From Nordella sp. HKS 07 (GTDB lineage: Bacteria > Pseudomonadota > Alphaproteobacteria > Rhizobiales > Aestuariivirgaceae), in the NCBI RefSeq assembly GCF_011046735.1, contig NZ_CP049258.1:3552001-3616000 (forward strand): 64,000 nt of DNA, written 5' to 3'. The translations under genes were made by a program, and so were the position numbers. Below, one piece after another: positions 1-64,000 of this stretch. The notes beneath the pieces are model-generated. The model was not told the origin of the DNA, did no database searches, and saw nothing but the letters and a program-made list of their open reading frames with translations. How positions within the stretch are numbered: the stretch's first letter is position 1; each line of letters opens with the position of its first letter.

Positions 1-379
1 TCTCGAATTCGGGAACTGCGGAATCGTCGTCATCGCGAACCTCCTCGTTGTCGCGCGGGGCTGCGCTGTTGGAGAGATCGGGCAGGATTTTCTTGAGCAG
101 GCCGAAAGCGGTCGTGATCTGGGAGGGCGACAGCTCGCACCGCCCCCGGACATGGTCGAGCAGGATATCGAGGACGCCGCCCTCGGTGATCTTCTGGCGG
201 TCGGCGGCGATCCGCTCGGAGTTGCGCAGCGGCCGCGGAGGCGGCGATTGCCCCGAAGGTTCCGGTGACGGCACGGGTGGTGCGCCGCCGCTTACCTGCG
301 AGTCGGAATGGCGGTGACCCGTTTCCGTCAGGAATGTCGGAATGGAGGGTTTTCGTCCGCTGAAGCGTTGGGCGATCAT
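1..379 (-). CDS. Partial phage-type hypothetical protein, runs off the left edge
   Basis: An open minus-strand frame starts at the ATG at 379 and reads without a stop to the window edge (about 126 codons). The first ~29 residues (starting MIAQRFSGRKPSIPTFLTET) are a basic leader. A Pro-rich linker follows, then a helical segment with motif SPSQITTAFGLLKKILPDLS and an acidic tail. The helical pattern 'spxQvxaaxxLLkKxLPDL' recalls small phage terminase or DNA-binding proteins, but I recognise the pattern only and cannot name a family. The leader and its upstream region recur, truncated, at 3729-4161. Alternative: an uncharacterised island gene with no packaging role. Confidence 0.5.
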   Translation of the reverse strand, partial: MIAQRFSGRKPSIPTFLTETGHRHSDSQVSGGAPPVPSPEPSGQSPPPRPLRNSERIAADRQKITEGGVLDILLDHVRGRCELSPSQITTAFGLLKKILPDLSNSAAPRDNEEVRDDDDSAVPEFE

Positions 380-744
380 GGTCCACCGTGATGTATGGGA
401 TGGCGACAGAAGTGGCAGGTCCGGTAGCCGTGGCGGCGGGAAGCTGCGCCGTGCTTGCGGTCTGAGCGCAAGTTCAGGCTTCAGAACCGAAATGCCCGCG
501 GGTTTGAGCCGTGGGTACAATATTTCCGATTCTGATATTTCCCAAAACTCACGTTTTGGCCCACGAGTTCAAGCGATATTTTTGCCGGGATGCGAGTATG
601 AGGCCGGCACTCGTGACCCAAAGCTCGTCGAGCGACTAGTAAGATAAGTTCGTTGAATTGGCAGGCACCTCATGCTCGGGACAATATGTCCCTCACGTTC
701 AGAAGCACGCATTGCTCCGCCGGATTGAGTGCTGCCCTCTGAAG
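295..744. repeat. Direct repeat copy A (~440 bp) flanking the island
   Basis: This block is repeated in the same orientation at 3729-4161, with scattered substitutions and small indels (my estimate by eye is close to 90% identity). It carries the first ~29 codons and upstream region of the minus-strand gene 1-379, then a non-coding stretch, then the 5' two thirds of a degenerate tRNA-Arg-like sequence. The two copies bracket the integrase remnant and the three-ORF cassette, so they look like the ends of an inserted or duplicated element. Confidence 0.8.
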
Positions 745-779
745 CGAAGGTCACGGGTTCGAACCCCCTAGGGACGCTA
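705..779 (+). pseudogene. Degenerate tRNA-Arg-like gene (copy A)
   Basis: The D arm (GCTC...GAGT at 714 onward), an anticodon-arm remnant (CTGCC at 733-737) and a T arm (GGGTTCGAACCC, 755-766) are in tRNA order and spacing. The anticodon stem no longer pairs on its 3' side (GCGAAG), and the acceptor strands (gcacgca / agggacg) are not complementary. It is therefore unlikely to fold as a working tRNA. Copy B at 4122 keeps a perfect anticodon stem with anticodon CCG (Arg). Confidence 0.6.
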
Positions 780-915
780 TTTTTCCAGTCCCAAAAATCC
801 ACCGAAAAGCTATTGTTTTTTGGGGGCTTATCGGAATTTGGGCTCGGCTCCCCCTTGACGAGTTGGACATGCATTTGGACACAGAATTTGGGCACACATT
901 GGGACGGTTCGAGTC

Positions 916-1158
916 ATGAAGGTGGAGAGGCGCGGCTTCACCGATGTTGAAGCGGTGAAGGTCTTCAAGACTGCCGATTCTGAAGACGACGCAGAGACGC
1001 CGGATGCGATTGCCGCTCGTATTGTTGGACACTCTACTCACATGGGGATCACTTACGGCACTTATAGCCGCGAAGATTTGCCCGTCGTGCGCGACGCTCT
1101 GCTTAAGGTCAAACTGCCAAAGCCGGCCACACAGATTCTAAAGTCGGCATCATGGTGA
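916..1158 (+). pseudogene. C-terminal remnant of a phage-type tyrosine recombinase
   Basis: The 80-residue frame ends with IVGHSTHMGITYGTYS followed by a short helix. This matches the last block of tyrosine recombinases: the catalytic GH, then a Tyr about ten residues later. The N-terminal arm-binding and core domains and the catalytic Arg-Lys-His-Arg residues are absent, so it cannot be active. It sits just downstream of the tRNA-like sequence, where integrases of tRNA-targeting elements normally lie. I infer that it is the scar of the integrase that brought in the neighbouring cassette. Confidence 0.6.
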
Positions 1159-1161
1159 TGA

Positions 1162-1941
1162 TCACCTATTCTGTTTCAACGGCCCGTCGCCAATCACAGC
1201 TTCAATGCGCTTCTGAAGCTGCATCTTCAAGTCTCCCAATTCGCTCCATACGATATGGTTGAACTGGCGCGTATCAAACTGCAAATCATCCAACGAGTCT
1301 GCCCGAACAGTCCAGAAAACTGGGATGTTCAGTCCCTTGGCGAAGCCTGCCTCATAATACACATTTCCCCTGGACCTATCCTTTTCACATGTGAAATCGC
1401 ACACCACAAATCGAGATCGCCTAATCTCGGCTATTATTTCATCATCGACTTTTCCGACATGATTCTTCTGATCAATTCGAAGCGGCAAGTATCCAGCGGC
1501 TCTAATTGCGGGCTCAATGGCCGTATCATAGGCGGCCTTTACAGGCTCACCGAACCACATTGCGACAAAGCCTTGCTGGGAGGTCGAGTTCGTACCTCTG
1601 AGGTCAGCGAGCTTGGCATAGCCTTTTGGCTTCAACGTAAAGTGATGAACTGTGTCGCTCACGTGCCTTGGTGCCTTGTGTTCTAGCCATCCCTCTTCTG
1701 CGCAAAAGTATACTAGCGTCGTGATTTCAAGCGGCACCAATGAACAGGTCCAGGCGAGTATTTCGGCCTCGAATAGCGAATTCTCAATCGTCCTATGATC
1801 TTGCACGTATAGTTTAAGCACCTGCCCAAGCAATTCGCTTCGCCTTTCGATGTAGCGCAATAGGAATTCCGCGCGTTCAAAGACTGAGGCTTTGGATACA
1901 TGCGGATGGCTTCTATATTGTAACTGTCGATCGAAGGGCAT
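1162..1941 (-). CDS. Nucleoside 2-deoxyribosyltransferase/TIR-like defence-type domain protein (5' end frameshifted)
   Basis: The C-terminal ~130 residues carry a Rossmann-like motif series: FVAMWFGEPVKAAYDTAI, then GYLPLRID, then DDEIIAEIRRSRFVVCDFT, then VYYEAGFAKGLNIPVFWT, then FDTRQFNHIVW. This set is typical of nucleoside 2-deoxyribosyltransferase/TIR-like domains that occur in many putative anti-phage proteins. The N-terminal half is helical and unassigned. The natural N-terminus probably lies upstream in the other frame (from Met at 2147, motif GLCPLWG), because the two frames overlap between 1713 and 1941 and together read as one protein. I infer a one-base frameshift near 1940-1950. 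The Trp in CPLWG may replace a zinc-binding Cys. Confidence 0.6.
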   Translation of the reverse strand: MPFDRQLQYRSHPHVSKASVFERAEFLLRYIERRSELLGQVLKLYVQDHRTIENSLFEAEILAWTCSLVPLEITTLVYFCAEEGWLEHKAPRHVSDTVHHFTLKPKGYAKLADLRGTNSTSQQGFVAMWFGEPVKAAYDTAIEPAIRAAGYLPLRIDQKNHVGKVDDEIIAEIRRSRFVVCDFTCEKDRSRGNVYYEAGFAKGLNIPVFWTVRADSLDDLQFDTRQFNHIVWSELGDLKMQLQKRIEAVIGDGPLKQNR

Positions 1942-2750
1942 TCGACACCCAGAGAATGTTGCTTGACCATCCAGAATGTAACTATTGCCCGTTCCGGTGG
2001 ACTTAGGTTCTTGGCAGTCGTCTCAGCCGAGCCAGTAATTGAAAAGCGTCCTCCAGCTCTTGGAGAATCCGCAATGATGAAGTCTCCGATTTTGCCTTCA
2101 AGCTGCGCTTGCGTCCCCCAAAGCGGACATAGTCCCTGGTCTGGCATTGCCGTCTTCCTTATTTCTATACCCTCATTCTGGATGCGCATATGATCGATAT
2201 CCTTCAGCATTCGCACTAGCTGTTTCTCTGGGTACGGGTGAAACTCAAGGTTTGCCTGCCCAATCGTCTCAAGAAAAATGTTGACGGTGTCTCGCGAAGC
2301 TTCCGTAAGCTCCCGCAGTTGACCAGGAGTCAGTTTCGCCATCTTAAAAACGTCATCGTAAGTTATCCGAGCGCTTCGATGTGCGAACACGTTATTTCTG
2401 AGAATGCGCACCTTCTTTTCAGTCTGATGCGCTTTGGCGAATAGCTGATCCAGGCTCGCCACAGCCTTGGCGTCCAGCCTCGCACCAAGCTCCTTTCTCA
2501 GCGCGCGGAGATTCGTTGTGTCTCCTCCGCCTTCATACAACATTGCCATGTGAACGATGTGAGCCACGAAATGTGCGTGGCTATCAAATGTAAAGTAGTC
2601 AGGATATTCGTTCATCGCATCAAGGATGCCACTTCGAGTCGCCTGTCCCTCATACAGCCACCAAACATCAAAAAAGATTCGAGCGCGCTTCAGCAATTCA
2701 GAAGCGGTTCTTATTCGGTCATCAAGGGGCAGATGTCGTTCCGCAGTCAT
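1713..2750 (-). CDS. HEPN-domain protein, AbiU2-like, read-through into the next gene
   Basis: Residues ~1-185 are all-helical and contain RNNVFAH (R118-x5-H124), the Rx4-6H signature of HEPN ribonucleases. The overall pattern resembles the AbiU2-type HEPN family of abortive-infection proteins. From about residue 202 (AMPDQGLCPLWG) the sequence looks like the start of the NDT/TIR-like neighbour, with a plausible AAGGA ribosome site before the Met at 2147. The last ~70 residues after SLGVECPS look like out-of-frame noise. The present frame is therefore probably a fusion of two formerly separate or fused coding regions, disrupted by a frameshift. The start overlaps the upstream gene by four bases (ATGA), so the two are translated together. 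Confidence 0.6.
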   Translation of the reverse strand: MTAERHLPLDDRIRTASELLKRARIFFDVWWLYEGQATRSGILDAMNEYPDYFTFDSHAHFVAHIVHMAMLYEGGGDTTNLRALRKELGARLDAKAVASLDQLFAKAHQTEKKVRILRNNVFAHRSARITYDDVFKMAKLTPGQLRELTEASRDTVNIFLETIGQANLEFHPYPEKQLVRMLKDIDHMRIQNEGIEIRKTAMPDQGLCPLWGTQAQLEGKIGDFIIADSPRAGGRFSITGSAETTAKNLSPPERAIVTFWMVKQHSLGVECPSIDSYNIEAIRMYPKPQSLNARNSYCATSKGEANCLGRCLNYTCKIIGRLRIRYSRPKYSPGPVHWCRLKSRR

Positions 2751-3637
2751 AGTTGCTCTGGTGCAACGCTGTAGCTTGAATCGTGGTTCTCTGAAACGCG
2801 ATAGTAAGTCCCATCCAGACGGAAGGATTGAGGTAAGGGGGCCTTCGCATGTGGATTCGGAGCCAACTGAAAATCCAAACCCATCTTTTCAGGGCGATTT
2901 ACACAGTCAACACGCGAACACAGAAGACCGCTTAGATGCGCGTACTGTTCTTGCAGAAATACGCCGTTTGTTACCTCTGCTTCTGACGCCTTCTTGATCA
3001 CATTGCGGACGTGGTAGCCCGCATCCACAACTTTCATAGTATCTCTGTTCAACACAAAATATGGATCACCAACAGCAAAAGCGGCCTGCAATATCCGTGG
3101 CGGAGTCGTGTCCGCGTGCTCGTACCCAAGGCACCTCGGATTTATGGCGACAATTAAAGCGTCTTCAGGCTTGACGAAACCGTTCTTCACCCAAGAGGAA
3201 TGTTGAGCGCGCTTGGTTGAAATGCCATTCAGGTATCTCAACAGCATTTTCTCATTTGGGACGGTGTAAGCTTTACCTGGTTCTGGTTTTGGCGGTACTT
3301 GGTCCGGCTTTCCGTCGTCACCCCGTGTCAGTGTCGTAGCTTCAAACCAAACTCTGCGACCATCGACTTCAATACCAACATCGGGGCCGGGTTTCGGACA
3401 ATCGACCTTATGTCCTTTTGAGATCAGATAAACGGTGAGATACATCTCCCAATATCGCGCATCGAAATTCTTCCGTATTTCAATCAAGAACTCTGGGTCT
3501 GCATACCGCTCGAAATGGTCCCAGAGCCATTCACAATGAGCACGTGCGGGACCGGTATACTCATTGTCAGCTTTTCGAACATTGACATATCCCAAGTCCG
3601 ATGCGTCGCCGTCGCTAAACAGCGGTTGCTTCACCAT
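2747..3637 (-). CDS. Putative PD-(D/E)XK-like nuclease-fold protein of the island cassette
   Basis: First gene of the minus-strand cassette, 296 residues. Residues ~75-110 read GPDVGIEVDGRRVWFEATT after a Lys/Gly turn. This Asp - ~9 residues - Glu-x-Thr arrangement on two beta strands resembles the core of PD-(D/E)XK nucleases, although the final Lys is replaced. Nothing else is recognised: there is no signal peptide or membrane segment, and the C-terminal third is unassigned. Base composition is clearly poorer in GC than the core genes further right. It overlaps the HEPN gene by four bases, and with it and the NDT-like ORF it forms what looks like a mobile defence cassette. Function is inferred from motif and context only. 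Confidence 0.5.
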   Translation of the reverse strand: MVKQPLFSDGDASDLGYVNVRKADNEYTGPARAHCEWLWDHFERYADPEFLIEIRKNFDARYWEMYLTVYLISKGHKVDCPKPGPDVGIEVDGRRVWFEATTLTRGDDGKPDQVPPKPEPGKAYTVPNEKMLLRYLNGISTKRAQHSSWVKNGFVKPEDALIVAINPRCLGYEHADTTPPRILQAAFAVGDPYFVLNRDTMKVVDAGYHVRNVIKKASEAEVTNGVFLQEQYAHLSGLLCSRVDCVNRPEKMGLDFQLAPNPHAKAPLPQSFRLDGTYYRVSENHDSSYSVAPEQL

Positions 3638-3728
3638 GGCTTAAAATCTCCCAGGGCCTGACATTGCCATTAGGACGCACTTTGAGAGGTAGCGTTCTTC
3701 AAAGCAACATACATTGCGCCACCGTTTG

Positions 3729-4161
3729 CCTGCGAGTCCGAATGGCGGTGACCCGTTTCCGTCAGGAATGTCGGAATGGAGGGTTTTCGTCCCCTGAAGC
3801 GTTGGGCGATCATGGTCCACCGTGATGTGTGGGATAGCGACAGAAGTGGCAGGTCCGGTAGTCGTGCCGGCGGGAAGCAGCGCCGTGCTTGCGGTCTGAG
3901 CGCAAGTTCAGGCTTCAAAACCGAAATGCCCGCGGGTTTGAGCCGCGGGTTAAACGTCTGCGATCCTGATATTTCCCAAATACTCACGCTTTGGCCCACG
4001 AGGTCAAGCGACATTTGAGGCGGGCGTTCGTGCTCCCCGAAGCTCGTGGAGCGACTAGCAGGATAGGTTGGTTGAATTGGCAGGCGTTCATGCTTGGGCA
4101 GTATGTCCCTCACCTTCAGGGGCGCACATTGCTCTGCTGGATTGAGTGCTGCCCTCCGAAG
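3729..4161. repeat. Direct repeat copy B with truncated gene remnant
   Basis: Second copy of the block at 295-744. On the minus strand it again holds the leader MIAQRFRGRKPSIPTFLTET of the gene at 1-379, but the similarity stops about 29 codons in and the frame then runs into unrelated sequence, so this is a truncated 5' remnant. The right end contains the tRNA-Arg-like 5' part. It marks the right boundary of the island. Confidence 0.8.
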
Positions 4162-4165
4162 GCAG
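4122..4165 (+). pseudogene. 5' two thirds of a tRNA-Arg(CCG)-like gene (copy B)
   Basis: The acceptor strand (gcgcaca), the D arm (GCTC...GAGT) and a perfect five-pair anticodon stem (CTGCC / GGCAG) enclose the loop CTCCGAA, giving anticodon CCG. After 4165 the variable and T arms are missing and replaced by unrelated sequence. It fits an integration or recombination breakpoint inside a tRNA-Arg gene. Confidence 0.65.
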
Positions 4166-4488
4166 AGCGATTTGGGCAGTGACCAAGAGAAAACCCCTCC
4201 CGTGGTGCGGGAGCGGGGTCTCCTTGGAATGTCAGCCGATCCGAAGGGCATTGGCGAGCGGACGTATTCAATCGGCGGGCACGATAGATAGGCATTCCTC
4301 ATCAGAAGTGCTTACGGCAGTCTGCCAACAGCTTGCGTTTTGCGGAGCGAAATGTCGCGAAGAGCCATGAGCTGGCCTTCGACCGCACCCTATCCAGCCC
4401 CTGAAGTTTCGATCATACTTGCGGGTATGCGTTGGCTGGAGCCGCTGCACTGCTTGCTCGTGCGGGATAATCAACGAGGACTATGATG
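4166..4488. other. Non-coding stretch between island and IlvX-like gene
   Basis: No supported gene. Short frames on both strands show no family pattern. The only functional signal is a GAGGA ribosome site at 4476-4480 for the next gene. Confidence 0.5.
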
Positions 4489-6039
4489 ATGAACGGTGCG
4501 GAAACGCTGGTGAAGACCCTGTTGGCAAGTGGGGTGAATGTCTGTTTTGCCAATCCAGGAACGTCGGAGATGCATTTCGTGGCAGCCCTGGATTGCAATC
4601 CAGAGATGCGTTGTATCCTATGCCTGTTCGAGGGTGGGGCGACCGGGGCGGCGGATGGGTATTTTCGCATGTCTTCGGAGGTGGCCGCCACGCTCCTACA
4701 CCTAGCGCCAGGTTTTGGTAACGGCGTTGCCAACCTGCATAACGCTCGCAAGGCGCAAAGCGGGATCGTGAACATCATGGGTGATCATGCCAGCTACCAT
4801 CTGCGCTACGAAAGCCCGCTGCGTGGCGATACGGTAGGAATTAGTGAGACCGTTTCGCACTGGACGCGAGTATCGGACGATGCCGGGTCGGTGGCAGGTG
4901 ATGGCGCAGCGGCGATCCGGGCCGCACGGTCGTCCAACGGGCAAATTGCGACACTGATCCTGCCCGCAAACACCGCATGGGAAGAGGCAGGTGAGTCAAA
5001 AATGAGTGACGCCGCCCCATCGCTGAGGCGGCCGGAGGCGGCAAGAGTAGCGGCGGCAGCGCGGGCGCTATGTTCCCCCGGCGCGGCGCTACTCGTGGAC
5101 GGACAAGCATTGCGGGGCGAGTTGAGTCTGCTTGCAGCGCGTATTGCGAAGAAATCAGGGTGTCGTTTGATGGCGCCATACTTGGTCGCGCGGATCCAGC
5201 GTGGTGGTGGTTCGGTCCGACTGCAGCGGTTGGCCTACCGGATCGACGACAATGTGGCCCACCTAGCCGACAAGACCAATCTTGTGCTCTGCGGGGCGGT
5301 GCGGCCCACGAGCTTTTTTGCGTATCCGGACAAGGTGATCCTGCCCGAAAACTCCGATTGCAGGGTGATCGATCTATGCAGCATCGATATGGATTACGCC
5401 TGGACCCTGGAGGCGCTAGCTGAGGCCCTGGGAGCGAGGAATGTGGAGTTGGGGCCAGAGGATTTTCAACCGCTCAATCTACCGCCTGTTCCGACCGGCG
5501 CGATGAGCATCGATAAAGTTGGCCAGGCGATTGCTGCGCTCATGCCCGCGAATGCCATAGTGGTGAACGAAGGAAATTCATCGGCGCGCGCGATGGATGT
5601 CGCGACTGAGTCCGCGCGTTTGCATGATATGCTAATGATCACCGGTGGATCGATTGGGTTCGGTTTACCTGTAGCCGTAGGAGCGGCGGTGGCTTGCCCG
5701 GACCGCAAAGTTCTGGCGTTGGAGGGCGACGGTTCCGCTATGTACACGCTGCAATCGCTGTGGACTATGGCGCGCGAAAATCTCGACGTAACGGTGGTTG
5801 TGTTTGCCAACCGCCGCTATCAGATTCTCCGGATAGAGTTGGCAAATGTCGGAGTGACGCATGTGGGGCGCAACGCCGAGCGAATGTTCGATCTGGTGGA
5901 GCCGACTCTAGACTGGGTCGCGTTGGCGCGTGGGCATGGGGTCGAGGGTGTACGCGTCATTGATGTGGATCAGTTTGCTGTGGCCTTCAGAGGGGCGATG
6001 GAGAAGAAGGGTCCGCTCCTGATCGAAGTTGTCTGCTGA
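4489..6039 (+). CDS. Acetolactate-synthase-like TPP enzyme (IlvX type)
   Basis: A 516-residue thiamine-diphosphate enzyme of the acetohydroxyacid synthase/benzoylformate decarboxylase superfamily. The N-terminal Pyr domain starts MNGAETLVKTLLASGV, has FANPGTSEMHF, and carries the cofactor-activating Glu (E48, LFEGGATGAADGY). The C-terminal PP domain has the TPP/Mg motif GDGS (413-416) ending at FAN about 27 residues on. The overall sequence resembles mycobacterial IlvX, a paralogue that is not a proven acetolactate synthase. Start: three Met codons in a row; the third (4489) has the best spacing from GAGGA. The reaction is unknown, probably 2-keto-acid decarboxylation or carboligation. The solute-binding gene follows on the same strand. 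Confidence 0.85.
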   Translation: MNGAETLVKTLLASGVNVCFANPGTSEMHFVAALDCNPEMRCILCLFEGGATGAADGYFRMSSEVAATLLHLAPGFGNGVANLHNARKAQSGIVNIMGDHASYHLRYESPLRGDTVGISETVSHWTRVSDDAGSVAGDGAAAIRAARSSNGQIATLILPANTAWEEAGESKMSDAAPSLRRPEAARVAAAARALCSPGAALLVDGQALRGELSLLAARIAKKSGCRLMAPYLVARIQRGGGSVRLQRLAYRIDDNVAHLADKTNLVLCGAVRPTSFFAYPDKVILPENSDCRVIDLCSIDMDYAWTLEALAEALGARNVELGPEDFQPLNLPPVPTGAMSIDKVGQAIAALMPANAIVVNEGNSSARAMDVATESARLHDMLMITGGSIGFGLPVAVGAAVACPDRKVLALEGDGSAMYTLQSLWTMARENLDVTVVVFANRRYQILRIELANVGVTHVGRNAERMFDLVEPTLDWVALARGHGVEGVRVIDVDQFAVAFRGAMEKKGPLLIEVVC

Positions 6040-6184
6040 GACATCGGAGACACTGCGATCGACATATCTGCTTTGAGTCATTCGCTACCGCGCGCAGGAT
6101 GGCCTGGCTCTCAGATGACCAGCCCCCCGCGCGTCCACGAAGAAAAGAGACGTGCCTGCTTTAATACAGGGAGGAGAACTCGAC

Positions 6185-7618
6185 ATGAGTTGGCAGTGCA
6201 AGTTGACGTCCCTTACCGGGGCCGCGCTGGCCGCAGGCCTGATGAGCGGTGCGTTCCTTGGGGTAGCCTCGGCTGAAGAGGTTGTGCTCAAGATGGCGGT
6301 GCCGGACTGGCCGCCGACCCGCATCATGAAGAAAATGTTCGATGAGCAGTATAAACCTGCCTCGGGCAACACGGTGAAGCTCGAAGTCGACTTCATCCCG
6401 TGGCCGGACTTTTATACGCGCGTCAATGCTTCGCTGACCTCAGGCGAGCAGAAATACAACATGGCGGTCTCCGATTCACAGTGGTTGGGAGCCTTCGTGG
6501 AGGGCGGCTATTATAGAAAGATCAACGACTTGATCGATGCCGATCCGGAGCTGAAAGCAGCGATGGATGGCATGCACCCGAGCATTCTCGCCGCCTACTC
6601 CACCTATCCACACAAGACACCGAACTACTACGGTTTCCCGCAGTTTCCGGATGTTCTGGTCAACTTCGTACGCAAGGATATCGTCTGTAACGAGGAGGAG
6701 CAGAAGAATTTTCAGGCGAAGTTCAACAAGAAACTGCCCTGCACCCCGGAAGAGCTCGACGACATGGACTGGGATATGTTCGAGAACATCGGCCAGTTCT
6801 TCATGCGCAAGAAAGGAGAGAATCTTGCCGGCAAGCCCGCTGATGACGATTTCTACGGTATCGCCTATCAAGCCGGCAAAGGCTACGATATGTCCACAAG
6901 CCAGATTAACACCATGATTTGGCAGACGGGTGGCAATATTTGGGATGAAACCAATGCGCCGACAGGACATGCGGAAGGTGTTGTCAACTCCGAATTGTCG
7001 GTAAAGGGATTAGATCACTTTTTGCGTCTGATCCAGTATATGCCGCCTGTTGCCAGGACCGGAACCATGGACATCTTCAAAACCGATGAACTTTTCCGCG
7101 AAGGAAAGGTTGCCATGAATATCGAGTGGATCGGGCTTGGCGAAGCCTCTCTCGACCCGAAGACATCCAAAGTCTCAGACAAACTGGTTTTCGGTCTCAT
7201 GCCCGGCATGCGGGGAGCTGACGGCAAACTTGTGCGCTGGAGTCAGATCGGTGGGCAGCCCTTCGTGCTTATGACATGGAATACCGATCTCCAGAACAAG
7301 GAGGCTGTTGGCTTTGTGAAGTGGTGGCTGTCACCTGATATCCAGAACCAGTACGCGGCAGGCGGTGGTCAGTCGGCCATCAAGGCGGTATATGAAAATC
7401 CGAAATATGCCACTTATCGTCCATGGAATCGGACCTGGGGGCCGAGCCTCGATTGGCAGAAGGACATGTGGCATGTGCCGCAGTTCTTCGAGCTGCTCAC
7501 CCAGCAGCAGGATCAATATGATCTTGCGATCACCGGCAAGCAGGACGCCAAGACGACGCTCGACAACATAGCGAAGTTTCAGGAGAACTTGCTGACGGAA
7601 GCGGGCCTGATCCAATAA
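6185..7618 (+). CDS. Extracellular solute-binding protein, sugar ABC importer type
   Basis: A 477-residue periplasmic binding protein of the carbohydrate (family 1) class. It begins with a signal peptide (basic start, hydrophobic stretch, cleavage near ASAEE). Internal segments such as WPDFYTRVNASLTSG, the DSQWLGAF hinge region and EWIGLGEAS are typical of this class. I chose the ATG at 6185 rather than 6152 because GGGAGGAG ends eight bases before it and the signal peptide then starts properly. No permease or ATPase is adjacent, and a strong terminator follows at once, so this is an orphan binding protein whose transporter must lie elsewhere. Ligand unknown. Confidence 0.85.
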   Translation: MSWQCKLTSLTGAALAAGLMSGAFLGVASAEEVVLKMAVPDWPPTRIMKKMFDEQYKPASGNTVKLEVDFIPWPDFYTRVNASLTSGEQKYNMAVSDSQWLGAFVEGGYYRKINDLIDADPELKAAMDGMHPSILAAYSTYPHKTPNYYGFPQFPDVLVNFVRKDIVCNEEEQKNFQAKFNKKLPCTPEELDDMDWDMFENIGQFFMRKKGENLAGKPADDDFYGIAYQAGKGYDMSTSQINTMIWQTGGNIWDETNAPTGHAEGVVNSELSVKGLDHFLRLIQYMPPVARTGTMDIFKTDELFREGKVAMNIEWIGLGEASLDPKTSKVSDKLVFGLMPGMRGADGKLVRWSQIGGQPFVLMTWNTDLQNKEAVGFVKWWLSPDIQNQYAAGGGQSAIKAVYENPKYATYRPWNRTWGPSLDWQKDMWHVPQFFELLTQQQDQYDLAITGKQDAKTTLDNIAKFQENLLTEAGLIQ

Positions 7619-7630
7619 GAGCAACACGCC

Positions 7631-7671
7631 GAGGACGCGCGCAGGCAACTGCGTGCGTCCTCTTTGTCTTT
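7631..7671 (+). terminator. Rho-independent terminator after the solute-binding gene
   Basis: A 14-bp stem (7631-7644 with 7649-7662, one G-T pair) has a GCAA tetraloop and is followed by TTTGTCTTT. The T-run follows the plus strand; the facing minus-strand cyclase gene ends at 7730. Confidence 0.9.
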
Positions 7672-7729
7672 AGGAATTTCGGAAGCAGATGAGTGTGACC
7701 CGGTCATTCCTAACAGAGGGAACCTCAAT

Positions 7730-9478
7730 TCATTCGGGTAATCCGACTTGCCGCCAGGCGTCCGCCAGCCGCTCCATGGACGACTGACCGAAGGCGCCCA
7801 TTCCTGCAAAACCCGAAATCGTAAAACCTGGCGCGATTTCCTTTAGCCGGCCTGCGGCGGCGCGGGCAGCATCCAGGCGTCCGAGACTGACCTGGCTGGC
7901 AACAAGATATGCGTGTAGCACGCTGAAGCTGGGGTTGGCCTGGACCGCCATTGTCGAATAGGTCACAGCTTGTTCGTATTGATCGGTCAACAGATAACTA
8001 ACTGCGAGCGCAGCGTAGGCATGGTAGTTGAGGGGATCGAATGGACTGAGCCGCAAGGCCTTCTGTGCATGCGCGATGGCTCTTTCGTAGCGTTCGCTGT
8101 GAGAGCTCACTATCGCGCTGAATCCGAAGGCCAACGCCGAATTCTCATTCAACTCCAATGCCCGGTCGAGCGCACCGATAGCGCCGTTGTAGTCGTGGGT
8201 GATCATCGCATTGACAAACGCCCCAATACTCAATGCCTGAGAATCGTCGCTACCGATTGTCATCGCGGTGCGGGAGTGGTCCCTGGCCGCGACTTTATCG
8301 TCAGGGTGGAACCCTCCGCGAAAGAATCGTTGTTCGTGGCACCAGGCCAAATAGGCATGCGCGGCAGCATAGTTTGGGTCGAGCCGCAAACACTCACCAA
8401 GCAGGCGCAGTGCAAGTTCGCCGTCTGCGAGAGTGTTGGCATAAGCATGGGGCAGCGCCCGGAGAAACAGATCATATGCGTCGAGGTGCTCCGGCCGTTT
8501 CTGACGGGCACGCTCAATTTCAGCGCGCCGCAGGGAGGGTTCGATTCTGCCGATAATGCTTTCGGTTAGAAGATCCTGCAGCTTGAAGATGTCGTCGAAC
8601 GCACCTTCAAATTTTTCAGCCCAGACATGCGTCGCGCTTGCTCCATCCACAAGCTGGCCAGTTATCCGCAGCCGGTTTGCGGTTTTCCTGACACTTCCCT
8701 CAAGTACGTAACGGACACCCAGCTCCTTCGCTACCTGGCGAACATCAACCGCTTTGCCCTTGTAGGTAAAGCTGGAATTCCGGGCGATAACCAGCAGGCT
8801 CGGCATATGGGCAAGGCCGGTAATAATGTCCTCAACGAGGCCGTCGACGAAATACTCCTGCTCCGGATCTCCCGACATGTTGGTGAATGGCAGAACGGCA
8901 ATGGAGGGGTTTTCGGTTGCCGCTTTGCGCGCTGCCACAACCGCCGTGGACGTGCCGGCAACACGATAGGCACGTACTGGTTCGACGATGTTCCTCAGAG
9001 ACTGAGTGCCGAGATCGTCGAACCCGACCTTAACCTTTCCCCTGATGTGATCATAGGCCGTCCCCGAGATGAGAATGCCTCCCGGCTCGGCAATGGCTTC
9101 GAGGCGTGCGGCAATGTTGACGCCCTCACCATAGAGATCACTTCCTTCGACCAGGATATCGCCCAGATTGACACCAATGCGCAGAACGATCTGACGGTCC
9201 TCGGCCAAGCCTTTGTTGGCGGTGGCCATGTCCTGCTGCAGGTCGAGGGCGCATTGCACCGCATTCACGGCGCTGCCGAATTCGACCAGCACGCCGTCGC
9301 CGGTGAATTTGAAGACCCTTCCCTCATGCCTGGCCACAAGCGGGAGGAGGACATCTCTGCGCCTTATCTTCAGAGCCGCCAGCGTACCGACTTCGTCGGC
9401 TTCCATAAGTCGGGTGTAGCCAACAACATCTGCGGCCAATATTGCGGCGAGGCGACGCCGGATGGGTTCTTCGACCAT
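7730..9478 (-). CDS. Class III adenylate/guanylate cyclase with TolB-like and TPR regions
   Basis: 582 residues. The cyclase domain (1-170) has both metal Asp residues (D17 in LAADVVGY, D61 in FTGDG), the purine-recognition Lys (K57), the Asp of SDLYGEG (D114) and the transition-state Asn/Arg (N121, R125), so it should be catalytic and most likely makes cAMP. Residues ~195-310 (SIAVLPFTNMSGDPEQEYF onward) match the TolB/FlgO-like region common in this architecture. The rest is a TPR array ending in a domain like those of rhizobial multi-copy cyclases. It is probably soluble and senses a partner through the TPRs. It converges on the solute-binding gene, with a terminator between. Confidence 0.9.
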   Translation of the reverse strand: MVEEPIRRRLAAILAADVVGYTRLMEADEVGTLAALKIRRRDVLLPLVARHEGRVFKFTGDGVLVEFGSAVNAVQCALDLQQDMATANKGLAEDRQIVLRIGVNLGDILVEGSDLYGEGVNIAARLEAIAEPGGILISGTAYDHIRGKVKVGFDDLGTQSLRNIVEPVRAYRVAGTSTAVVAARKAATENPSIAVLPFTNMSGDPEQEYFVDGLVEDIITGLAHMPSLLVIARNSSFTYKGKAVDVRQVAKELGVRYVLEGSVRKTANRLRITGQLVDGASATHVWAEKFEGAFDDIFKLQDLLTESIIGRIEPSLRRAEIERARQKRPEHLDAYDLFLRALPHAYANTLADGELALRLLGECLRLDPNYAAAHAYLAWCHEQRFFRGGFHPDDKVAARDHSRTAMTIGSDDSQALSIGAFVNAMITHDYNGAIGALDRALELNENSALAFGFSAIVSSHSERYERAIAHAQKALRLSPFDPLNYHAYAALAVSYLLTDQYEQAVTYSTMAVQANPSFSVLHAYLVASQVSLGRLDAARAAAGRLKEIAPGFTISGFAGMGAFGQSSMERLADAWRQVGLPE

Positions 9479-9583
9479 AGAGGGCGTTAACTCTCAGAGA
9501 CGGCAACATTCCATAGTATTGAGGCTCCACCAGTGAGTCTATCCCAGGCGCATGTCCCTGTTCATTTGGGGATCAGCTGCTGC

Positions 9584-9790
9584 CTAGGCGCCGTGGCCCC
9601 ACCAGGGGTCAGTGATCTCCTTCATCGTCGTCTCTGGCGGCCATTTCCTGATCATTTCATCCACATCCATCAAGCGCTTGTGGCCGCAGCCCAAGCAGTC
9701 CAGCGCCGTGTTGAGGTCGAACAGCTTGACCTGCGCGAGCGTTGCCTCGTCCCGCGCGCGATTGACACCAATGGGGCGGCGGGCCCTCGA
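9584..9790 (-). pseudogene. Short conserved-looking fragment without a start
   Basis: The minus-strand frame is open between stops for 68 codons and reads VNRARDEATLAQVKLFDLNT, then ALDCLGCGHKRLMDVDEM, then IRKW. A CxxC pair and amphipathic spacing suggest a small zinc-binding protein, but no ATG/GTG start fits, and an in-frame stop lies just upstream. It is probably a decayed gene. The rest of 9490-10170 shows no supported gene. Confidence 0.35.
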
Positions 9791-10169
9791 TCACGCCTCA
9801 TCGGTCTGATGGGGTCCAACACCGGGCCACGAAGCTGCGGGAAATGCCGGCTATGGGCAGCCAGGAGGACGCAGACGGCGATTATCGCTGCTACAGATCA
9901 GCCCGCCAGAGAACGCACGAACGGGTAGACTCGCATCTCTGACGGGCTTTTGGGGCGTGCCTGCCATGTGACAGGCAAGAGAGAATGCCGGAAGGCTTGG
10001 GAAGTTCCCATATTGCGACAGCCGCTATCAATCTTAGCTGCTCGAACTCGCGGCGCCCGCAAGATCTCCGAGGGCAAGCGGAGAGACTGGCCGCGGCTCT
10101 GCGGCCGCGTGCGAGCGAAACGACAACAATCCCGCATGGCGTGGCCGGCGGCCGGGCGCCTGATAAACG

Positions 10170-10545
10170 GTCAGTTTTTTTGGAGTGCACACCTTGCGAG
10201 AGATCTACTACGCGGAAAAGCAGATCGCGGAGGCACTTACCGAGATGATCGACAAGGCCACCTCAGCCCGCGCTGAAAAGTGCTTTCGAGAACCATCTTG
10301 CTCAGACGCGCGGCCAAATTGAACGTCGTGAAGGTTTTCGAAATGCGCGACGTAAAGACCAAAGAGGTTCATTGCCCGGCCATCGACGGCATCCTCGAAG
10401 AGGCAAAGGAGGTCGGCGCCGAAGCGGAGGACAAGCGGGTTCTTGATGCGACCCTCATTGCATCGGCACAGCCTGTCGAACACTAGGGAATTGCAAAGGA
10501 TCGGGTCAGAAAGGACCTTGATGCTTGGTATAGCGATCAACGCTG
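10170..10545 (+). pseudogene. Broken YciE/DUF892 ferritin-like gene
   Basis: Pieces of a YciE-type ferritin-like protein occur in order but in different frames. First comes HTLREIYYAEKQIAEALTEM (10185 onward); then, after a frame change, FENHLAQTRGQIERRE; then, after another, CPAIDGILEEAKEV and DATLIASAQPVEH, ending in a stop where the family reads VEHYEIA. No start codon is left. An intact homologue is at 19000-19500, so this is a decayed paralogue. A terminator at 10571 still follows it. Confidence 0.75.
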
Positions 10546-10570
10546 GTAGGTGAGTAATTTTACTCTGAGC

Positions 10571-10601
10571 CCGGCAACCGAAAGGCGCCGGACTTTTTTA
10601 T
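10571..10601 (+). terminator. Terminator after the broken yciE copy
   Basis: A CCGGC/GCCGG stem (10571-10575 with 10587-10591) with an 11-base loop is followed by ACTTTTTTATT. Confidence 0.65.
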
Positions 10602-10611
10602 TCTGCGATGC

Positions 10612-10653
10612 TCCGCCGGCGCCAGGGGGTGCATTGAGGGTGGCGCCGGCGGA
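10612..10653. repeat. Perfect 13-bp inverted repeat
   Basis: TCCGCCGGCGCCA (10612-10624) pairs with TGGCGCCGGCGGA (10641-10653) around a 16-base loop. There is no T-run on either side. It could be a second terminator-like structure, a leader hairpin or a protein site. Confidence 0.6.
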
Positions 10654-10688
10654 TATGGGGCCAGCGGGGGGATGCCGGCCTGGAAACC

Positions 10689-10713
10689 GGAACTTCTCAC
10701 GGGTTAAGAAGTT
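10689..10713 (+). promoter_or_regulatory. EcfG-like promoter inside an inverted repeat
   Basis: GGAAC (10689-10693), 16 bases, AGTT (10710-10713). This fits the alphaproteobacterial general-stress sigma pattern GGAAC-N16/17-CGTT at all but one position. The same bases form a 9-bp inverted repeat (GGAACTTCT / AGAAGTTCC), so an operator is the alternative reading. Confidence 0.45.
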
Positions 10714-10738
10714 CCTCTGCCGGGAAGAAAAACCTCTC

Positions 10739-10861
10739 ATGGCAGTAAACAGACCCCGGGGCGACAATGCGCGCAATGGCGCGGTCCGGAAGCGCTCTCC
10801 GCTCTTGGCGCAGAAGAAGGACCGAGAGTTCCCATCTTATAAAGGCGTTCGGAAAGACTGA
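10739..10861 (+). CDS. Small basic hypothetical protein
   Basis: A 40-codon frame starts MAVNRPRGDNARNGAVRKRS and ends in KGVRKD. It is rich in Arg and Lys, with no membrane segment. It lies 25 bases downstream of the EcfG-like promoter at 10689. The ribosome site is weak (GGGAAG, long spacing). I do not recognise a family, and small basic stress peptides of this kind are easily spurious. Confidence 0.35.
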   Translation: MAVNRPRGDNARNGAVRKRSPLLAQKKDREFPSYKGVRKD

Positions 10862-10929
10862 TTGCCGGCAGACTTTAGCTATCCCGAGCGCCAGAACCGG
10901 CTCACAACCTGCCAGCGGTTCGTCCCTGA

Positions 10930-10954
10930 GGAACTTTAGAAACGTCCGTGGGTT
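10930..10954 (+). promoter_or_regulatory. EcfG-like promoter
   Basis: GGAAC (10930-10934), 16 bases, GGTT (10951-10954). It is placed 28 bases before the start of the small gene at 10983. Confidence 0.5.
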
Positions 10955-10982
10955 TGCGGTGTGGACACCATGGAGGTTTCAG

Positions 10983-11132
10983 ATGTCGAAAACACCGCTC
11001 AGGCCCGCCACTCCGATTGACGCGGAGATTGCCGAACCCACGCCTGATGAGGACACGGAAATCGGGAAGGCGCATAAGATGGGAGAAAAATACAGGAAAC
11101 CGCCCCGATCTGACGACAAAAATGAGTCCTAG
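10983..11132 (+). CDS. Small acidic/polar hypothetical protein
   Basis: 49 residues, starting MSKTPLRPATPIDAEIAEPT and ending RSDDKNES. It is hydrophilic and probably disordered, with no Cys and no membrane segment. A good ribosome site (GGAGG, six bases before ATG) and an EcfG-like promoter just upstream support expression. Function unknown; the context suggests a small general-stress protein. Confidence 0.5.
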   Translation: MSKTPLRPATPIDAEIAEPTPDEDTEIGKAHKMGEKYRKPPRSDDKNES

Positions 11133-11444
11133 GACAAGATAGTCTCTGAGGTTGTTGCGGATGTGTTCAGCCTCGCCCTCCAAGTCTCCACCAAAGGACT
11201 CTCGTCTAATCATGTCGCCAGACCTCAACCGCCGACGAGAGCAGGATTGCTCCATCGGCCACGGGCGGAAGTCCTGAACGGGAAATGGAAAATCCCCGAG
11301 CCTCAGCCCGTGAATGGATGGGCAAATTATCTTGTCGACCGTTCAGGGAACTGCCAGCAGCCAAGCTCAGCAGTGGCGAGCGCCGACACATGAGGATCTG
11401 GAAATCGGGATTATGATGCAGCCACAATCATCGGTTCTGAGGAA
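11133..11444. other. Intergenic stretch, no gene seen
   Basis: Short frames here show no family pattern on either strand. A GAGGA site near 11439 serves the next gene. Confidence 0.4.
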
Positions 11445-12377
11445 TTGACGTTGGAAGCTCCGCCACTGGAACGTAAGCTCACCGCGATTTTGTCGGCGGA
11501 CGTCGAAAGCTATAGCCGACTGATGCATCAGGATGAAGAGGAGACCCTTGCTACTCTGTCTTCGCATCGAGCCATCATGGATGATCTCATCGGGAAGTAT
11601 CGGGGCCGTATTGCGGGAACGGCCGGCGACAGTGTCCTGGCAGAGTTTGCCAGCGTCACCGATGCCTTTGCGTGTGCCATCGCCATACAGCAGGAGCTGC
11701 ATAGGGCAAATATGGCCCTGGCCGAAGACCGAAAAATGCAGTTTCGCATAGGTATCAATGTTGGCGACGTCATGCTCAAGGGCGGCGACCTCTTCGGGGA
11801 TGGCGTGAACGTCGCCGCGCGTGTTCAAGCGACAGCCGGCCCAGGAGAAATTTGTGTGACGCGCGGGGTTCGCGACCATTTGCGTGACCGAGTGGACTCC
11901 GAGTTTCAGGATCTGGGCGAACATGCCGTAAAGAACATCCCTCGGCCTGTGCGGATATTCAAGGTCGTGTTCGATCGAACAGGCTCCCCCGACCCTCCGC
12001 GAGGGATTGCCAATGAGGGGGCAGTAGAACCGATAGTGTCCCATCCCCCAGGATCGAAGGCCGAGCCAGGCCCCGGGGAGATTGCATTCTGGACAGCGGT
12101 CGAAAGCAGCAATTCGGACACTGAGTACCGCGCGTATTTGGAACAATATCCGAGCGGCGCCTTTGCCTCTCTTGCTCAGAGTCGGTTAGAGATGCGGTCC
12201 GGCGATGAGATCGCAAATCCAGAAGACAAGCTTGAGATCGAACTCACCTTCTGGAATTCGATCAAGGACAGTGACAACTCGGAAATGTTCAGCGCTTATC
12301 TCGAAAAGTTCCCGGATGGGCAGTTCAGGAGCGTCGCCGAGATACGCTTAGGCGAGCTGAAAAATCAAAACACCTGA
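11445..12377 (+). CDS. Class III cyclase homology domain protein with two C-terminal FW..S repeats
   Basis: 310 residues. The N-terminal cyclase domain (about 10-175) has D19 and D62 for metals, D115 and the N122/R126 pair. The purine-recognition Lys position is Gly (GRIAGTAGDS), so base specificity or activity may be altered. The C-terminal part has two copies of a ~45-residue unit (AFWTAVESSNSDTEYRAYLE ... TFWNSIKDSDNSEMFSAYLE), each ending FP/YP-G-x-F and an RLE/RLG helix. These units occur in other rhizobial cyclase and caspase-like proteins. The start is TTG; the second TTG, at 11451, is better spaced from GAGGA. No ATG is in frame. Confidence 0.8.
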   Translation: MTLEAPPLERKLTAILSADVESYSRLMHQDEEETLATLSSHRAIMDDLIGKYRGRIAGTAGDSVLAEFASVTDAFACAIAIQQELHRANMALAEDRKMQFRIGINVGDVMLKGGDLFGDGVNVAARVQATAGPGEICVTRGVRDHLRDRVDSEFQDLGEHAVKNIPRPVRIFKVVFDRTGSPDPPRGIANEGAVEPIVSHPPGSKAEPGPGEIAFWTAVESSNSDTEYRAYLEQYPSGAFASLAQSRLEMRSGDEIANPEDKLEIELTFWNSIKDSDNSEMFSAYLEKFPDGQFRSVAEIRLGELKNQNT

Positions 12378-12626
12378 CTCCTTCACGGCGCGGGGTAGAG
12401 AGAGACCTTCACGGGCAAATCGATTTGCGCCCACGCTCTTGGACGGCGGGCTGGCAGGCTCAGCGCCCGTGTCAGCTCGAAGAGCGTATCTACCATGCGC
12501 CGTGGTCGAGAAGTTATGCCAAGAAGCGGATAGACACATCGAAGGGCGAAAGGTGATTTTGCTCCGAAGCGGAAGCGCCGGCCGCCGGCTGGCGAGCCCC
12601 TAATCGGTAAGCGGGCACTATTCAGT

Positions 12627-12669
12627 GGCCCGCCAGGGTGGGCATAGCGAGGTGGTCACCTGGCGGGCC
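12627..12669. repeat. 11-bp inverted repeat
   Basis: GGCCCGCCAGG (12627-12637) pairs with CCTGGCGGGCC (12659-12669) across 21 bases. No T-run follows. It lies between the plus-strand cyclase and the convergent small frame at 12656-12940. Confidence 0.5.
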
Positions 12670-12940
12670 TTGGGGCTACCTGCCGTAGCGCAGGTAACAG
12701 GCAACGAAACGCTAAGTTAAATTGTTCCGTCCGCTGGATATCGGTCTTACTCGCTCGTCCCGCCACGATCATTGACCATGTCGGCCCCGGCCAGATTGCT
12801 TCGCGGATCTGCTCGATTGCCTCAACGAGCCGCCTCTTTTCTACCTGCTGGAGCTCTTTGACGTGGTTCACGGCCCATCCCAGTTTTTCCGGCGTATCCT
12901 GGCCTCTGTGCTTAGGGGCGCAATAAGCCTGTTGGAGCAC
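12656..12940 (-). CDS. Hypothetical helical protein, start uncertain
   Basis: A frame of 94 codons from a GTG at 12940 is open further upstream to a stop near 13010. The extended reading is KECPRHFEPAAIKALAEVLQ, then QAYCAPKHRGQDTPEKLGWA, then helical VNHVKELQQVEKRRLVEAIE. Codon use and the periodic hydrophobics look protein-like, but I know no family. The extension has no ATG, so the gene may be truncated. The stretch 12378-13230 otherwise holds only an inverted repeat and a short tandem duplication. Confidence 0.35.
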   Translation of the reverse strand: MLQQAYCAPKHRGQDTPEKLGWAVNHVKELQQVEKRRLVEAIEQIREAIWPGPTWSMIVAGRASKTDIQRTEQFNLAFRCLLPALRQVAPRPAR

Positions 12941-13036
12941 TTCAGCCAGCGCTTTGATAGCTGCCGGCTCGAAATGCCTTGGGCATTCCTTTCCGGCCGA
13001 ACGAGAGCGCTATGGTGTAAAAATCACGGCCCGCCA

Positions 13037-13073
13037 AGCCTTGGAGAAGAGAAGAAGCCTTGGAGAAGAGAAG
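13037..13073. repeat. Tandem duplication of a 19-base unit
   Basis: AGCCTTGGAGAAGAGAAG occurs at 13037-13054 and again at 13056-13073. It lies in a non-coding stretch. Confidence 0.7.
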
Positions 13074-13230
13074 GACACAAGAGGCGAGAAGCCTAGCGGG
13101 CACGCCTCCTGCGATGGGCAGGTAAGGATCAACTTCGTGCAGCCAAGAATGTTCCGGGGCTCACCGCCGATCTCATTGCAGGAAAAAACCGGAAATGTCC
13201 CTCGAATGGAAGCCTCGTCGCGTAATCACG

Positions 13231-13255
13231 GGAACACATTCTCGCCTTATACGTT
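13231..13255 (+). promoter_or_regulatory. EcfG-type promoter with full consensus
   Basis: GGAAC (13231-13235), exactly 16 bases, CGTT (13252-13255). This is the full general-stress consensus. It lies 42 bases before the start codon of the RlpA-like gene at 13297. Confidence 0.75.
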
Positions 13256-13296
13256 TCCCTGGAGAAATAGGCACTCCAAACATATTGAGGATATAC

Positions 13297-13653
13297 ATGA
13301 AGCGAATCCTCGCTGCTCTCCTGATTTGTGCCTTTGCAACGCCAATCTCCATTCTACCGACGAATGCCATTGAAGCCCAAACCGGCATTGCCTCCTATTA
13401 CAAGTCCGGCAAGCGGACCGCCAATGGCGAAACATTCGATCCCGACGGGTATACAGCGGCGCATCGCTCGCTGAAATTCGGCACTCGAGTGCGCGTCACC
13501 AATCTGCGCAATGGCCGCTCAGTGATCGTACGTATAAATGACCGCGGTCCGGTTGTTCGCGGCCGTATCATCGATCTGGCTTATGCTGCGGCGAAGGCCG
13601 TGGACCTCTATGATTCAGGCGTCACCAAGGTAGAGGTCGCTGTACTCCACTAA
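13297..13653 (+). CDS. RlpA-like double-psi beta-barrel exported protein
   Basis: 118 residues: a signal peptide (MKRILAALLICAFATPISIL, cleavage near NAIEA), then a compact RlpA-type double-psi beta barrel. The family marks are GIASYY, the GKRTANGETFDPDGYTAAHR block, LKFGTRVRVTNL, IVRINDRGP and IIDLAYAAAKAVDL. There is no SPOR domain, so it is the short form. RlpA proteins are septal or cell-wall lytic transglycosylases or glycan-binding factors; activity of this one is not shown by sequence. The start has GAGGA seven bases upstream. The full EcfG promoter upstream predicts stress induction. Confidence 0.85.
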   Translation: MKRILAALLICAFATPISILPTNAIEAQTGIASYYKSGKRTANGETFDPDGYTAAHRSLKFGTRVRVTNLRNGRSVIVRINDRGPVVRGRIIDLAYAAAKAVDLYDSGVTKVEVAVLH

Positions 13654-13694
13654 CCGAGGGCGGAAGTACCGGTCGCGCGGTGGCGATGAAATCC

Positions 13695-14087
13695 CTATTG
13701 CGACTGCCGGCGTCGACCCACCTTGTGCCGAAGTGCGTCGCGGTTTCCCTCGCAAATGGCTGCATGGAGAAGATACAAATCCGCGACAGCGCCAATATCG
13801 TGTTGCGCGAATTTCTTCGCGCGGCGGATCTGCTTTTCGAGCCGCTCAATTTTCGGATTATTTTTCGCACTTTCACCCCTCCGACATTCAGGTATCCCAG
13901 ATCGAGCAATATCCAGCGCGCGTGCGAACAGCTTTTCGAAGTCACGCTCACCCGGGGCGGCGTAAGCCACTATACGTGAGGCAATAGTTGCCCTGGTCAC
14001 TTCATCACAGCCGCCACGCTCCGCACACGCCCGATTGACAATCTGTGCAAGCATTGCAACTTCCCGGGGCTTGAAAGCGTAATTCAT
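13695..14087 (-). CDS. Hypothetical cytoplasmic protein
   Basis: 130 residues from the ATG at 14087, which has GAGG seven bases upstream; an ATG ten codons earlier lacks a ribosome site. It starts MNYAFKPREVAMLAQIVNRA, then CAERGGCDEVTRATIASRIV, which looks like a small all-helical domain of the kind found in uncharacterised rhizobial proteins. The C-terminal region is basic and coiled-coil-like (ERLEKQIRRAKKFAQHDIGA). No function can be assigned. It converges with the RlpA-like gene and follows the Crp/Fnr gene on the same strand, 93 bases apart. Confidence 0.55.
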   Translation of the reverse strand: MNYAFKPREVAMLAQIVNRACAERGGCDEVTRATIASRIVAYAAPGERDFEKLFARALDIARSGIPECRRGESAKNNPKIERLEKQIRRAKKFAQHDIGAVADLYLLHAAICEGNRDALRHKVGRRRQSQ

Positions 14088-14180
14088 CGCCGTTTCCTCG
14101 ATGACGGATCCTGCCATACAGGCTTAGCTCATGCCTGTTCAATATTGATCATTCAGTGGAGAAAAGTGGCGCGCTGCGGG

Positions 14181-14864
14181 TTAATTTTGCTCGCTGTCTT
14201 CCGGGCGAGTTTCTATTGCCCGCCTCTCGTTCAGGACCACATGCAATAATGCGCTATTTACGTGGAGCTTGCCGTTGTAGTGGATCAACCCGAGTTTGCG
14301 GAACTTGTTCATGAAAAAGCTTACCCGCGAACGGGTGGTGCCGATCATCTCGGCAAGCATTTCCTGACTGATGTTGCCCAGAACCGGTTCGGATTTTCCC
14401 TCTTTGCCGAAGTTTGCGAGCAAAAGCAGCAGTCGCGCCAAGCGCTTTTCGCTGGAGTTAAATAGCTGATCAATCAGGTCTTCTTCGTATCTCGCGGTTC
14501 GCGTCAGAAGGTGCGAGAGAAAAAAGTCGGAAAACTCGTGCTCTTTCGAAAGCACTCTCAGCATGTGAGCTTTTTCGATGCGGATAAGCGAGGTGTCGGT
14601 CAGCGCGGTCGCCGTCGCAATTCGCAAGGGGTGGCCGGCCAAGCACTTTTCCCCAAAAAAGGAACCTGCCTCCAGAAGGGCTATCACCGCCTCTTTGCCC
14701 TGCTCTGAAGTCACGGACAATTTAACTTGACCTCTCAAGACATAGAAAATCGCGTCACAAGGCCCACCCTGCGAAAACACCTCATCGTTCTTCTCATAGT
14801 CGATGACCGCGCGCTCCAAGGCAACGCGATCAAACATGGCTTCCGGAGAGCCTACCTGCGCCAT
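14181..14864 (-). CDS. Crp/Fnr-family transcriptional regulator
   Basis: 227 residues. Residues ~10-130 form a cyclic-nucleotide-binding beta barrel (YEKNDEVFSQGGPCDAIFYV, then SFFGEKCLAG, then RIATATALTD). A dimerisation helix follows, then a winged helix (ISQEMLAEMIGTTRSRVSFF as the recognition region). There are no N-terminal Fnr cysteines, so it is not an oxygen sensor of that type. The nearby cyclases suggest a cNMP ligand, but the phosphate-binding Arg-Ser pair of CRP is not evident. Targets unknown. Confidence 0.88.
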   Translation of the reverse strand: MAQVGSPEAMFDRVALERAVIDYEKNDEVFSQGGPCDAIFYVLRGQVKLSVTSEQGKEAVIALLEAGSFFGEKCLAGHPLRIATATALTDTSLIRIEKAHMLRVLSKEHEFSDFFLSHLLTRTARYEEDLIDQLFNSSEKRLARLLLLLANFGKEGKSEPVLGNISQEMLAEMIGTTRSRVSFFMNKFRKLGLIHYNGKLHVNSALLHVVLNERRAIETRPEDSEQN

Positions 14865-14977
14865 AGGACGTTTTTTGCCTGTCCCTGAGACTGCCTGGAG
14901 CGGCGAGGATAGGGAATTTTGAGAAAGTGTTCAATGCCGTTCACCGAAATGGCTGCGTAGTGAATACTGGAGGCTCA

Positions 14978-15925
14978 CTAGTGTGCTGAACGCGAAGTTC
15001 CTGATATCCGGCGGCTCTGCCCAGCTTGAGTGCTCGATAGGGCCTTCCGCGCGCTTCCTTGTTCCTTGGCATAAGCCCGGACATACTCAGCGCCAAATAG
15101 AACGATCTGAGACGTATAATAGACCCAGATGAGGATGGCGACGATCGAACCAGCCGCGCCATAAGCGGATTCAAGGCCCTGTCGACCGATGTAGAGGCTG
15201 ATGAGGAACCGACCAATTTCAAACAGGGCCGCGGTCAGCAGCGCGCCAGGTAGAATGTCGCTCCAGCTCGTATTGGTATCCGGCAGCCATTTGAACATTG
15301 CGGAAAATATCGCAGCAGACACGGCAAGCGAGATCACGATAGCCCCCACCTGAAGCAGGATGGGCGATATGTAGGGCTCTATGAAACTTCCCGCTGATGA
15401 AAGGGCTGTCGAAAGAAGCATCGACACCAACAGGAGAAAGCCGACAGCTATGACCGCGGCAAAGGATATCGCGTAAGTTCGAATGAAGCCCCATATTCCA
15501 GCGACCCTCGACGGAGGCACCTCAAACACCGTATTCAGGGAATTCTTGAGCTGAACGACGAATCCAAGAGCGCCTACCAGCACGATTATTGTCCCAATAA
15601 CCGACGCGAAGACTGCTTTGGAACCTCCGCCTGCGCCGGCAAGTAGTTGCTCGATCCCGTTGGCCGCGCCGGCGCCTACCAAGCCGGAAATCTGCCCCCT
15701 AATTCTTCGGCGGACTTCCGCTTCATCGAACACCAATGCGGCAATAGCGATTGCCACCAAGAGCAATGGCCCGATCGAGAACACAGAATAATAGGCGAGC
15801 GACGCTCCCATCTGACCCGCCTTATGCGACGTCCATCCGGCCCACGCTTCTTGCCAAATGGACCACCATTTACGTGTCGCTTTGGCTTTCGTCGAAGAGC
15901 CTTGCCGAACTTTCGCCTTTCGCAA
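14978..15925 (-). CDS. YihY/BrkB-family inner membrane protein
   Basis: 315 residues with about six membrane segments. The family hallmark GQMGASLAYYSVFSIGPLLL near the N-terminus and YGAAGSIVAILIWVYYTSQI near the C-terminus are both present. YihY/BrkB proteins are integral membrane proteins of uncertain function, earlier misnamed RNase BN. The N-terminal tail is basic and cytoplasmic. It stands alone on the minus strand between the Crp/Fnr gene and the envelope-stress operon. Confidence 0.88.
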   Translation of the reverse strand: MRKAKVRQGSSTKAKATRKWWSIWQEAWAGWTSHKAGQMGASLAYYSVFSIGPLLLVAIAIAALVFDEAEVRRRIRGQISGLVGAGAANGIEQLLAGAGGGSKAVFASVIGTIIVLVGALGFVVQLKNSLNTVFEVPPSRVAGIWGFIRTYAISFAAVIAVGFLLLVSMLLSTALSSAGSFIEPYISPILLQVGAIVISLAVSAAIFSAMFKWLPDTNTSWSDILPGALLTAALFEIGRFLISLYIGRQGLESAYGAAGSIVAILIWVYYTSQIVLFGAEYVRAYAKEQGSARKALSSTQAGQSRRISGTSRSAH

Positions 15926-16100
15926 GCGTTCTTACTCCTCTCATCCGCGCGCCTGGTCGGCTATGTTGGCAACGCCTGCCTCAAAATCTCATCCTGAGGT
16001 TCAGAACGAACGCCGGGAGTCCGATTTAGATATCGACCAAATACGCGTCCGTTCCCTTTGGAGGGGCCAGTGCCGCGGCCGTCCGGTGAGAAGGCCAGAA

Positions 16101-16802
16101 CTATTTCTTCACAGCCTCGAGACCCGCCTCAGCCACCCTCTTCAGCTTGGCAGCGTTGCCGCGGGCCGCTTTTTTAAAGGCGTCGGGGGTCAAGTCTTGA
16201 GCTACGGCTTCATCTGTGGCCTCGGCGATCGCCGTGGCCACCCTATCGCCAGCGGTTTCCGCCGCGCCTTTGACTGTTTCCCTCAGCTTTTCGCCCGCCG
16301 TTCCCATCAGGCGCTCTTCGGTGCCTGTTGAGGGGAAGGCGGAGGCAATAACCGCCCCCACTGCGACGGCAACCGCTGCCAAAGCCAGTGGCTGACGATC
16401 CAGCAAGTCTGCCAGCCCGCTTCGAAAAGGCCGCGAGTGGTTGCCGCTATCCGCGGTCCGTTTGTCCGGCGTCTTCGTCGCTGTCTCAGACCCTTCCATA
16501 GCGACGCCGACCGTGGAGGCCGCAGCCTTCATGCCGCCCGATACCGCATCGCTTACTCCCGCGGTAGCCTTGCGTATTTGATCGACAGCCCCGACCACCG
16601 TGGATCCGATCGCCCCCGTTGCGACATCGACGGCTGTGTCCAGCGTGTCTTTGCTCGCGCGCGCGGCTCTTGACGTCGTCCCAACGACTGCACGGGACTT
16701 GCTGAAAAGCATCCAGGCCAAGCCCAATCCGATCAATCCTGCCGCAACTGGATTGTCGCGTACCGCCTCATTCACGTTGTCGAGAAAATGTTCCGATCTC
16801 AT
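16101..16802 (-). CDS. Ala-rich membrane-anchored protein, last gene of the DUF3618 operon
   Basis: 233 residues. It opens with MRSEHFLDNVNEAVRDNPVA and one hydrophobic stretch (AGLIGLGLAWMLF). A long Ala/Thr/Val helical region and a second hydrophobic stretch (PLALAAVAVAVGAVIASAFP) follow. The pattern 'ENP..AGLIGLGLAW' and the amphipathic helices resemble the C-terminal half of DUF3618 proteins, to which the product of 17729-18703 also belongs. The start overlaps the preceding holin-like gene by four bases. The role is inferred as a membrane-associated stress protein. Confidence 0.6.
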   Translation of the reverse strand: MRSEHFLDNVNEAVRDNPVAAGLIGLGLAWMLFSKSRAVVGTTSRAARASKDTLDTAVDVATGAIGSTVVGAVDQIRKATAGVSDAVSGGMKAAASTVGVAMEGSETATKTPDKRTADSGNHSRPFRSGLADLLDRQPLALAAVAVAVGAVIASAFPSTGTEERLMGTAGEKLRETVKGAAETAGDRVATAIAEATDEAVAQDLTPDAFKKAARGNAAKLKRVAEAGLEAVKK

Positions 16803-17197
16803 TTTACGATGTCCTTGGCCGCGGCGATATCGCGGCGGATTTGTTCCAGCGTGATGTCCGGCCGAAGGTTCTTCGCCCGAAGATATTTCATTGCCGTGAG
16901 GCCGCAGATAGCGCCAAGAGCGGCGCCGATCACCGCCGCGGTCACAAGCGACAGAGGAAGGGAAATTCCACTTAAGTCACTTATCCAAAGCGCCAGCGCG
17001 GCAAGGAGCAGGGTGAGTACCGGTATGGCGAACAGGGTGGCGGCGGCGAGATAGGCTGCGCCCCAGCCGACATTCGCGACCTTTTCGGACAATTCGGCCT
17101 GCGCAAGCTGCAGTTCGACCTGAAACAGCTCGCCCAACTGTTCCACGCCGTCGCCGAGCAGCTTGGAGAGGGATCTGGAGCGATCAACTAGAGACAT
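16799..17197 (-). CDS. Phage-holin-III-like (DUF1469/YqjE) membrane protein
   Basis: 132 residues. An amphipathic N-terminal helix (SKLLGDGVEQLGELFQVELQ) is followed by two membrane segments (AAYLAAATLFAIPVLTLLLA and LVTAAVIGAALGAICGLTAM) and a charged tail. This is the Actinobacteriophage holin III/YqjE layout. In proteobacteria such proteins sit in operons with DUF3618 and YqjD-like proteins, not in prophages. Here too the neighbours are DUF3618 and a coiled-coil membrane protein. It is probably an inner-membrane stress protein, perhaps ribosome-linked as proposed for YqjD. Confidence 0.75.
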   Translation of the reverse strand: MSLVDRSRSLSKLLGDGVEQLGELFQVELQLAQAELSEKVANVGWGAAYLAAATLFAIPVLTLLLAALALWISDLSGISLPLSLVTAAVIGAALGAICGLTAMKYLRAKNLRPDITLEQIRRDIAAAKDIVK

Positions 17198-17220
17198 GGT
17201 GTGGCCTTCCTTTCAGCGAT

Positions 17221-17742
17221 TTACTGGCGGGCATGCTCACTATCCTGGCTCGATGGCGAGGAATTGGCCCTGAAAACTCTGACAGCCGCAAACCCGAGAA
17301 ACAGCGCTCCGCCGAAGAAGAGAGCCGGTTGCCGGCGGGCGAAATGCTGCATATCATCCGCAACCTCTCGCATCCTTCGGGTCCGTACGGTTTCGGCCAC
17401 CGTGTCGATCTGCTGTGCGGCCTGATGAATATACTGGGAGGCCTGAGGAATCTCCTTGTCGAAAACGTCGGCCGCCTGATGAACCAGATCGGCGACATTC
17501 TGCAAATAGCTCGCGCCCGAAGCGCGCTGCTCGTCAATCAGGTTTTCAATCTTCGCTCCGGTATCTGCCGCGACATTCTTGGCTTTGTCGCTGATTTTGG
17601 CGGCCTGCTCCTGTATGGTGCTCGTCACTTTCTCACGTGCTTGCGAGCCTGCAGCCGCTGCCTCCCGACCGAGTGATCGAGCCTGCTCGTCCAGGCTTGG
17701 TGACGAACCATTGTTTTCTTTGAACACATCAGAATCTTGCAT
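17221..17742 (-). CDS. Coiled-coil protein with C-terminal membrane anchor (YqjD/nutrient-deprivation type)
   Basis: 173 residues from the ATG at 17742, which has GGAGG five bases upstream; an upstream Met lacks this. A long Ala/Gln-rich helical region (residues ~15-130) has an apolipoprotein-like repeat feel. One C-terminal membrane segment follows (PALFFGGALFLGFAAVRVF). This layout resembles E. coli YqjD/ElaB tail-anchored proteins. It overlaps the end of the DUF3618 gene by 14 bases, so expression is coupled. Confidence 0.6.
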   Translation of the reverse strand: MQDSDVFKENNGSSPSLDEQARSLGREAAAAGSQAREKVTSTIQEQAAKISDKAKNVAADTGAKIENLIDEQRASGASYLQNVADLVHQAADVFDKEIPQASQYIHQAAQQIDTVAETVRTRRMREVADDMQHFARRQPALFFGGALFLGFAAVRVFRANSSPSSQDSEHARQ

Positions 17743-18703
17743 TGTGGCCTCCATTTTTGTCTTTGGTCTCGCGATTGGCCGGTTCACTGCCTATCGCTGC
17801 GTCGACCGCCCGATCAACAACTGATGCGACCTTCTCGGTCACATCGCTGACGGCCTCATCGAGTGCTTGAGGAGTGAGGCCTTCATCGCGGGCGGCGGAA
17901 GATATATTATCGGCGATTTCAGCTGCCTGGGCCTTGGCTCCCTTGACGACTTCGGCCGCGGCTTTCCGGCCTGCACCTTTCAAAGCTCCGCCGGTCTTAT
18001 CGAGCAGGTCTTCTTCCATCCGCGACGCTGGCACTGAGGCCGCGATAAACCCGCCAACGGCCATTGCCGCTCCCGCAACAAGAAGGGGGTTGCGGTCAAC
18101 CAGCCTGGCGAGCGCATCCCGCGTTTGCCCGCTCGCTTTCACCGCCCGAGCGCTGGCATCCGCTGCGGTCGATGTGGCGCCTGAGACTGCCGAGGCGGCG
18201 CCCGCCGCAAGTGCTTCTTTGACCCTGGTACCGGCTTCCACCGCTGATCTGCGCGTTCCTTGAAGTGCGGCGTGAACCGCTTCGCCAATTCCTTCACCCC
18301 CTTCGGGACTCGCGTCAGGTCTTTCCGTGGGCTGAGCAGTCTCATTGGCAAACGGCCTGGCGCTGCTCCGGGAAAGCAGCAGACCGGCGCCAATCAAGAC
18401 CATGGGAAGGGGAACTTTTCTGGCGAGACCAAGAAGCGGATAACCCACGAGGGCGCCGATTGCCAATGCCTGAAGCGGGTGAGTAGCGACACTCTCCTTG
18501 GTCCGCTCGACCCCCTTCGCCCATTTTTCTCTGGCATAGGCGCTCGCCTCATTCTTCAGATGGTGCGGGGAGAGTGTCGTTTGGATCTCGTCGGTGGTAT
18601 CCGATAGTGTCTGAGTGAACTCGCTGACGGTGTCTTTAAGTTCCGCTCTACATAGCTCGGACTTCGCTCGCAATGCAGCGGTGGAGTTTGAGCGGTCGCG
18701 CAT
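17729..18703 (-). CDS. DUF3618 domain protein, first gene of an envelope-stress operon
   Basis: 324 residues from the ATG at 18703 (GGAGA upstream); the frame is open upstream but the EcfG-like promoter lies there. The N-terminal DUF3618 domain reads ALRAKSELCRAELKDTVSEF and is followed by two short hydrophobic stretches (LQALAIGALVGYPLLGLA, PLPMVLIGAGLLL). An Ala/Lys-rich helical tail includes NPLLVAGAAMAVGGFIAASV. It is a membrane-anchored protein of unknown biochemical role. The operon runs 18703 to 16101, with the two small membrane proteins and a paralogous tail protein. Confidence 0.75.
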   Translation of the reverse strand: MRDRSNSTAALRAKSELCRAELKDTVSEFTQTLSDTTDEIQTTLSPHHLKNEASAYAREKWAKGVERTKESVATHPLQALAIGALVGYPLLGLARKVPLPMVLIGAGLLLSRSSARPFANETAQPTERPDASPEGGEGIGEAVHAALQGTRRSAVEAGTRVKEALAAGAASAVSGATSTAADASARAVKASGQTRDALARLVDRNPLLVAGAAMAVGGFIAASVPASRMEEDLLDKTGGALKGAGRKAAAEVVKGAKAQAAEIADNISSAARDEGLTPQALDEAVSDVTEKVASVVDRAVDAAIGSEPANRETKDKNGGHNARF

Positions 18704-18736
18704 AATACGTATCTCTCCATAGGAAGGTGGTACACG

Positions 18737-18761
18737 AACTCTGCCAGGCGCAAATGGTTCC
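18737..18761 (-). promoter_or_regulatory. EcfG-like promoter of the DUF3618 operon
   Basis: On the minus strand: GGAAC (18761-18757), 16 bases, AGTT (18740-18737), 33 bases before the chosen start. One mismatch from CGTT. Confidence 0.6.
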
Positions 18762-18899
18762 TGTTCGTGGCATAATCGTTGCAAGACTTCAGGGGAGTTC
18801 ATGGCGCGATAGGAAGAGAGGCGCCGCCCTATAAGGCAGTCCGGAATGAACGACCGGCGGGAGAGGCGAAAGAGCCAACTCCGAGATACGTGCTCGCGT

Positions 18900-18927
18900 C
18901 AAAAAGGACCCGCCGTGAGGCGGGCCC
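18900..18927 (-). terminator. Terminator of the yciE gene
   Basis: Read on the minus strand: GGGCCCGCC, TCAC loop, GGCGGGTCC, then TTTTT. One G-T pair in a 9-bp stem. Confidence 0.85.
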
Positions 18928-18999
18928 AGGGTTAATTAGTTCCTTACCAGCTCTTCAGCCTGCTTTCGGCTGACGCCTTACGACGCGGGCAGCCTCATT

Positions 19000-19500
19000 C
19001 TATGCAGCTTCCTTGTGTGCTGCCATCGGATTGACGCTTTCGGCAAGTCCGCTCAGCTTTTCATCAGCCGCCTTTTCCTCATCAAGGCTTTCCGTCAGCA
19101 GGTCTGCTGCTTCAGCCATGTCGAGTTGGTTGGCCCAGGCTATGAGGGTTCCATACCGCGCGATTTCGTAATGCTCGACTGCCTGGGCTGTGGCGATGAG
19201 CCCGGCATCCATGACGCCATCGCCTTCAGCCTCCTCCATCACATGGCTGCCCTCGGCCGACAGGCCTTCGAGCGCCTCGCACTTCTTGGCCCGCGGGGTC
19301 TTTTCAAGCAGTTCGAAAACCTTTTCGATGCGCTGGACCTGGCCTGCGGTTTCTTCCGCATGCGACGTGAATGCTTCAGCTAATTCCTCAGTGGTCGCCT
19401 TTTTTGCCATCTTCGGCAGAATCTTGGTAAGCTTCTTCTCGGCATAGTACATGTCCCGAAGAGTGTCTTCGAATAGGGCCGCGAGTGAGTCCATGGCCAT
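19000..19500 (-). CDS. YciE/DUF892 ferritin-like stress protein
   Basis: 166 residues from ATG 19500 (AGGAGA six bases upstream). The family pattern is complete: LFEDTLRDMYYAEKKLTKIL, then LAEAFTSHAEETAGQVQRIE, then DAGLIATAQAVEHYEIARYG, then DEEKAADEKLSGLAESVN. The Glu and His residues (E in YYAE, H in TSHAEE, E in VEHYE) fit the four-helix ferritin-like metal site. Homologues are induced by general or osmotic stress. An EcfG-like promoter precedes it and a terminator follows, so it is monocistronic. A decayed paralogue lies at 10170-10545. Confidence 0.9.
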   Translation of the reverse strand: MAMDSLAALFEDTLRDMYYAEKKLTKILPKMAKKATTEELAEAFTSHAEETAGQVQRIEKVFELLEKTPRAKKCEALEGLSAEGSHVMEEAEGDGVMDAGLIATAQAVEHYEIARYGTLIAWANQLDMAEAADLLTESLDEEKAADEKLSGLAESVNPMAAHKEAA

Positions 19501-19534
19501 GGCAGTTCTCCTATGTAGGGTTGAGTACATGGTG

Positions 19535-19560
19535 AACAACCGTAGTGGGCGAAATGTTCC
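19535..19560 (-). promoter_or_regulatory. EcfG-like promoter of yciE
   Basis: On the minus strand: GGAAC (19560-19556), 17 bases, TGTT (19538-19535). The start codon is 35 bases on. Confidence 0.55.
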
Positions 19561-19795
19561 TGTACGATAAAAGGCCCCACGCGAGGCCCTTACGATCGCG
19601 GAATGAGGGGCGTTTCGTCACAAGGCTGTAAAAAACTCACTTCGCCCGAAATTCTGCCAGGCAAGGTTGAAAAAGACCCGCAGCGGCTTAAACTCGCCGA
19701 CGGAGCTTCAAGCAGGAAGTTCGCCCGCCCTTTCCTGATCCGCCAGCCGGACATATGGGCGTCGCTCAGGAAAGCTATTGTCCTGGAGGTGTTGC

Positions 19796-20491
19796 ATGCC
19801 CGGCAGACCCAGCATTGTCTTCGCACATGGCCTATGGGCCGACGGATCCTGTTTCAGCAAGGTCATCTCGCTGCTGGTCGCCGACGGTTATGACGTGATC
19901 GCGACGCAGAACCATTTGAACACCGTCGCCGACGACGCCGCCGCGGTGCGGACGTCGCTCGGCCGTGCGCGCGGTCCGGTCGTGCTGGTCGGACATTCCT
20001 ACGGAGGCACCGTCATCACCGCTTCGGGTACGGATGATCGCGTCGAGGCGCTCGTCTATATTTGCGCGCTGGCGCCGGAGGACGGTGACACGTCGCAGGC
20101 CGACCAGACGAAATTCCCCCAGACCCCCGTCTTCCAGCATATCGAGGTGGCAGACGGCCGGCTGTTTCTTCGCCCTTCTGGGATCCCGGATTTCGCCGGC
20201 GATCTGCCCGAAGCGGAGCAGAAGCTCGTATGGGCCACGCAGATGGGGCCACTCGCAGATCTGTTCGCTCAGCCCGTTCCGGGTGCGGCGTGGAAAACAA
20301 AGCCGACTTACTACATCGTCGGTACCGAGGACCGGACAGTCCAGCCTGACCTCCAACGTTTCCTCGCCAAGCGCATGAACGCGAAGGTGACGGAACTGAC
20401 GTCCAGCCATGTCCCGATGCTGTCTCAGCCCCGCCGCGTCTATGAGGTGATCCGCGAGGCCGCCGACGGTGTGCAGCAGGCCGCTGGCTAA
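19796..20491 (+). CDS. Alpha/beta hydrolase
   Basis: 231 residues, cytoplasmic. An N-terminal beta strand with the oxyanion motif IVFAHGLWADGS is followed by the nucleophile elbow GHSYGG (Ser about residue 68). A late Asp is in VGTEDRTV and the catalytic His is in LTSSHVPML. It resembles the small esterase-like hydrolases annotated as EstC or salicylate-esterase-like. Substrate unknown. The start at 19796 has GGAGG seven bases upstream; a TTG further up does not. The upstream 300 bases hold no other gene, only the divergent yciE promoter and a GC-rich hairpin near 19575. Confidence 0.85.
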   Translation: MPGRPSIVFAHGLWADGSCFSKVISLLVADGYDVIATQNHLNTVADDAAAVRTSLGRARGPVVLVGHSYGGTVITASGTDDRVEALVYICALAPEDGDTSQADQTKFPQTPVFQHIEVADGRLFLRPSGIPDFAGDLPEAEQKLVWATQMGPLADLFAQPVPGAAWKTKPTYYIVGTEDRTVQPDLQRFLAKRMNAKVTELTSSHVPMLSQPRRVYEVIREAADGVQQAAG

Positions 20492-20512
20492 GCCTCTCTG
20501 CCGAGCGGGCAA

Positions 20513-20715
20513 GACTTCGATGTAACGCTGGCGCTCTTTTGCACTGAAGCCGGGCGCGTTGGCGATGCCCTCGATAGTCAGATCGGGGTAATGTTGCAGC
20601 GCCTCCTTGACGGTCGCCTGGGCCTCGGCGGTCCGGCCCAGAGCGGCGAGGCTGCCAGCGCGTTCGGCCCGCGCTTGCTTGTTGTAATATTCGGGCGTCT
20701 GGCGTTCGTTCGCGC
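20513..20715 (-). pseudogene. C-terminal remnant of a TPR-type cyclase
   Basis: The minus-strand frame reads RAERAGSLAALGRTAEAQAT, then VKEALQHYPDLTIEGIANAP, then GFSAKERQRYIEVLPA. This is the typical end of TPR-tailed class III cyclases: a last TPR, 'PDLTIEG', then 'ERQRYIE'. The rest of the gene is missing. The break point lies near one of the 26-base repeats at 20730. It is the third trace of this family in the window's left half. Confidence 0.65.
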
Positions 20716-20729
20716 GATTGCCCTCATGT

Positions 20730-20755
20730 ACTTATTCAATGGATCCCGGCTTTCG
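20730..20755. repeat. 26-base repeat, copy 1 (flanks the RelBE locus)
   Basis: ACTTATTCAATGGATCCCGG plus CTTTCG is identical at 21576-21601. The ATGGATCCCGGC core is a common half of a palindromic intergenic element in rhizobial genomes (translated as MDPGF). Only half-elements are present here. Confidence 0.7.
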
Positions 20756-20835
20756 GTGCGCCGTCCGTCCGGAGGGGGTGCAGGTGTATTCTCAAACGAG
20801 ATACATCTGGATTGCGCAAATCCAAGGAATTTCCG

Positions 20836-21132
20836 ATGGCTCAAACCTCGATGCTCCATGTACGCGTGGACGACAAACTGAAGGCCGCTGCGGCGGAAAA
20901 GCTCGCCGATGTCGGACTCACTGTCTCAGATGCCGTGCGTATTCTGCTCACCCGGATCGCCAAGGAGGGCGGTTTACCGGCCGGCTTGACTACGGACCCG
21001 GAAGCGTATGACGCTTGGTTCCGGGCCAAGGTGCAGGAGGCTCTGGACGATACGCGGCCGTCGGTGCCGCATCGGCAGGTCATGGACGAGGCGCAAGCGT
21101 TGATCGACAGGAAGCGCCGTGCCCGTTCTTGA
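20836..21132 (+). CDS. RelB/DinJ-family antitoxin
   Basis: 98 residues. The N-terminal ribbon-helix-helix part reads LHVRVDDKLKAAAAEKLADV, then GLTVSDAVRILLTRIAKEGG, which is the RelB/DinJ DNA-binding and dimer pattern. The C-terminal toxin-wrapping part is charged (EAQALIDRKRRARS). The start at 20836 has AAGGA upstream. It overlaps the toxin start (GTG 21119), as usual in these pairs. With the toxin frameshifted, it may now act alone as a repressor. Confidence 0.88.
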   Translation: MAQTSMLHVRVDDKLKAAAAEKLADVGLTVSDAVRILLTRIAKEGGLPAGLTTDPEAYDAWFRAKVQEALDDTRPSVPHRQVMDEAQALIDRKRRARS

Positions 21133-21405
21133 TGGCGGGAGGCGGGTCGCGCCGATTTGTTGGCTATTGTCGATTACATTTCGGACGAAAATCCCGACGC
21201 CGCGCAACGGCCGAAAGACGAGATCGAGGCCAGCGCGTCCAAGCTGCCGGAACATCCGAAGCTCTACCGTTCCGGCCGCATTGCCGGGACGCGGGAAATG
21301 GTCGTTCGACCAAACTATCTGGTGATCTATACCGAGAGTACCCGCGCGGTGACAATCCTGCGCGTGCTGCACGCCGCGCAGCAATGGCCGCCAGCGCAGG
21401 AGTAA
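21119..21405 (+). pseudogene. RelE/ParE-family toxin with a one-base deletion near the start
   Basis: The main frame (21157-21405) reads LLAIVDYISDENPDAAQRPK, then KLYRSGRIAGTREMVVRPNY, then VTILRVLHAAQQW: a RelE/ParE toxin with the conserved late Arg. The expected N-terminal strand MPVL(E)WREAGRADL is present from GTG 21119 but in another frame; inserting one base after 21132 joins the two. The toxin is thus probably inactive, unless an internal start at 21157 is used, which would lack the first strand. Confidence 0.75.
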
Positions 21406-21575
21406 GGGCAGATTGCCTCTGTCGTTGGAGTGGCCGACGACATGGCGCGTGCATAAAGGGCAGCTATCGACCGACCTCTCCAGAGCCTGCCGGTCGGCGG
21501 CGGCCCTTTAAAGCCTTCCTCAAATTGTCGACGCCACCGCAGTGTTCCTTCGCGCGGTCGGCGCCGCCCGCGTGG

Positions 21576-21601
21576 ACTTATTCAATGGATCCCGGCTTTC
21601 G
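21576..21601. repeat. 26-base repeat, copy 2
   Basis: Identical to 20730-20755 and in the same orientation; the two copies bracket relBE. The stretch 21406-21752 otherwise shows no supported gene. Confidence 0.7.
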
Positions 21602-21752
21602 CCGCTATCGGATTTGCACATCCGGTGACAGGTCTGCCTATTACCCTTGCCCCGCAAGCGAAGCGCAGCAGGGAGAAAAATGATCGGAAGTCTCCCGCGC
21701 TTCAACATATGCGTCTGGCAATTGGTAGATCGGAATGTCAGCCCCTTGGTCA

Positions 21753-22355
21753 TCACTTTTGATCTTCCCGGCCTCCGACTGACGCTGGCCTGACATAAAG
21801 CTCGGCTGTGGTCCCTATGCGCAATATCAGGAATTGCTCGCCGAATATTGAAACGCCCTTGAAGCATGTCACATCCTGAAAGCAGACGTCATCGCGCTCC
21901 TCGATCGGATCGACCCCGTAGTGTTTAAACAACTCATCCACGAAACGGCGGACGAACATTGGCCTCGTGCAAAAGAACGAATCTTTAAGAGATAGTCGGA
22001 GCATCCGACCGCTCCGATCGAAGCTGACGAGCCCGACTTCGTCCACTTTGCTCCAGATATGTACCGTCGATACAAGGGTGTTGCTGCCAACATAAAATGA
22101 AGCTTCGGGGTAAAAGCCAAGCTCTGCCACAACGAGCTTCACTTCGTCCGGTATCCGTGCGAAACCGATCCCGCGAAAGCTGCTCTGGTTTTGGGTAATC
22201 GCCTTCGAATGCCTGGCGTCGTAGGAGCAAGGCTGGCTATTGTCACTCGCTTCATTCTGCGGAAGCGGGTGCTTCCCGCCGCCCAGCACAGGTTCACTGA
22301 GCAAAAGAAAAACCAGGCAAGTCAACACTGTGGAGATCGTAGCCAGACGTTCCAT
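21753..22355 (-). CDS. Exported hypothetical protein
   Basis: 200 residues. A signal peptide (MERLATISTVLTCLVFLLLS, cleavage near VLGGG) is followed by a globular region with three Cys (C of QPCSYD, FFCTRP and DVCFQDVTC). The frame is lower in GC than its neighbours. There are no membrane segments after the signal. Blocks such as FCTRPMFVRRFVDELFKHYG suggest an alpha/beta fold, but I recognise no family. It is monocistronic by position. Export to the periplasm is well supported; the role is unknown. Confidence 0.6.
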   Translation of the reverse strand: MERLATISTVLTCLVFLLLSEPVLGGGKHPLPQNEASDNSQPCSYDARHSKAITQNQSSFRGIGFARIPDEVKLVVAELGFYPEASFYVGSNTLVSTVHIWSKVDEVGLVSFDRSGRMLRLSLKDSFFCTRPMFVRRFVDELFKHYGVDPIEERDDVCFQDVTCFKGVSIFGEQFLILRIGTTAELYVRPASVGGREDQK

Positions 22356-22461
22356 GACTGGTCACTCCGTCGGGGTGAGCTTAACTCACAACGGCGAGAA
22401 ATTCCATGCGTTCGGGAGCGTTCCCCACTTTCGCCGGGATTACGGATTGGGGAAGGCTGGC

Positions 22462-23580
22462 TTACGCGCCCGCCAGATCGGCATAAAGCGCGTCGCGCGT
22501 ATCCCTGGTGAACTGGCCGTTGCAGCCTTCGAGCGCCGTGTTGCTCATGCTGACGACGCTGAGGCCGCGCTCGATATCGACGAACCAGTCATTGCCATAG
22601 ACCCCGCCCCACAACAGCGTGCCCGGTGATTGCGGTGTGCTGGCGAGCTTCGGATCATCGATGATCGCGCTCACAAAGCCGAAGCGCTGCCCATCACTGC
22701 CGGCGCCACGATCGAGCGTGCCGACCTGGTTCGAGATCGCGGCATGGCGCGTTTCCGGGCGCAGGATCGGTGCGCCGTCCGTCCGCAAGGTCTCCAGAAG
22801 GCGCAGCACGCCATCGGCGGTGCCGATCATGCCGGCGCCGCCCGATTGGAAGGCTTTTGGGTTGAAGGCGCGGCCAGGGGCGAAGTTGAAATAACCCATC
22901 TCATCGCTGCCCAGCACCAGCCGGTCGGGCATGCGCCCGGCAACCGGTGCGGCGTCGGCATAGGCCGTCGCCAGACGGGCGCGGTCGGCGACATGGAAGC
23001 TCGTGTCGCTGATGCCGAGCGGGGCGGTCACATGGCGCTTGACGACCTCGTCGAGTGTCGTGCCTTCGACCCGGGCGAGCACCGCGCCCAGCACGTCGAT
23101 CGCCACCGAATATTCCCATCCGCTGCCCGGTGCGAATTTGAGCTTGCGCCTCGCCAGCCGGGTGAAATTCTCCTCGAAATCGAAATCAGTGTCCGACAGC
23201 CCGTCCGAAAAATCGGGTTCGGCGCCATAGTCGTAGCTCAGCCCCGCGGTATGGGTGAGGAGATGGCGCAGCGTGATGCGCGGCGCGCTTCCGTCGGCGA
23301 GTTCGGGCGTGAAATAGGGCAGGTAGCGGGAGACGGGGTCGTCGAGCCCGATCAGACCGCGATCCATCATCGCGAGCGCCGCGGCGGCCACGAAAGGCTT
23401 GGTCACCGAAGCGAGGCGGAACAACGTGTCGCGGCGCACGGGCCTGCCGTCTTCGCGATCGGCGAAGCCGCGCTCCGCCGCAAAGACAATCTCGCCGTCC
23501 CTGGCGACCAGATAGACGACGCCGACAATGCGGCCGGCGGAGACGGCCTCGTCGATGACGCGATCGAGCCTTGCGAACAT
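22462..23580 (-). CDS. Beta-lactamase-related serine hydrolase (class C/EstB type)
   Basis: 372 residues. The penicillin-binding-like fold has SxxK at S58-V-T-K61 (RLASVTKPF), then LLTHTAGLSYDYG, a Tyr block at WEYSVAIDVLGA and a late WGGVYGNDW in place of KTG. This matches the esterase/beta-lactamase (COG1680) family rather than a true antibiotic lactamase. There is no signal peptide, so it is probably cytoplasmic. The start at 23580 follows the ATPase gene stop by 13 bases, so it is the last gene of the ABC importer operon and may process the imported substrate. Confidence 0.85.
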   Translation of the reverse strand: MFARLDRVIDEAVSAGRIVGVVYLVARDGEIVFAAERGFADREDGRPVRRDTLFRLASVTKPFVAAAALAMMDRGLIGLDDPVSRYLPYFTPELADGSAPRITLRHLLTHTAGLSYDYGAEPDFSDGLSDTDFDFEENFTRLARRKLKFAPGSGWEYSVAIDVLGAVLARVEGTTLDEVVKRHVTAPLGISDTSFHVADRARLATAYADAAPVAGRMPDRLVLGSDEMGYFNFAPGRAFNPKAFQSGGAGMIGTADGVLRLLETLRTDGAPILRPETRHAAISNQVGTLDRGAGSDGQRFGFVSAIIDDPKLASTPQSPGTLLWGGVYGNDWFVDIERGLSVVSMSNTALEGCNGQFTRDTRDALYADLAGA

Positions 23581-23593
23581 GTTGCGCTCGTCC

Positions 23594-24682
23594 CTATTCA
23601 AGCCGCCGGTCGTCTTCGCCGAGCAGCACGCAGTCGGACGGCGCGAAGGCAACATCGACCGTCTCGCCCTCGCGGAACACCTGCGCGTCGATGACCGCAT
23701 TGCATTGCAGATTGAGTCCTTGCGCGTCTATGGCATAGACAGCGGTGCCGCCGAGATAGGACGTTGCGGCGATCCTGCCTTTAAGCCTGTTGACGCCCTG
23801 GGCCGCCTTCTTGCCGACTTCCAGGCGCTGCGCCCGCACGATCACCGTCACTTTGTCACCCGCTTTGGCGGTCGCTGGCGCCTGCGCCTCGATGCTCGCG
23901 CCATTGTCGAGGGTGATCCGGGCCGTGCCGTTGGCGGCGGACGCGATGGTGCCGGTGAGGAGGTTGGACTGGCCGAGGAAGCTCGCGACAAATTTCGTGG
24001 CCGGGGTGCGATAGACTTCCTCGGGCGTGCCGTTTTGCTCGATGAGCCCGTGATTCATCACCACGATGCGGTCCGACATGGCCAGCGCCTCTTCCTGGTC
24101 GTGCGTCACGAAGATGGTGGTGATGCCGACCTCGCGCTGGATGATCTTGAGCTCGGTGCGCATTTCTTCGCGCAAGTTTGCGTCGAGCGCCGAGAGCGGC
24201 TCGTCGAGGAGCAGCACGTCGGGCTCGATCACGATGGCGCGCGCGAGTGCTATTCGCTGCTGCTGGCCGCCCGACAGTTGCGAGGGGAGCTTTTTCTCCA
24301 CCCCCGGCAGGCGCACCATGTCGAGGGCGCGCTTCACCTTGCGCGCGATGTCCGCCTTCGGCACGTCGCGGTATTTGAGTCCGAAGGCGATATTGTCCGC
24401 CACGCTCTTGTGCGGAAAAAGCGCGTAGTTCTGGAAGACGAGGCCGATATTGCGCTTGTAGATCGGCACGTCGTTGATCCGCCTTCCGGCCACGACGATC
24501 TCGCCCGAGGTCGGCGTGACGAGGCCGGCGATCGAGCGCAGGATCGTCGTCTTGCCGCAGCCCGAGGGCCCGAGCAGGGTCACGAAGCTGCCCTTGTCGA
24601 TCTTGAGGTTGACATCCTTCACCGCCACGAAAGACCCATAGGTCAAGGTGACGCCTTTCAGATCCACGGCGATGTCGGTCAT
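23594..24682 (-). CDS. Spermidine/putrescine-type ABC importer ATPase (PotA-like)
   Basis: 362 residues. Walker A GPSGCGKTT, Q-loop, signature LSGGQQQRIALARAI, Walker B VLLLDEPLSALD and the H-loop THDQEEA are all present. A C-terminal TOBE region (about 250-362) follows, as in PotA-class ATPases. Start at 24682 (MTDIAVDLKGVTLTYG). It energises the permeases encoded upstream at 25926-27607 and follows the binding-protein gene by 81 bases. Confidence 0.93.
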   Translation of the reverse strand: MTDIAVDLKGVTLTYGSFVAVKDVNLKIDKGSFVTLLGPSGCGKTTILRSIAGLVTPTSGEIVVAGRRINDVPIYKRNIGLVFQNYALFPHKSVADNIAFGLKYRDVPKADIARKVKRALDMVRLPGVEKKLPSQLSGGQQQRIALARAIVIEPDVLLLDEPLSALDANLREEMRTELKIIQREVGITTIFVTHDQEEALAMSDRIVVMNHGLIEQNGTPEEVYRTPATKFVASFLGQSNLLTGTIASAANGTARITLDNGASIEAQAPATAKAGDKVTVIVRAQRLEVGKKAAQGVNRLKGRIAATSYLGGTAVYAIDAQGLNLQCNAVIDAQVFREGETVDVAFAPSDCVLLGEDDRRLE

Positions 24683-24763
24683 GCGCAAGACTTCAATTGA
24701 GAGTGATCGAAGGTAGGGCATCCCGGCGCTGGGCCGGGATGCTCCGTAGAACGCGGATCAGGC

Positions 24764-25906
24764 TCACGCACCTTTCGAGATGCGGTCCCACTGCTTCTGC
24801 CATTCGGTCTCGTGCTCGGCCCAGTAGACCGGGTCGGCGAAGGTGAGCGCCTTCATCGTACCGGTCGGGTCGAAGGCCGGCATCTTGGCGATCTTGTCGG
24901 TGAGCTTCACCTTGGTCGGATCGAGAGCGGGCGGATAGTTCTGCCCTTCCGCCACCGCGATCGAGGTCGCCGGGTCGAGCATGAAGTTGAGGAGTTCCTC
25001 GCATTCCGCCATCGGCGAGCCCTTGAGGACCAGCATGTCCTCCATCCAGGCATAGCTGCCCGGCGGATCGAGATAGCCGATCGGATGTCCCTGTTCCTGG
25101 AGCGAGGCGACGCGGCCCGACCAGGCATCGGTGACGACGACCTCTTCCTTCGACAAAAGGTCCATGAGCTCGGCGCCCGAGCTCCAGTATTTCTTCGTCA
25201 TGTCGCGGGCTTCGCGCACCTTGGCCCACATGGCCTCGATGTCCTTGATGTCGTTGGGGCTCTGGCCGCTCTGCAGTGCGGCGTACCAGACGCGGGTGTT
25301 CTTGTCGCCGAAACCGCCGATCTTGCCGGCGTATTTCTTGTCGATGAGGAGATTGGCGCCCTTTTCCTTGGCTTCCTCGGGCGAGATGACCTTGGTGTTG
25401 TAGGCGATGCCGGTGGTGCCGTAGTCGTAAGGAACCGCCGACAGCTTCGGCGTCATCTTGCGGAACGGCTCGATCATCGCCGTCATCACATTGGCGAGAT
25501 TGGGGATGTTCGCCTCGTTGAGCTCGGACGTCCAGCCGCCATCGACATATTTCTTGTAATATTCGACGCCGGAGGAATGGATGATCTGGAAGTCGCCCGG
25601 ATTGGCGGTCTTCACTTTGGTGATGATCTCGTTCTCGTCGCCGAAGGTGCCTTGCACGACTTTCAGGCCGGTCTTTGCCGTATAGGGCTGGAAGGCGAAT
25701 TTATCGATCGCTTCCTGCACCGTGCCGCCCCAGCCGTCGAAGCGCACTTCGGTGACCGCCGCGAGTGCGGATCCGCTCCAGCGCGTCATTAGCCCGGCCG
25801 AGGCCGCGGCGGCCGCGGTCAGGCCTAAGAAGGTGCGGCGGTCCATGCCGCCATTCTGATAGCGCTCTTTCAGGCGCTCCAGTCTTTTGGTCTGCGAAAG
25901 CTTCAT
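24764..25906 (-). CDS. Spermidine/putrescine-type solute-binding protein (PotD-like)
   Basis: 380 residues with a Tat-type signal: twin Arg in MDRRTFLGLTAAAAASAGLM. The mature protein has the PotD-family ends, with FDGWGGTVQEAI early, GTTGIAYNTKVI in the middle, and TDAWSGRVASLQEQGHPIGY before the second-lobe Trp/Asp contacts. The ligand is probably a polyamine or another small organic cation/opine, which cannot be told from sequence. It lies between the permease and ATPase genes. Confidence 0.9.
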   Translation of the reverse strand: MKLSQTKRLERLKERYQNGGMDRRTFLGLTAAAAASAGLMTRWSGSALAAVTEVRFDGWGGTVQEAIDKFAFQPYTAKTGLKVVQGTFGDENEIITKVKTANPGDFQIIHSSGVEYYKKYVDGGWTSELNEANIPNLANVMTAMIEPFRKMTPKLSAVPYDYGTTGIAYNTKVISPEEAKEKGANLLIDKKYAGKIGGFGDKNTRVWYAALQSGQSPNDIKDIEAMWAKVREARDMTKKYWSSGAELMDLLSKEEVVVTDAWSGRVASLQEQGHPIGYLDPPGSYAWMEDMLVLKGSPMAECEELLNFMLDPATSIAVAEGQNYPPALDPTKVKLTDKIAKMPAFDPTGTMKALTFADPVYWAEHETEWQKQWDRISKGA

Positions 25907-25925
25907 TGTCGTTTCTCCCAGTTTG

Positions 25926-26747
25926 TTATTGTCGATTGCCGGATAGAATGCGCGCGATAGCGCCGCCCAGCAAGGGGAGGCCCACCGTAATGAGGATCAT
26001 GAGGGTGCCGAGCGCGTTGATCTCGGGGCTGATCGAGATCTTGAGCATGGCCAGGATCTGCGTCGGCATGGTCTCGACGCCCGGCGGGCGCCAGAACAGG
26101 CTCGCCGTGATGTTGTCGAAGGAAATGGTGAAGACGAGCAGCACAGCCGCCACGATGGCCGGCATGAGCAGCGGCAGCGTCACCTGACGGAACGTGTTGA
26201 AGCGGTTGGCGCCGAGGGAGAGGGCGGCCTCCTCATAGACGCGCTTGATGCCGATGAGCCTTGCCTGCACGACCAGCACCACGAAGGGCAAAGCCAGCAT
26301 GATGTGGCCGAGCACCAGAAGCAGATAGGTGCGCGGCTGGTTTGCCCATTTCATGAGCAGCAGCAGGCCGACGCCGAGAATGGTTTCCGGCACCAGGGCG
26401 GGCAGGATCACCAATGTGTTCATCCACTGCTTGCCGCGGAACTCGTATCGGGTGATCGCGATCGCCGCCATCACGCCGATGACGGTGCAGATCGCAGCGG
26501 TGAGGAGTGCTATCCAGATCGAGGTCTTGAACGCGCGCAGCACGGACTCGTTGTGGAAGAGCTTGCCGTACCATTGCAGGCTCAAGCCCGTCATCGGGAA
26601 GCCGCCGAACATCGAGGCGTTGAAGGAGAGAATGACCGTCACCAGGATCGGCGCGAACATGAAGATATAAACGAGGACGGTGACAATCTTGACGGCCCGC
26701 CAGCCCCATACGCCGCTGGCATCCTCGGCCTGTTCTCCCGGCCTCAT
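25926..26747 (-). CDS. ABC importer permease (PotC-like)
   Basis: 273 residues and about six membrane segments. The EAA loop reads EEAALSLGANRFNTFRQVTL. The start is the ATG at 26747, which overlaps the stop of the PotB-like gene (ATGA); the longer upstream frame overlaps that gene and is not coding. It pairs with the product of 26744-27607. Confidence 0.92.
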   Translation of the reverse strand: MRPGEQAEDASGVWGWRAVKIVTVLVYIFMFAPILVTVILSFNASMFGGFPMTGLSLQWYGKLFHNESVLRAFKTSIWIALLTAAICTVIGVMAAIAITRYEFRGKQWMNTLVILPALVPETILGVGLLLLMKWANQPRTYLLLVLGHIMLALPFVVLVVQARLIGIKRVYEEAALSLGANRFNTFRQVTLPLLMPAIVAAVLLVFTISFDNITASLFWRPPGVETMPTQILAMLKISISPEINALGTLMILITVGLPLLGGAIARILSGNRQ

Positions 26748-27607
26748 CGGCTCAACCCCTTGAAGATGGTGGATAGACCCATATAGCGGCTGTAGATCGC
26801 CGACACGATGCCGAGCAGCACGAACAATACGATGGAAAGCGTGGCACCCATCGGCCAGTTGAGCTGCTCCATGATCGTGTCGAAGATCAGATTGCCGAAC
26901 AGCGCGTCGCGGTTGCCGCCGAGGATCTGCGGCGTCACATAACTGCCGGCCGCCAGCACGAAGCAGAGGAGCAGGCCGGCGCACAGTCCCGGCAGCGACA
27001 GCGGCAGCGTCACTTCCCGGAAGGCCTGGGCGCTGGTGCAGCCCAGCGTCCGCGCCGCTGAGAGAAGGTCGCGGTCGATGCTTTCGAGGCTCACATACAC
27101 ATTGAGGATCATATAGGGCAGCAGGAAGTGGATCATGCCCATGATCACCGCGCCCTCGGTGTAAAGCATCTGGAGCGGGCTATCGATGATGCCGAGCGCC
27201 TGCAGCGTGACATTGATGGCGCCCTGTTCGCCGAGGATGTGGATCCAGGAGAAAGTGCGGATGGTGAAGGAGATCCAGAACGGCACGATGAGCAGGAGCA
27301 GCAGCAGCCATTTGTGCCGGAACGTCGTCATCCAGATGAAATAGGCAGGGATATAGCCCAAGACCGCGCAGGCGAGCGCGGTGATGGCGGCGACCCGCGC
27401 CGTCTTCCACAGGAACATGTGGTAATAGCTGTCGGTGAAGAATTCCTGCCAGTTGGCGAGCGTGAAATTCGCTTTCTCGACGCCGGCGGTGACGAATTCA
27501 TAGAAGGTGTAGATCGCCATGATGGCGATGGGCAGGACGAGAAGCACGACCAGCAGAATGATGGCGGGCGCAAGCAGGTACCAGGCAAACCGCGTCTGCT
27601 GCATCAT
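26744..27607 (-). CDS. ABC importer permease (PotB-like)
   Basis: 287 residues with an N-terminal membrane segment (WYLLAPAIILLVVLLVLPIA) and about six in total. The EAA loop is SAARTLGCTSAQAFREVTLP. It is the first gene of the importer operon, transcribed leftward: PotB, PotC, binding protein, ATPase, serine hydrolase. Two Met codons open the frame. Confidence 0.92.
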   Translation of the reverse strand: MMQQTRFAWYLLAPAIILLVVLLVLPIAIMAIYTFYEFVTAGVEKANFTLANWQEFFTDSYYHMFLWKTARVAAITALACAVLGYIPAYFIWMTTFRHKWLLLLLLIVPFWISFTIRTFSWIHILGEQGAINVTLQALGIIDSPLQMLYTEGAVIMGMIHFLLPYMILNVYVSLESIDRDLLSAARTLGCTSAQAFREVTLPLSLPGLCAGLLLCFVLAAGSYVTPQILGGNRDALFGNLIFDTIMEQLNWPMGATLSIVLFVLLGIVSAIYSRYMGLSTIFKGLSR

Positions 27608-27631
27608 ATCAGATCGTCATCCTCTCCCGGC

Positions 27632-27678
27632 GAGCAAATCCCGCCAAAGTTGAAGACTTTGGCGATCAGGATTTGCTC
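27632..27678. repeat. Bulged palindromic intergenic element
   Basis: The outer 10-bp stem GAGCAAATCC/GGATTTGCTC and inner 9-bp stem CGCCAAAGT/ACTTTGGCG are separated on the 3' side by a four-base bulge (ATCA). The loop is TGAAG. It is one member of the bulged-hairpin family described in the findings. The gap 27608-27933 holds this element, the next one, and GC-rich low-complexity runs, and no gene. Confidence 0.75.
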
Positions 27679-27693
27679 CAACATTTTTATTTG

Positions 27694-27741
27694 GCGCGAA
27701 TCCTTTTCGGCGAAGTGTTTCCACTTCGCCTGGATGCGCGC
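27694..27741. repeat. Bulged palindromic intergenic element
   Basis: Outer stem GCGCGAATCC/GGATGCGCGC (one mismatch), a TTTT bulge on the 5' side, and inner stem GGCGAAGTG/CACTTCGCC. It has the same architecture as the element just to its left but a different sequence. Confidence 0.7.
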
Positions 27742-27933
27742 ACGAGAGTCTCACATGCCGTGTACCCTCCCCTTGCGGGGAGAGCCGGCTTGAAGCGCGA
27801 GGATGAGGAGTGGATACGCGAAAAACGCGGCAGTCTCTCCCTCAACCGGCTCGCTTCGTTCGCCACATTCTCCTTAAGGGGAAGGGGGCGAACCGTGAGC
27901 TCTCAAGCTTGTTTGGGAGACAGCTTAACCCGA

Positions 27934-28950
27934 TCAGTAGGCGCGCGCTACGCAGAAATCGACGGCTTCGCTCAAAGCCGATTTGTAGTCGCTGTCGGGA
28001 AAAATCGCCAAAGCGTCGCGGGCGATATCGCCATAATGGCGGGCGCGCTCGACCGTATCGGCGATGGCGTTGTGGCGCTCGACCAGCTTCTGGGCATAGA
28101 CCAGATCGTCCGCCGTCTGGTTGCCGTCCTCGAGCGTGCGCTTCCAGAAATTGCGCTCCTCATGCGAGCCGCGGCGATAGGAGAGCACGACGGGAAGCGT
28201 GATCTTGCCTTCCCGGAAATCGTCGCCGACGCTCTTGCCCATCAGCGCCTGCTTGCCCGAATAGTCGAGCGCGTCGTCGACGAGCTGGAAGGCGATGCCG
28301 AGATTGCGGCCATAGGATTCGAGCGCCGCCTGCTCGCCCTTCGGCCGGCCCGCGATCACCGCGCCCACTTCGGCCGCGGCGGCGAAAAGCGCCGCCGTCT
28401 TGGCCCCGATCACCTGCATATAGGCGTCTTCGGTGGTCGAGGTGTCATGCGAGGCGGACAGCTGCAGCACCTCGCCCTCGGCGATGACGGCCGCGGCATT
28501 GGAGAGAATGCGCAGCGACTCCAGCGATCCGGTCTCGACCATCATCTTGAAGGCCTGGCCGAGCAGATAGTCGCCGACCAGCACGCTCGCCTGATTGCCC
28601 CAGATGAGCCGCGCCGTCTTCTTGCCGCGCCTGAGATCGCTCTCATCGACCACATCGTCATGGAGGAGGGTCGCCGTATGCATGAACTCGACCGAGGTGG
28701 CGAGCTTCACATGGGAATCGCCCTTGGCGTCGCACATGCGGGCGGTGGCGACGGTGAGCATCGGCCGGATGCGCTTGCCGCCTGAATTGATCAGATGCCC
28801 GGCAAGCTCGGGGATCACCTCGACATGCGAGGCGGCGCGCGCCAGGATGGCCTCGTTCACCTTGACCATGTCGGGAGCGGTCAGCGCGATCAGCGGGTCG
28901 AGACTTGGCTGCTTCTGCTCGCTGCCTTCGAAGGGAATGACGACACCCAC
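27934..28950 (-). CDS. ispB: Polyprenyl (octaprenyl/decaprenyl) diphosphate synthase
   Basis: 338 residues. The first Asp-rich motif is LLHDDVVDESDLRRG and the second is LVDDALDYSG. GGKRIRPML binds the substrate diphosphate. The family makes the C40-C50 isoprenoid side chain of ubiquinone from IPP and an allylic primer. Start: GTG at 28950 (VGVVIPFEG); the longer frame would run into the divergent gene at 29050. Chain length cannot be read with certainty. Confidence 0.9.
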   Translation of the reverse strand: MGVVIPFEGSEQKQPSLDPLIALTAPDMVKVNEAILARAASHVEVIPELAGHLINSGGKRIRPMLTVATARMCDAKGDSHVKLATSVEFMHTATLLHDDVVDESDLRRGKKTARLIWGNQASVLVGDYLLGQAFKMMVETGSLESLRILSNAAAVIAEGEVLQLSASHDTSTTEDAYMQVIGAKTAALFAAAAEVGAVIAGRPKGEQAALESYGRNLGIAFQLVDDALDYSGKQALMGKSVGDDFREGKITLPVVLSYRRGSHEERNFWKRTLEDGNQTADDLVYAQKLVERHNAIADTVERARHYGDIARDALAIFPDSDYKSALSEAVDFCVARAY

Positions 28951-29049
28951 AGATTGAACCTTTTCAATTATGATACTGGCGCCGACAATAGGGGGCTGAT
29001 ACGCCCTTGAGCAAGCGCGACCGGTTGACGCTAAGGACAGCAGGAGACG

Positions 29050-29265
29050 ATGAAAGAAGTTCTCAGAACCAACGATCTGGTGCTCCTGTCCTATGCCACC
29101 CATATTCTGGCCGAGGCCGGCATCGAGGCGACCGTCTTCGACGCCCATATGAGCGCCGTCGAGGGCTCCATCGGCGCCTTCCCGCGCCGCCTGATGGTCG
29201 CCGAAGAGGACGCCGGGAGAGCTCTACGCGAACTAGGTAACGTTGCGATAACCACGCAGCGGTAA
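29050..29265 (+). CDS. DUF2007 domain protein
   Basis: 71 residues, starting MKEVLRTNDLVLLSYATHIL. It continues AEAGIEATVFDAHMSAVEGS, IGAFPRRLMV and AEEDAGRALREL. This is the complete DUF2007 (putative signal-transducing, GlnB-like fold) pattern, with no catalytic residues known. It is divergent from ispB and 11 bases before the methyltransferase gene, the usual order in rhizobia. Confidence 0.88.
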   Translation: MKEVLRTNDLVLLSYATHILAEAGIEATVFDAHMSAVEGSIGAFPRRLMVAEEDAGRALRELGNVAITTQR

Positions 29266-29276
29266 ATTGGTCCATC

Positions 29277-30089
29277 ATGCAGGAATCCTCGCCCGGCCCG
29301 TCATCTTCCCAAGCCCCCGTCGCGGCGGCCATCCCTCCGAGCTTGACCGAGGACGGCTTTCTCAATGGCCGGCTGCGCATCCTGCAGCCGGAAAAGGGGT
29401 ACCGGGCCGGCATCGACGCTGTCTTCCTGGCGGCAAGCGTGCCCTGCGCCCCGGGCGACAACGTCCTTGAGGCCGGCATGGGAACGGGTGTGGCCGCTTT
29501 GTGCCTCGCTCATCGGGTGCCGGATCTCCAGATCACCGGCATCGAGGTCGCCGCCCGCTATGCCATGCTGGCCGAGGAGAATGCCCGGCGCAACGAGTGC
29601 GGTGCCGGCATCAAAGTCATCCACGCCGATATCAAAGAGGCGCTGCGCCGCGACGTGGCCCATATGCCGGCGGCCGGCTCCTTTGCCCATGCTTTCGCCA
29701 ATCCGCCCTATTTCGAGGACGGAAAATCGACCGCCTCGCCGGTGGCGCTGAAGGCCGGCGCCCATAATTTCTCACCCGAGGATCTCGAACTCTGGATCAA
29801 GGCCATGCATGGGCTGCTCGAGGCCCGCGGCACCGCGACCGTGATCTACCGGGCCGAGGCCCTGGCCAAGCTGCTCAGCCTGTTCGAGGGCCGGTTCGGC
29901 GACATCACCGTGGCGCCCTTATTCCCGCGCCACGGCCTCGCCGCGACCCGCATCATCGTCCAGGGCGTCAAAGGCTCGCGCGCACCCGTCCAGCTTCTCC
30001 CCGGACTGGTGCTGCATGGCGATGACGGGAAATTCACAGCCGCCGCCGAGGCGGTGTTGCGCGAGGGCGCCGCCTGGCCGATGCGTTAG
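29277..30089 (+). CDS. TrmN6-like tRNA (adenine-N6) methyltransferase
   Basis: 270 residues. The Rossmann SAM-binding motif VLEAGMGTGVAALCLA is followed by the acidic IEVAARYAMLAEENARRN and the N6-adenine/Asn motif ANPPYF. This is the layout of tRNA1(Val) A37 N6-methyltransferase (TrmN6/YfiC) and its relatives. N-terminal LTEDGFLNGRLRILQPEKGY is typical of the family. It is likely co-transcribed with the DUF2007 gene. RNA target inferred from the family only. Confidence 0.85.
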   Translation: MQESSPGPSSSQAPVAAAIPPSLTEDGFLNGRLRILQPEKGYRAGIDAVFLAASVPCAPGDNVLEAGMGTGVAALCLAHRVPDLQITGIEVAARYAMLAEENARRNECGAGIKVIHADIKEALRRDVAHMPAAGSFAHAFANPPYFEDGKSTASPVALKAGAHNFSPEDLELWIKAMHGLLEARGTATVIYRAEALAKLLSLFEGRFGDITVAPLFPRHGLAATRIIVQGVKGSRAPVQLLPGLVLHGDDGKFTAAAEAVLREGAAWPMR

Positions 30090-30150
30090 ATCACGTTTGT
30101 GTTAGCGCGGGATTCTTGCGAAAAACGGGGGCACACTTTTTCGCATCGCT
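30089..30150. repeat. Degenerate tandem-hairpin element
   Basis: The block begins GATCACG, has lost most of its first hairpin, then has inner stem GCGAAAAA/TTTTTCGC with a TCTT bulge and a loop like those of the copies near 41.9, 43.1 and 44.5 kb. Confidence 0.65.
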
Positions 30151-30179
30151 ATCATATGCTCACATCTCATAAGAGATGC

Positions 30180-30358
30180 GGTTGTCCCCCTCGCCCCGCG
30201 GGAGCGGGGAGAGGGGGGCCCATTGCGAAGCAATGGGAAGGTGAGGGGCACCCGGTCTTTTAGCGCAATGATTGGCAGATCTATCGCGATTGCTGCGTAG
30301 AAGGGTAACAAGGATGCCCCTCACCCTCCCTCTCCCCTCTTTGAGGGGCGAGGGGTGA
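30180..30358. repeat. CCCCTC-type low-complexity inverted blocks
   Basis: Runs of 'cccctcgcccc', 'gcggggagagggg', then 'gcccctcaccctccctctcc' and 'gaggggcgaggggtg' occur in inverted arrangement. These are widespread intergenic GC-rich blocks in alphaproteobacteria. No gene is seen in 30151-30391. Confidence 0.55.
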
Positions 30359-30391
30359 CCTGCATCGCCTCGCGAGACACCCGCTCTGAGC

Positions 30392-31082
30392 TCAGTCGCT
30401 CCCCACCAGGCCGCGCAGTTTCTGCAGGTCTGGCACTTTCAGGGCACGGCCTTCCTTCACGATGAAGCCCTGCGCTTCGAGCCAGGCGAATTCGCGCGTC
30501 ACCGCTTCGCGATGCGTGCTGATGCGGCTGGCGATCTCCGCATGGGTGGGAGGCGGCGAGAGGAGCGCTTGACCTTCGCCCTTGGCGGCGGCCTCCGCCA
30601 GCCGGAGCAACTCGGCCCAAAGCCGTTGCCGCACCGCCATGGTGCTGAATTCGAACACCCGCCTGGTGAGGACGCGCACCTGCTGGGTCAGATGCGTCGC
30701 CACCGCCCTGGTGAATTCCGGGTGATTGGCCATCGCGGCGAGGGAATTGCGGTCGCCGCATCACAGCGGCGACACAGGGCTCGACGGCTTCGACGCTGGC
30801 CGAGCGCGGGTGACCATCGATCGCCGAGAGCTCGCCGAAGATCGTGCCGGCAGCGACGTCCCGGAAGGCCACCCGTTGCCCGTCCGCCGAGTAGATGCTG
30901 ACCCGCGCCAGACCTTCCAGCAGGAAGAGGACGTCGAAGGTTTCGTCATTGTGGCCGATGATCAGCTCCAGCGCGCCATATTCGCGGATGGCGCATTGCT
31001 GCGCCAGCTCGGCGAAAGCAGCCTCGTCGAGAGACTTGAAATAAGCGATCGCTCGCAATGCATCTTTTGAGTGTTTGGCCAT
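30392..31082 (-). pseudogene. Crp/Fnr-family regulator with a frameshift
   Basis: The N-terminal part (from 31082) is a cNMP-type beta barrel: ALELIIGHNDETFDVLFLLE, then GTIFGELSAIDGHPRSASVE. The second half, in another frame, reads MANHPEFTRAVATHLTQQVR, then a winged helix THAEIASRISTHREAVTREF. Removing one C near 30755 joins them as AAVMRDRNSLAAMANHPEF, a normal Crp/Fnr sequence. So it is either a real loss-of-function or a sequence error. It is divergent from the quinoprotein operon (161 bases apart) and is the obvious candidate regulator for it. Confidence 0.8.
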
Positions 31083-31243
31083 TCACAGGTCTCCCGCCGG
31101 CTGAAATAATGGAAGCTCGGGTGCAATTGGTCAACGGATGCGCCGGCAATCGACGCCGCCTGACGAAAATGTTAGGAAGACAGCGGGGGAGAGCGCACAA
31201 TGGAACGCGCCATTGTGGCCAATGAGAACAGGAAGGGGTTTGG

Positions 31244-32683
31244 ATGGCCCACGACTGGCGGCAGTTTCTCGTCCTGGATGCGATTTCGGCCACCAAACAC
31301 GGGCTGACGTCGCGGGCCGCCAAACATCCGGGCCTGACCTGGCACGATCATCTGGTCATGTTGCTCCATGTGGCGGCCGAGATCGAGCATGGGCTCATGG
31401 TTCAATATCTCTATGCCGCCTATTCGCTGGGCGGCCCCGATGCCGCGACGCCGAAGCGCCAGGCTCTCATCAAGCGCTGGCAGACGAGCCTGCTCAAAGT
31501 GGCGAAGGAGGAGATGGGCCATCTCCTCACCGTACAGAATATCCTGCGCCTCGTCGGCGCCCCGGTGCATTTCGGGCGCGAGGATTATCCCTGGACGGTG
31601 CCTTATTATCCCTATCCCTTCCGGCTCGAGAGGCTCACCCGCTCGTCGCTCGCCTGTTATGTGCATGCCGAGATGCCGCCGCATATCGCCAAGACGCTGA
31701 AGGAACCTCCGGAACTCTCCAAACGCTTCGAGGATTTCCTCGAGACGGACAAGGCCGAGATCGCCAGGCTGATCAAGGAACGGGCGGAAGGCCCGGTCCA
31801 TACCGTTGCCGCCATCTATGACGACATCATCGATATCATCGGCAACGAGCATCTGATTCCCGATTCCGCTTTCGACGACGAGACCTATGCTACCCAGGCC
31901 TCCTGGGACGACTGGGGGCGCTCCTACGGGCCCGAGCCGCGCGCACTCGATCCAAGCGGCTCGACGGTGGGTGACCCGCTCCGTCAGCGCGAGGCGAACG
32001 TCATCATCATGCGCGCCGCGACGCGCACCGAGGCGCTGGCGGCGCTCAAGGCGATCGGCAGCCAGGGCGAGGCAGTGCACCTCGAGACCAAGCGCACCGA
32101 CGAGCTCTCGCATTTCGAGCGCTTCCTGAAGATCTTCCAGGAGTTTCCCGACGACTGGGTGCCGGCGCGCAATATTCCGGACAATCCGACGACCCGGAAA
32201 TTCGAACGCAAGGGTGCGAACTATATCGACAACGACTATGCGCGCCATTGGGCGACGCTGTTCAACTATCGCTACCGTCTGCTCCTGACCTGCCTCACCC
32301 ATTCCTTCCGCCTGGCGCGCTTGTCGAAAGCGGGCGAGCCCAATCTGCGCGGCATGGTCATGCACCGGATCTTCGGCGAGATGTACAATATCAAGACGAT
32401 CTCAGGGGTTCTCGTCGGGCTCGATCTGCACAAGGACGGAACGGCGGGTTATGCCGCTCCACCCTTCGAGATGCCTTATTCGCTGACGCTGCCCGATGGC
32501 GAAGCCGATGCCTGGCGGCTGCATCAAGAACTTCTCCAGGGGGCGCTCGACGTGACGAAGCTGCTGCTGGAGAAGGCGACCGGGACGGGGCGCGATTATC
32601 TCATCGCCTTGAGCGATCTCGATCGCAGGGCCATCGCCACCATCGACGCATTGCTCGAAGGCCAAGGGAGTAAGCGCAAGTGA
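31244..32683 (+). CDS. Ferritin-like protein, VioB/RebD-type domain
   Basis: 479 residues. Three ExxH motifs are visible: EIEH (E46-H49), EEMGH (E90-H93) and DELSH (about E287-H290). With YLYAAYSLGG they match the ferritin-like domain shared with VioB/RebD (iminophenylpyruvate dimer synthases) and related proteins. The domain usually binds a di-metal or haem-linked site. No signal peptide. It is first in a coupled operon; its stop overlaps the next start (GTGA). In violacein and rebeccamycin pathways the VioB/RebD partner is an amino-acid oxidase that feeds it an imine, and an oxidase of the LodA family follows here. A similar pairing is an inference. Confidence 0.8.
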   Translation: MAHDWRQFLVLDAISATKHGLTSRAAKHPGLTWHDHLVMLLHVAAEIEHGLMVQYLYAAYSLGGPDAATPKRQALIKRWQTSLLKVAKEEMGHLLTVQNILRLVGAPVHFGREDYPWTVPYYPYPFRLERLTRSSLACYVHAEMPPHIAKTLKEPPELSKRFEDFLETDKAEIARLIKERAEGPVHTVAAIYDDIIDIIGNEHLIPDSAFDDETYATQASWDDWGRSYGPEPRALDPSGSTVGDPLRQREANVIIMRAATRTEALAALKAIGSQGEAVHLETKRTDELSHFERFLKIFQEFPDDWVPARNIPDNPTTRKFERKGANYIDNDYARHWATLFNYRYRLLLTCLTHSFRLARLSKAGEPNLRGMVMHRIFGEMYNIKTISGVLVGLDLHKDGTAGYAAPPFEMPYSLTLPDGEADAWRLHQELLQGALDVTKLLLEKATGTGRDYLIALSDLDRRAIATIDALLEGQGSKRK

Positions 32684-34911
32684 GTCCGGACATGGGAAAG
32701 ATCAAGGAACTTCGTATCCTGCCGCCTTTCGCCATCGGCAGGCTGGGCTCCGCGGAAGACCCCCTCGACAACTATACGATCGCGACCGATGCGGAAGGAC
32801 CGCTAGGTTACCGCACTATCGTGCCCGCCGAGACACTGATCGTCGATGAAGCGTCGGGCGAGATCAGCGGCACTCATGTTCCCGCGCGGATGCAGTTCAA
32901 GCGGGACAAGAAAATCCGCCCGGTAGCGCCGTTCCTCGAGCTCTTCGCGGTGAACGCGAAGAACGAGCTGGTGCCGGTGACCGAGGATTTGCTGGCGGGG
33001 GCCAAACTCTCCTGGCGGGTCGCGGTGGCCAACCGCAAGGTCGTCCGGCGTACCCGCGATAAGGCGGACCTCGTCTCGGCCCATACCGGCTGGTTCAGCG
33101 ATCACGCGCCGCAGAGGCTCAAAGGGTATTGCACGAACTTCATTTCGAAGGACGCCTTCGTCGATTTCGGCAGCGTGCGCTTCATCAAACCCAACGAGAA
33201 GTATCCGCAGATCAGGCTGCGCTTCACACCGGCGAAGGGACTCATCTACGGACCGCATGCGCCCGACGCCCCCGATCCGATCATCCCGGCCGAGCGCGCC
33301 ATCTACGACCACGGCAAGGATCGCGGCACGTGGTACAAGTTCGAAGCGGATGGCAAGGATGAAACCGTTCCGCCCTCGCTCTTCGCCATCGAGCCGCCGG
33401 CGCCGTCATGGCTCAACGACAATATCGCCATCAGCCGCGGCTATTTCGACGATGCCTGCGACGGCTTCGTCGAGGCGAAGCTTAACCTTTCCGATGGCCA
33501 CGTCCTCACCGCCTCGGCGCGCATCTGCGCCTCGCCGCCCGCGGTCGTGCCGGATTCGCTTTTCGTGCGCAGCCTTGCCGATGATCTGGAACAAGTCATC
33601 CATGGACCGGCAGTCGCCGATGACGAGGCGCCGGAAATCACGCAGGCGCGCGCCGAGGATATTGTCCGCCGCGCCTTCGAGACGGTACGCTTCCTCAATG
33701 TCGCGGTCCTGAACGGCAACGACTACAAGGGCCGGTCGGCGCTGTCGCTCGATTCCATGCCCGAGGAAGAGGCCGCCGACACCGAGCGCGCCATCCGCCC
33801 GGTGATCACGCCGGAAGGCGCCGACACGCTGGCCATACTCACCTTGCATCAGCAGGTCTACGCCGCCTTGCGTGGTGGTGCCGCTCCCTGGTTCCTGCGC
33901 CTGCTGCGCAATCCTGACGAGGTCTCCGACTTCACCGATCGCGGACGGCGCAAGATGCCGGCCTTGATGTGCGGCGCCGACAACAGCTATCTCGCCCTCA
34001 CGCACCGCCAGATCGATACCATCCGCAAAGTGGCCGAGGGCACGCTCGGTACCGTCGCGGCGGCGCCCAAGGTATTGGCGCTCACGCCACGCAATCTCAC
34101 CGCCCAGATCCATTATGAAGCGGCGGGCAATCCGGTGAGCTCACGGCCGGTGACGTCGGTCGCCAATTGCTGCCCCGGGCTCGAAGTGGATTTCCGCGCC
34201 ATATGGCGACGCATGCTCGAGGGCCTGGAACTGCGCGAATATGACAATCTGATCGTCAATGCCGATCCTGAATTCGCCGAGTTGAAGGGCCATCGCCTGC
34301 TGCGCATCACCTTGCCGGACGGCCAGAAGCCAATCGAGCCGATGAACTACATCAGGGGGCCGGCGACCTCGGATCCCGACGGCTACATCATCCTCACCAC
34401 AGCTGAGAATCCTTATGGCCTCGCCCCGCTCGAATGGTCGAATGCGCTGGCGCGGCTGTTGAATGGCTTCCAGGGCGAGACGGTCGACTGCGATATCTCC
34501 CTCAACGCGGAGGAGGCGCAGGTCCCGCGGCAGGAGGATCCGCCGAACTTCAAGACCTACCGCTTCAAGGTCCGGTATTTCTTCGATCCCGGCACCGCGG
34601 TCATATCGGAGGCCCTGGCCGAGGCGGGCGAACTCACGCAAGGCCTGTGCTCGCCCTGGCAGAACGACTACCGCGAATGCTCCTGCTACTATTGGGCCTC
34701 GGCGCGGCCCGATTTTGTGAATGTCGAGCCCGGCCCCAAGGGCTTGAGCCACGGCGACAACTGGCTGCAGAAAAAGCGCACCGGACAATATGTGGCCGAT
34801 GATTATGTCGATTCCCGCCTCGTCTTCTATGACGAGCTGTTCACCGACTGGGAGAAATGGCTGCGCTTCCAGGTGAAAGGCCGCGATGCGCCGGGCGAGG
34901 AGCGGTCGTGA
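32680..34911 (+). CDS. LodA-family quinoprotein oxidase (CTQ type, candidate)
   Basis: 743 residues. N-terminal blocks match LodA: ILPPFAIGRLGSA and, ~70 residues on, WRVAVANRKV. The C-terminal block CSPWQNDYRECSCYYWASAR corresponds to the LodA region that carries the quinone Trp (PWQ, W660 here) followed by (F/Y)W-x-x-RP. The middle block ANCCPGLEVDF (C497, C498) corresponds to the LodA block with the cross-linked Cys, though here Leu occupies the exact LodA Cys place, so C497 or C498 is the likely partner. LodA/GoxA proteins oxidise amino acids to H2O2, ammonia and an aldehyde or keto acid with a cysteine-tryptophylquinone. Substrate unknown. No signal peptide. Start GTG overlaps the upstream stop; ATG at 32692 is the alternative. 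Confidence 0.78.
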   Translation: MSPDMGKIKELRILPPFAIGRLGSAEDPLDNYTIATDAEGPLGYRTIVPAETLIVDEASGEISGTHVPARMQFKRDKKIRPVAPFLELFAVNAKNELVPVTEDLLAGAKLSWRVAVANRKVVRRTRDKADLVSAHTGWFSDHAPQRLKGYCTNFISKDAFVDFGSVRFIKPNEKYPQIRLRFTPAKGLIYGPHAPDAPDPIIPAERAIYDHGKDRGTWYKFEADGKDETVPPSLFAIEPPAPSWLNDNIAISRGYFDDACDGFVEAKLNLSDGHVLTASARICASPPAVVPDSLFVRSLADDLEQVIHGPAVADDEAPEITQARAEDIVRRAFETVRFLNVAVLNGNDYKGRSALSLDSMPEEEAADTERAIRPVITPEGADTLAILTLHQQVYAALRGGAAPWFLRLLRNPDEVSDFTDRGRRKMPALMCGADNSYLALTHRQIDTIRKVAEGTLGTVAAAPKVLALTPRNLTAQIHYEAAGNPVSSRPVTSVANCCPGLEVDFRAIWRRMLEGLELREYDNLIVNADPEFAELKGHRLLRITLPDGQKPIEPMNYIRGPATSDPDGYIILTTAENPYGLAPLEWSNALARLLNGFQGETVDCDISLNAEEAQVPRQEDPPNFKTYRFKVRYFFDPGTAVISEALAEAGELTQGLCSPWQNDYRECSCYYWASARPDFVNVEPGPKGLSHGDNWLQKKRTGQYVADDYVDSRLVFYDELFTDWEKWLRFQVKGRDAPGEERS

Positions 34912-36245
34912 GCGGGGCCGCTCGGTTTTACATGCAGGCCTCACGCCCGCGACTGCCCGCGGCGCATCTTCTGGCCACCGATGCCGGCCGGCATCTCTTC
35001 GTCGCCGATGGCAGCCGGCTGTTCGATATCGAGGCGGATCTCTTCGCCGAATTCGAGACGGCGCTGACGGGGCTGGATTCCGGCAAGGTCGCCCGCCTGC
35101 TGGCGCAGGCCGGGCTCGATAGCGCGCCCCTGATCGATGATGTGCCCTTGCCGCCTCCGCCAATTCACGCATTATCCCTGGCGGTGGCGCAGAAATGCAA
35201 TCTCGGCTGCACCTATTGTTATGCCGAGCAGGGCGGCTTCGGCGGGGCGCCGAAGAACATGCCGCTCACCACCGCGCTGCAATCGGTCGATCAATTGATC
35301 GGGAATGCGGCGCCGGGAGCCAAGCTCAATCTGTCCTTTCTGGGCGGCGAGCCTCTGGTCAACCGGCCGGTGCTTCAGGCGGCGACGCTGCACGCCGCCG
35401 ATCGCGCGCGCCGGAAGGATGTGCCGATCACCTTTTCGATCACCACCAATGGCACGCTCGTCACCGAAGCTGATGCGGACTTCTTCGAGGAGCACGGCTT
35501 CGCGGTGACGATCAGCCTCGACGGCATCGGGGCCGCGCATGACGCCCAGCGGCCCTTCCGCAATGGCCAGGGCAGTTTCGACCGCATCATGGCGCGGATC
35601 GCACCGCTTCTCGCACGTCAGCGCCGCATGCAGGTATCGGCGCGGGTGACCGTCACGTCGCGCAATCTCGATCTGCGCACGACGCTCGACGGCTTCATCG
35701 CCCATGGCTTTCACAGCGTCGGCTTCTCGCCGATGCTCGCCTCGCCGTCGGGCCAAGGCGAGATGCAGGCCGGCGATCTTGAATTGATGCTCGCCCAGAT
35801 GATCGAGTGCGGGCGTGAATTCGAGCGCCGCACGCTGGCTGGCCAGCGTTATCCCTTCGCCAATATGCTGAATGCCATGCGCGAGATCGGGCGCGGCACG
35901 CACCGGCCTTACCCTTGTGGCGCCGGCGCCGGCTATCTCGGCGTTTCCGCTTCGGGTAATTTCGCCGCCTGTCACCGTTTCGTCGATGACGAGGAGGGCG
36001 CCATGGGCTCGCTCACCCACGGGATCGACACCGCCCGGCAAGCGGCGTGGCTGGCCGAGCGGCATGTCCATCGCCAGGAGCCGTGCAAGGGCTGCTGGGC
36101 GCGCTATCTCTGCGGCGGCGGCTGCCATCACGAAGTGACGAAGCGCGGCCGTCCGGCCTGCGACTACATCAGAGGCTGGCTGCATTATTGCCTCGAGGCC
36201 TATTTGCGTCTGGGCCAGGCCGCGCAACAGCCGATGGCGGGGTGA
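34908..36245 (+). CDS. Radical-SAM/SPASM maturase
   Basis: 445 residues. The radical-SAM cluster motif CNLGCTYC is at C97-C101-C104, then LGGEPLVN, then ITTNGTLV and ISLDGIG. The SPASM region has the Cys set CGAGAGYLG, AACHRF, EPCKGCWARYLCGGGCHHE and a late HYC, enough for two auxiliary Fe-S clusters. The overall pattern resembles QhpD, which installs Cys-to-carboxylate thioether links in the QHNDH quinoprotein. GTG 34908 overlaps the LodA-like stop (GTGA) and has GAGGAG upstream. Given its place between the LodA-like and flavoprotein genes, I infer that it modifies the LodA-like protein. Confidence 0.88.
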   Translation: MSGAARFYMQASRPRLPAAHLLATDAGRHLFVADGSRLFDIEADLFAEFETALTGLDSGKVARLLAQAGLDSAPLIDDVPLPPPPIHALSLAVAQKCNLGCTYCYAEQGGFGGAPKNMPLTTALQSVDQLIGNAAPGAKLNLSFLGGEPLVNRPVLQAATLHAADRARRKDVPITFSITTNGTLVTEADADFFEEHGFAVTISLDGIGAAHDAQRPFRNGQGSFDRIMARIAPLLARQRRMQVSARVTVTSRNLDLRTTLDGFIAHGFHSVGFSPMLASPSGQGEMQAGDLELMLAQMIECGREFERRTLAGQRYPFANMLNAMREIGRGTHRPYPCGAGAGYLGVSASGNFAACHRFVDDEEGAMGSLTHGIDTARQAAWLAERHVHRQEPCKGCWARYLCGGGCHHEVTKRGRPACDYIRGWLHYCLEAYLRLGQAAQQPMAG

Positions 36246-36249
36246 GCCT

Positions 36250-37638
36250 ATGGCGAGAGTGTGCGTCATCGGCGGCGGTCCGGCGGGCAGCGTCTTCGCC
36301 ATCCGCATGGCGCAACTCGGCCACCAGGTGGAGCTTATCGAGCCTGTCGCCTTTCCGCGCCCGCATCTAGGCGAGTCCTTGAGCCCTGGCGTCCCGGCAC
36401 TCCTCCAGAGCCTGGGCGCAGAAGACGCTCTGGCGGGCTCCCGCCCGGTGCGCCAGGTCGAGGTTGCCTGGGAGGGAGCACCGCAGATCCGCCTCGACGA
36501 GCGCCAGGAAGGACGTCTGGTCGATCGTGGCTATTTCGATTCTCTGCTGCTCGATCATGCGCGAAGCTTAGGCGTCGGCATCCGCCAGCCGGCCCGGATC
36601 GTCGACCGCCGGCACGATGCGGAAGGCTGGCGTCTCGTCATCGAAACCGAAACGGGGAGCCAGAGCATCGCGGCCGATTTCCTGGCGGATGCGCGCGGCC
36701 GCAATGGCGCTCCATCCTGGCGCAGGCAGCCGGCCGGGCCCGCGACGCTCGCCCTTCATGCTTACTGGAAAGGGCCGGGTCTTCCCGACCATCCGGTGAT
36801 CCGGGCCGGCGACGACGCCTGGTACTGGTCGGTGCCGCTTCCCGATGGCTCCTGCAACATCCAGGTCTTCGTCGATGCGCACGCCTTCGGCGCGGCGCGC
36901 AAGGACACACTCGATTCACGCTATCTGGATCTGCTCGACCGTTCCGGCTTCAGGCCCGGCGCGCCTGCCGGCCGGGTTCAGGCGACGAACGCCTCGGCCT
37001 ATGTGGCGCTCGCCGCCACGACGGCGGCAAGCATCGCGCTGGGCGAAACCGCTCTGGCGCTGGATCCTCTGTCATCGAGCGGCGTGCAGAAGGCGATCCA
37101 GACGGCGCTCGCCGGCGCCATCGTCGCCAATACGCTCATAGGGCGGCCGGCCTCCGCCAGCGCCGCCATGGCCTTCTATCAGGGAAGCCTGGAGGAAGCG
37201 TCGACGCGCCATCGATCCTGGGCCGCGGGCTACTATGCGGAAGCGGCGCGCGCGCGGCCGGCGGCCTTCTGGCGCGACCGCGCGGCCGCCATGCCCGGGA
37301 ACGCCCGCCGCCGCGCCGCGGTTTCCGCCGATATGGCCAGTGTCGCTTCCCAGCCGGTCGAACTGTCGCGCGATCTCGTCATTGCAGATCTGCCCTGCAT
37401 CGAGGGCGATTTCGTCACGCTGCGCAAGACGCTGCGCCATCCGGATCTTGCCGGCCCTGTCGCCTATCTCGGCGATCAGCCGCTGGCGCCCCTGCTGGGC
37501 GACTTTTTGCCGGGCGCGACGCTGGTCGAAATCGCGCAAGGCTGGTCACGCCGCATGCCGTTCAAATCCGCTTTGTCGATCGCCATCTGGCTGCGCAATA
37601 ATGGCGTCCTTGTCGCGCGCAGCGAGGCCCGGCGATGA
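36250..37638 (+). CDS. FAD-dependent monooxygenase, LodB/QhpG type
   Basis: 462 residues. The dinucleotide motif is VIGGGPAGSVFA (8-14), then the halogenase/hydroxylase-like HLGESLSPG, then ADFLADARGRNG, and the FAD-binding ALDPLSSSGVQKA. LodB and QhpG are flavoproteins of this family that hydroxylate the precursor Trp during CTQ formation. It follows the radical-SAM gene by four bases and overlaps the next gene by four (ATGA). It is probably the CTQ-forming hydroxylase for the LodA-like product; a halogenase is less likely because the K-motif Lys of tryptophan halogenases is not seen. Confidence 0.8.
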   Translation: MARVCVIGGGPAGSVFAIRMAQLGHQVELIEPVAFPRPHLGESLSPGVPALLQSLGAEDALAGSRPVRQVEVAWEGAPQIRLDERQEGRLVDRGYFDSLLLDHARSLGVGIRQPARIVDRRHDAEGWRLVIETETGSQSIAADFLADARGRNGAPSWRRQPAGPATLALHAYWKGPGLPDHPVIRAGDDAWYWSVPLPDGSCNIQVFVDAHAFGAARKDTLDSRYLDLLDRSGFRPGAPAGRVQATNASAYVALAATTAASIALGETALALDPLSSSGVQKAIQTALAGAIVANTLIGRPASASAAMAFYQGSLEEASTRHRSWAAGYYAEAARARPAAFWRDRAAAMPGNARRRAAVSADMASVASQPVELSRDLVIADLPCIEGDFVTLRKTLRHPDLAGPVAYLGDQPLAPLLGDFLPGATLVEIAQGWSRRMPFKSALSIAIWLRNNGVLVARSEARR

Positions 37639-40600
37639 CATCGCTCACCGAATGGCTCAACGAACGTGGCTTTGCCGAGCATGCGCAGCTTTTTGCCGAC
37701 AACGACGTCGATCTGGCCACCTTGCTCCTTCTCACCGACGGCAACCTCAAGGAGCTCGGTCTTTCCTTCGGGGCGCGCAAGCGCCTGCTCAATGCGCTGG
37801 CCGAGTACAAGGCGGCGAGACCCGAGCCCATGGCCCGCGCCGAGGAGCGCCGCCAGCTCACCGTGATGTTCTGCGACATGGTCGGCTTCACGGCACTTGC
37901 GCAGCGCATCGACCCGGAAGTGCTCAAGGATGTCGTGCGCGGCTATGAGGATGCCTGCGCCGCCTGCATCGCCCGTTACGAGGGGTATCTGTTCCAGCGT
38001 CTGGGCGACGGCATCGTCGCCTTCTTCGGCTTTCCGCTCGCGCATGAGCGCGAGGCCGAGCGCGCCATCCGCGCCGGGCTCGACATCATTGACGCCATGA
38101 CGCGTTTCAAATCTCCCGATGGCAGCAGGCTCGAGGTCCGCATCGGCATCGCCACCGGCATCGTCGTCGTTTCCGCCGATGGACGCACCGCCGTCAGCGA
38201 GACCATGAATCTGGCGGCCCGCCTGCAGAGCGTGGCGCAGAAGGGCACGCTTGCGGTGAGCTCCAAGGTGCGCAAGCTCGCCGGCGATGCCTTCGACTAT
38301 GAGGATTTGGGCGCGCATAGCCTCAAGGGCATCACGCTTCCCGTCCATATCTACCGTGCGCTGGGGCTTGCCAGCGCCGAAAGCCGACAGGCCAAGGACA
38401 AGCCGCTCATCGGGCGCGGCGCCGAGATGGAGACGCTGCTCGACAAATGGCGCAGCGTCCAGGACGGGGGCAAGGGTTTTACCGTCAATGTCTGCGGCGA
38501 GCCGGGTATCGGCAAGAGCCGCATCGCCGATGCGTTGTGCGCCTGTCTCGAACATGAGAATGCACAGATTTGGCGATTCCAGTGTTCTCCCTTCCATCTC
38601 AACAGCGCCTTCTATCCGATCAGGACGCATCTCGACGAGGTGCTGCAGATCAGTGGTGACAGTCCTGTTGATGTCAGGCTCGACAAGCTGGAGGCGCTGA
38701 TCGTCGGGCGCTATGGCTTGCCGCTCTCCGATGTGCGCTTCATCGCCGGCATGATGTCCATCCCGTGTGACGCCCGTTATGGCGCGCTCGACATATCGCC
38801 ACGGCTCGCCAAGGAGGAGACGGTCCGCGTGATGGAGGACATGGTGGCCGCCGCCGCCCGCTTGCGCCACACGCTGTTGCTGTTCGAGGACATGCACTGG
38901 GCCGATCCGACGACGCTCGAGACTTTGGAAAGGCTGATCGGCAAGCTCGCCGGCATACCCTTGTTGATCGTCGCCACCTATCGGCCGGAGTTCGAGCCGC
39001 ACTGGTCGCGTCATGTCGATGTCGCGGTCCTCAATCTTGCCAAGCTCACTGCTCAGCAAAGCAAGGAAATGATCGGGCGGCTGGCCGAGGGCAAGTCGCT
39101 GCCGGCCGAGATCGTCGAGCGCATCATCGCCAAGACCGATGGCGTGCCGCTCTTCGTCGAGGAGCTGACGCGCAACATCCTGGAATCGGGCGGACTGGTC
39201 GAGGCGGGCGGGCGCTATGTCTATGCCGGCGACGCTTTGGGCTTCGCCATCCCGGAAACCCTTCGCGACTCGCTTGCCGCGCGTCTCGACCGATTGGCCA
39301 AGGCGAGGCCGGTCGCCCAGATCGGCTCGGTGGCCGGGCGCACCTTCAGTTTTGAGCTTTTGGCGGCGCTCAATCAGATGGACGATGCGTCTCTGGCTGA
39401 GGGCCTGGCGGAATTGACCGCTTCGGGTCTTGCGGTGAGTACAGGCACCGCACCCGGACCGGTGTCGTATACATTCAAGCATGCGCTGGTCCAGGACGTG
39501 GCTTATGACTCCCTTTTGCGCAGCCAGCGCAAACCGCTGCATGCGCGGATCGCCCAGGTGCTGGAGGAACGCCATCCCGAGACGCGCGATCGCGAGCCCG
39601 AGCTGCTCGCGCATCATTATACGGCGGCGGATGATCCGGCCGCCGCAGCACCGCTCTGGCTCAAGGCGGGCGAGGTGGCCATGCAGCGCTTCGCCGTGCC
39701 GGAGGCCGTCAGCCATTTGCACAAGGGCATCAATCTGCTCGAGACCGCGTCGCCGGGTCCTGAACGCGACCTGCTGGAGTTGCGGTTTCGCGCCTCTCTG
39801 GGTCCGGCGCTGGTCGCCGGGCGCGGCTGGGGGCATCCGGAACTGAGCGCGGTGCTGGAGCCCGCCTGGGCGCTCGCCCACCGGCATCGGCATCGCCAGG
39901 CCTATCTGCCGATCCTGAATGCGCTTTGGGTGCATACAATGTGCGTCGACCGTCTCGACGTGTCATTGCGCTGGGCCGAGAAGCTGCTCGAAGTCGGCGT
40001 CGAGACGGGCGACGAAAACCTGGTCGTCGTCGGTCATCGCGCGATTTCGGGGTCGGCTTTCTGGCAGGGCCGGTTCGATCTGGCCAAGGCGCATGGCGAC
40101 AAGCTTCTGGCGATGTATGATGCTGAAAGGCACCGGCACATCGCACAGCTCACCAATACCGATCCCTTGACCGGCGAAGGCATCTACCGGGCGCAATATC
40201 TCTGGATCATCGGCTATCCGGACCAGGCGGTGGCGGCGAGCAACGAAAGAGACGATCATGCCCGCCGCCGCAATCATCCCTTCGACCTCGCCTTCTCGCT
40301 GACGCTCGGTGCGCAGGTTTTCGATTTCCTGTGCGAGCCAGATGAGTTGCTGGCGCGCGCCGAAGAGGCCGACAGTGTCGGCCGCCGCTTCGGCGTCTCG
40401 CTCTTCTTCGAGGTCATGGCGGAGATCAGCCGCGGCATCGCATGGCTCAGGGCTGGACGCCATAGCGACAGCGCCATGCGCATCGACCGGGCCATCACGC
40501 GTCTTGCCGCGACCGGCCACCGCATCTGGATTGCCTATTTGCGGGCGCTCCAGGCTGAGGCGCTGGCACTTGGCGGCGACCTCGATACCGCCGATCGGCT

Positions 40601-40964
40601 TGTCGATGAAAGCATCGCCAGGATCAGGGCGGGCGAGGAACGTTGCCACCTAGCCGAGGTGCTGCGCCTCAAGGGCTGGCTGCTGGCGCAACGGGGCAGG
40701 CTGGATGAGGCGGAGGGGCGGCTTTACGAGGCGATTGCCTTGGCGCGCGCGCAAGGGGCGAAATCCTGGGAGCTGCGCGCCACGACGACTTTCGCGCGGC
40801 TTCTCGCCGATCGCGGCGAGCATGAGCGGGCCTTCGACATACTGGCGGCCATCCACGGCTGGTTCAGCGAAGGATTCGCCAGCCGGGATTTGAAGGCGGC
40901 CGCGACTTTGCTCGACGAGCTTCGGCTGCATATCAGCAAGGGAGGAATGAGGAATGCCGGGTGA
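37635..40964 (+). CDS. SAM-domain, class III cyclase, STAND-type ATPase and TPR protein
   Basis: 1109 residues. Residues 1-57 are a sterile-alpha-motif domain (SLTEWLNERGFAEHAQLFAD). Residues ~70-245 are a class III cyclase domain with VMFCDMVGFTA and LGDGIVAFFGFP, and Asn/Arg in ETMNLAARLQ; the purine Lys position is Gln. A P-loop ATPase follows from ~255 (Walker A GEPGIGKSR, Walker B LLLFEDMHWADP), and a long TPR region fills the C-terminal half. This architecture is common in rhizobia but is rarely seen coupled to an enzyme operon. It overlaps the flavoprotein gene (ATGA) and the next gene by 11 bases, so it is made with the quinoprotein set. Confidence 0.9.
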   Translation: MTSLTEWLNERGFAEHAQLFADNDVDLATLLLLTDGNLKELGLSFGARKRLLNALAEYKAARPEPMARAEERRQLTVMFCDMVGFTALAQRIDPEVLKDVVRGYEDACAACIARYEGYLFQRLGDGIVAFFGFPLAHEREAERAIRAGLDIIDAMTRFKSPDGSRLEVRIGIATGIVVVSADGRTAVSETMNLAARLQSVAQKGTLAVSSKVRKLAGDAFDYEDLGAHSLKGITLPVHIYRALGLASAESRQAKDKPLIGRGAEMETLLDKWRSVQDGGKGFTVNVCGEPGIGKSRIADALCACLEHENAQIWRFQCSPFHLNSAFYPIRTHLDEVLQISGDSPVDVRLDKLEALIVGRYGLPLSDVRFIAGMMSIPCDARYGALDISPRLAKEETVRVMEDMVAAAARLRHTLLLFEDMHWADPTTLETLERLIGKLAGIPLLIVATYRPEFEPHWSRHVDVAVLNLAKLTAQQSKEMIGRLAEGKSLPAEIVERIIAKTDGVPLFVEELTRNILESGGLVEAGGRYVYAGDALGFAIPETLRDSLAARLDRLAKARPVAQIGSVAGRTFSFELLAALNQMDDASLAEGLAELTASGLAVSTGTAPGPVSYTFKHALVQDVAYDSLLRSQRKPLHARIAQVLEERHPETRDREPELLAHHYTAADDPAAAAPLWLKAGEVAMQRFAVPEAVSHLHKGINLLETASPGPERDLLELRFRASLGPALVAGRGWGHPELSAVLEPAWALAHRHRHRQAYLPILNALWVHTMCVDRLDVSLRWAEKLLEVGVETGDENLVVVGHRAISGSAFWQGRFDLAKAHGDKLLAMYDAERHRHIAQLTNTDPLTGEGIYRAQYLWIIGYPDQAVAASNERDDHARRRNHPFDLAFSLTLGAQVFDFLCEPDELLARAEEADSVGRRFGVSLFFEVMAEISRGIAWLRAGRHSDSAMRIDRAITRLAATGHRIWIAYLRALQAEALALGGDLDTADRLVDESIARIRAGEERCHLAEVLRLKGWLLAQRGRLDEAEGRLYEAIALARAQGAKSWELRATTTFARLLADRGEHERAFDILAAIHGWFSEGFASRDLKAAATLLDELRLHISKGGMRNAG

Positions 40965-41355
40965 CAAGCACAAGACCGACGAGATGGCCATCCGCCGCCT
41001 GGATGAGGAGTGGGGCAAGGCCGCGACGGCCAAGGATCTCGAAGCCGTGGTGAGTTTCTACGCGCCTGACGGTTCGCTGGTCTGGCCGGGGGCGCCCGCT
41101 TCGCATGGCACCCAGCACATCCGCGCCAGCTGGAAGGAAATGATGGACACGACGCCCGGGCTCAATCTGCGTTTCACGCCCGAACGCATTGTGATCTCGG
41201 ATGACGCGTCGCTGGCCTCGGATTTCGGCAAGGTCGAGTTCGGCCATGAGGTCAAGGGCAAGCCGGTCATGGATATCGCCAAATATGTCGTGGTCTGGCG
41301 CAAGGAGAAGGGGAGCTGGAAGGTTCTCTATGACAGTTACAACGTGAACTCTTGA
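40954..41355 (+). CDS. SnoaL-like/DUF4440 (NTF2-fold) protein
   Basis: 133 residues. The cystatin/NTF2-like fold of SnoaL/DUF4440 proteins is seen in RLDEEWGKAATAKDLEAVVS, then FYAPDGSLVWPG, then GKPVMDIAKYVVVWRKEKGS, then WKVLYDSYN. These act as small-ligand binding or isomerase-type domains, with no conserved chemistry. It is the last gene of the six-gene quinoprotein operon, followed by a strong hairpin. Confidence 0.85.
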   Translation: MPGDKHKTDEMAIRRLDEEWGKAATAKDLEAVVSFYAPDGSLVWPGAPASHGTQHIRASWKEMMDTTPGLNLRFTPERIVISDDASLASDFGKVEFGHEVKGKPVMDIAKYVVVWRKEKGSWKVLYDSYNVNS

Positions 41356-41364
41356 GAAAGTTCT

Positions 41365-41404
41365 GCAGGGCTGCCCGGAGAGGGCGTTAACCGGACAGCC
41401 CTGC
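41365..41404. terminator. Long hairpin at the end of the quinoprotein operon
   Basis: GCAGGGCTG-CCCGG (41365-41378) pairs with CCGGA-CAGCCCTGC (41391-41404), a 14-bp stem with one mismatch and a 12-base loop. No T-run follows, so it may stabilise the 3' end or stop both convergent transcripts. Confidence 0.6.
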
Positions 41405-41468
41405 ACGAGACGAGTTCTAAACGATCAGGTCGCGATCCCGGACCGGAGATGCGCTTTGTGAGCGTACG

Positions 41469-41756
41469 CTAGAACTTGCCGCGTTCCTTGGATTGTGTCG
41501 CGTAGAGCGCCGACGTCGCGATCACATGCGGACTGCAGACGGCCATCGGCCTCGGCGGGTTGCCGGTCTTCACCACCGTGATGCCGATATCATCCAGCAC
41601 TTCGGGCCCGAGCGCTTCCAGAGCTTCCAATTCGGCGCGCTCGATCTGCCTCGCCCGCCAGGCCTTGAACTTGGCGATCATCAGGGCGTTGAATTTGTCC
41701 AGGAGAACGAGGACGCCCGGACGGACGGTCGTGCGATGCTCGACATGCGTGTTCAT
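41469..41756 (-). CDS. DUF1127-like small protein
   Basis: 95 residues. The core FNALMIAKFKAWRARQIERA, then ELEALEALGPEVLDDIGIT, has the basic helix and 'L..dIGI' turn of DUF1127 proteins, which in alphaproteobacteria affect RNA and phosphate/stress responses. A C-terminal extension of about 30 residues is unusual for the family. It converges on the quinoprotein operon and is monocistronic. Confidence 0.6.
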   Translation of the reverse strand: MNTHVEHRTTVRPGVLVLLDKFNALMIAKFKAWRARQIERAELEALEALGPEVLDDIGITVVKTGNPPRPMAVCSPHVIATSALYATQSKERGKF

Positions 41757-41884
41757 GGGTCTCTCTCCTATGCTCTCCGGCTCTTGAACGGCCGGTCCTC
41801 GAATTCTGCAGAGGAATCTAAGGGCCGATGCACGGCCTGTCTGTGCGGAAACTCACAGGCGCCTGGTGTGTGGGATTGTTGCTG

Positions 41885-41990
41885 GATCACGATGAGTTCA
41901 ATCCAAACTCAAAAACGTGATCGATTCTTGTTAGTTAGCGCGGGATTGCTTGCGAAAAACCGGTGCCCGCTTTTTCGCATCCTTGCGGGA
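41885..41990. repeat. Tandem-hairpin intergenic element
   Basis: The first part lies between GATCACG (41885) and CGTGATC (41916-41922), with a degenerate inner stem (GAGTT/AACTC). The second part has the inner stem GCGAAAAA/TTTTTCGC and a CGGTGCCC loop, from 41938 to about 41986. Confidence 0.75.
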
Positions 41991-42017
41991 GCGGCGCATG
42001 ATGCCTATTTGTGCGCC

Positions 42018-42857
42018 ATGCCCAATCCGCTGCAACGCCTCATACCGCGCCGCTGGCGCAAGCAGACGCCCCTCGTTCATGTCGTGCGCCTTCAGGGCGC
42101 CATTGGCATCGGCACACCCTTCAAGCCGCCTTTGACGCTCGAAGGGATTGCCGCGACGCTCGAGCGCGCTTTCGCCCGCAAGGGCATTGCCGCCGTCGCC
42201 CTCGTGGTCAACTCGCCGGGCGGCGCCGCGGTCCAGTCGGCCTTGATCCATGCCCGCATCCGTGCGCTGAGCGCCGAGAAGAACATACCGGTCTATACTT
42301 TCTGCGAGGACGTGGCGGCTTCCGGCGGCTATTGGCTGGCCTGCGCGGGTGATGAAATCTATGCCGATGCAAGCTCGATCGTCGGCTCCATCGGCGTGAT
42401 TGCCGCGGGCTTCGGCTTTGTCGATGCGATCGGGAAGCTCGGCATCGAGCGGCGCGTGCATACGGCGGGCGAGAGCAAGGCGATCCTCGATCCCTTCCAG
42501 CCCGAGAAGCCTGAGGATGTCGAACGCCTTATGAGGCTGCAACGCGATGTACACGAAGAGTTCAAGGCGCTGGTGCGCGCCCGCCGCCGGGGCAGGCTCA
42601 GCGGTGACGAGGCGGAGCTCTTTTCCGGCGCCTTCTGGTCGGGCCGCCAGGCATTGGCCTTGGGCCTTATCGACGGCATCGGCCATCTGCGGGATGTGAT
42701 GCGGGCCAGATTCGGCGACAAGACCGAGTTCAAGGTCATCGCCAAGCCCGCCGGCTGGGGCTTGCGGCGGCTGGGTTTCGGCACCAGTATGGACCTGGGG
42801 TCAGGCCTCATTGATGCCATGGAAATACGTGCATTATGGGCACGGTTCGGTTTATGA
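42018..42857 (+). CDS. S49-family (SppA-like) serine peptidase
   Basis: 279 residues. The clan-SK crotonase-like fold shows VVNSPGGAAVQS, then CEDVAASGGYWLACAGDEIY (catalytic Ser in ASGGY), then IVGSIGVIAAGFGF, and the catalytic Lys region in HTAGESKAILDPF. It is the short SppA/SohB-like form. No clear N-terminal membrane segment is seen, so cytoplasmic or peripheral location is possible. The start at 42018 (MPNPLQRLIPRRWRK) is basic. It is followed by a small membrane protein that may be its partner. Confidence 0.85.
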   Translation: MPNPLQRLIPRRWRKQTPLVHVVRLQGAIGIGTPFKPPLTLEGIAATLERAFARKGIAAVALVVNSPGGAAVQSALIHARIRALSAEKNIPVYTFCEDVAASGGYWLACAGDEIYADASSIVGSIGVIAAGFGFVDAIGKLGIERRVHTAGESKAILDPFQPEKPEDVERLMRLQRDVHEEFKALVRARRRGRLSGDEAELFSGAFWSGRQALALGLIDGIGHLRDVMRARFGDKTEFKVIAKPAGWGLRRLGFGTSMDLGSGLIDAMEIRALWARFGL

Positions 42858-42888
42858 TACCCCGGATTGAGACTGGAAGGACCGTTTC

Positions 42889-43071
42889 ATGTTGAAAGCC
42901 TTGACGATAACCCTGGTCGGCCTGTTGGCCGCCGCCGCCCTGAAGCAGCTCGTGGATGGCCTGAATGCCGCCAAGGCCCGGGTCGCCGTCAAGCGTCGTC
43001 CTGTGGATCCGCGCGCCGTCAAGCGCCTCAGGCAGGACCCCAAGACCGGGATTTATTATCCCGACGCCTGA
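42889..43071 (+). CDS. Small membrane-anchored protein next to the SppA-like gene
   Basis: 60 residues: one N-terminal membrane segment (LTITLVGLLAAAALKQLVDG), then a basic linker and the C-terminal end DPKTGIYYPDA. A ribosome site (GGAAGGA) precedes the ATG. The short tail 'L..DP.TG.Y.P' resembles small proteins found beside SppA in rhizobia. Probable function: membrane partner or adaptor; inferred from position only. Confidence 0.55.
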   Translation: MLKALTITLVGLLAAAALKQLVDGLNAAKARVAVKRRPVDPRAVKRLRQDPKTGIYYPDA

Positions 43072-43082
43072 GATTTTGGCTA

Positions 43083-43195
43083 GATCACGATGAGTTTGGA
43101 TCGAATCGATCCAAACTCATAAACGTGATCGAGTCTTATATGTTGCGCGGGATTCTTGCGAAAAATCGGTGTCCACTTTTTCGCATCCCGCGCAA
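43083..43195. repeat. Tandem-hairpin intergenic element, best-preserved copy
   Basis: Hairpin 1 (43083-43130): GATCACG outer stem, inner GAGTTTGGATC/GATCCAAACTC, bulge ATAAA. Hairpin 2 (43143-43195): outer TTGCGCGGGAT/ATCCCGCGCAA, TTCT-type bulge, inner GCGAAAAA/TTTTTCGC. The gap 43072-43320 holds only this element. Confidence 0.8.
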
Positions 43196-43320
43196 AATCG
43201 ACATTAGGACACTTTTCCGCCCTTAAATAGTTGCCGCCGGGTCTAGTTTTCGTCATGCGAACATGGCTAGATTGTCATGTCGCTTGTCGACACTCCATCA
43301 GCAACCGTTAAGGACGGCCC

Positions 43321-44469
43321 ATGATTCGATCCCAATCGATCACCTCCCTCTTTTTGACCAGTTCGCTCTTCCTTGCTACGGCCCTGGCGGGCCCGGCGAT
43401 TGCCCAGGAAGGCGCCAAAATCAAGCGTGGCCAGTGGCCCTCGGTGGAAACCGGTGCCGGCGCCGCCAATGCGCCGAAGGCGGGTGACAGCAAGGGGCCG
43501 TCCGCCAAGCCGGGCGCCATGAACGTCACCCGCAAGGCGCCCGAGCAGCAGACGCCGGCCGCCCAGCTCGATGCCCTGTCCGGCATGTCGATGAGCCGGG
43601 ACGGCAAGGCCCGCGCCGTCAAGGTGCCGAACCGCCTCAAGGGCATGATGCTGAAGGGCAAGAGCGCCCAGGCGATCCAGGAAGCGCCAAAGCCCGGCAA
43701 GCTGGTGCCGATCAAGGACACCACGCAATATCCTTACACGGCGGTAGGCTTGCTCTCCAATGGCTGCTCAGGCACCCTGATCGGCAAGCGCTTCGTGCTC
43801 ACCGCCGCCTATTGCATCTTCAATCCGGAGACCAAGCAGTGGGACCAGAATCTCGATTTCTATCCGGGCATCAATGGCGATGAGCGTCCCTTTGGCGGCG
43901 TGCAGTGGAAGAATGCCTGGGTAACCAAGGGCTTCGCCGAAAAGGGTGATTGGAACCTGGCTTTCGGTCTGGTCGAATTGCAGAGCGATGTCGGCGACCA
44001 GAATGGCTGGTTCGGTTTTGGCCATCTGCCGCAGATTCCGAAAGGCCCGGCCATGACCGGCTATCCGGCGGGCGTGCCCGACTTCACCATGTGGGAAACC
44101 ACCTGCCCCGTGAAGGCCGCCGACAAGTCCTTCATCGCCTATAGCTGCCCGCTCAAGAAGCCGCTGCAAGGCATGGCGGGCGCAGGCATCTGGGTCGTCG
44201 ACAAGCAGTCGAACGGCCCCATGCTGATTGCCCTTCACGGCGGTTCGCTCAAGGGCGCCGATATGTGGGGACAGCGCATCAATGAAGAGGCCTTCTACAC
44301 GCTGCAGGCCTGGATGAAGGACGCCGACCAGGGTGGCGACGAGGTCACCGACGACGACACCCAGGGTGACGAAACCGCCGACGATACCGGCACGGGCGGC
44401 GACGAGGTCAATCCCGACGATACCCAGGGCGATGAGGACGAAGAATCGCAGGCGCCCAAGAAGCAGTAA
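43321..44469 (+). CDS. Exported trypsin-fold pseudoprotease with an acidic tail
   Basis: 382 residues. A signal peptide (SLFLTSSLFLATALAGPAIA) is followed by a ~110-residue Pro/Lys-rich linker, then a V8/trypsin-like domain. The His loop is VLTAAYCIF (canonical TAAHC), so the catalytic His is Tyr (Y164). The Asp is kept (D210, GDWNLAF). The Ser loop is GMAGAGIW (A286), so the Ser is lost. Two of three triad residues are gone: a pseudoprotease, probably a binding protein. The C-terminal ~45 residues are very acidic, with a repeated GGDEVxxDDTQGDE unit. Periplasmic or secreted. Confidence 0.8.
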   Translation: MIRSQSITSLFLTSSLFLATALAGPAIAQEGAKIKRGQWPSVETGAGAANAPKAGDSKGPSAKPGAMNVTRKAPEQQTPAAQLDALSGMSMSRDGKARAVKVPNRLKGMMLKGKSAQAIQEAPKPGKLVPIKDTTQYPYTAVGLLSNGCSGTLIGKRFVLTAAYCIFNPETKQWDQNLDFYPGINGDERPFGGVQWKNAWVTKGFAEKGDWNLAFGLVELQSDVGDQNGWFGFGHLPQIPKGPAMTGYPAGVPDFTMWETTCPVKAADKSFIAYSCPLKKPLQGMAGAGIWVVDKQSNGPMLIALHGGSLKGADMWGQRINEEAFYTLQAWMKDADQGGDEVTDDDTQGDETADDTGTGGDEVNPDDTQGDEDEESQAPKKQ

Positions 44470-44526
44470 GTCGACTTCTCCTTGACCCATAGGGGCTAGC
44501 CCCATAGTTTGCGCCCGCAACACCTA

Positions 44527-44637
44527 GATCACGATCACTTCAGGTCGGTTCGACCTGAAGTGATAAACGTGATCGGAATATTTAATTTGGCGCGTGATCG
44601 GACGGAAAACCGGTACCCACTTTTCCTGATCACGCGC
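44527..44637. repeat. Tandem-hairpin intergenic element with covarying stem
   Basis: Hairpin 1 (44527-44574) has the same GATCACG/CGTGATC ends but a different inner stem, ACTTCAGGTCG/CGACCTGAAGT. Hairpin 2 (44590-44637) has outer GCGCGTGATC/GATCACGCGC, a bulge, and inner GGAAAA/TTTTCC with loop CCGGTACCCA. It lies just upstream of glyQ. Confidence 0.8.
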
Positions 44638-44654
44638 ACGTATTGCGGGCGCAA

Positions 44655-45584
44655 ATGTCTTTGAATCCACGCAAATCCTTCCAGGACTTGATCCTCACGC
44701 TCCATCAGTACTGGGGCGAGAAGGGTTGCGTCATCCTGCAGCCTTACGACATGGAAGTGGGCGCCGGCACCTTCCATCCGGCGACGACCTTGCGTTCGGT
44801 CGGCCCCCGGCCCTGGGCGGCGGCCTATGTGCAGCCCTCCAGGCGTCCCAAGGACGGGCGCTATGGCGAGAACCCGAACCGCCTGCAGCATTATTATCAG
44901 TATCAGGTCATCATCAAGCCGTCGCCGCCTGATCTCCAGGAGCTCTATCTGGGCTCGCTCTATGCGATCGGCATCGAGCCCGATCTGCATGACATCCGTT
45001 TCGTCGAGGACGACTGGGAAAGCCCGACGCTGGGCGCCTGGGGGCTCGGCTGGGAAGTATGGTGCGACGGCATGGAAGTCTCGCAGTTCACATACTTCCA
45101 GCAGGTCGGCGGCCTCGATTGCGCGCCGGTCTCGGGCGAGCTCACCTACGGTCTCGAGCGGCTCGCGATGTATGTCCAGGGCGTCGACAATGTCTATGAC
45201 CTGAACTTCAATGGCGGGGACGGGGCCAAGCGCATCAGCTATGGCGATGTGTTCCTGCAGGCCGAACAGGAATTCTCGCGCTTCAACTTCGAATATGCCG
45301 ATACCGACATCCTGCTCCAGCATTTCAAGGATGCCGAGAAGGAGTGTCTGGCGCTCCTGAAGGCGGGCGACAGAGGTGGCCGCCATGAGCTGGCGCTGCC
45401 GGCCTACGACCAGTGCATCAAGGCAAGCCATGTGTTCAACCTGCTCGATGCGCGGGGCGTGATCTCGGTCACCGAGCGCCAGGCCTATATTCTGCGCGTG
45501 CGCGAATTGGCCAAGGGCTGCTGCGAGGCCTGGGCGAAGACCGCCGGCGGCGGCGCTGACGTGAAGGAGGCCGCCCATGGCTGA
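44655..45584 (+). CDS. glyQ: Glycyl-tRNA synthetase alpha subunit
   Basis: 309 residues, normal for GlyQ. The block [20 protein letters not shown] at the N-terminus and [20 protein letters not shown] carry the class II active-site contacts. The alpha2beta2 enzyme charges tRNA-Gly. The start at 44655 ([10 protein letters not shown]) is preferred; an upstream TTG four codons earlier is possible. The 3' end overlaps glyS by eight bases. Confidence 0.97.
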
Positions 45585-47652
45585 ACTCCTTCTCGAACTC
45601 TTCTCCGAGGAAATCCCGGCGCGCATGCAGGCCAAGGCGGCGGATGATCTCAAGTCTCTCGTCACCAACGCGCTCGTCGAGGCGGGCCTTCTCTATGAAG
45701 GCGCCCAGGCGCATGCCACGCCACGCCGTCTCGTGCTTTCGGTCGAAGGTCTTTCGGCCAAGACCAGGGATGTGCGCGAGGAGCGCAAGGGTCCGCGCGT
45801 CGATGCGCCGGAGCAGGCGATCCAGGGCTTCCTCAAATCGACCGGTCTGACCCTCGCCGACCTGACCGTGCAGGACGACAAGAAGGGCAAGTTCTATATC
45901 GCGACCTTGAGCAAGCCCGGCCGCGCCACCGCGGACGTGATCGCCGAGATCGTGCCCGACGTCATCCGCAAATTCCCCTGGCCCAAATCGATGCGCTGGG
46001 GGTCGGGTGATCTGCGCTGGGTGCGGCCGCTGCAATCCATCCTCTGCTGCTTCGATGGCGAGGTGGTGGATTTCGCCATCAATGGCATCAAGAGTGGAAA
46101 CACGACTCGCGGGCACCGCTTCATGGCGCCTGAAGCGATGACCGCGCGCCGCTTCGAGGACTATGCCCAGAAGCTCCATGATGCCAAGGTGGTGATCGAT
46201 TCCGCCCGCCGCGCCGAGCTCATCCGTGTCGAGGCGAAGAACTTGGCCTTTGCGCAAGGCCTCGAGATGATCGAGGACGAGGCGCTGCTGAAGGAGACCG
46301 CCGGCCTCGTCGAATGGCCGGTCGTGCTGATGGGCTCGTTCGAGGAGAGCTTCCTCGACGTGCCGCCGGAAGTGATCGTCACCTCCATCAAGACGCATCA
46401 GAAATGCTTCGCGCTGAGGGACGGCAAGACCGGCAAGCTCGCCAACCGCTATCTGCTCGTCTCCAACATGATCGCGCGCGATGGCGGCGAGCAGATCATC
46501 GCCGGCAACAACAAGGTCATCGCGGCGCGCCTGTCGGACGCGAAATTCTTCTGGGACCACGACAAGAAGATTCCGCTTGAGAAGCTGCTGCCCAAGCTCG
46601 ACCAGATCACCTTCCACGCCAAGCTCGGCACGCAGGGCGAGCGGGTGAAGCGCTTCGAGGGCTGGGCCAATGATCTTGCCGCCTTTTGCCGGGCCGACAA
46701 GGCGGCGGCACAGCTGGCGGTGCGTCTGAGCAAATCCGATCTCCTCACCGGCGTGGTCGGCGAGTTCCCCGAGCTGCAAGGGCTCATGGGGCGCTATTAT
46801 GCGCTTTATGAAGGCAAGGGCGATGACATCGCCGCCGCGATCCAGGAGCACTACCGGCCGCAAGGGCCGAATGATGCGGTGCCTTCGAAGCCGCTGTCGA
46901 TCGTCTCGGCGCTGGCCGACAAGCTCGACACGCTGGTCGGCTTCTGGGCGATCGACGAGAAGCCGACAGGCTCGAAGGATCCTTACGCCTTGCGCCGCGC
47001 CGCGCTCGGCGTCATCCGCATCGTGCAGGAGAACCGGGTCCGGCTTCCGCTTTTGAAGCTCTTCGACGGCGGTTTGCAACTCTATCGCAACCAGCGCGGG
47101 CAGGAATTCGGCCGCGACTTCGACAGGCTCGATCTGCTCTCCTTCTTCGCTGACCGCCTGAAGGTCTATCTGCGTGATCAGGGCATGCGCCACGATCTCA
47201 TCGATGCGGTCTTCGCGCTGGGCGGGCAGGACGACCTTCTGATGATCGTCAAGCGGGTCGAGGCGCTGTCGAAGTTCCTCGAAACCGAGGATGGCAAGAC
47301 TCTGCTCGCCGGTGTCAAGCGCGCCACCAATATCCTCAAGATCGAGGAGAAGAAGGACGGGCGCACTTATGAGGGTGACATCAATTCGATGATCCTCATC
47401 CAGGGCGAGGAGAAGGAGCTCAACACCGCGGTCAACGCCGCGGCGGCGCAGGCCCGCAAGGCGGTCGCGGCCGAAGACTTCGAGGGCGCGATGCGGGCGA
47501 TCACCAAGCTCAGGGCCCCGGTCGATGCCTTCTTCGACAAGGTCACCGTCAATGCCGATGACCCGTCCTTCCGCGAGAACCGGCTGAAGCTCTTGAACCG
47601 CATCCGCGCCGCGACCCGCGAAGTGGCGGACTTCTCCCGGATCGAGGGGTAG
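45577..47652 (+). CDS. glyS: Glycyl-tRNA synthetase beta subunit
   Basis: 691 residues, starting [20 protein letters not shown], the GlyS signature. It continues with [20 protein letters not shown] and the HD-like [17 protein letters not shown], and ends in a DALR-type anticodon-binding region ([20 protein letters not shown]). AAGGAGG lies six bases before its ATG. Pairs with GlyQ. Confidence 0.97.
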
Positions 47653-48780
47653 ATGCGGGGGCGGCGCCAAGGCTGCCTCGAGAGTTTCTGCCAAGCTGCC
47701 TGTCGCGCCACGGGACTGGACGATTTTGGCGACCCATATTATCGCACCGGCTTGCGCGTTCTTCTGCGGGCCTTGCGTCGCGACGTGAGGCTGACTTTGA
47801 TCGGCCACATGCTGCTCAGGCGCAGTGTCTCACTGGCGCTCGAACAGCGCCTCCTGATCCAGGAGGCGAGAAAGGCGCAGCCTGAACTGTTCGCAGCCCC
47901 CTTGCTGCCGCCTCTCGTCATCACCGGCATGCCGCGCTGCGGCACGACCTTTCTTCATCGCCTCCTGGCCGTCGATGAAACGATGCGGGCGCCGATACTG
48001 CGCGAGCTCGTCGAACCGGTCGCGCGTGAGCCGGGCGTGAGCCACAGCTTGCGTGACCTCCGTCTCAAGACCGAGCTCGCGGTGATGCGCCATCTCAATC
48101 GCGAGCTCGATGCGCGGCATTTCATCAGAAGCGATGCGCCGGAGGAATGCATGTTCGCCTTGGCGGTCACATTCCGCACCATCCTGCCCTGGACGCTGGC
48201 GCCGGTGCACGCCTTTCTCGCCTGGTACATGCATGCCGATCGCCGCCAGAAATACCGCGAATATCGCGACATCCTGGCGCTCCTGCAGCGCCGCGATCCG
48301 GGGCGGCGCCTCCTGCTCAAGGCGCCCGATCATCTGGGCTCGCTCAGCGAGCTCATCGCCGCCGTCCCGGAGGCTCTGATCGTCGTGTGCCGGCGCGATC
48401 CCGCCATCGCCCTGACGAGCTTCAACAGTCTCATCGACGGACTGCATCGGGTGACGGCGCATGACACGGATCGCGTGAGGCTCGGCCAAGCCAGTCTGTC
48501 TTTCTACGCCGCCGAGACGGAGCGCTACGTCGCGGCGCGCCGGACATGGCCAGACCATATTCTCGAAGTCGACTATGAGAACTTGACGCGCCGGCCGCTC
48601 GATGTGGTTTCCGACATTTATCGCCGCCTCGGTCTTCCCGTCGGAGCCGGTCTTGAAGAGCGATTGTGGGCTTTCATCGCCGGCAACCCCAAGGACAAAC
48701 ACGGCAGGCACGTCTATTCGGCGGCCGATTTTGGGCAGACAGCCGATGAAATCAGACAACGTCTGGGCCATTTTTGTTGA
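47653..48780 (+). CDS. Sulfotransferase-family protein
   Basis: 375 residues. The PAPS-binding loop is VITGMPRCGTTFLHRLL, the family's 5'-phosphosulfate loop with Arg in place of the usual Lys-like contacts, and the 3'-phosphate region is RDPAIALTSFNSLI. It resembles bacterial sulfotransferase-3-like proteins. Substrate unknown. The ATG follows the glyS stop directly, so it may be read by the same ribosomes; no separate ribosome site is seen. Confidence 0.78.
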   Translation: MRGRRQGCLESFCQAACRATGLDDFGDPYYRTGLRVLLRALRRDVRLTLIGHMLLRRSVSLALEQRLLIQEARKAQPELFAAPLLPPLVITGMPRCGTTFLHRLLAVDETMRAPILRELVEPVAREPGVSHSLRDLRLKTELAVMRHLNRELDARHFIRSDAPEECMFALAVTFRTILPWTLAPVHAFLAWYMHADRRQKYREYRDILALLQRRDPGRRLLLKAPDHLGSLSELIAAVPEALIVVCRRDPAIALTSFNSLIDGLHRVTAHDTDRVRLGQASLSFYAAETERYVAARRTWPDHILEVDYENLTRRPLDVVSDIYRRLGLPVGAGLEERLWAFIAGNPKDKHGRHVYSAADFGQTADEIRQRLGHFC

Positions 48781-48909
48781 TGCGTTAATACTGCGTCGTC
48801 CTCATCGCAACTGCACACTTGATTTCGCAGTTGCGATATGGCTAGTGCGCAGGACGAGCGGCGCTCGCTACTGAAACCGGCCGATCCTGTCCTAAAGGGA
48901 GCAATAGGT

Positions 48910-51591
<2,682 letters not shown>

Positions 51592-51757
51592 ATTATGGCG
51601 AAACACCCGTCTAAGGCCTTGTTAACCTTGAAGCATTTAGTGGCTGATTATAGGCCGCTTTGTGTTGCCGCCATGGTTAACCTATGCTAAACGCTGAAGG
51701 ATCATACTACCGGCTGTTCGGGAAACTTTAAGAGTTTAGACGGTAGCGCGAGGGGAA

Positions 51758-52639
51758 GTGAGACCATCAAGTCGAACGCATAGGCATTTCGAGCCGCATT
51801 ATCGCGAGCCGCTGCAGCCGGAAGAGCGGAGCAGCGTGCTTAGCTACGTGCCTTATGTATTCGGCGGCGCGATGCTGGTCGCGAGCTTTGCCTTTGCCGG
51901 CCACTATATGGGCCGCAATGCCGATGCTCACAGTCTCGGCTTCGAAGATCCCATCATCGCCAGTACTTCGCCGGTCTCGACACTGATCCAGAAGGGCTCG
52001 CTCATGCCGAGTGATGCCAAACTCGATCTGATCAGCCTGCCCATCATCCACGAGCAGGAAGTCGTCTCGACCGGCAAGGGCGATTATATCGCGCCGGAGC
52101 CCGATGTGCCGGTCCTCGCTGCGAAGCCCGAGCCGGAAAAGGTCGAGGAGCGTCTTGCCATGACGCCACCGGTCTGGAAGCTCGAATCCACCTTCAAGCT
52201 CAAGCGCAACGAGAAACAGAAGATCGTCGCGCAGCGTCGTATCCGCCTCGCCGAAGAGAACTGCCTTGCCAAGGCGGTCTATTTCGAAGCCCGCTCCGAA
52301 TCGGAGTTGGGCCAACTCGCGGTGGCAAAGGTCGTGCTCAACCGCGTCAAGGATCCGAACTATCCGAAAACGATCTGCGGCGTGGTCTATCAAGGCTCCG
52401 ACCGTCGCAATTCCTGCCAGTTCTCCTTCGCCTGCGACGGTGTCGCCGACGAAGTGAAGAGCAAGGCGGCCTGGGACCGCTCCAAGAAAATCGCCCAGAA
52501 GGCGATTGCCGGCGATCAGACCATCCGCGTCATCGGCGCGGCCACCAATTACCATGCCGATTATGTGCGTCCGAAATGGGCGAAAGAGATGCGCAAGCTC
52601 ATCAAGATCGGCCGTCACATCTTCTATTCCGACAGTTAG
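51758..52639 (+). CDS. SleB-type cell wall hydrolase, membrane-anchored
   Basis: 293 residues. One N-terminal membrane anchor (YVFGGAMLVASFAFAGHYM), a ~100-residue linker, then the SleB/Hydrolase_2 domain: CLAKAVYFEARSESELGQLA, then VAKVVLNRVKDPNYPKTICG, then CQFSFACDG, then GAATNYHADYV. The family includes spore-cortex lytic transglycosylases; in alphaproteobacteria it is thought to act in peptidoglycan remodelling. The catalytic Glu is in YFEAR. Start GTG 51758, preceded by AGGGGAA. Confidence 0.85.
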   Translation: MRPSSRTHRHFEPHYREPLQPEERSSVLSYVPYVFGGAMLVASFAFAGHYMGRNADAHSLGFEDPIIASTSPVSTLIQKGSLMPSDAKLDLISLPIIHEQEVVSTGKGDYIAPEPDVPVLAAKPEPEKVEERLAMTPPVWKLESTFKLKRNEKQKIVAQRRIRLAEENCLAKAVYFEARSESELGQLAVAKVVLNRVKDPNYPKTICGVVYQGSDRRNSCQFSFACDGVADEVKSKAAWDRSKKIAQKAIAGDQTIRVIGAATNYHADYVRPKWAKEMRKLIKIGRHIFYSDS

Positions 52640-52880
52640 CCGAGACCGCGCTTCAAAACTCTTGACGGCTCGTTAAGGTCTGTCATGTGTAAGAGAATTT
52701 TGGTGTGCCTTATTGGCCTCAAGGCCCCTTGTGTCGTTTCCGACGGCATGAAATTATCCGGCCATTGGGGCTCTTGGTTACAACAGGGTTGGTGTTTTGT
52801 TCGTGGTGGCTTCTTCGAAAATGTGGCAACGCCAAAGGGCGGGGTTTGAGTTCTCAGTGGCGGACAGACGCGGACGTCTG

Positions 52881-53501
52881 ATGCGTTCGACTTGTGCGGC
52901 GCTCCTGGCCAGTGCTTGTCTTGCCACGCCGGCTCTTGCGCAGCAGCCCAATTCTCCCAATGCCGTCACTTTCCTGGTCGGACGCGGTACCGACACTGAT
53001 TTCACCCAGATTATCAGCCAGCCCTGGACGACACACTTCGTCGACCTGACCCTGCTGGGGATCACCTATTCCTACCGGCTGGGAACGCTGAACGAATTGT
53101 TCGATTCGGACACGCTCGGCTATTTTGGCGATCATCTGATGGTCGAGCCGGAAGCGGGAGCGGCTTATCGCTTCGGGCTCGAATCGCAGGGCGAGTTCTG
53201 GGGAGCGCTCTACTTCCGCTATGACGGCCTGCCGTGGAACGACACGATCTATACAACCTTGGCGATCAACACGGGTTTGAGCATCCTGACCGAGTCGTCG
53301 GATTTCGAGGCCGACCGCAGCGACGGTGATTCCTCTCTCGTGCTGCACAATTTCTCGCCCGAGATCACATTCGCCGCTCCGGACTACAAGGACATCGAGC
53401 TCGTGCTCAGACTTCAACATCGCTCCGGCATCTTCGGAACGATCGATGGCGTCTATAGCGGCTCGACCTTCGTCACGACCGGCCTGCGCGTGCGGTTCTG
53501 A
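52881..53501 (+). CDS. PagL-like outer-membrane lipid A deacylase family protein
   Basis: 206 residues from ATG 52881. Signal peptide RSTCAALLASACLATPALAQ, then a beta-barrel pattern (alternating aromatic strands such as TYSYRLGTLNELF, EFWGALYFRYDGLPW), ending LRLQHRSGIFGTIDG ... TTGLRVRF with a terminal Phe. The HxS in LQHRSG corresponds to the PagL catalytic His-Ser (HxSN in PagL; here SG). The family trims the 3-position acyl chain of lipid A in the outer membrane. The ribosome site is weak; a longer start at 52797 is less likely because it would bury the signal peptide. Confidence 0.65.
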   Translation: MRSTCAALLASACLATPALAQQPNSPNAVTFLVGRGTDTDFTQIISQPWTTHFVDLTLLGITYSYRLGTLNELFDSDTLGYFGDHLMVEPEAGAAYRFGLESQGEFWGALYFRYDGLPWNDTIYTTLAINTGLSILTESSDFEADRSDGDSSLVLHNFSPEITFAAPDYKDIELVLRLQHRSGIFGTIDGVYSGSTFVTTGLRVRF

Positions 53502-53511
53502 TCCCGCTAAT

Positions 53512-53556
53512 GCATCGGACCGAAAAGTGCGAAGCGGTTTTCGGATAATCCGATGC
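53512..53556. repeat. Bulged palindromic intergenic element
   Basis: Outer GCATCGGA/TCCGATGC, inner CCGAAAA/TTTTCGG, a TAA-type bulge on the 3' side. The sequence type 'GCATCGGACCGAAAAGTG' is very common in rhizobial intergenic regions. Confidence 0.8.
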
Positions 53557-53604
53557 GCACATCAAATAGCTTGAGCGCCGGGTTGATTCTATGACAGCGT
53601 CTAA

Positions 53605-54471
53605 TCAGTCTTCGCCGATCTTGCGGCCGTCGATGCTCGCCTCGCGCGCATAAGCGACGAAGCTCAACCCTTGGAGTTTCCCGGTGGCGAGCACCGGGAA
53701 GAACAGACCTATGCCCGCTCCGGAAGAGCCGATTGGCGCGAACCAGACGTCGAACCGGGAGGGAACGCCGCCTGACTTCTTGAACTTCACGGCCGGGCGT
53801 CCGGCCACCGGCGCGTAGGTCATGCTGCATTTGAGCGCCTTGCCGCGATAGACGCCCGGGCTGTTCGAGCCGAGCGTCACCTCGCCGGCGAGCGCGAAGC
53901 GCAGCTCATAGACCTCCCGTCCATCGACCACTCTTTCCACGCTCGGGCATGGCTGTCCCGACTGCAGCACCGCCTTGCGCAGCATCAGCGAGAGTGGGTC
54001 AACCAGACCCGAAGTCAGACCCCTCGCGACGAGCGCGTCGTCCTCCTTGTCCTTGGGCGTCGAGCTGACAGCGGGATTGTCGTTCCGCCAGCTGACTTCG
54101 AGAATTTTCTTCTTGTCGCTTTTGCGGGCCTCGGAGCGGTAGTGTGACGGCCTGAGGCCGTCGCCCTTCAGGGCGCCCGCGGCCGCCATCTCCATCCGGT
54201 AATCCGAGAACAGATCGGCCAGGCCCTTCGTCTTGATCGATGCGGTCGACTGATAGCCGTCTTCCGAGAGCGCCGCCTTGTACGAAATGCGCATCGCCGA
54301 GACGCTGCTGACCTTGACTTCGTAGCTCAGCGCAAGCTGGCTCTGCGTTGGTTGCGCGCCGGCTGGCGCGAGAAAGGCCATGCTTCCGACGGCCAACGCT
54401 GAGGCCAGGGACATTGTCTTCACATTCGGCATCGCCATCTTCCTTGCCGCATTCCTGATCCATGCCTTCAA
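53605..54471 (-). CDS. DUF3108 periplasmic protein
   Basis: 288 residues with a signal peptide (MSLASALAVGSMAFLAPAGA, cleavage near AQPTQ). The mature part shows the DUF3108 pattern LALSYEVKVSSVSAMRISYK, then KTKGLADLFSDYRMEMAAAG, then LVDPLSLMLRKAVLQSGQP, and a beta-rich end. Periplasmic; molecular role not established for the family. Single Cys pair (CPSVER, LKCSM) could form a disulphide. Confidence 0.8.
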   Translation of the reverse strand: MKAWIRNAARKMAMPNVKTMSLASALAVGSMAFLAPAGAQPTQSQLALSYEVKVSSVSAMRISYKAALSEDGYQSTASIKTKGLADLFSDYRMEMAAAGALKGDGLRPSHYRSEARKSDKKKILEVSWRNDNPAVSSTPKDKEDDALVARGLTSGLVDPLSLMLRKAVLQSGQPCPSVERVVDGREVYELRFALAGEVTLGSNSPGVYRGKALKCSMTYAPVAGRPAVKFKKSGGVPSRFDVWFAPIGSSGAGIGLFFPVLATGKLQGLSFVAYAREASIDGRKIGED

Positions 54472-54557
54472 CCAAATCTGTGACCATATTTTGATCCGGC
54501 GGGACTTTGTCTTTTGGCCGGTTCAGCTTAAGCTTTAGGACAATAGGAGAACGAAGA

Positions 54558-55415
54558 ATGGCAATTTCACAATATGACCAAAATAAGTGCTGGACCTATG
54601 TCGACGGCAAGTGGCTGCAGGGCAATCCGCCGCTCATGGGGCCGTGGAGCGATGCCTCATGGCTGGGCTCGGTCATATTCGACGGCAGTCGCGCTTTCGA
54701 AGGTGTGACGCCCGATCTCGATCTGCACTGCCAGCGCTGCGAGCGCTCGGCTCTGGCCTTCGGGCTCAAGCCCTTGAAGGCCGGCGCGATCGAGGAACTG
54801 GTTCGTGACGGCATCGGAAAATTTCCCAGAAACACGCCGCTTTATCTGCGCCCCATGTTCTGGGCCGAGACCAATTTCCTCGATCCGGGCCCCGTCGAGA
54901 CGCGCTATGCGATCTCGGTTTACGAATCGGCGATGCCGTCGACCAAGGGATTCTCGGCCGGCCTGTCGACATTCCGCCGACCGTCCTACGAATATGCGCC
55001 AACCGATGCCAAGGCGGCCTGCCACTATGCCAATTCCGGCCGCGCCGTGCGCGAAGCCCAGGCGCGTGGTTTCGACAATGCAGTGTTGCTCGATGCCATC
55101 GGCAAGGTTTCCGAATTCACCACGTCCAATCTCTTCTACGCCAAGGACGGTGCCGTGCACACGCCGATCCCGAACGGCACGCTGCTGAACGGCATCACCC
55201 GTCAACGCGTCATCAAGCTTCTGCGCAAAGCCGGCATCGAAGTCCACGAACGCGCAATCTCATGGCCGGAAGTGCTCGCCGCCGACGAGGTCTTCTCCAC
55301 CGGCAATTACGGCAAGGTGATTCCGGTGACGCGCCTCGAAACCCGCGACCTGCAGCCGGGACCGATGTTCAAGAAGGCGCGCGAGCTCTATTGGGAGTTT
55401 GCCCATTCGGGTTGA
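54558..55415 (+). CDS. Branched-chain amino acid aminotransferase (class IV)
   Basis: 285 residues from ATG 54558 (AGGAGA upstream). Fold-type IV PLP enzyme: WLGSVIFDGSRAFEGVTPDL, the Lys in TDAKAACHYANSG, then FDNAVLLDAIGKVSEFTTSN and NGTLLNGITRQRVI. It fits BCAT or D-amino-acid-transaminase-like enzymes; the KAACHYANS Lys block is typical of rhizobial branched-chain aminotransferases. It moves an amino group to a branched 2-keto acid. Divergent from DUF3108. Confidence 0.85.
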   Translation: MAISQYDQNKCWTYVDGKWLQGNPPLMGPWSDASWLGSVIFDGSRAFEGVTPDLDLHCQRCERSALAFGLKPLKAGAIEELVRDGIGKFPRNTPLYLRPMFWAETNFLDPGPVETRYAISVYESAMPSTKGFSAGLSTFRRPSYEYAPTDAKAACHYANSGRAVREAQARGFDNAVLLDAIGKVSEFTTSNLFYAKDGAVHTPIPNGTLLNGITRQRVIKLLRKAGIEVHERAISWPEVLAADEVFSTGNYGKVIPVTRLETRDLQPGPMFKKARELYWEFAHSG

Positions 55416-55430
55416 GCGGGTGGAAACTTC

Positions 55431-55943
55431 TCAGACCTTCCACTGGAAGATGACGCCCTCATAGGCGTCTTCGCCGCGTCCGATCGCGTCGATCGCGTCG
55501 ACCATGCGGCCCTGGCGGCCCAGCATGTCGTCGGCGAAGGCGACGATGCGCCGGTTGGGCGTCGCCACATGCGAGAGGGAGCGCAACTGCTGAGCGAGCT
55601 GATATTCATCGGCGTCGGGATTATAGAGGCACATGGCGGTGAAGGCCGAGGCCGTCGAGCGACTGATCCCGGCCCAGCAATGAATGAGCATCGGCGCATC
55701 GCCCTGACCCTGACGTGTCGTGAGGAAGGCAATGAGCTGCTCGACATGGTCGGAAGCGGGCGCGGTGAGGCCCTCGGCCGGCGCCGTGATGTCGTGGAAG
55801 GTGAGCTTCAGGTGATGATCATCGGCAATGCCCGAGAAGCTGCGATGCGGCGTCTCGGGTCCGAGAAGGCTCACGACATGGCTGACCTTATGGCGGTTGA
55901 CCAGGAGTTGGACGGCGGCAAGCGGACTGACGATGATTTCCAT
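55431..55943 (-). CDS. Tyrosine/dual-specificity-like protein phosphatase
   Basis: 170 residues. The P-loop is HCWAGISRSTA (Cys-x5-Arg-Ser), the signature of protein tyrosine phosphatases, preceded by HVEQLIAFLTTRQGQGDAPM. The N-terminal part MEIIVSPLAAVQLLVNRHKV matches small rhizobial PTP-like proteins. Last gene of the ygfZ-tag-HD operon, nine bases after the HD gene. Target unknown. Confidence 0.8.
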   Translation of the reverse strand: MEIIVSPLAAVQLLVNRHKVSHVVSLLGPETPHRSFSGIADDHHLKLTFHDITAPAEGLTAPASDHVEQLIAFLTTRQGQGDAPMLIHCWAGISRSTASAFTAMCLYNPDADEYQLAQQLRSLSHVATPNRRIVAFADDMLGRQGRMVDAIDAIGRGEDAYEGVIFQWKV

Positions 55944-55952
55944 GGTGCGAGC

Positions 55953-56555
55953 TTATAGCAGCTGCTTGAATTTGCGCACATAGGCGGCTTCCGCGTCATT
56001 GGGCGCAAGGGGGCGCAGCGCATGGAAGCCGCGCGCGCCATCGAGGCCTTTCGGTCTGCCGAAGAATTTCCCAGCCTCCTCCAGGCTGAAGCCGGCAAGC
56101 TGCGTCGCTTCGAGATAAGCGGCGATCTGGTCGGCCTTTTTGATCTTGCCCGCGAGTGTCTCCGAGACCGCGGCCGGCAGGCCGAAGCGCAGATGTATGG
56201 CGGCCAGGAGCTTATGCTCAAAGGCTTTGTAATCGACGCCGAGCGCTGCCTTGAAGGGCGAGATCATGTCGCCGATCACATATTCGGGAGCGTCATGCAG
56301 GAGAGCGGCGAGCCGCGCGTGATGGTCGAGGTTGTCATGCATATGCACCAGCAGCGCCTCGACCAGCAGGCTGTGCTGGGCCACCGAAAAAGCATGAGCG
56401 CCTTTGGTCTGGCCGTTCCAGCGTGCCACGCGCGCCAGGCCATGGGCGATATCCTCGATCTCGATATCGAGCGGCGAGGGGTTGAGTAGATCGAGCCTGC
56501 GGCCCGACAGCATGCGCTGCCAGGCGCGCGGCTCATCCGTCTTGCGCGGCGGCAT
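55953..56555 (-). CDS. HD-domain hydrolase (YfbR/5'-nucleotidase-like)
   Basis: 200 residues. His of AFSVAQHSLLVEALL, the HD pair LLHDAPEYVIGDMISPF and the Asp of KKADQIAAYLEATQLAGF match the YfbR-like HD fold, which dephosphorylates deoxynucleoside 5'-monophosphates. Preceded at two bases by the tag stop and followed by the phosphatase, so co-transcribed. Confidence 0.85.
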   Translation of the reverse strand: MPPRKTDEPRAWQRMLSGRRLDLLNPSPLDIEIEDIAHGLARVARWNGQTKGAHAFSVAQHSLLVEALLVHMHDNLDHHARLAALLHDAPEYVIGDMISPFKAALGVDYKAFEHKLLAAIHLRFGLPAAVSETLAGKIKKADQIAAYLEATQLAGFSLEEAGKFFGRPKGLDGARGFHALRPLAPNDAEAAYVRKFKQLL

Positions 56556-56557
56556 GG

Positions 56558-57175
56558 TTATTTCGGCCGTTTGCTGTCGAGAAAGGCGTCATGGCGATGG
56601 CAATTCACCATGTGATCGTTAACGAGCCCGCAGGCCTGCATGAAAGCGTAGACGATGGTCGGTCCACAGAAGCGGAAGCCACGCTTCTTGAGGTCCTTCG
56701 AGATCGTCTCCGCCAAAGGCGTCGCGGCCGGCACGTCCCTGCGGCTGCGGAAGCGGTTCTGCAGCGGTTTGTCGCCGACGAAGCTCCACAGGTAGAATGA
56801 GAAGTCCTGCTTCTCCGACAGCGCCAGATAGGCCTGCGCATTGGTGACGCTGGCCTCGATCTTGAGTTTGTTGCGCACGATGCCTTCATTCTTCATCAGA
56901 CTGGCGAGCTTGCGAGCATTGTAGCGCGCCATGATCTCGGGATCGAAGCCGTCGAAAGCCTCGCGGAACGCGTCGCGCTTGCGCAGGATGGTGATCCAGG
57001 AAAGCCCCGCCTGGAAGCCGTCGAGCAGCAGCTTCTCGAACAAAGCGCGGGAGTCATATTCGGGCACGCCCCAATCCTCGTCGTGATAGGCGACATAGAC
57101 GGGATCCGTGCCGCACCAGAAGCAGCGGTGGATGCCGTCCGCATGCTTGATCACGGATTCAGTGGCCTTGCTCAT
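56558..57175 (-). CDS. tag: DNA-3-methyladenine glycosylase I
   Basis: 205 residues. The Tag-type helix-hairpin fold reads CFWCGTDPVYVAYHDEDWGV, then LFEKLLLDGFQAGLSWITIL, and ends CGPTIVYAFMQACGLVNDHM. The Cys of CFWCG and the late His-x3-Cys are the zinc ligands. It removes 3-methyladenine from alkylated DNA. It overlaps ygfZ by four bases (ATGA). Confidence 0.93.
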   Translation of the reverse strand: MSKATESVIKHADGIHRCFWCGTDPVYVAYHDEDWGVPEYDSRALFEKLLLDGFQAGLSWITILRKRDAFREAFDGFDPEIMARYNARKLASLMKNEGIVRNKLKIEASVTNAQAYLALSEKQDFSFYLWSFVGDKPLQNRFRSRRDVPAATPLAETISKDLKKRGFRFCGPTIVYAFMQACGLVNDHMVNCHRHDAFLDSKRPK

Positions 57176-58020
57176 TCGTCATCTTTCGGAAGGGCGACGT
57201 CGAATCGCGCCCAGGCGGGTTTCCTAACATGGACGGGACCGGTCTTTGTCAGCAGCCCGATTTCGGACTCGACCGCGTCCTTCAGCCGGTCGAGCCGGAT
57301 CAGCGCCAGCCCGTCACTGCCCGCCGAAGAGAGCGCCGTGCCCACGAGCTTGTCGCCGGCCTTGATCTCGGTGCCTTTGGCTGGAACGCCCTTGGGCACA
57401 TGGATCGGCACGATGCGGTTGCGCGCGGTACCCCTGTGCTCCATGCGCGATACAACCTCCTGGCCGATGAAGCAGCCCTTCTTGAAGCTCACCCCGCCGA
57501 ACTGATCGAGATTGGCTTCATGCGGGAACAATTCGCCTGAGCCGATGTCCTCATCGCTGTCGGCGAGGCCGAGGCGGATGCGGCCACTGCGATAGGTTTC
57601 GTCGTCGGCCTCGGGCAGCGAGCCCTTGGGCGCAATCAGGCGGGCGCCGAGCTGCGCCACGCGTGGATCGGTGAAAGAGGTGCCATTGGCGGGCTTGGCC
57701 GGAGCCACGCCCACTTCTTCGTCGCTTTCGGCAATCGTGACTTTGGCGCGCAGCTTGTAGAAAGCGAGCCGTTTCACGAGATCCGCCTTCCGGGCGGCGG
57801 AGCAGTCGATCACATAGCGACCGTCCTCGGCCAGGACGAAGAAATCGAACAGGATCTTGCCTTGTGGCTGCAGCAGGGCTGCATAGGCGGCTTCCCCCGG
57901 CTTGAGGCTCGCGATATCGGCGGTGACCAGATTCTGCAGGAAATCACGGGCGTCATCGCCGCTGATCGTGACGACTGCACGGGAGGTAAGTTTCTGGGTG
58001 GCAAACGGCAGGCGTTGCAT
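57172..58020 (-). CDS. ygfZ: Tetrahydrofolate-binding YgfZ-type iron-sulfur maturation protein
   Basis: 282 residues from ATG 58020 (MQRLPFATQKLTSRAVVTIS). The YgfZ/GcvT-like fold has the signature KGCFIGQEVVSRMEHRG with its redox Cys. YgfZ uses folate in the repair or assembly of Fe-S enzymes such as MiaB. First gene of a four-gene minus-strand operon. The promoter must lie in the 58021-58190 gap, which is shared with the divergent pyrC. Confidence 0.9.
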   Translation of the reverse strand: MQRLPFATQKLTSRAVVTISGDDARDFLQNLVTADIASLKPGEAAYAALLQPQGKILFDFFVLAEDGRYVIDCSAARKADLVKRLAFYKLRAKVTIAESDEEVGVAPAKPANGTSFTDPRVAQLGARLIAPKGSLPEADDETYRSGRIRLGLADSDEDIGSGELFPHEANLDQFGGVSFKKGCFIGQEVVSRMEHRGTARNRIVPIHVPKGVPAKGTEIKAGDKLVGTALSSAGSDGLALIRLDRLKDAVESEIGLLTKTGPVHVRKPAWARFDVALPKDDE

Positions 58021-58036
58021 GGATGTTGCACCTATA

Positions 58037-58084
58037 GAGCCTTCCCCATCGGATTCCTCGAAATCCGATGGGGACAAAAGGCTC
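58037..58084. repeat. Bulged palindromic intergenic element
   Basis: Outer GAGCCTT/AAGGCTC, bulge ACAA on the 3' side, inner CCCCATCGGATT/AATCCGATGGGG (12 bp). In the ygfZ-pyrC gap. Confidence 0.75.
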
Positions 58085-58098
58085 GATAATCTTTATTA

Positions 58099-58142
58099 GA
58101 GCGCTTCCTTATCGCCAAACTAGACTTTGGCGGGAAGCGCTC
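58099..58142. repeat. Bulged palindromic intergenic element
   Basis: Outer GAGCGCTTCC/GGAAGCGCTC (10 bp), bulge TTAT on the 5' side, inner CGCCAAA/TTTGGCG. Next to the preceding element, as a pair. Confidence 0.8.
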
Positions 58143-58190
58143 GGGATGGACACATCTACGAATGCTCCCATATCTAATCAAGGAGCTCCG

Positions 58191-59528
58191 ATGACCGCCA
58201 CCTATGATCTTGTTTTGAAAGGCGGAACCGTCGTCAATCAGGATGGCGCCGGGGTCCGCGACGTGGCCGTCAGAGGCGGGCGCATCGCGGCCGTGGGCAG
58301 CCTTTCCGGAGTGGGAGCCGGGGAAACTGTCGACTGCACCGGGCTCCATATCCTGCCCGGTGTCATCGACAGCCAGGTGCATTTCCGCGAGCCGGGGGCG
58401 GAACACAAGGAAGATCTCGAGACCGGCAGCCGGGCGGCCGTGGCGGGCGGCGTCACCGGTGTCTTCGAGATGCCCAATACCAAGCCTTTGACGACCTCGG
58501 CCGAGGCCCTGGCCGACAAGGTGGCGCGCGCCACCAACCGCATGTTCTGCGATTTCGCCTTCTACATGGGCGGTACCCGCGAGAATGCCCGCTTGCTGCC
58601 CGAGCTCGAGCGTCTGCCGGGCTGTGCCGGCACCAAGGTCTTCATGGGCTCTTCCACGGGCGATCTGCTGGTCGACGATGATCAGGGCATCGATCTGATC
58701 CTCTCGCAGATCCGGCGCCGCGCCGCTTTCCACAGCGAGGACGAGTTCCGTCTGAAAGGGCGCAAAAACGAGCAGCGCGCCGGCGATGCGTCAAGCCACC
58801 CGGTCTGGCGCGATGCGGAAGCGGCCCGCCTGTGCACCGAGCGCCTGCTCAGGCTGGCCCGCAAGCACGGCAAGCGCATTCATGTGTTGCATGTCTCGAC
58901 CGCCGAGGAAATGCCGCTGCTGGCCGCCCATAAGGACATCGCGACCGTCGAGGTGACGCCGCACCATCTCACTCTGGCGGCGCCCGAAGCCTATGAGCGT
59001 CTCGGCACCCGGGCGCAGATGAATCCGCCGGTGCGCGACGCGAGCCATCGCGCCGCGATCTGGCAGGCGCTGCTGGCGGGCGTCGTCGACGTGCTGGGAT
59101 CCGACCACGCGCCCCATACGCTGGCCGAGAAGGCGAAGTCATATCCCGAGTCCCCCTCGGGTATGACGGGCGTCCAGACCCTGGTTCCGATCATGCTCGA
59201 TCATGTGAACAAGGGGCGGCTCACCCTTGAGCGTTTCGTCGACCTGACGAGCCATGGACCCGGCCGTATTTTTGGCCTGGCGGGCAAGGGACGCATCGCC
59301 GAAGGCTATGACGCCGATTTCACCATCGTCGATCTCAAGCGCCGCCAGACCATAAGCAATAGCTGGATGGAAAGCCGGGCCGGCTGGACACCCTATGACG
59401 GCGTCGAGGTCAAGGGCTGGCCCGTGGGCACCATCATCCGTGGACGGCGCGTGATGTGGGAAGGTGACATCCTGGGGGCCGCCCAAGGTCAACCCATCGC
59501 TTTCATGGAGACCCTCCCGTCGCTATAA
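58191..59528 (+). CDS. Dihydroorotase (class I, PyrC-like)
   Basis: 445 residues from ATG 58191 (AAGGAG seven bases upstream). The amidohydrolase barrel shows GVIDSQVHFREPGAEHKED, then KVFMGSSTGDLL (the Lys place), then HVLHVSTAEEMPLL, VEVTPHHLTL and VDVLGSDHAPHT. The first His of the usual HxH is Gln (SQVH), as in a known subgroup of dihydroorotases, so activity is not excluded. It closes carbamoyl-aspartate to dihydroorotate in pyrimidine synthesis; allantoinase is the alternative. Confidence 0.85.
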   Translation: MTATYDLVLKGGTVVNQDGAGVRDVAVRGGRIAAVGSLSGVGAGETVDCTGLHILPGVIDSQVHFREPGAEHKEDLETGSRAAVAGGVTGVFEMPNTKPLTTSAEALADKVARATNRMFCDFAFYMGGTRENARLLPELERLPGCAGTKVFMGSSTGDLLVDDDQGIDLILSQIRRRAAFHSEDEFRLKGRKNEQRAGDASSHPVWRDAEAARLCTERLLRLARKHGKRIHVLHVSTAEEMPLLAAHKDIATVEVTPHHLTLAAPEAYERLGTRAQMNPPVRDASHRAAIWQALLAGVVDVLGSDHAPHTLAEKAKSYPESPSGMTGVQTLVPIMLDHVNKGRLTLERFVDLTSHGPGRIFGLAGKGRIAEGYDADFTIVDLKRRQTISNSWMESRAGWTPYDGVEVKGWPVGTIIRGRRVMWEGDILGAAQGQPIAFMETLPSL

Positions 59529-59546
59529 GCGGAGGGAGGAGAATTC

Positions 59547-60533
59547 ATGGACAGACAATTCCGTGCCATCCTGATCGGCAAGACCGAGAAGGGCCAGAAG
59601 CTCGATTTCGTGACATTGAGCGAGACCGACCTGATGCCGGGCGATGTGACGGTCGCCGTCGAGCATTCCACCGTCAATTACAAGGACGGCCTGGCGGTCA
59701 CCGGTCGGGCCCCGATCATCCGGCACTATCCCCTGATTCCGGGCATCGACTTCGCCGGCAGTGTGGTGGAATCGAGCCACCGCCTGATCAAGGCCGGCGA
59801 CCGGGTCATTCTCAACGGCTGGGGTGTCGGCGAAGGCCATCACGGCGGCTATGCCGGCTTGGCCCGTGTCAAGGGCGACTGGCTGGTGGCTGTGCCTGAC
59901 ACCATGACGACGGCCCAGACCATGGCCATCGGCACGGCCGGCTACACGGCCATGCTGTGCATCATCGCGCTGGAGCGCCAGGGGGTAAGGCCCGAGGATG
60001 GCGAGATCCTGGTCACCGGGGCCGCGGGCGGTGTGGGCTCGATCGCCATCGCCGTGCTGTCGAAGCTCGGCTTCAAGGTGGCGGCCTCGACCGGCCGGCC
60101 GGAAGAAGAGCCCTTCCTCAAGAGCCTCGGCGCCACGACCATCATCGACCGCAATGAATTCTCAGGTCCCGTGAAGGCGCTCGGCAAGATGCGCTTCGCC
60201 GGCGCCGTCGACGCTGTCGGCTCGACCACCCTCGCCAATGTTCTGTCCCAGATCCTGCCTGAGGGCACGGTGGCCGCTTGCGGCCTGGCACAGGGCATGG
60301 ATCTGCCCGCTTCGGTGGCGCCCTTCATCCTGCGCGGCGTCAAGCTCATCGGCATCAATTCGGTGACCGCCTCGCTGACCCGCCGGGTCGAAGCCTGGTC
60401 GCGTCTCGCTCATGATCTGGATTTGGCCAAGCTCAAGGAACTGACGAGCCATGCCAGGCTTGACGATGTGCCTGCGCTGGCCGGCGAAATCATCGCCGGC
60501 AAGATCCGCGGCCGCGTGGTGATCGACCTCTAA
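59547..60533 (+). CDS. Medium-chain reductase, AcuI/YhdH type
   Basis: 328 residues. An MDR fold without the zinc Cys set; the cofactor motif is VTGAAGGVGSIAIAVLSKLG, preceded by GTAGYTAMLCIIALERQGV. The YhdH/AcuI signature HSTVNYKDGLAVTGRAPII is clear. Family members reduce acrylyl-CoA with NADPH. It starts 18 bases after pyrC and overlaps the LysE gene by one base (TAATG), so it is in one transcription unit with it. Confidence 0.88.
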   Translation: MDRQFRAILIGKTEKGQKLDFVTLSETDLMPGDVTVAVEHSTVNYKDGLAVTGRAPIIRHYPLIPGIDFAGSVVESSHRLIKAGDRVILNGWGVGEGHHGGYAGLARVKGDWLVAVPDTMTTAQTMAIGTAGYTAMLCIIALERQGVRPEDGEILVTGAAGGVGSIAIAVLSKLGFKVAASTGRPEEEPFLKSLGATTIIDRNEFSGPVKALGKMRFAGAVDAVGSTTLANVLSQILPEGTVAACGLAQGMDLPASVAPFILRGVKLIGINSVTASLTRRVEAWSRLAHDLDLAKLKELTSHARLDDVPALAGEIIAGKIRGRVVIDL

Positions 60534-61183
60534 TGGATTTTGAACTCATCGCCATCGGCATGGCCATCGGCATCGCCGTCACGGCCCCTCTGGGGCCCGT
60601 CAATCTGACGGTCATTCGCTCCGCTCTGCGCGCCGGCATGGCCGGCGGCATGGCGGCGGCCTCAGGCTCCATTGCAGGCGATGCGCTTTTCGCCACCTTC
60701 GCCGCCTATGGTGTGCGCTGGGTCGAGGATTGGGTCCACGTTCACACGGAAGCGATCCAACTCGTCGGCGGGCTTCTCCTCATCTTCATCGGCGTGCGCA
60801 CCGCGATGCACCATGTGAAGGACGCCGAGCTCTCGCTGTCCGATCTCGGCCGCGGCGCCTATGTGCGCAAGGCGTGCACCTGCTTCTTTCTCACCGTGAC
60901 CAATCCAGGCGCGCTGCTCGGCTTCTTCGCCATATTCAGCGGGCTCGGCGGCGTGCTCGATCTGGGCGCCGTGCCCTATCGGCCACTCAATGCCGTCGCC
61001 GGCGTCATTCTCGGCACGCTTCTCTGGTGGGGCTTCGTCACCTATCTCGTCACTCATATCAAGGGCCGCGTCACCAGCTACACGCTGGTCAGGCTCAATA
61101 TCTGGGCCGGCGTCGCGATCGCCGTGTTCGGCGTCGTCATCCTCGGAAATCTGGTGCTGCGCCAGTTCGGCTGGTCGTTCTGA
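60533..61183 (+). CDS. LysE-family amino acid exporter
   Basis: 216 residues, six membrane segments. The family mark is GIAVTAPLGPVNLTVIRSAL near the N-terminus, then GDALFATFAAYGV and FFLTVTNPGALLGFFAIFSG. LysE/RhtB proteins export amino acids and related compounds across the inner membrane; the substrate here is unknown. Confidence 0.88.
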   Translation: MDFELIAIGMAIGIAVTAPLGPVNLTVIRSALRAGMAGGMAAASGSIAGDALFATFAAYGVRWVEDWVHVHTEAIQLVGGLLLIFIGVRTAMHHVKDAELSLSDLGRGAYVRKACTCFFLTVTNPGALLGFFAIFSGLGGVLDLGAVPYRPLNAVAGVILGTLLWWGFVTYLVTHIKGRVTSYTLVRLNIWAGVAIAVFGVVILGNLVLRQFGWSF

Positions 61184-61231
61184 ACCCGCAACTGTTCGCC
61201 GCGGACTGAGCCAGGCGTTGACAAAACTGTT

Positions 61232-62113
61232 ATGTCGCGGCGCATGGATGAACCGCGGCGCCTGCTTTCCTTGGCTCCCAATGTCTCGATGATCCTGTTC
61301 GCGCTCGGCGCGGACGATGTCGTTGTCGGACGTACGTCCCTATGTCTGCCGTCCATTCGGGATTATCTCGAAATCTGGGGATTTTCGGGACCAGCGATAG
61401 AAAGTCGCTTGCAGCACTGGGCGGCGCTGCCCGAGGTCGGCGGCTGGCCCTCGGGAGATTGCGAGCGCGCGAAGGCGCTGCGCCCTGACATGATCCTCGC
61501 TTCGGCAACCGGTCCGCTCGCCGCCCATGAAAACTGGCCTGCGCCATCGGTCAACTTCGACATCCGCACCTTGGCGGATATCGACCGTCAGATTACCGCG
61601 ATCGGAGAGATTCTCGGCAAGCCGCAGGCGGCGCGGGAGATGGTGGCGCAGCTGGCGGTGCGGCGCGAAAGCGTTCTCGCCCGGCGCAGCGTTTCGTCGC
61701 GCCGCCCGACGGTGCTGTTCGAATATTGTGTGTGCATCAAATATCATCCGGAACCGGCATGTCGCTTCGCCAATCCGGGGCGTTTCATCATGGCGGGCGG
61801 GTACCTTGCGCCGGAACTGATCCGCATGAGCGGCGGCGAGCCGCTCTTCGTCAAGCCTGGCGATGCTGTTGCCTGGATCGATTTCCAGGACATTCGGGAA
61901 GCGCAGCCAGACGTGATCCTTGCCTTCGATTGCAATGGCTGCCCGAATTCGATGAAACATCCCATCGCGGCGCGGCCGGGCTGGCCGGATCTCAAGGCGG
62001 TGGCGAACAGCGCCGTGTACCGGCCGCGCCGGAATCTGGCCAATCCCAATCTCTGCCACCCCGAAGCGCTCGCCGAATTGGCCGACTTGCTGGCGGCTTG
62101 GGCCGAGCGTTGA
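61232..62113 (+). CDS. BtuF-like (cobalamin/Fe-siderophore) binding-fold protein
   Basis: 293 residues. The class III binding-protein fold shows RRLLSLAPNVSMILFALGAD, then RPDMILASATGP, then ADIDRQITAIGEILGKPQAA, and PRRNLANPNLCHPEALAELA. No signal peptide is seen, so it may be cytosolic or use an unrecognised start. Homologues are called cobalamin-binding proteins but a transporter partner is not adjacent. Confidence 0.72.
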   Translation: MSRRMDEPRRLLSLAPNVSMILFALGADDVVVGRTSLCLPSIRDYLEIWGFSGPAIESRLQHWAALPEVGGWPSGDCERAKALRPDMILASATGPLAAHENWPAPSVNFDIRTLADIDRQITAIGEILGKPQAAREMVAQLAVRRESVLARRSVSSRRPTVLFEYCVCIKYHPEPACRFANPGRFIMAGGYLAPELIRMSGGEPLFVKPGDAVAWIDFQDIREAQPDVILAFDCNGCPNSMKHPIAARPGWPDLKAVANSAVYRPRRNLANPNLCHPEALAELADLLAAWAER

Positions 62114-62122
62114 AACGCTCTC

Positions 62123-62959
62123 CTATTTATTTGCTGCGATCGCCATCTGCACGTCGCGTTCGCGCCTCTTCTCGGCCCTTTGCATGATCAAGCCGGCGAT
62201 GGCGACGCCGCTCCCTACCAGGACCACGATGATGGTGGCGAGAGCGTTCAAGTCCGGCGTCACGCCGAGACGTACCTTCGAGAAGATATAGAGCGGCAAG
62301 GTGGTCGAACCCGGTCCGTTCGTGAAGGCTGTAATCACCACATCGTCGAGCGAGAGCGTGAAGGAGAGAAGCCAGCCGGCGATGATGGCGGGCGCGATGA
62401 TCGGCAAGGTGACGTCGAACAGCACGCGCAACGGCTTCGAGCCGAGATCCATCGCCGCTTCCTCGACCGACCGGTCCATCGAGGCGAGGCGCGACTGTAC
62501 CACCACCGTCACATAGGAGAGCGAAAAAGTGATATGGGCGAGCGTGATGGTGGTGAAGCCGCGCGTCGGCCAGCCGATCATGCCGTTGAGCGCGATGAAG
62601 AACAGCACCAGCGAGATGCCGGTGATGACTTCCGGCATCACCAGCGGCGCCGAGACGAGCCCCGAAAACAGCGTGCGGCCGCGGAAGCGCGAGAAGCGGG
62701 CGAGCGCCATGCCCGCCATGGTGCCGAGGATGGTGGCGATGGTGGCGCTGACAAAGGCGATGCGCAAGGAAAGCCAGGCGGCGTCGAGCACCTGCTGGTT
62801 GGTGAGGAGCTTGCCGTACCACTCCGTCGAAAAGCCGCCCCACACCGTGGCGAGCCTCGACTTGTTGAAGGAAAAGAAGATCATCGAGGCGATCGGCACA
62901 TAGAAAAAGGCATAGCCGAAGATCAGCGCGAAGATCAGGAAGTAGGGACGGCGCCTCAT
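62123..62959 (-). CDS. ABC importer permease (PotC/PotI-like), second importer
   Basis: 278 residues, six membrane segments. The EAA loop is EEAAMDLGSKPLRVLFDVTL, with LSLDDVVITAFTNGPGSTTL before the last segments, as in PotI/PotC. The start overlaps the upstream permease stop (ATGA). Likely substrate: polyamine. Confidence 0.92.
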   Translation of the reverse strand: MRRRPYFLIFALIFGYAFFYVPIASMIFFSFNKSRLATVWGGFSTEWYGKLLTNQQVLDAAWLSLRIAFVSATIATILGTMAGMALARFSRFRGRTLFSGLVSAPLVMPEVITGISLVLFFIALNGMIGWPTRGFTTITLAHITFSLSYVTVVVQSRLASMDRSVEEAAMDLGSKPLRVLFDVTLPIIAPAIIAGWLLSFTLSLDDVVITAFTNGPGSTTLPLYIFSKVRLGVTPDLNALATIIVVLVGSGVAIAGLIMQRAEKRRERDVQMAIAANK

Positions 62960-63933
62960 GTCGCGGCCCTCCGCGCCTCGCGCGCCTGGAAGAAGTTGTA
63001 GATCATGATCGGGATGACCAGCACGGCGAGCAGCGCCACGGCGACGGCCGAGGCCACCGGCCAGTCGCGGTTCTGAAAGAACTCGTCCGCCAGCACGCGC
63101 CCGATCATCGGGCTGTCGCCGCGGCCCATGAGCGAGGGGATCACATACTCTCCGGTCGCCGGGATGAAGACGAGCATGGCGCCGGCGATCATGCCCGGTA
63201 TCGAGAGCGGCAAGGTGATGTCGCGGAAAACCTGCCAGGGCTTGGAGCCGAGATCCATCGCCGCCTCATCGAGGGTGCGGTCGAGCTTTTCGAGCGTCGC
63301 ATAGAGCGGCAGGATCATGAACGGCAGATAAGAATAGACTATGCCGAGCACGACGGCGAAATTCGTGTTCATCATCTGTATGTGGTCGCCGCCGCCTGCC
63401 CAGAAGGGAAAGAAGGTGTTGATGATCGAGGTCAGGCCGCGATTGAACCAGCTGGTGTTGCCGAGGAGTCCGATCCAGGCATAGACGCGCAGGAGAAACG
63501 AGGTCCAGAAGGGCAGGATCACCAGGAGCAGCAGCACATTGCGCCAGGCGCCCGAGGCGCGCGCGATGCCGAGCGCCATCGGATAGCCGATGAGAAGAGC
63601 GAAAAAGGTCGAGATCGCCGCGAGCTTGAGCGAGTTGAGATATCCCTGCCAATAAATGGCATCCTGGGTGAGGAAGAGATAATTGTCGCTTGTCCCGTAG
63701 GGAAATGTCTCCTTCCAGATAACCGGCGGGAGACCGAGCTGCGCGGTGCCGGTGCTGATCGCCAGCACGATGAAAAAGGGCGCGATGAAGAAGATCAGGA
63801 GCCACAGATAGGGGATGGCGATGATTGCCTGGCGCCAGGCCTCGCGGTCGAGCCATTGCCTCAAGCCATGGGCTTTCGGCAGGTGGCTCTCCTGGCCTTG
63901 CGTCGTCGTGGTAGCAGGGGCGAGCGCGGCCAT
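62956..63933 (-). CDS. ABC importer permease (PotB/PotH-like), second importer
   Basis: 325 residues: a cytosolic N-terminal tail of ~35 residues, then six membrane segments (YLWLLIFFIAPFFIVLAIST first). The EAA loop is DEAAMDLGSKPWQVFRDITL. It follows the ATPase gene by three bases and overlaps the next permease. Confidence 0.92.
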   Translation of the reverse strand: MAALAPATTTTQGQESHLPKAHGLRQWLDREAWRQAIIAIPYLWLLIFFIAPFFIVLAISTGTAQLGLPPVIWKETFPYGTSDNYLFLTQDAIYWQGYLNSLKLAAISTFFALLIGYPMALGIARASGAWRNVLLLLVILPFWTSFLLRVYAWIGLLGNTSWFNRGLTSIINTFFPFWAGGGDHIQMMNTNFAVVLGIVYSYLPFMILPLYATLEKLDRTLDEAAMDLGSKPWQVFRDITLPLSIPGMIAGAMLVFIPATGEYVIPSLMGRGDSPMIGRVLADEFFQNRDWPVASAVAVALLAVLVIPIMIYNFFQAREARRAAT

Positions 63934-63936
63934 GGG

Positions 63937-64000
63937 CTACTCCGTCAGGATGATGACGGAGGAGGGCGCGAATGTGAGCCAGACGTCGTCCTCCCACACC
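63937..64000 (-). CDS. C-terminal end of the second importer's ATPase (PotG/PotA-like), cut by the window edge
   Basis: The last 20 codons read VWEDDVWLTFAPSSVIILTE before the stop. This is the end of a TOBE domain as in PotA/PotG ATPases. The gene continues off the right edge; its position before PotH-like and PotI-like permeases fits a pot operon. Confidence 0.65.
   Translation of the reverse strand, partial: VWEDDVWLTFAPSSVIILTE

Follow-up and report, generated by a model that had tools for sequence, protein, structure and literature searches.

Cysteine tryptophylquinone (CTQ) is known from QHNDH, a dehydrogenase that carries it in a tiny thioether-caged subunit, and from the LodA/GoxA oxidases. 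In the parts of PMC8172795 and PMC7876137 that we drew on, the QHNDH gamma subunit (QhpC) is crosslinked through C7, E16, C27, D33, C37, C41, W43, and D49, and its C27-D33 and C41-D49 thioethers are made by QhpD. QhpD and PapB, a ranthipeptide maturase, are both described as Cys-Asp/Glu thioether synthases (available parts of PMC8172795 and PMC9413430). For LodA and GoxA, quinone formation is described as needing a flavoprotein partner only, and the sections consulted of PMC4417212 and PMC7876137 do not mention a thioether cage. Fungal lodA-lodB-ferritin arrays were reported by Campillo-Brocal in 2015 (PMC4417212, in part).

We analyzed a window of 64,000 nucleotides from Nordella sp. HKS 07, in which all six of the plus-strand open reading frames described for 31244-41355 are present. 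The genes, with two segments of gene 2, are:

Gene 1, 31244..32683, plus strand: ferritin-like protein (PF12902, 96.2 bits), proposed partner subunit of the quinoprotein
Gene 2, 32680..34911, plus strand: LodA/GoxA-fold quinoprotein, 743 amino acids
C497...E502 block of gene 2 (NC-x-PGLE), 34168..34185, plus strand: tentative third thioether pair, counterpart of QhpC C7-E16
Cofactor segment C657-D678 of gene 2, 34648..34713, plus strand: predicted thioethers C657-D663 and C669-D678 and predicted CTQ C667-W672
Gene 3, 34908..36245, plus strand: radical-SAM/SPASM enzyme similar to QhpD, predicted to make Cys-Asp/Glu thioethers
Gene 4, 36250..37638, plus strand: flavin monooxygenase similar to QhpG, predicted to hydroxylate W672
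Gene 5, 37635..40964, plus strand: SAM domain / class III nucleotidyl cyclase / AAA_16 ATPase / TPR protein (Pfam)
Gene 6, 40954..41355, plus strand: SnoaL/DUF4440-like small protein (Pfam)

The junctions are, in order, a 4 bp overlap, a 4 bp overlap, a 4-bp gap, a 4 bp overlap, and an 11 bp overlap, exactly as the first-pass annotation had given them. For gene 3, the list of open reading frames has an ATG start at 34857, and we used the GTG at 34908 for alignment.

Both the sequence and the predicted structure of gene 2 place it, remotely, in the LodA/GoxA fold. Its AF2 model had 50 Foldseek matches at E ≤ 0.001 (best 3.1e-13), all of them to LodA or GoxA, with low TM-scores (0.29-0.37). By hhalign, the gene 2 family matched 11 LodA controls at 99.2% over the N-terminal two thirds and 7 LodA controls at 95.8% over the full length, including the cofactor segment. 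Gene 2 is above the cut-off for LodA_N (27.8 bits, cut-off 26.3) and below that for LodA_C (16.1 bits, cut-off 25); against the curated models NF038172/NF038173, it scored 21.6 for GoxA (cut-off 750) and 12.5 for LodA (cut-off 600). At E ≤ 0.001, LodA_C matched 26 of 36 aligned family members and LodA_N matched 11. The LodA hallmarks WRVxVANRK, DDxCDG, and PWQxD align in order to LodA/GoxA, so the alignment around PWQ and ANRK, on which the earlier identification of gene 2 as LodA-like depended, holds. Of the 80 loci that we kept, 15 have gene 2 split into two consecutive genes, and a ferritin-like domain is fused to its C-terminal half in L109, L132, and L133. AF2 confidence was below 50 at residues 497-500 and 657-680, which are the segments that we propose are crosslinked. 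There are four other low-confidence stretches in the model, and the low pLDDT at the proposed crosslinks may merely be an effect of a shallow alignment.

In profile alignments, the cofactor residues D512, C516, and W581 of LodA map to D663, C667, and W672 of gene 2, and these are invariant in all 59 full-length members. The surrounding segment has the pattern C-x-P-W-x2-D-x3-C-x-C-x2-W-x5-D. The full pattern, which includes C657 and C669, is present in all 78 kept loci that reach the segment (L024 and L025 stop before it), or in 83 of 83, counted with no regex pre-filter on the split members, if we add the window (L001), the duplicates L002/L003, and L004/L006, which are two pieces of one genome. 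(L005 does not reach the motif.) Part of this invariance in the kept loci comes from selection: of the six peptides used in the contig scan, one (WQNDYREC) falls inside the motif. Two checks are free of this selection: the plasmid loci, which were found by tblastn without using the motif and have the full pattern in 11 of 11 cases, and L109, a divergent member from a whole-genome search, which has Gln in place of Y670 and keeps C669. None of 12 ordinary LodA proteins, which have no such radical-SAM gene adjoining, has the full pattern. D678 does not set the cassette apart, since some ordinary LodA proteins (L119, L122, and the second copy in L084) have it too; one of these, L122, also has the short C-to-W spacing of 5. 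Overall, the residues for two thioether pairs and for CTQ are conserved throughout the family, and the third pair is variable: E502 is present in 59/59 full-length members and C497 in 55/59 (Ala in the other 4), and C497 is absent from several split members and was lost in several lineages.

The cofactor segment of gene 2 closely resembles that of QhpC: both have C-x-P-x3-D-x3-C ... W-x5-D, and the residues for forming crosslinks are alike in kind. QhpD-like and QhpG-like maturases are encoded beside gene 2. C7, E16, C27, D33, C37, C41, W43, and D49 were present in six of six QhpC sequences, and three spacings are identical: 6 for C27-D33 and C657-D663, 4 for D33-C37 and D663-C667, and 6 for W43-D49 and W672-D678. 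C669 is off-column relative to C41 of QhpC (C-x-C-x2-W versus C-x3-C-x-W). The two systems also differ in that the QHNDH cofactor is carried by a gamma subunit of 9 kDa that has a leader of 28 residues, while here it would lie in a LodA-fold protein, and in gene 2 we could identify no leader of the QhpC type. The QhpC profile matched LodA over a short segment (E = 5.5e-6, with 0 of 100 shuffles as good), and its match to a combined LodA and cassette profile was also significant. Against the cassette proteins alone, the match was not significant (hhalign 2.9%, reached by 1 of 100 shuffles; over the full length, 0.5%, with a score of 18.2 versus a shuffle mean of 15.4), so we dropped direct homology of QhpC to the cassette, and the link goes through LodA. 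The PGxE/C497 block alone was likewise not significant against QhpC (4 of 100 shuffles reached it), and we keep C497-E502 as a tentative candidate for a third thioether.

The best model for gene 3 is QhpD (TIGR03906, 306.7 bits, under its cut-off of 453), followed by PapB (251.1 bits, under its cut-off of 340), and both models match 33 of 33 aligned members. Gene 3 would share the Cys-Asp/Glu thioether chemistry of PapB, but the substrates of PapB are peptides. Gene 4, which had been described as a flavoprotein of the LodB/QhpG type, scores nearer to QhpG (NF049967, 300.9 bits, cut-off 240) than to LodB (82.7 bits, cut-off 400). A midpoint-rooted tree with weak support puts the flavoproteins of the cassette in a separate group outside QhpG and so does not support nesting them inside it; in the same tree the L109 flavoprotein lands on the LodB/QhpG side. 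The cassette resembles LodA/LodB and GoxA/GoxB in its fold, in DDxCDG, in PWQxD-x3-C, in the Asp, Cys, and Trp of CTQ, and in the adjoining flavoprotein gene, but gene 2 misses the LodA_C cut-off and has C657 and C669, its flavoprotein scores as QhpG, and a QhpD-like radical-SAM gene adjoins it. At canonical LodA loci, a LodB-type gene was present in 11 of 11 cases and an adjoining cassette-type radical-SAM gene in none of the 11; a PF12902 ferritin-like gene lies directly upstream of LodA in 2 of these 11 controls. In the fungal arrays, too, a lodA-like gene has a PF12902 ferritin-like neighbor, but no radical-SAM gene is mentioned for them in the text consulted ("radical" occurs 0 times in the main text of PMC4417212).

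Gene 1 is indeed ferritin-like, with PF12902 matching all 37 aligned members, though it contains four ExxH strings (starting at E46, E90, E276, and E287) rather than the three first counted. E48, E89, E90, H93, E143, E276, and H290 are among the invariant columns of these 37 members (window included), and E48, E90xxH93, E143, E276, and H290 look like residues of the di-metal type. Of the proposed VioB/RebD-like partner, what survives is the PF12902 ferritin-like domain that gene 1 and VioB have in common: the VioB model scores 45.6 bits against a cut-off of 1250, and imine coupling in the cassette is without support.

Genes 1, 2, 3, and 4 co-occur in 66 of the 67 loci that are fully flanked, and in 63 of these 66 they are contiguous, on the same strand, and in the order 1-2-3-4. 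The ferritin-like gene is present in all 67 and the radical-SAM gene in 66. These loci are not independent, as several are from Chitinophaga, Dyadobacter, and Flavobacterium. The family spans eight phyla by record title (assigned from organism names), and it also occurs in Nostoc, a cyanobacterium. The grouping of genes 1-4 is not due to chance. The first-pass annotation had made its reading depend on neighbors being kept together in other genomes, and for genes 1-4 they are. Its LodA-like quinoprotein with a QhpD-like radical-SAM gene as well as one for a flavin hydroxylase is supported, and this combination recurs across phyla.

We propose that genes 1-4 are a new class of CTQ enzyme with its maturation proteins, in which the cofactor is caged by thioethers, and we think that this is probably correct. 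Maturation would take place in the cytoplasm, probably, as we saw no signal peptide by eye. Gene 3 would install thioethers between Cys-S and the Asp/Glu methylene in the pairs C657-D663 and C669-D678, and perhaps in C497-E502. Gene 4 would hydroxylate W672, which would then bond to C667 and oxidize to give CTQ. The mature enzyme is predicted to oxidatively deaminate an amine or amino acid. The genome of Nordella sp. HKS 07 has no match to QhpC (PF08992) or to the haem-binding QhpA (PF09098); since it has no QHNDH haem subunit, the electrons probably go to O2, yielding H2O2. Gene 1 may dock beside the quinone domain and deal with peroxide, metal, or the imine product. What the sequences themselves show is the fold, the set of genes, the conserved residues, and how these residues correspond to those of LodA and QhpC; the chemistry, the precise crosslink pairs, the substrate, and what gene 1 does are inferred.

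An alternative keeps gene 2 as a CTQ enzyme of the LodA type (C667-W672) but has the radical-SAM enzyme form the Cys-Trp crosslink of the cofactor itself, or a link of another kind such as Cys-Tyr, with C657 and C669 serving otherwise. The C-x-C-Y-Y-W stretch does set two Cys beside Tyr and Trp, radical-SAM SPASM enzymes form many types of bond (cyclophane and thioether maturases are among the models), and C669 does not sit where its counterpart in QhpC does. But the two best models for gene 3 both join Cys to Asp/Glu, the quinone of LodA/GoxA forms with just a flavoprotein partner according to the sources above, and L109 keeps C669 without Y670, so we consider this alternative unlikely. Another possibility is that C657 and C669 coordinate a metal or pair as a disulfide, that the radical-SAM enzyme modifies some other, unlinked peptide, and that gene 2 is otherwise a plain LodA whose maturation depends on gene 4. 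Invariant cysteines and an ever-present ferritin-like gene would fit metal binding. However, genes 1-5 overlap or abut, so there is no room between them for a precursor-peptide gene; the radical-SAM gene is missing from just one of the 67 loci; and this reading offers no explanation for the acidic residues D663 and D678, which are spaced much as in QhpC. We consider this quite doubtful. The original suggestion that CTQ forms from W660 (of PWQ) and C497 or C498 now seems extremely improbable. PWQ is invariant and C497 is common, but it is C667 and W672 that correspond to the C516 and W581 of LodA, the PWQ Trp corresponds to LodA W509, which is not the quinone Trp, and C497 is not always kept.

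If our preferred reading of a thioether-caged CTQ enzyme is correct, then the cassette combines the LodA fold with the maturation pair and the cage residues of QHNDH, unlike either known class. Because QhpC matches LodA itself by profile, the cassette family may bridge the two. We are evenly divided on whether it is a third CTQ class that descends, together with the LodA-type oxidases and QhpC, from one ancestral CTQ segment: LodA/GoxA would have lost the thioether cage and the radical-SAM enzyme, QhpC would have shrunk to the caged segment, and the split and ferritin-fused forms found in other phyla would be intermediates. With the cassette, two things become testable: the function of the thioether cage, and whether enzymes of the QhpD type are able to form crosslinks within a large folded protein. 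We found no description of it in searches of the open-access literature, and the RefSeq names in the plasmid relatives that we looked at are hypothetical protein, radical SAM protein, and tryptophan 7-halogenase. The gene set appears to be widespread in bacteria yet largely unannotated, and our proposal would assign functions to such genes.

The idea of a conserved six-gene operon was rejected, as the core is four genes: homologs of gene 5 are found in 15 of the 67 fully flanked loci and homologs of gene 6 in 5 (phmmer). Genes 5 and 6 are lineage-specific add-ons, and the role of gene 5 is probably in signaling. We found no generally recurrent further partner gene in a non-redundant subset of the loci. 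One locus (L026) keeps the motif yet lacks the radical-SAM and flavoprotein genes. A further cluster of small open reading frames is represented in 6 loci, and the one that we checked is SnoaL/DUF4440-like. Another neighboring family occurs in 4 loci (two members were scanned, with no Pfam match), and a cluster of DyP-type peroxidases, two of whose members were checked with Pfam, lies near the cassette in 4 loci.

The anatomy of the proposed CTQ enzyme system of genes 1-4 is well supported. The six open reading frames of the operon (31244-41355, plus strand) and their overlaps, as listed from the window, match the description in the first-pass annotation; the one difference is in gene 1, where ExxH occurs four times rather than three. 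The Pfam and NCBIfam assignments are:

Gene 1: ferritin-like (PF12902)
Gene 2: LodA_N barely above its cut-off, and LodA_C under its cut-off
Gene 3: radical SAM; the top model is QhpD at 306.7 bits, under its cut-off of 453
Gene 4: QhpG at 300.9 bits, above its cut-off of 240; LodB and GoxB are far under their cut-offs
Gene 5: SAM, cyclase, AAA and TPR domains
Gene 6: SnoaL-like

By fold, the cassette belongs with LodA. An AlphaFold2 model of gene 2, built with 36 sequences, had a mean pLDDT of 79.9 and a pTM of 0.88. All 50 of its Foldseek matches at E ≤ 0.001 were LodA or GoxA (best E = 3.1e-13), with TM-scores of 0.29-0.37 and rmsd near 10 Å. With hhalign, gene 2 aligned to 11 LodA controls at 99.2% over 407 columns, ending before the cofactor segment; with seven LodA controls the alignment (95.8%) passed through this segment.

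The CTQ pair of LodA is C516 and W581 (PMC4417212, in excerpt), and the GoxA residue at the LodA D512 position is D678 (from the alignment, the titles of mutant structures, and excerpts of PMC7876137). We counted D512, C516, and W581 of the LodA chain 3weu in printed alignments. D663 and C667 of gene 2 align to LodA D512 and C516. In the LodA profile alignment, W581 corresponds to W672 of gene 2 (TFWPARVPNQV opposite YYWASARPDFV), and the location of W581 at the WWP position is a second support for this correspondence. The C-to-W spacing of five in gene 2 is also found in L122, an ordinary LodA whose loop is short (PWQGDYWSCNVAWWPVQRPD). D663, C667, and W672 are unchanged in 59 of 59 full-length members, and C497 is present in 55 of them. 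The first-pass annotation had taken W660 for the quinone tryptophan, but this residue, in the PWQ motif, corresponds to LodA W509, which is not the quinone.

According to the accessible part of PMC8172795, QhpC has thioethers C7-E16, C27-D33, and C41-D49 and the CTQ pair C37-W43; all eight residues are at the expected places in six QhpC sequences, numbered after the 28-residue leader. If the cofactor segment of gene 2 (LCSPWQNDYRECSCYYWASARPD) is set against the 24-residue QhpC segment of L095, then QhpC C27, D33, C37, W43, and D49 are in register with C657, D663, C667, W672, and D678. The proposed counterpart of QhpC C41 is C669, but it is displaced. The motif C.PW..D...C.C..W.....D is present in the window, in the near relative G008, and in all 78 kept loci that reach it, where its invariance is partly selected because one of the six search peptides lies inside it. 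G008 and the plasmid loci are free of this selection, and the motif is in 11 of the 11 plasmid loci that have the C-terminal half. (The 12 plasmid regions that we read came from a Nostoc record found with gene 3 and from 11 of the 20 records with a gene 2 match; the C-terminal half was not found within the stretch read of the twelfth region, L142, which is outside the motif count.) None of 12 ordinary LodA proteins has the motif, and three of them have D678 alone.

The best models for gene 3 in NCBIfam are QhpD and PapB, both of which make thioethers between Cys and Asp or Glu (PMC8172795 and PMC9413430, each in excerpt). QhpG, in complex with QhpD, dihydroxylates the CTQ tryptophan of crosslinked QhpC (PMC7876137, in the text available). 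The best explanation transfers this chemistry to gene 2: by analogy, gene 3 would form the thioethers C657-D663 and C669-D678, and gene 4 would hydroxylate W672. This chemical prediction is specific and testable, and it is not the one made in the first-pass annotation. Judged by titles, the openings of abstracts and excerpts, no paper found in an open-access library with few subscription papers and no preprints describes a LodA-like protein matured by a radical-SAM enzyme.

A common origin of the CTQ segment has support by way of LodA, over a short piece of sequence, because the profile match of QhpC to LodA is significant and the match to the cassette is not. QhpC matched LodA alone at 85.7% (hhalign; E = 5.5e-6, 21 columns, 0 of 100 column shuffles), and a separate run against full-length LodA scored 37.7, whereas 150 shuffles reached at most 26.5. 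Against LodA and the cassette together, the match was 88.7% (E = 2.5e-6, 46 columns, 0 of 100 shuffles). Against the cassette alone, the match was not significant (2.9%, 1 of 100 shuffles), in the expected register, and neither was that of the PGxE block alone to QhpC (4 of 100 shuffles). The open-access texts available to us, including portions of PMC7876137, PMC4417212, PMC4699246, and PMC8172795, do not describe QhpC-LodA homology.

Scanning genome contigs turned up 131 relatives of gene 2, and we kept 80. By their record titles, these are from eight phyla (Pseudomonadota, Bacteroidota, Acidobacteriota, Verrucomicrobiota, Planctomycetota, Gemmatimonadota, Myxococcota, and Actinomycetota), and Nostoc adds Cyanobacteriota. 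Genes 1, 3, and 4 accompany gene 2 in 66 of the 67 loci with enough flank, which are not independent as several are from congeners; the exception, L026, has gene 1 and lacks genes 3 and 4. The order 1-2-3-4 is contiguous and on one strand in 63 of 67. Departures include gene 4 upstream (L009), a wider gap (L067), and an upstream position of genes 3 and 4 at a distance of several kb (L071). Gene 5 is in 15 of the 67 and gene 6 in five. In annotated plasmid relatives, gene 2 is mostly a "hypothetical protein" (fused forms are "ferritin-like domain-containing protein"), gene 3 is a "radical SAM protein", and gene 4 is a "FAD-dependent monooxygenase" or "tryptophan 7-halogenase".

The Nordella genome is a single contig of 7.18 Mb, and the closest named relatives of its gene 2 (84% identity) are from an Aestuariivirga species and a Rhizobiales isolate. 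The gene 2 profile matched six of 398 genomes of the phylum: the match in the genome itself was full-length, and the other five were short and on ordinary LodA genes. Among 60 near relatives, five matched, with the genome itself listed besides; two were full-length at 84%, G008 has a divergent split form, and G002, from the same genus, had a short, weak match. We detected QhpC in four genomes out of 299 from the phylum, and likewise in four out of 142 from the class.

As controls, we read 11 ordinary LodA loci with flanks, located by a PF18417 search of 398 genomes from the same phylum, 11 of which matched. A LodB-type flavoprotein gene adjoins lodA in all 11, and a cassette-type radical-SAM gene in none; one control (L098) has, at a distance of about 3.5 kb, a weak radical-SAM match (75 bits). 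In two controls, a PF12902 gene (138.7 and 136 bits) is immediately upstream of lodA, which shows that the link to ferritin-like genes extends beyond the radical-SAM cassette.

Gene 2 is two successive reading frames in 15 of the 80 kept loci, with the break near residue 465, ahead of the cofactor half, and it is in five pieces in a MAG (L028). Fusions to a ferritin-like domain suggest that genes 1 and 2 function in contact with each other:

L109 (alphaproteobacterial relative G008), 9703-11544: gene 2's C-terminal half joined to a ferritin-like domain
L132 (Streptomyces sp. NBC_00073), 7756-9807: gene 2's C-terminal half joined to a ferritin-like domain
L133 (Nostoc sp. UHCC 0302), 4292-5974 and 7259-9181: both halves of gene 2, each fused to a ferritin-like domain

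In fold comparison, gene 1 is closest to the ferritin-like protein CC_0557 (3hl1; E = 3.2e-4), and its match to a manganese catalase is not significant (E = 0.059). H2O2 is a product of LodA-type amino acid oxidases (PMC4417212, in excerpt), and catalase-domain fusions exist among these enzymes. Gene 1 may handle peroxide, which would fit the DyP-type peroxidase genes near four loci, identified by BLAST cluster (L058, L077, and the two below, which the Pfam check covers):

L071, 12411-14087, minus strand: DyP-type peroxidase gene
L084, 16609-18000: DyP-type peroxidase gene

A divergent CRP-type regulator (30321-31082, minus strand) is immediately upstream of gene 1. Its cyclic-nucleotide-binding half and its Crp-type HTH half are in two different frames; the counterparts in L007 and L008 are single reading frames that match both halves. 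A cyclic-nucleotide regulator adjoining an operon with a class III cyclase gene (gene 5) hints at control by cAMP or cGMP.

Other observations from individual loci are:

L142 (Azospirillum plasmid), 7491-9504: shortened radical-SAM gene, then an IS3 transposase gene
L084 (Bradyrhizobium macuxiense), 3288-5393 and 8547-14962: gene of the ordinary LodA type, with the caged-type cassette a few kb away
L039 (Dyadobacter diqingensis), 17158-18300: flavoprotein near the cassette, whose grouping with LodB is weakly supported
L135 (Rhizobium plasmid), 9889-10532: tyrosinase gene downstream of the cassette
L136 (Mesorhizobium plasmid), 9340-10353: multicopper oxidase gene downstream of the cassette

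According to PMC4417212 (in the part available), ordinary lodA operons of group ID have neighbours of these two kinds, tyrosinase and multicopper oxidase.
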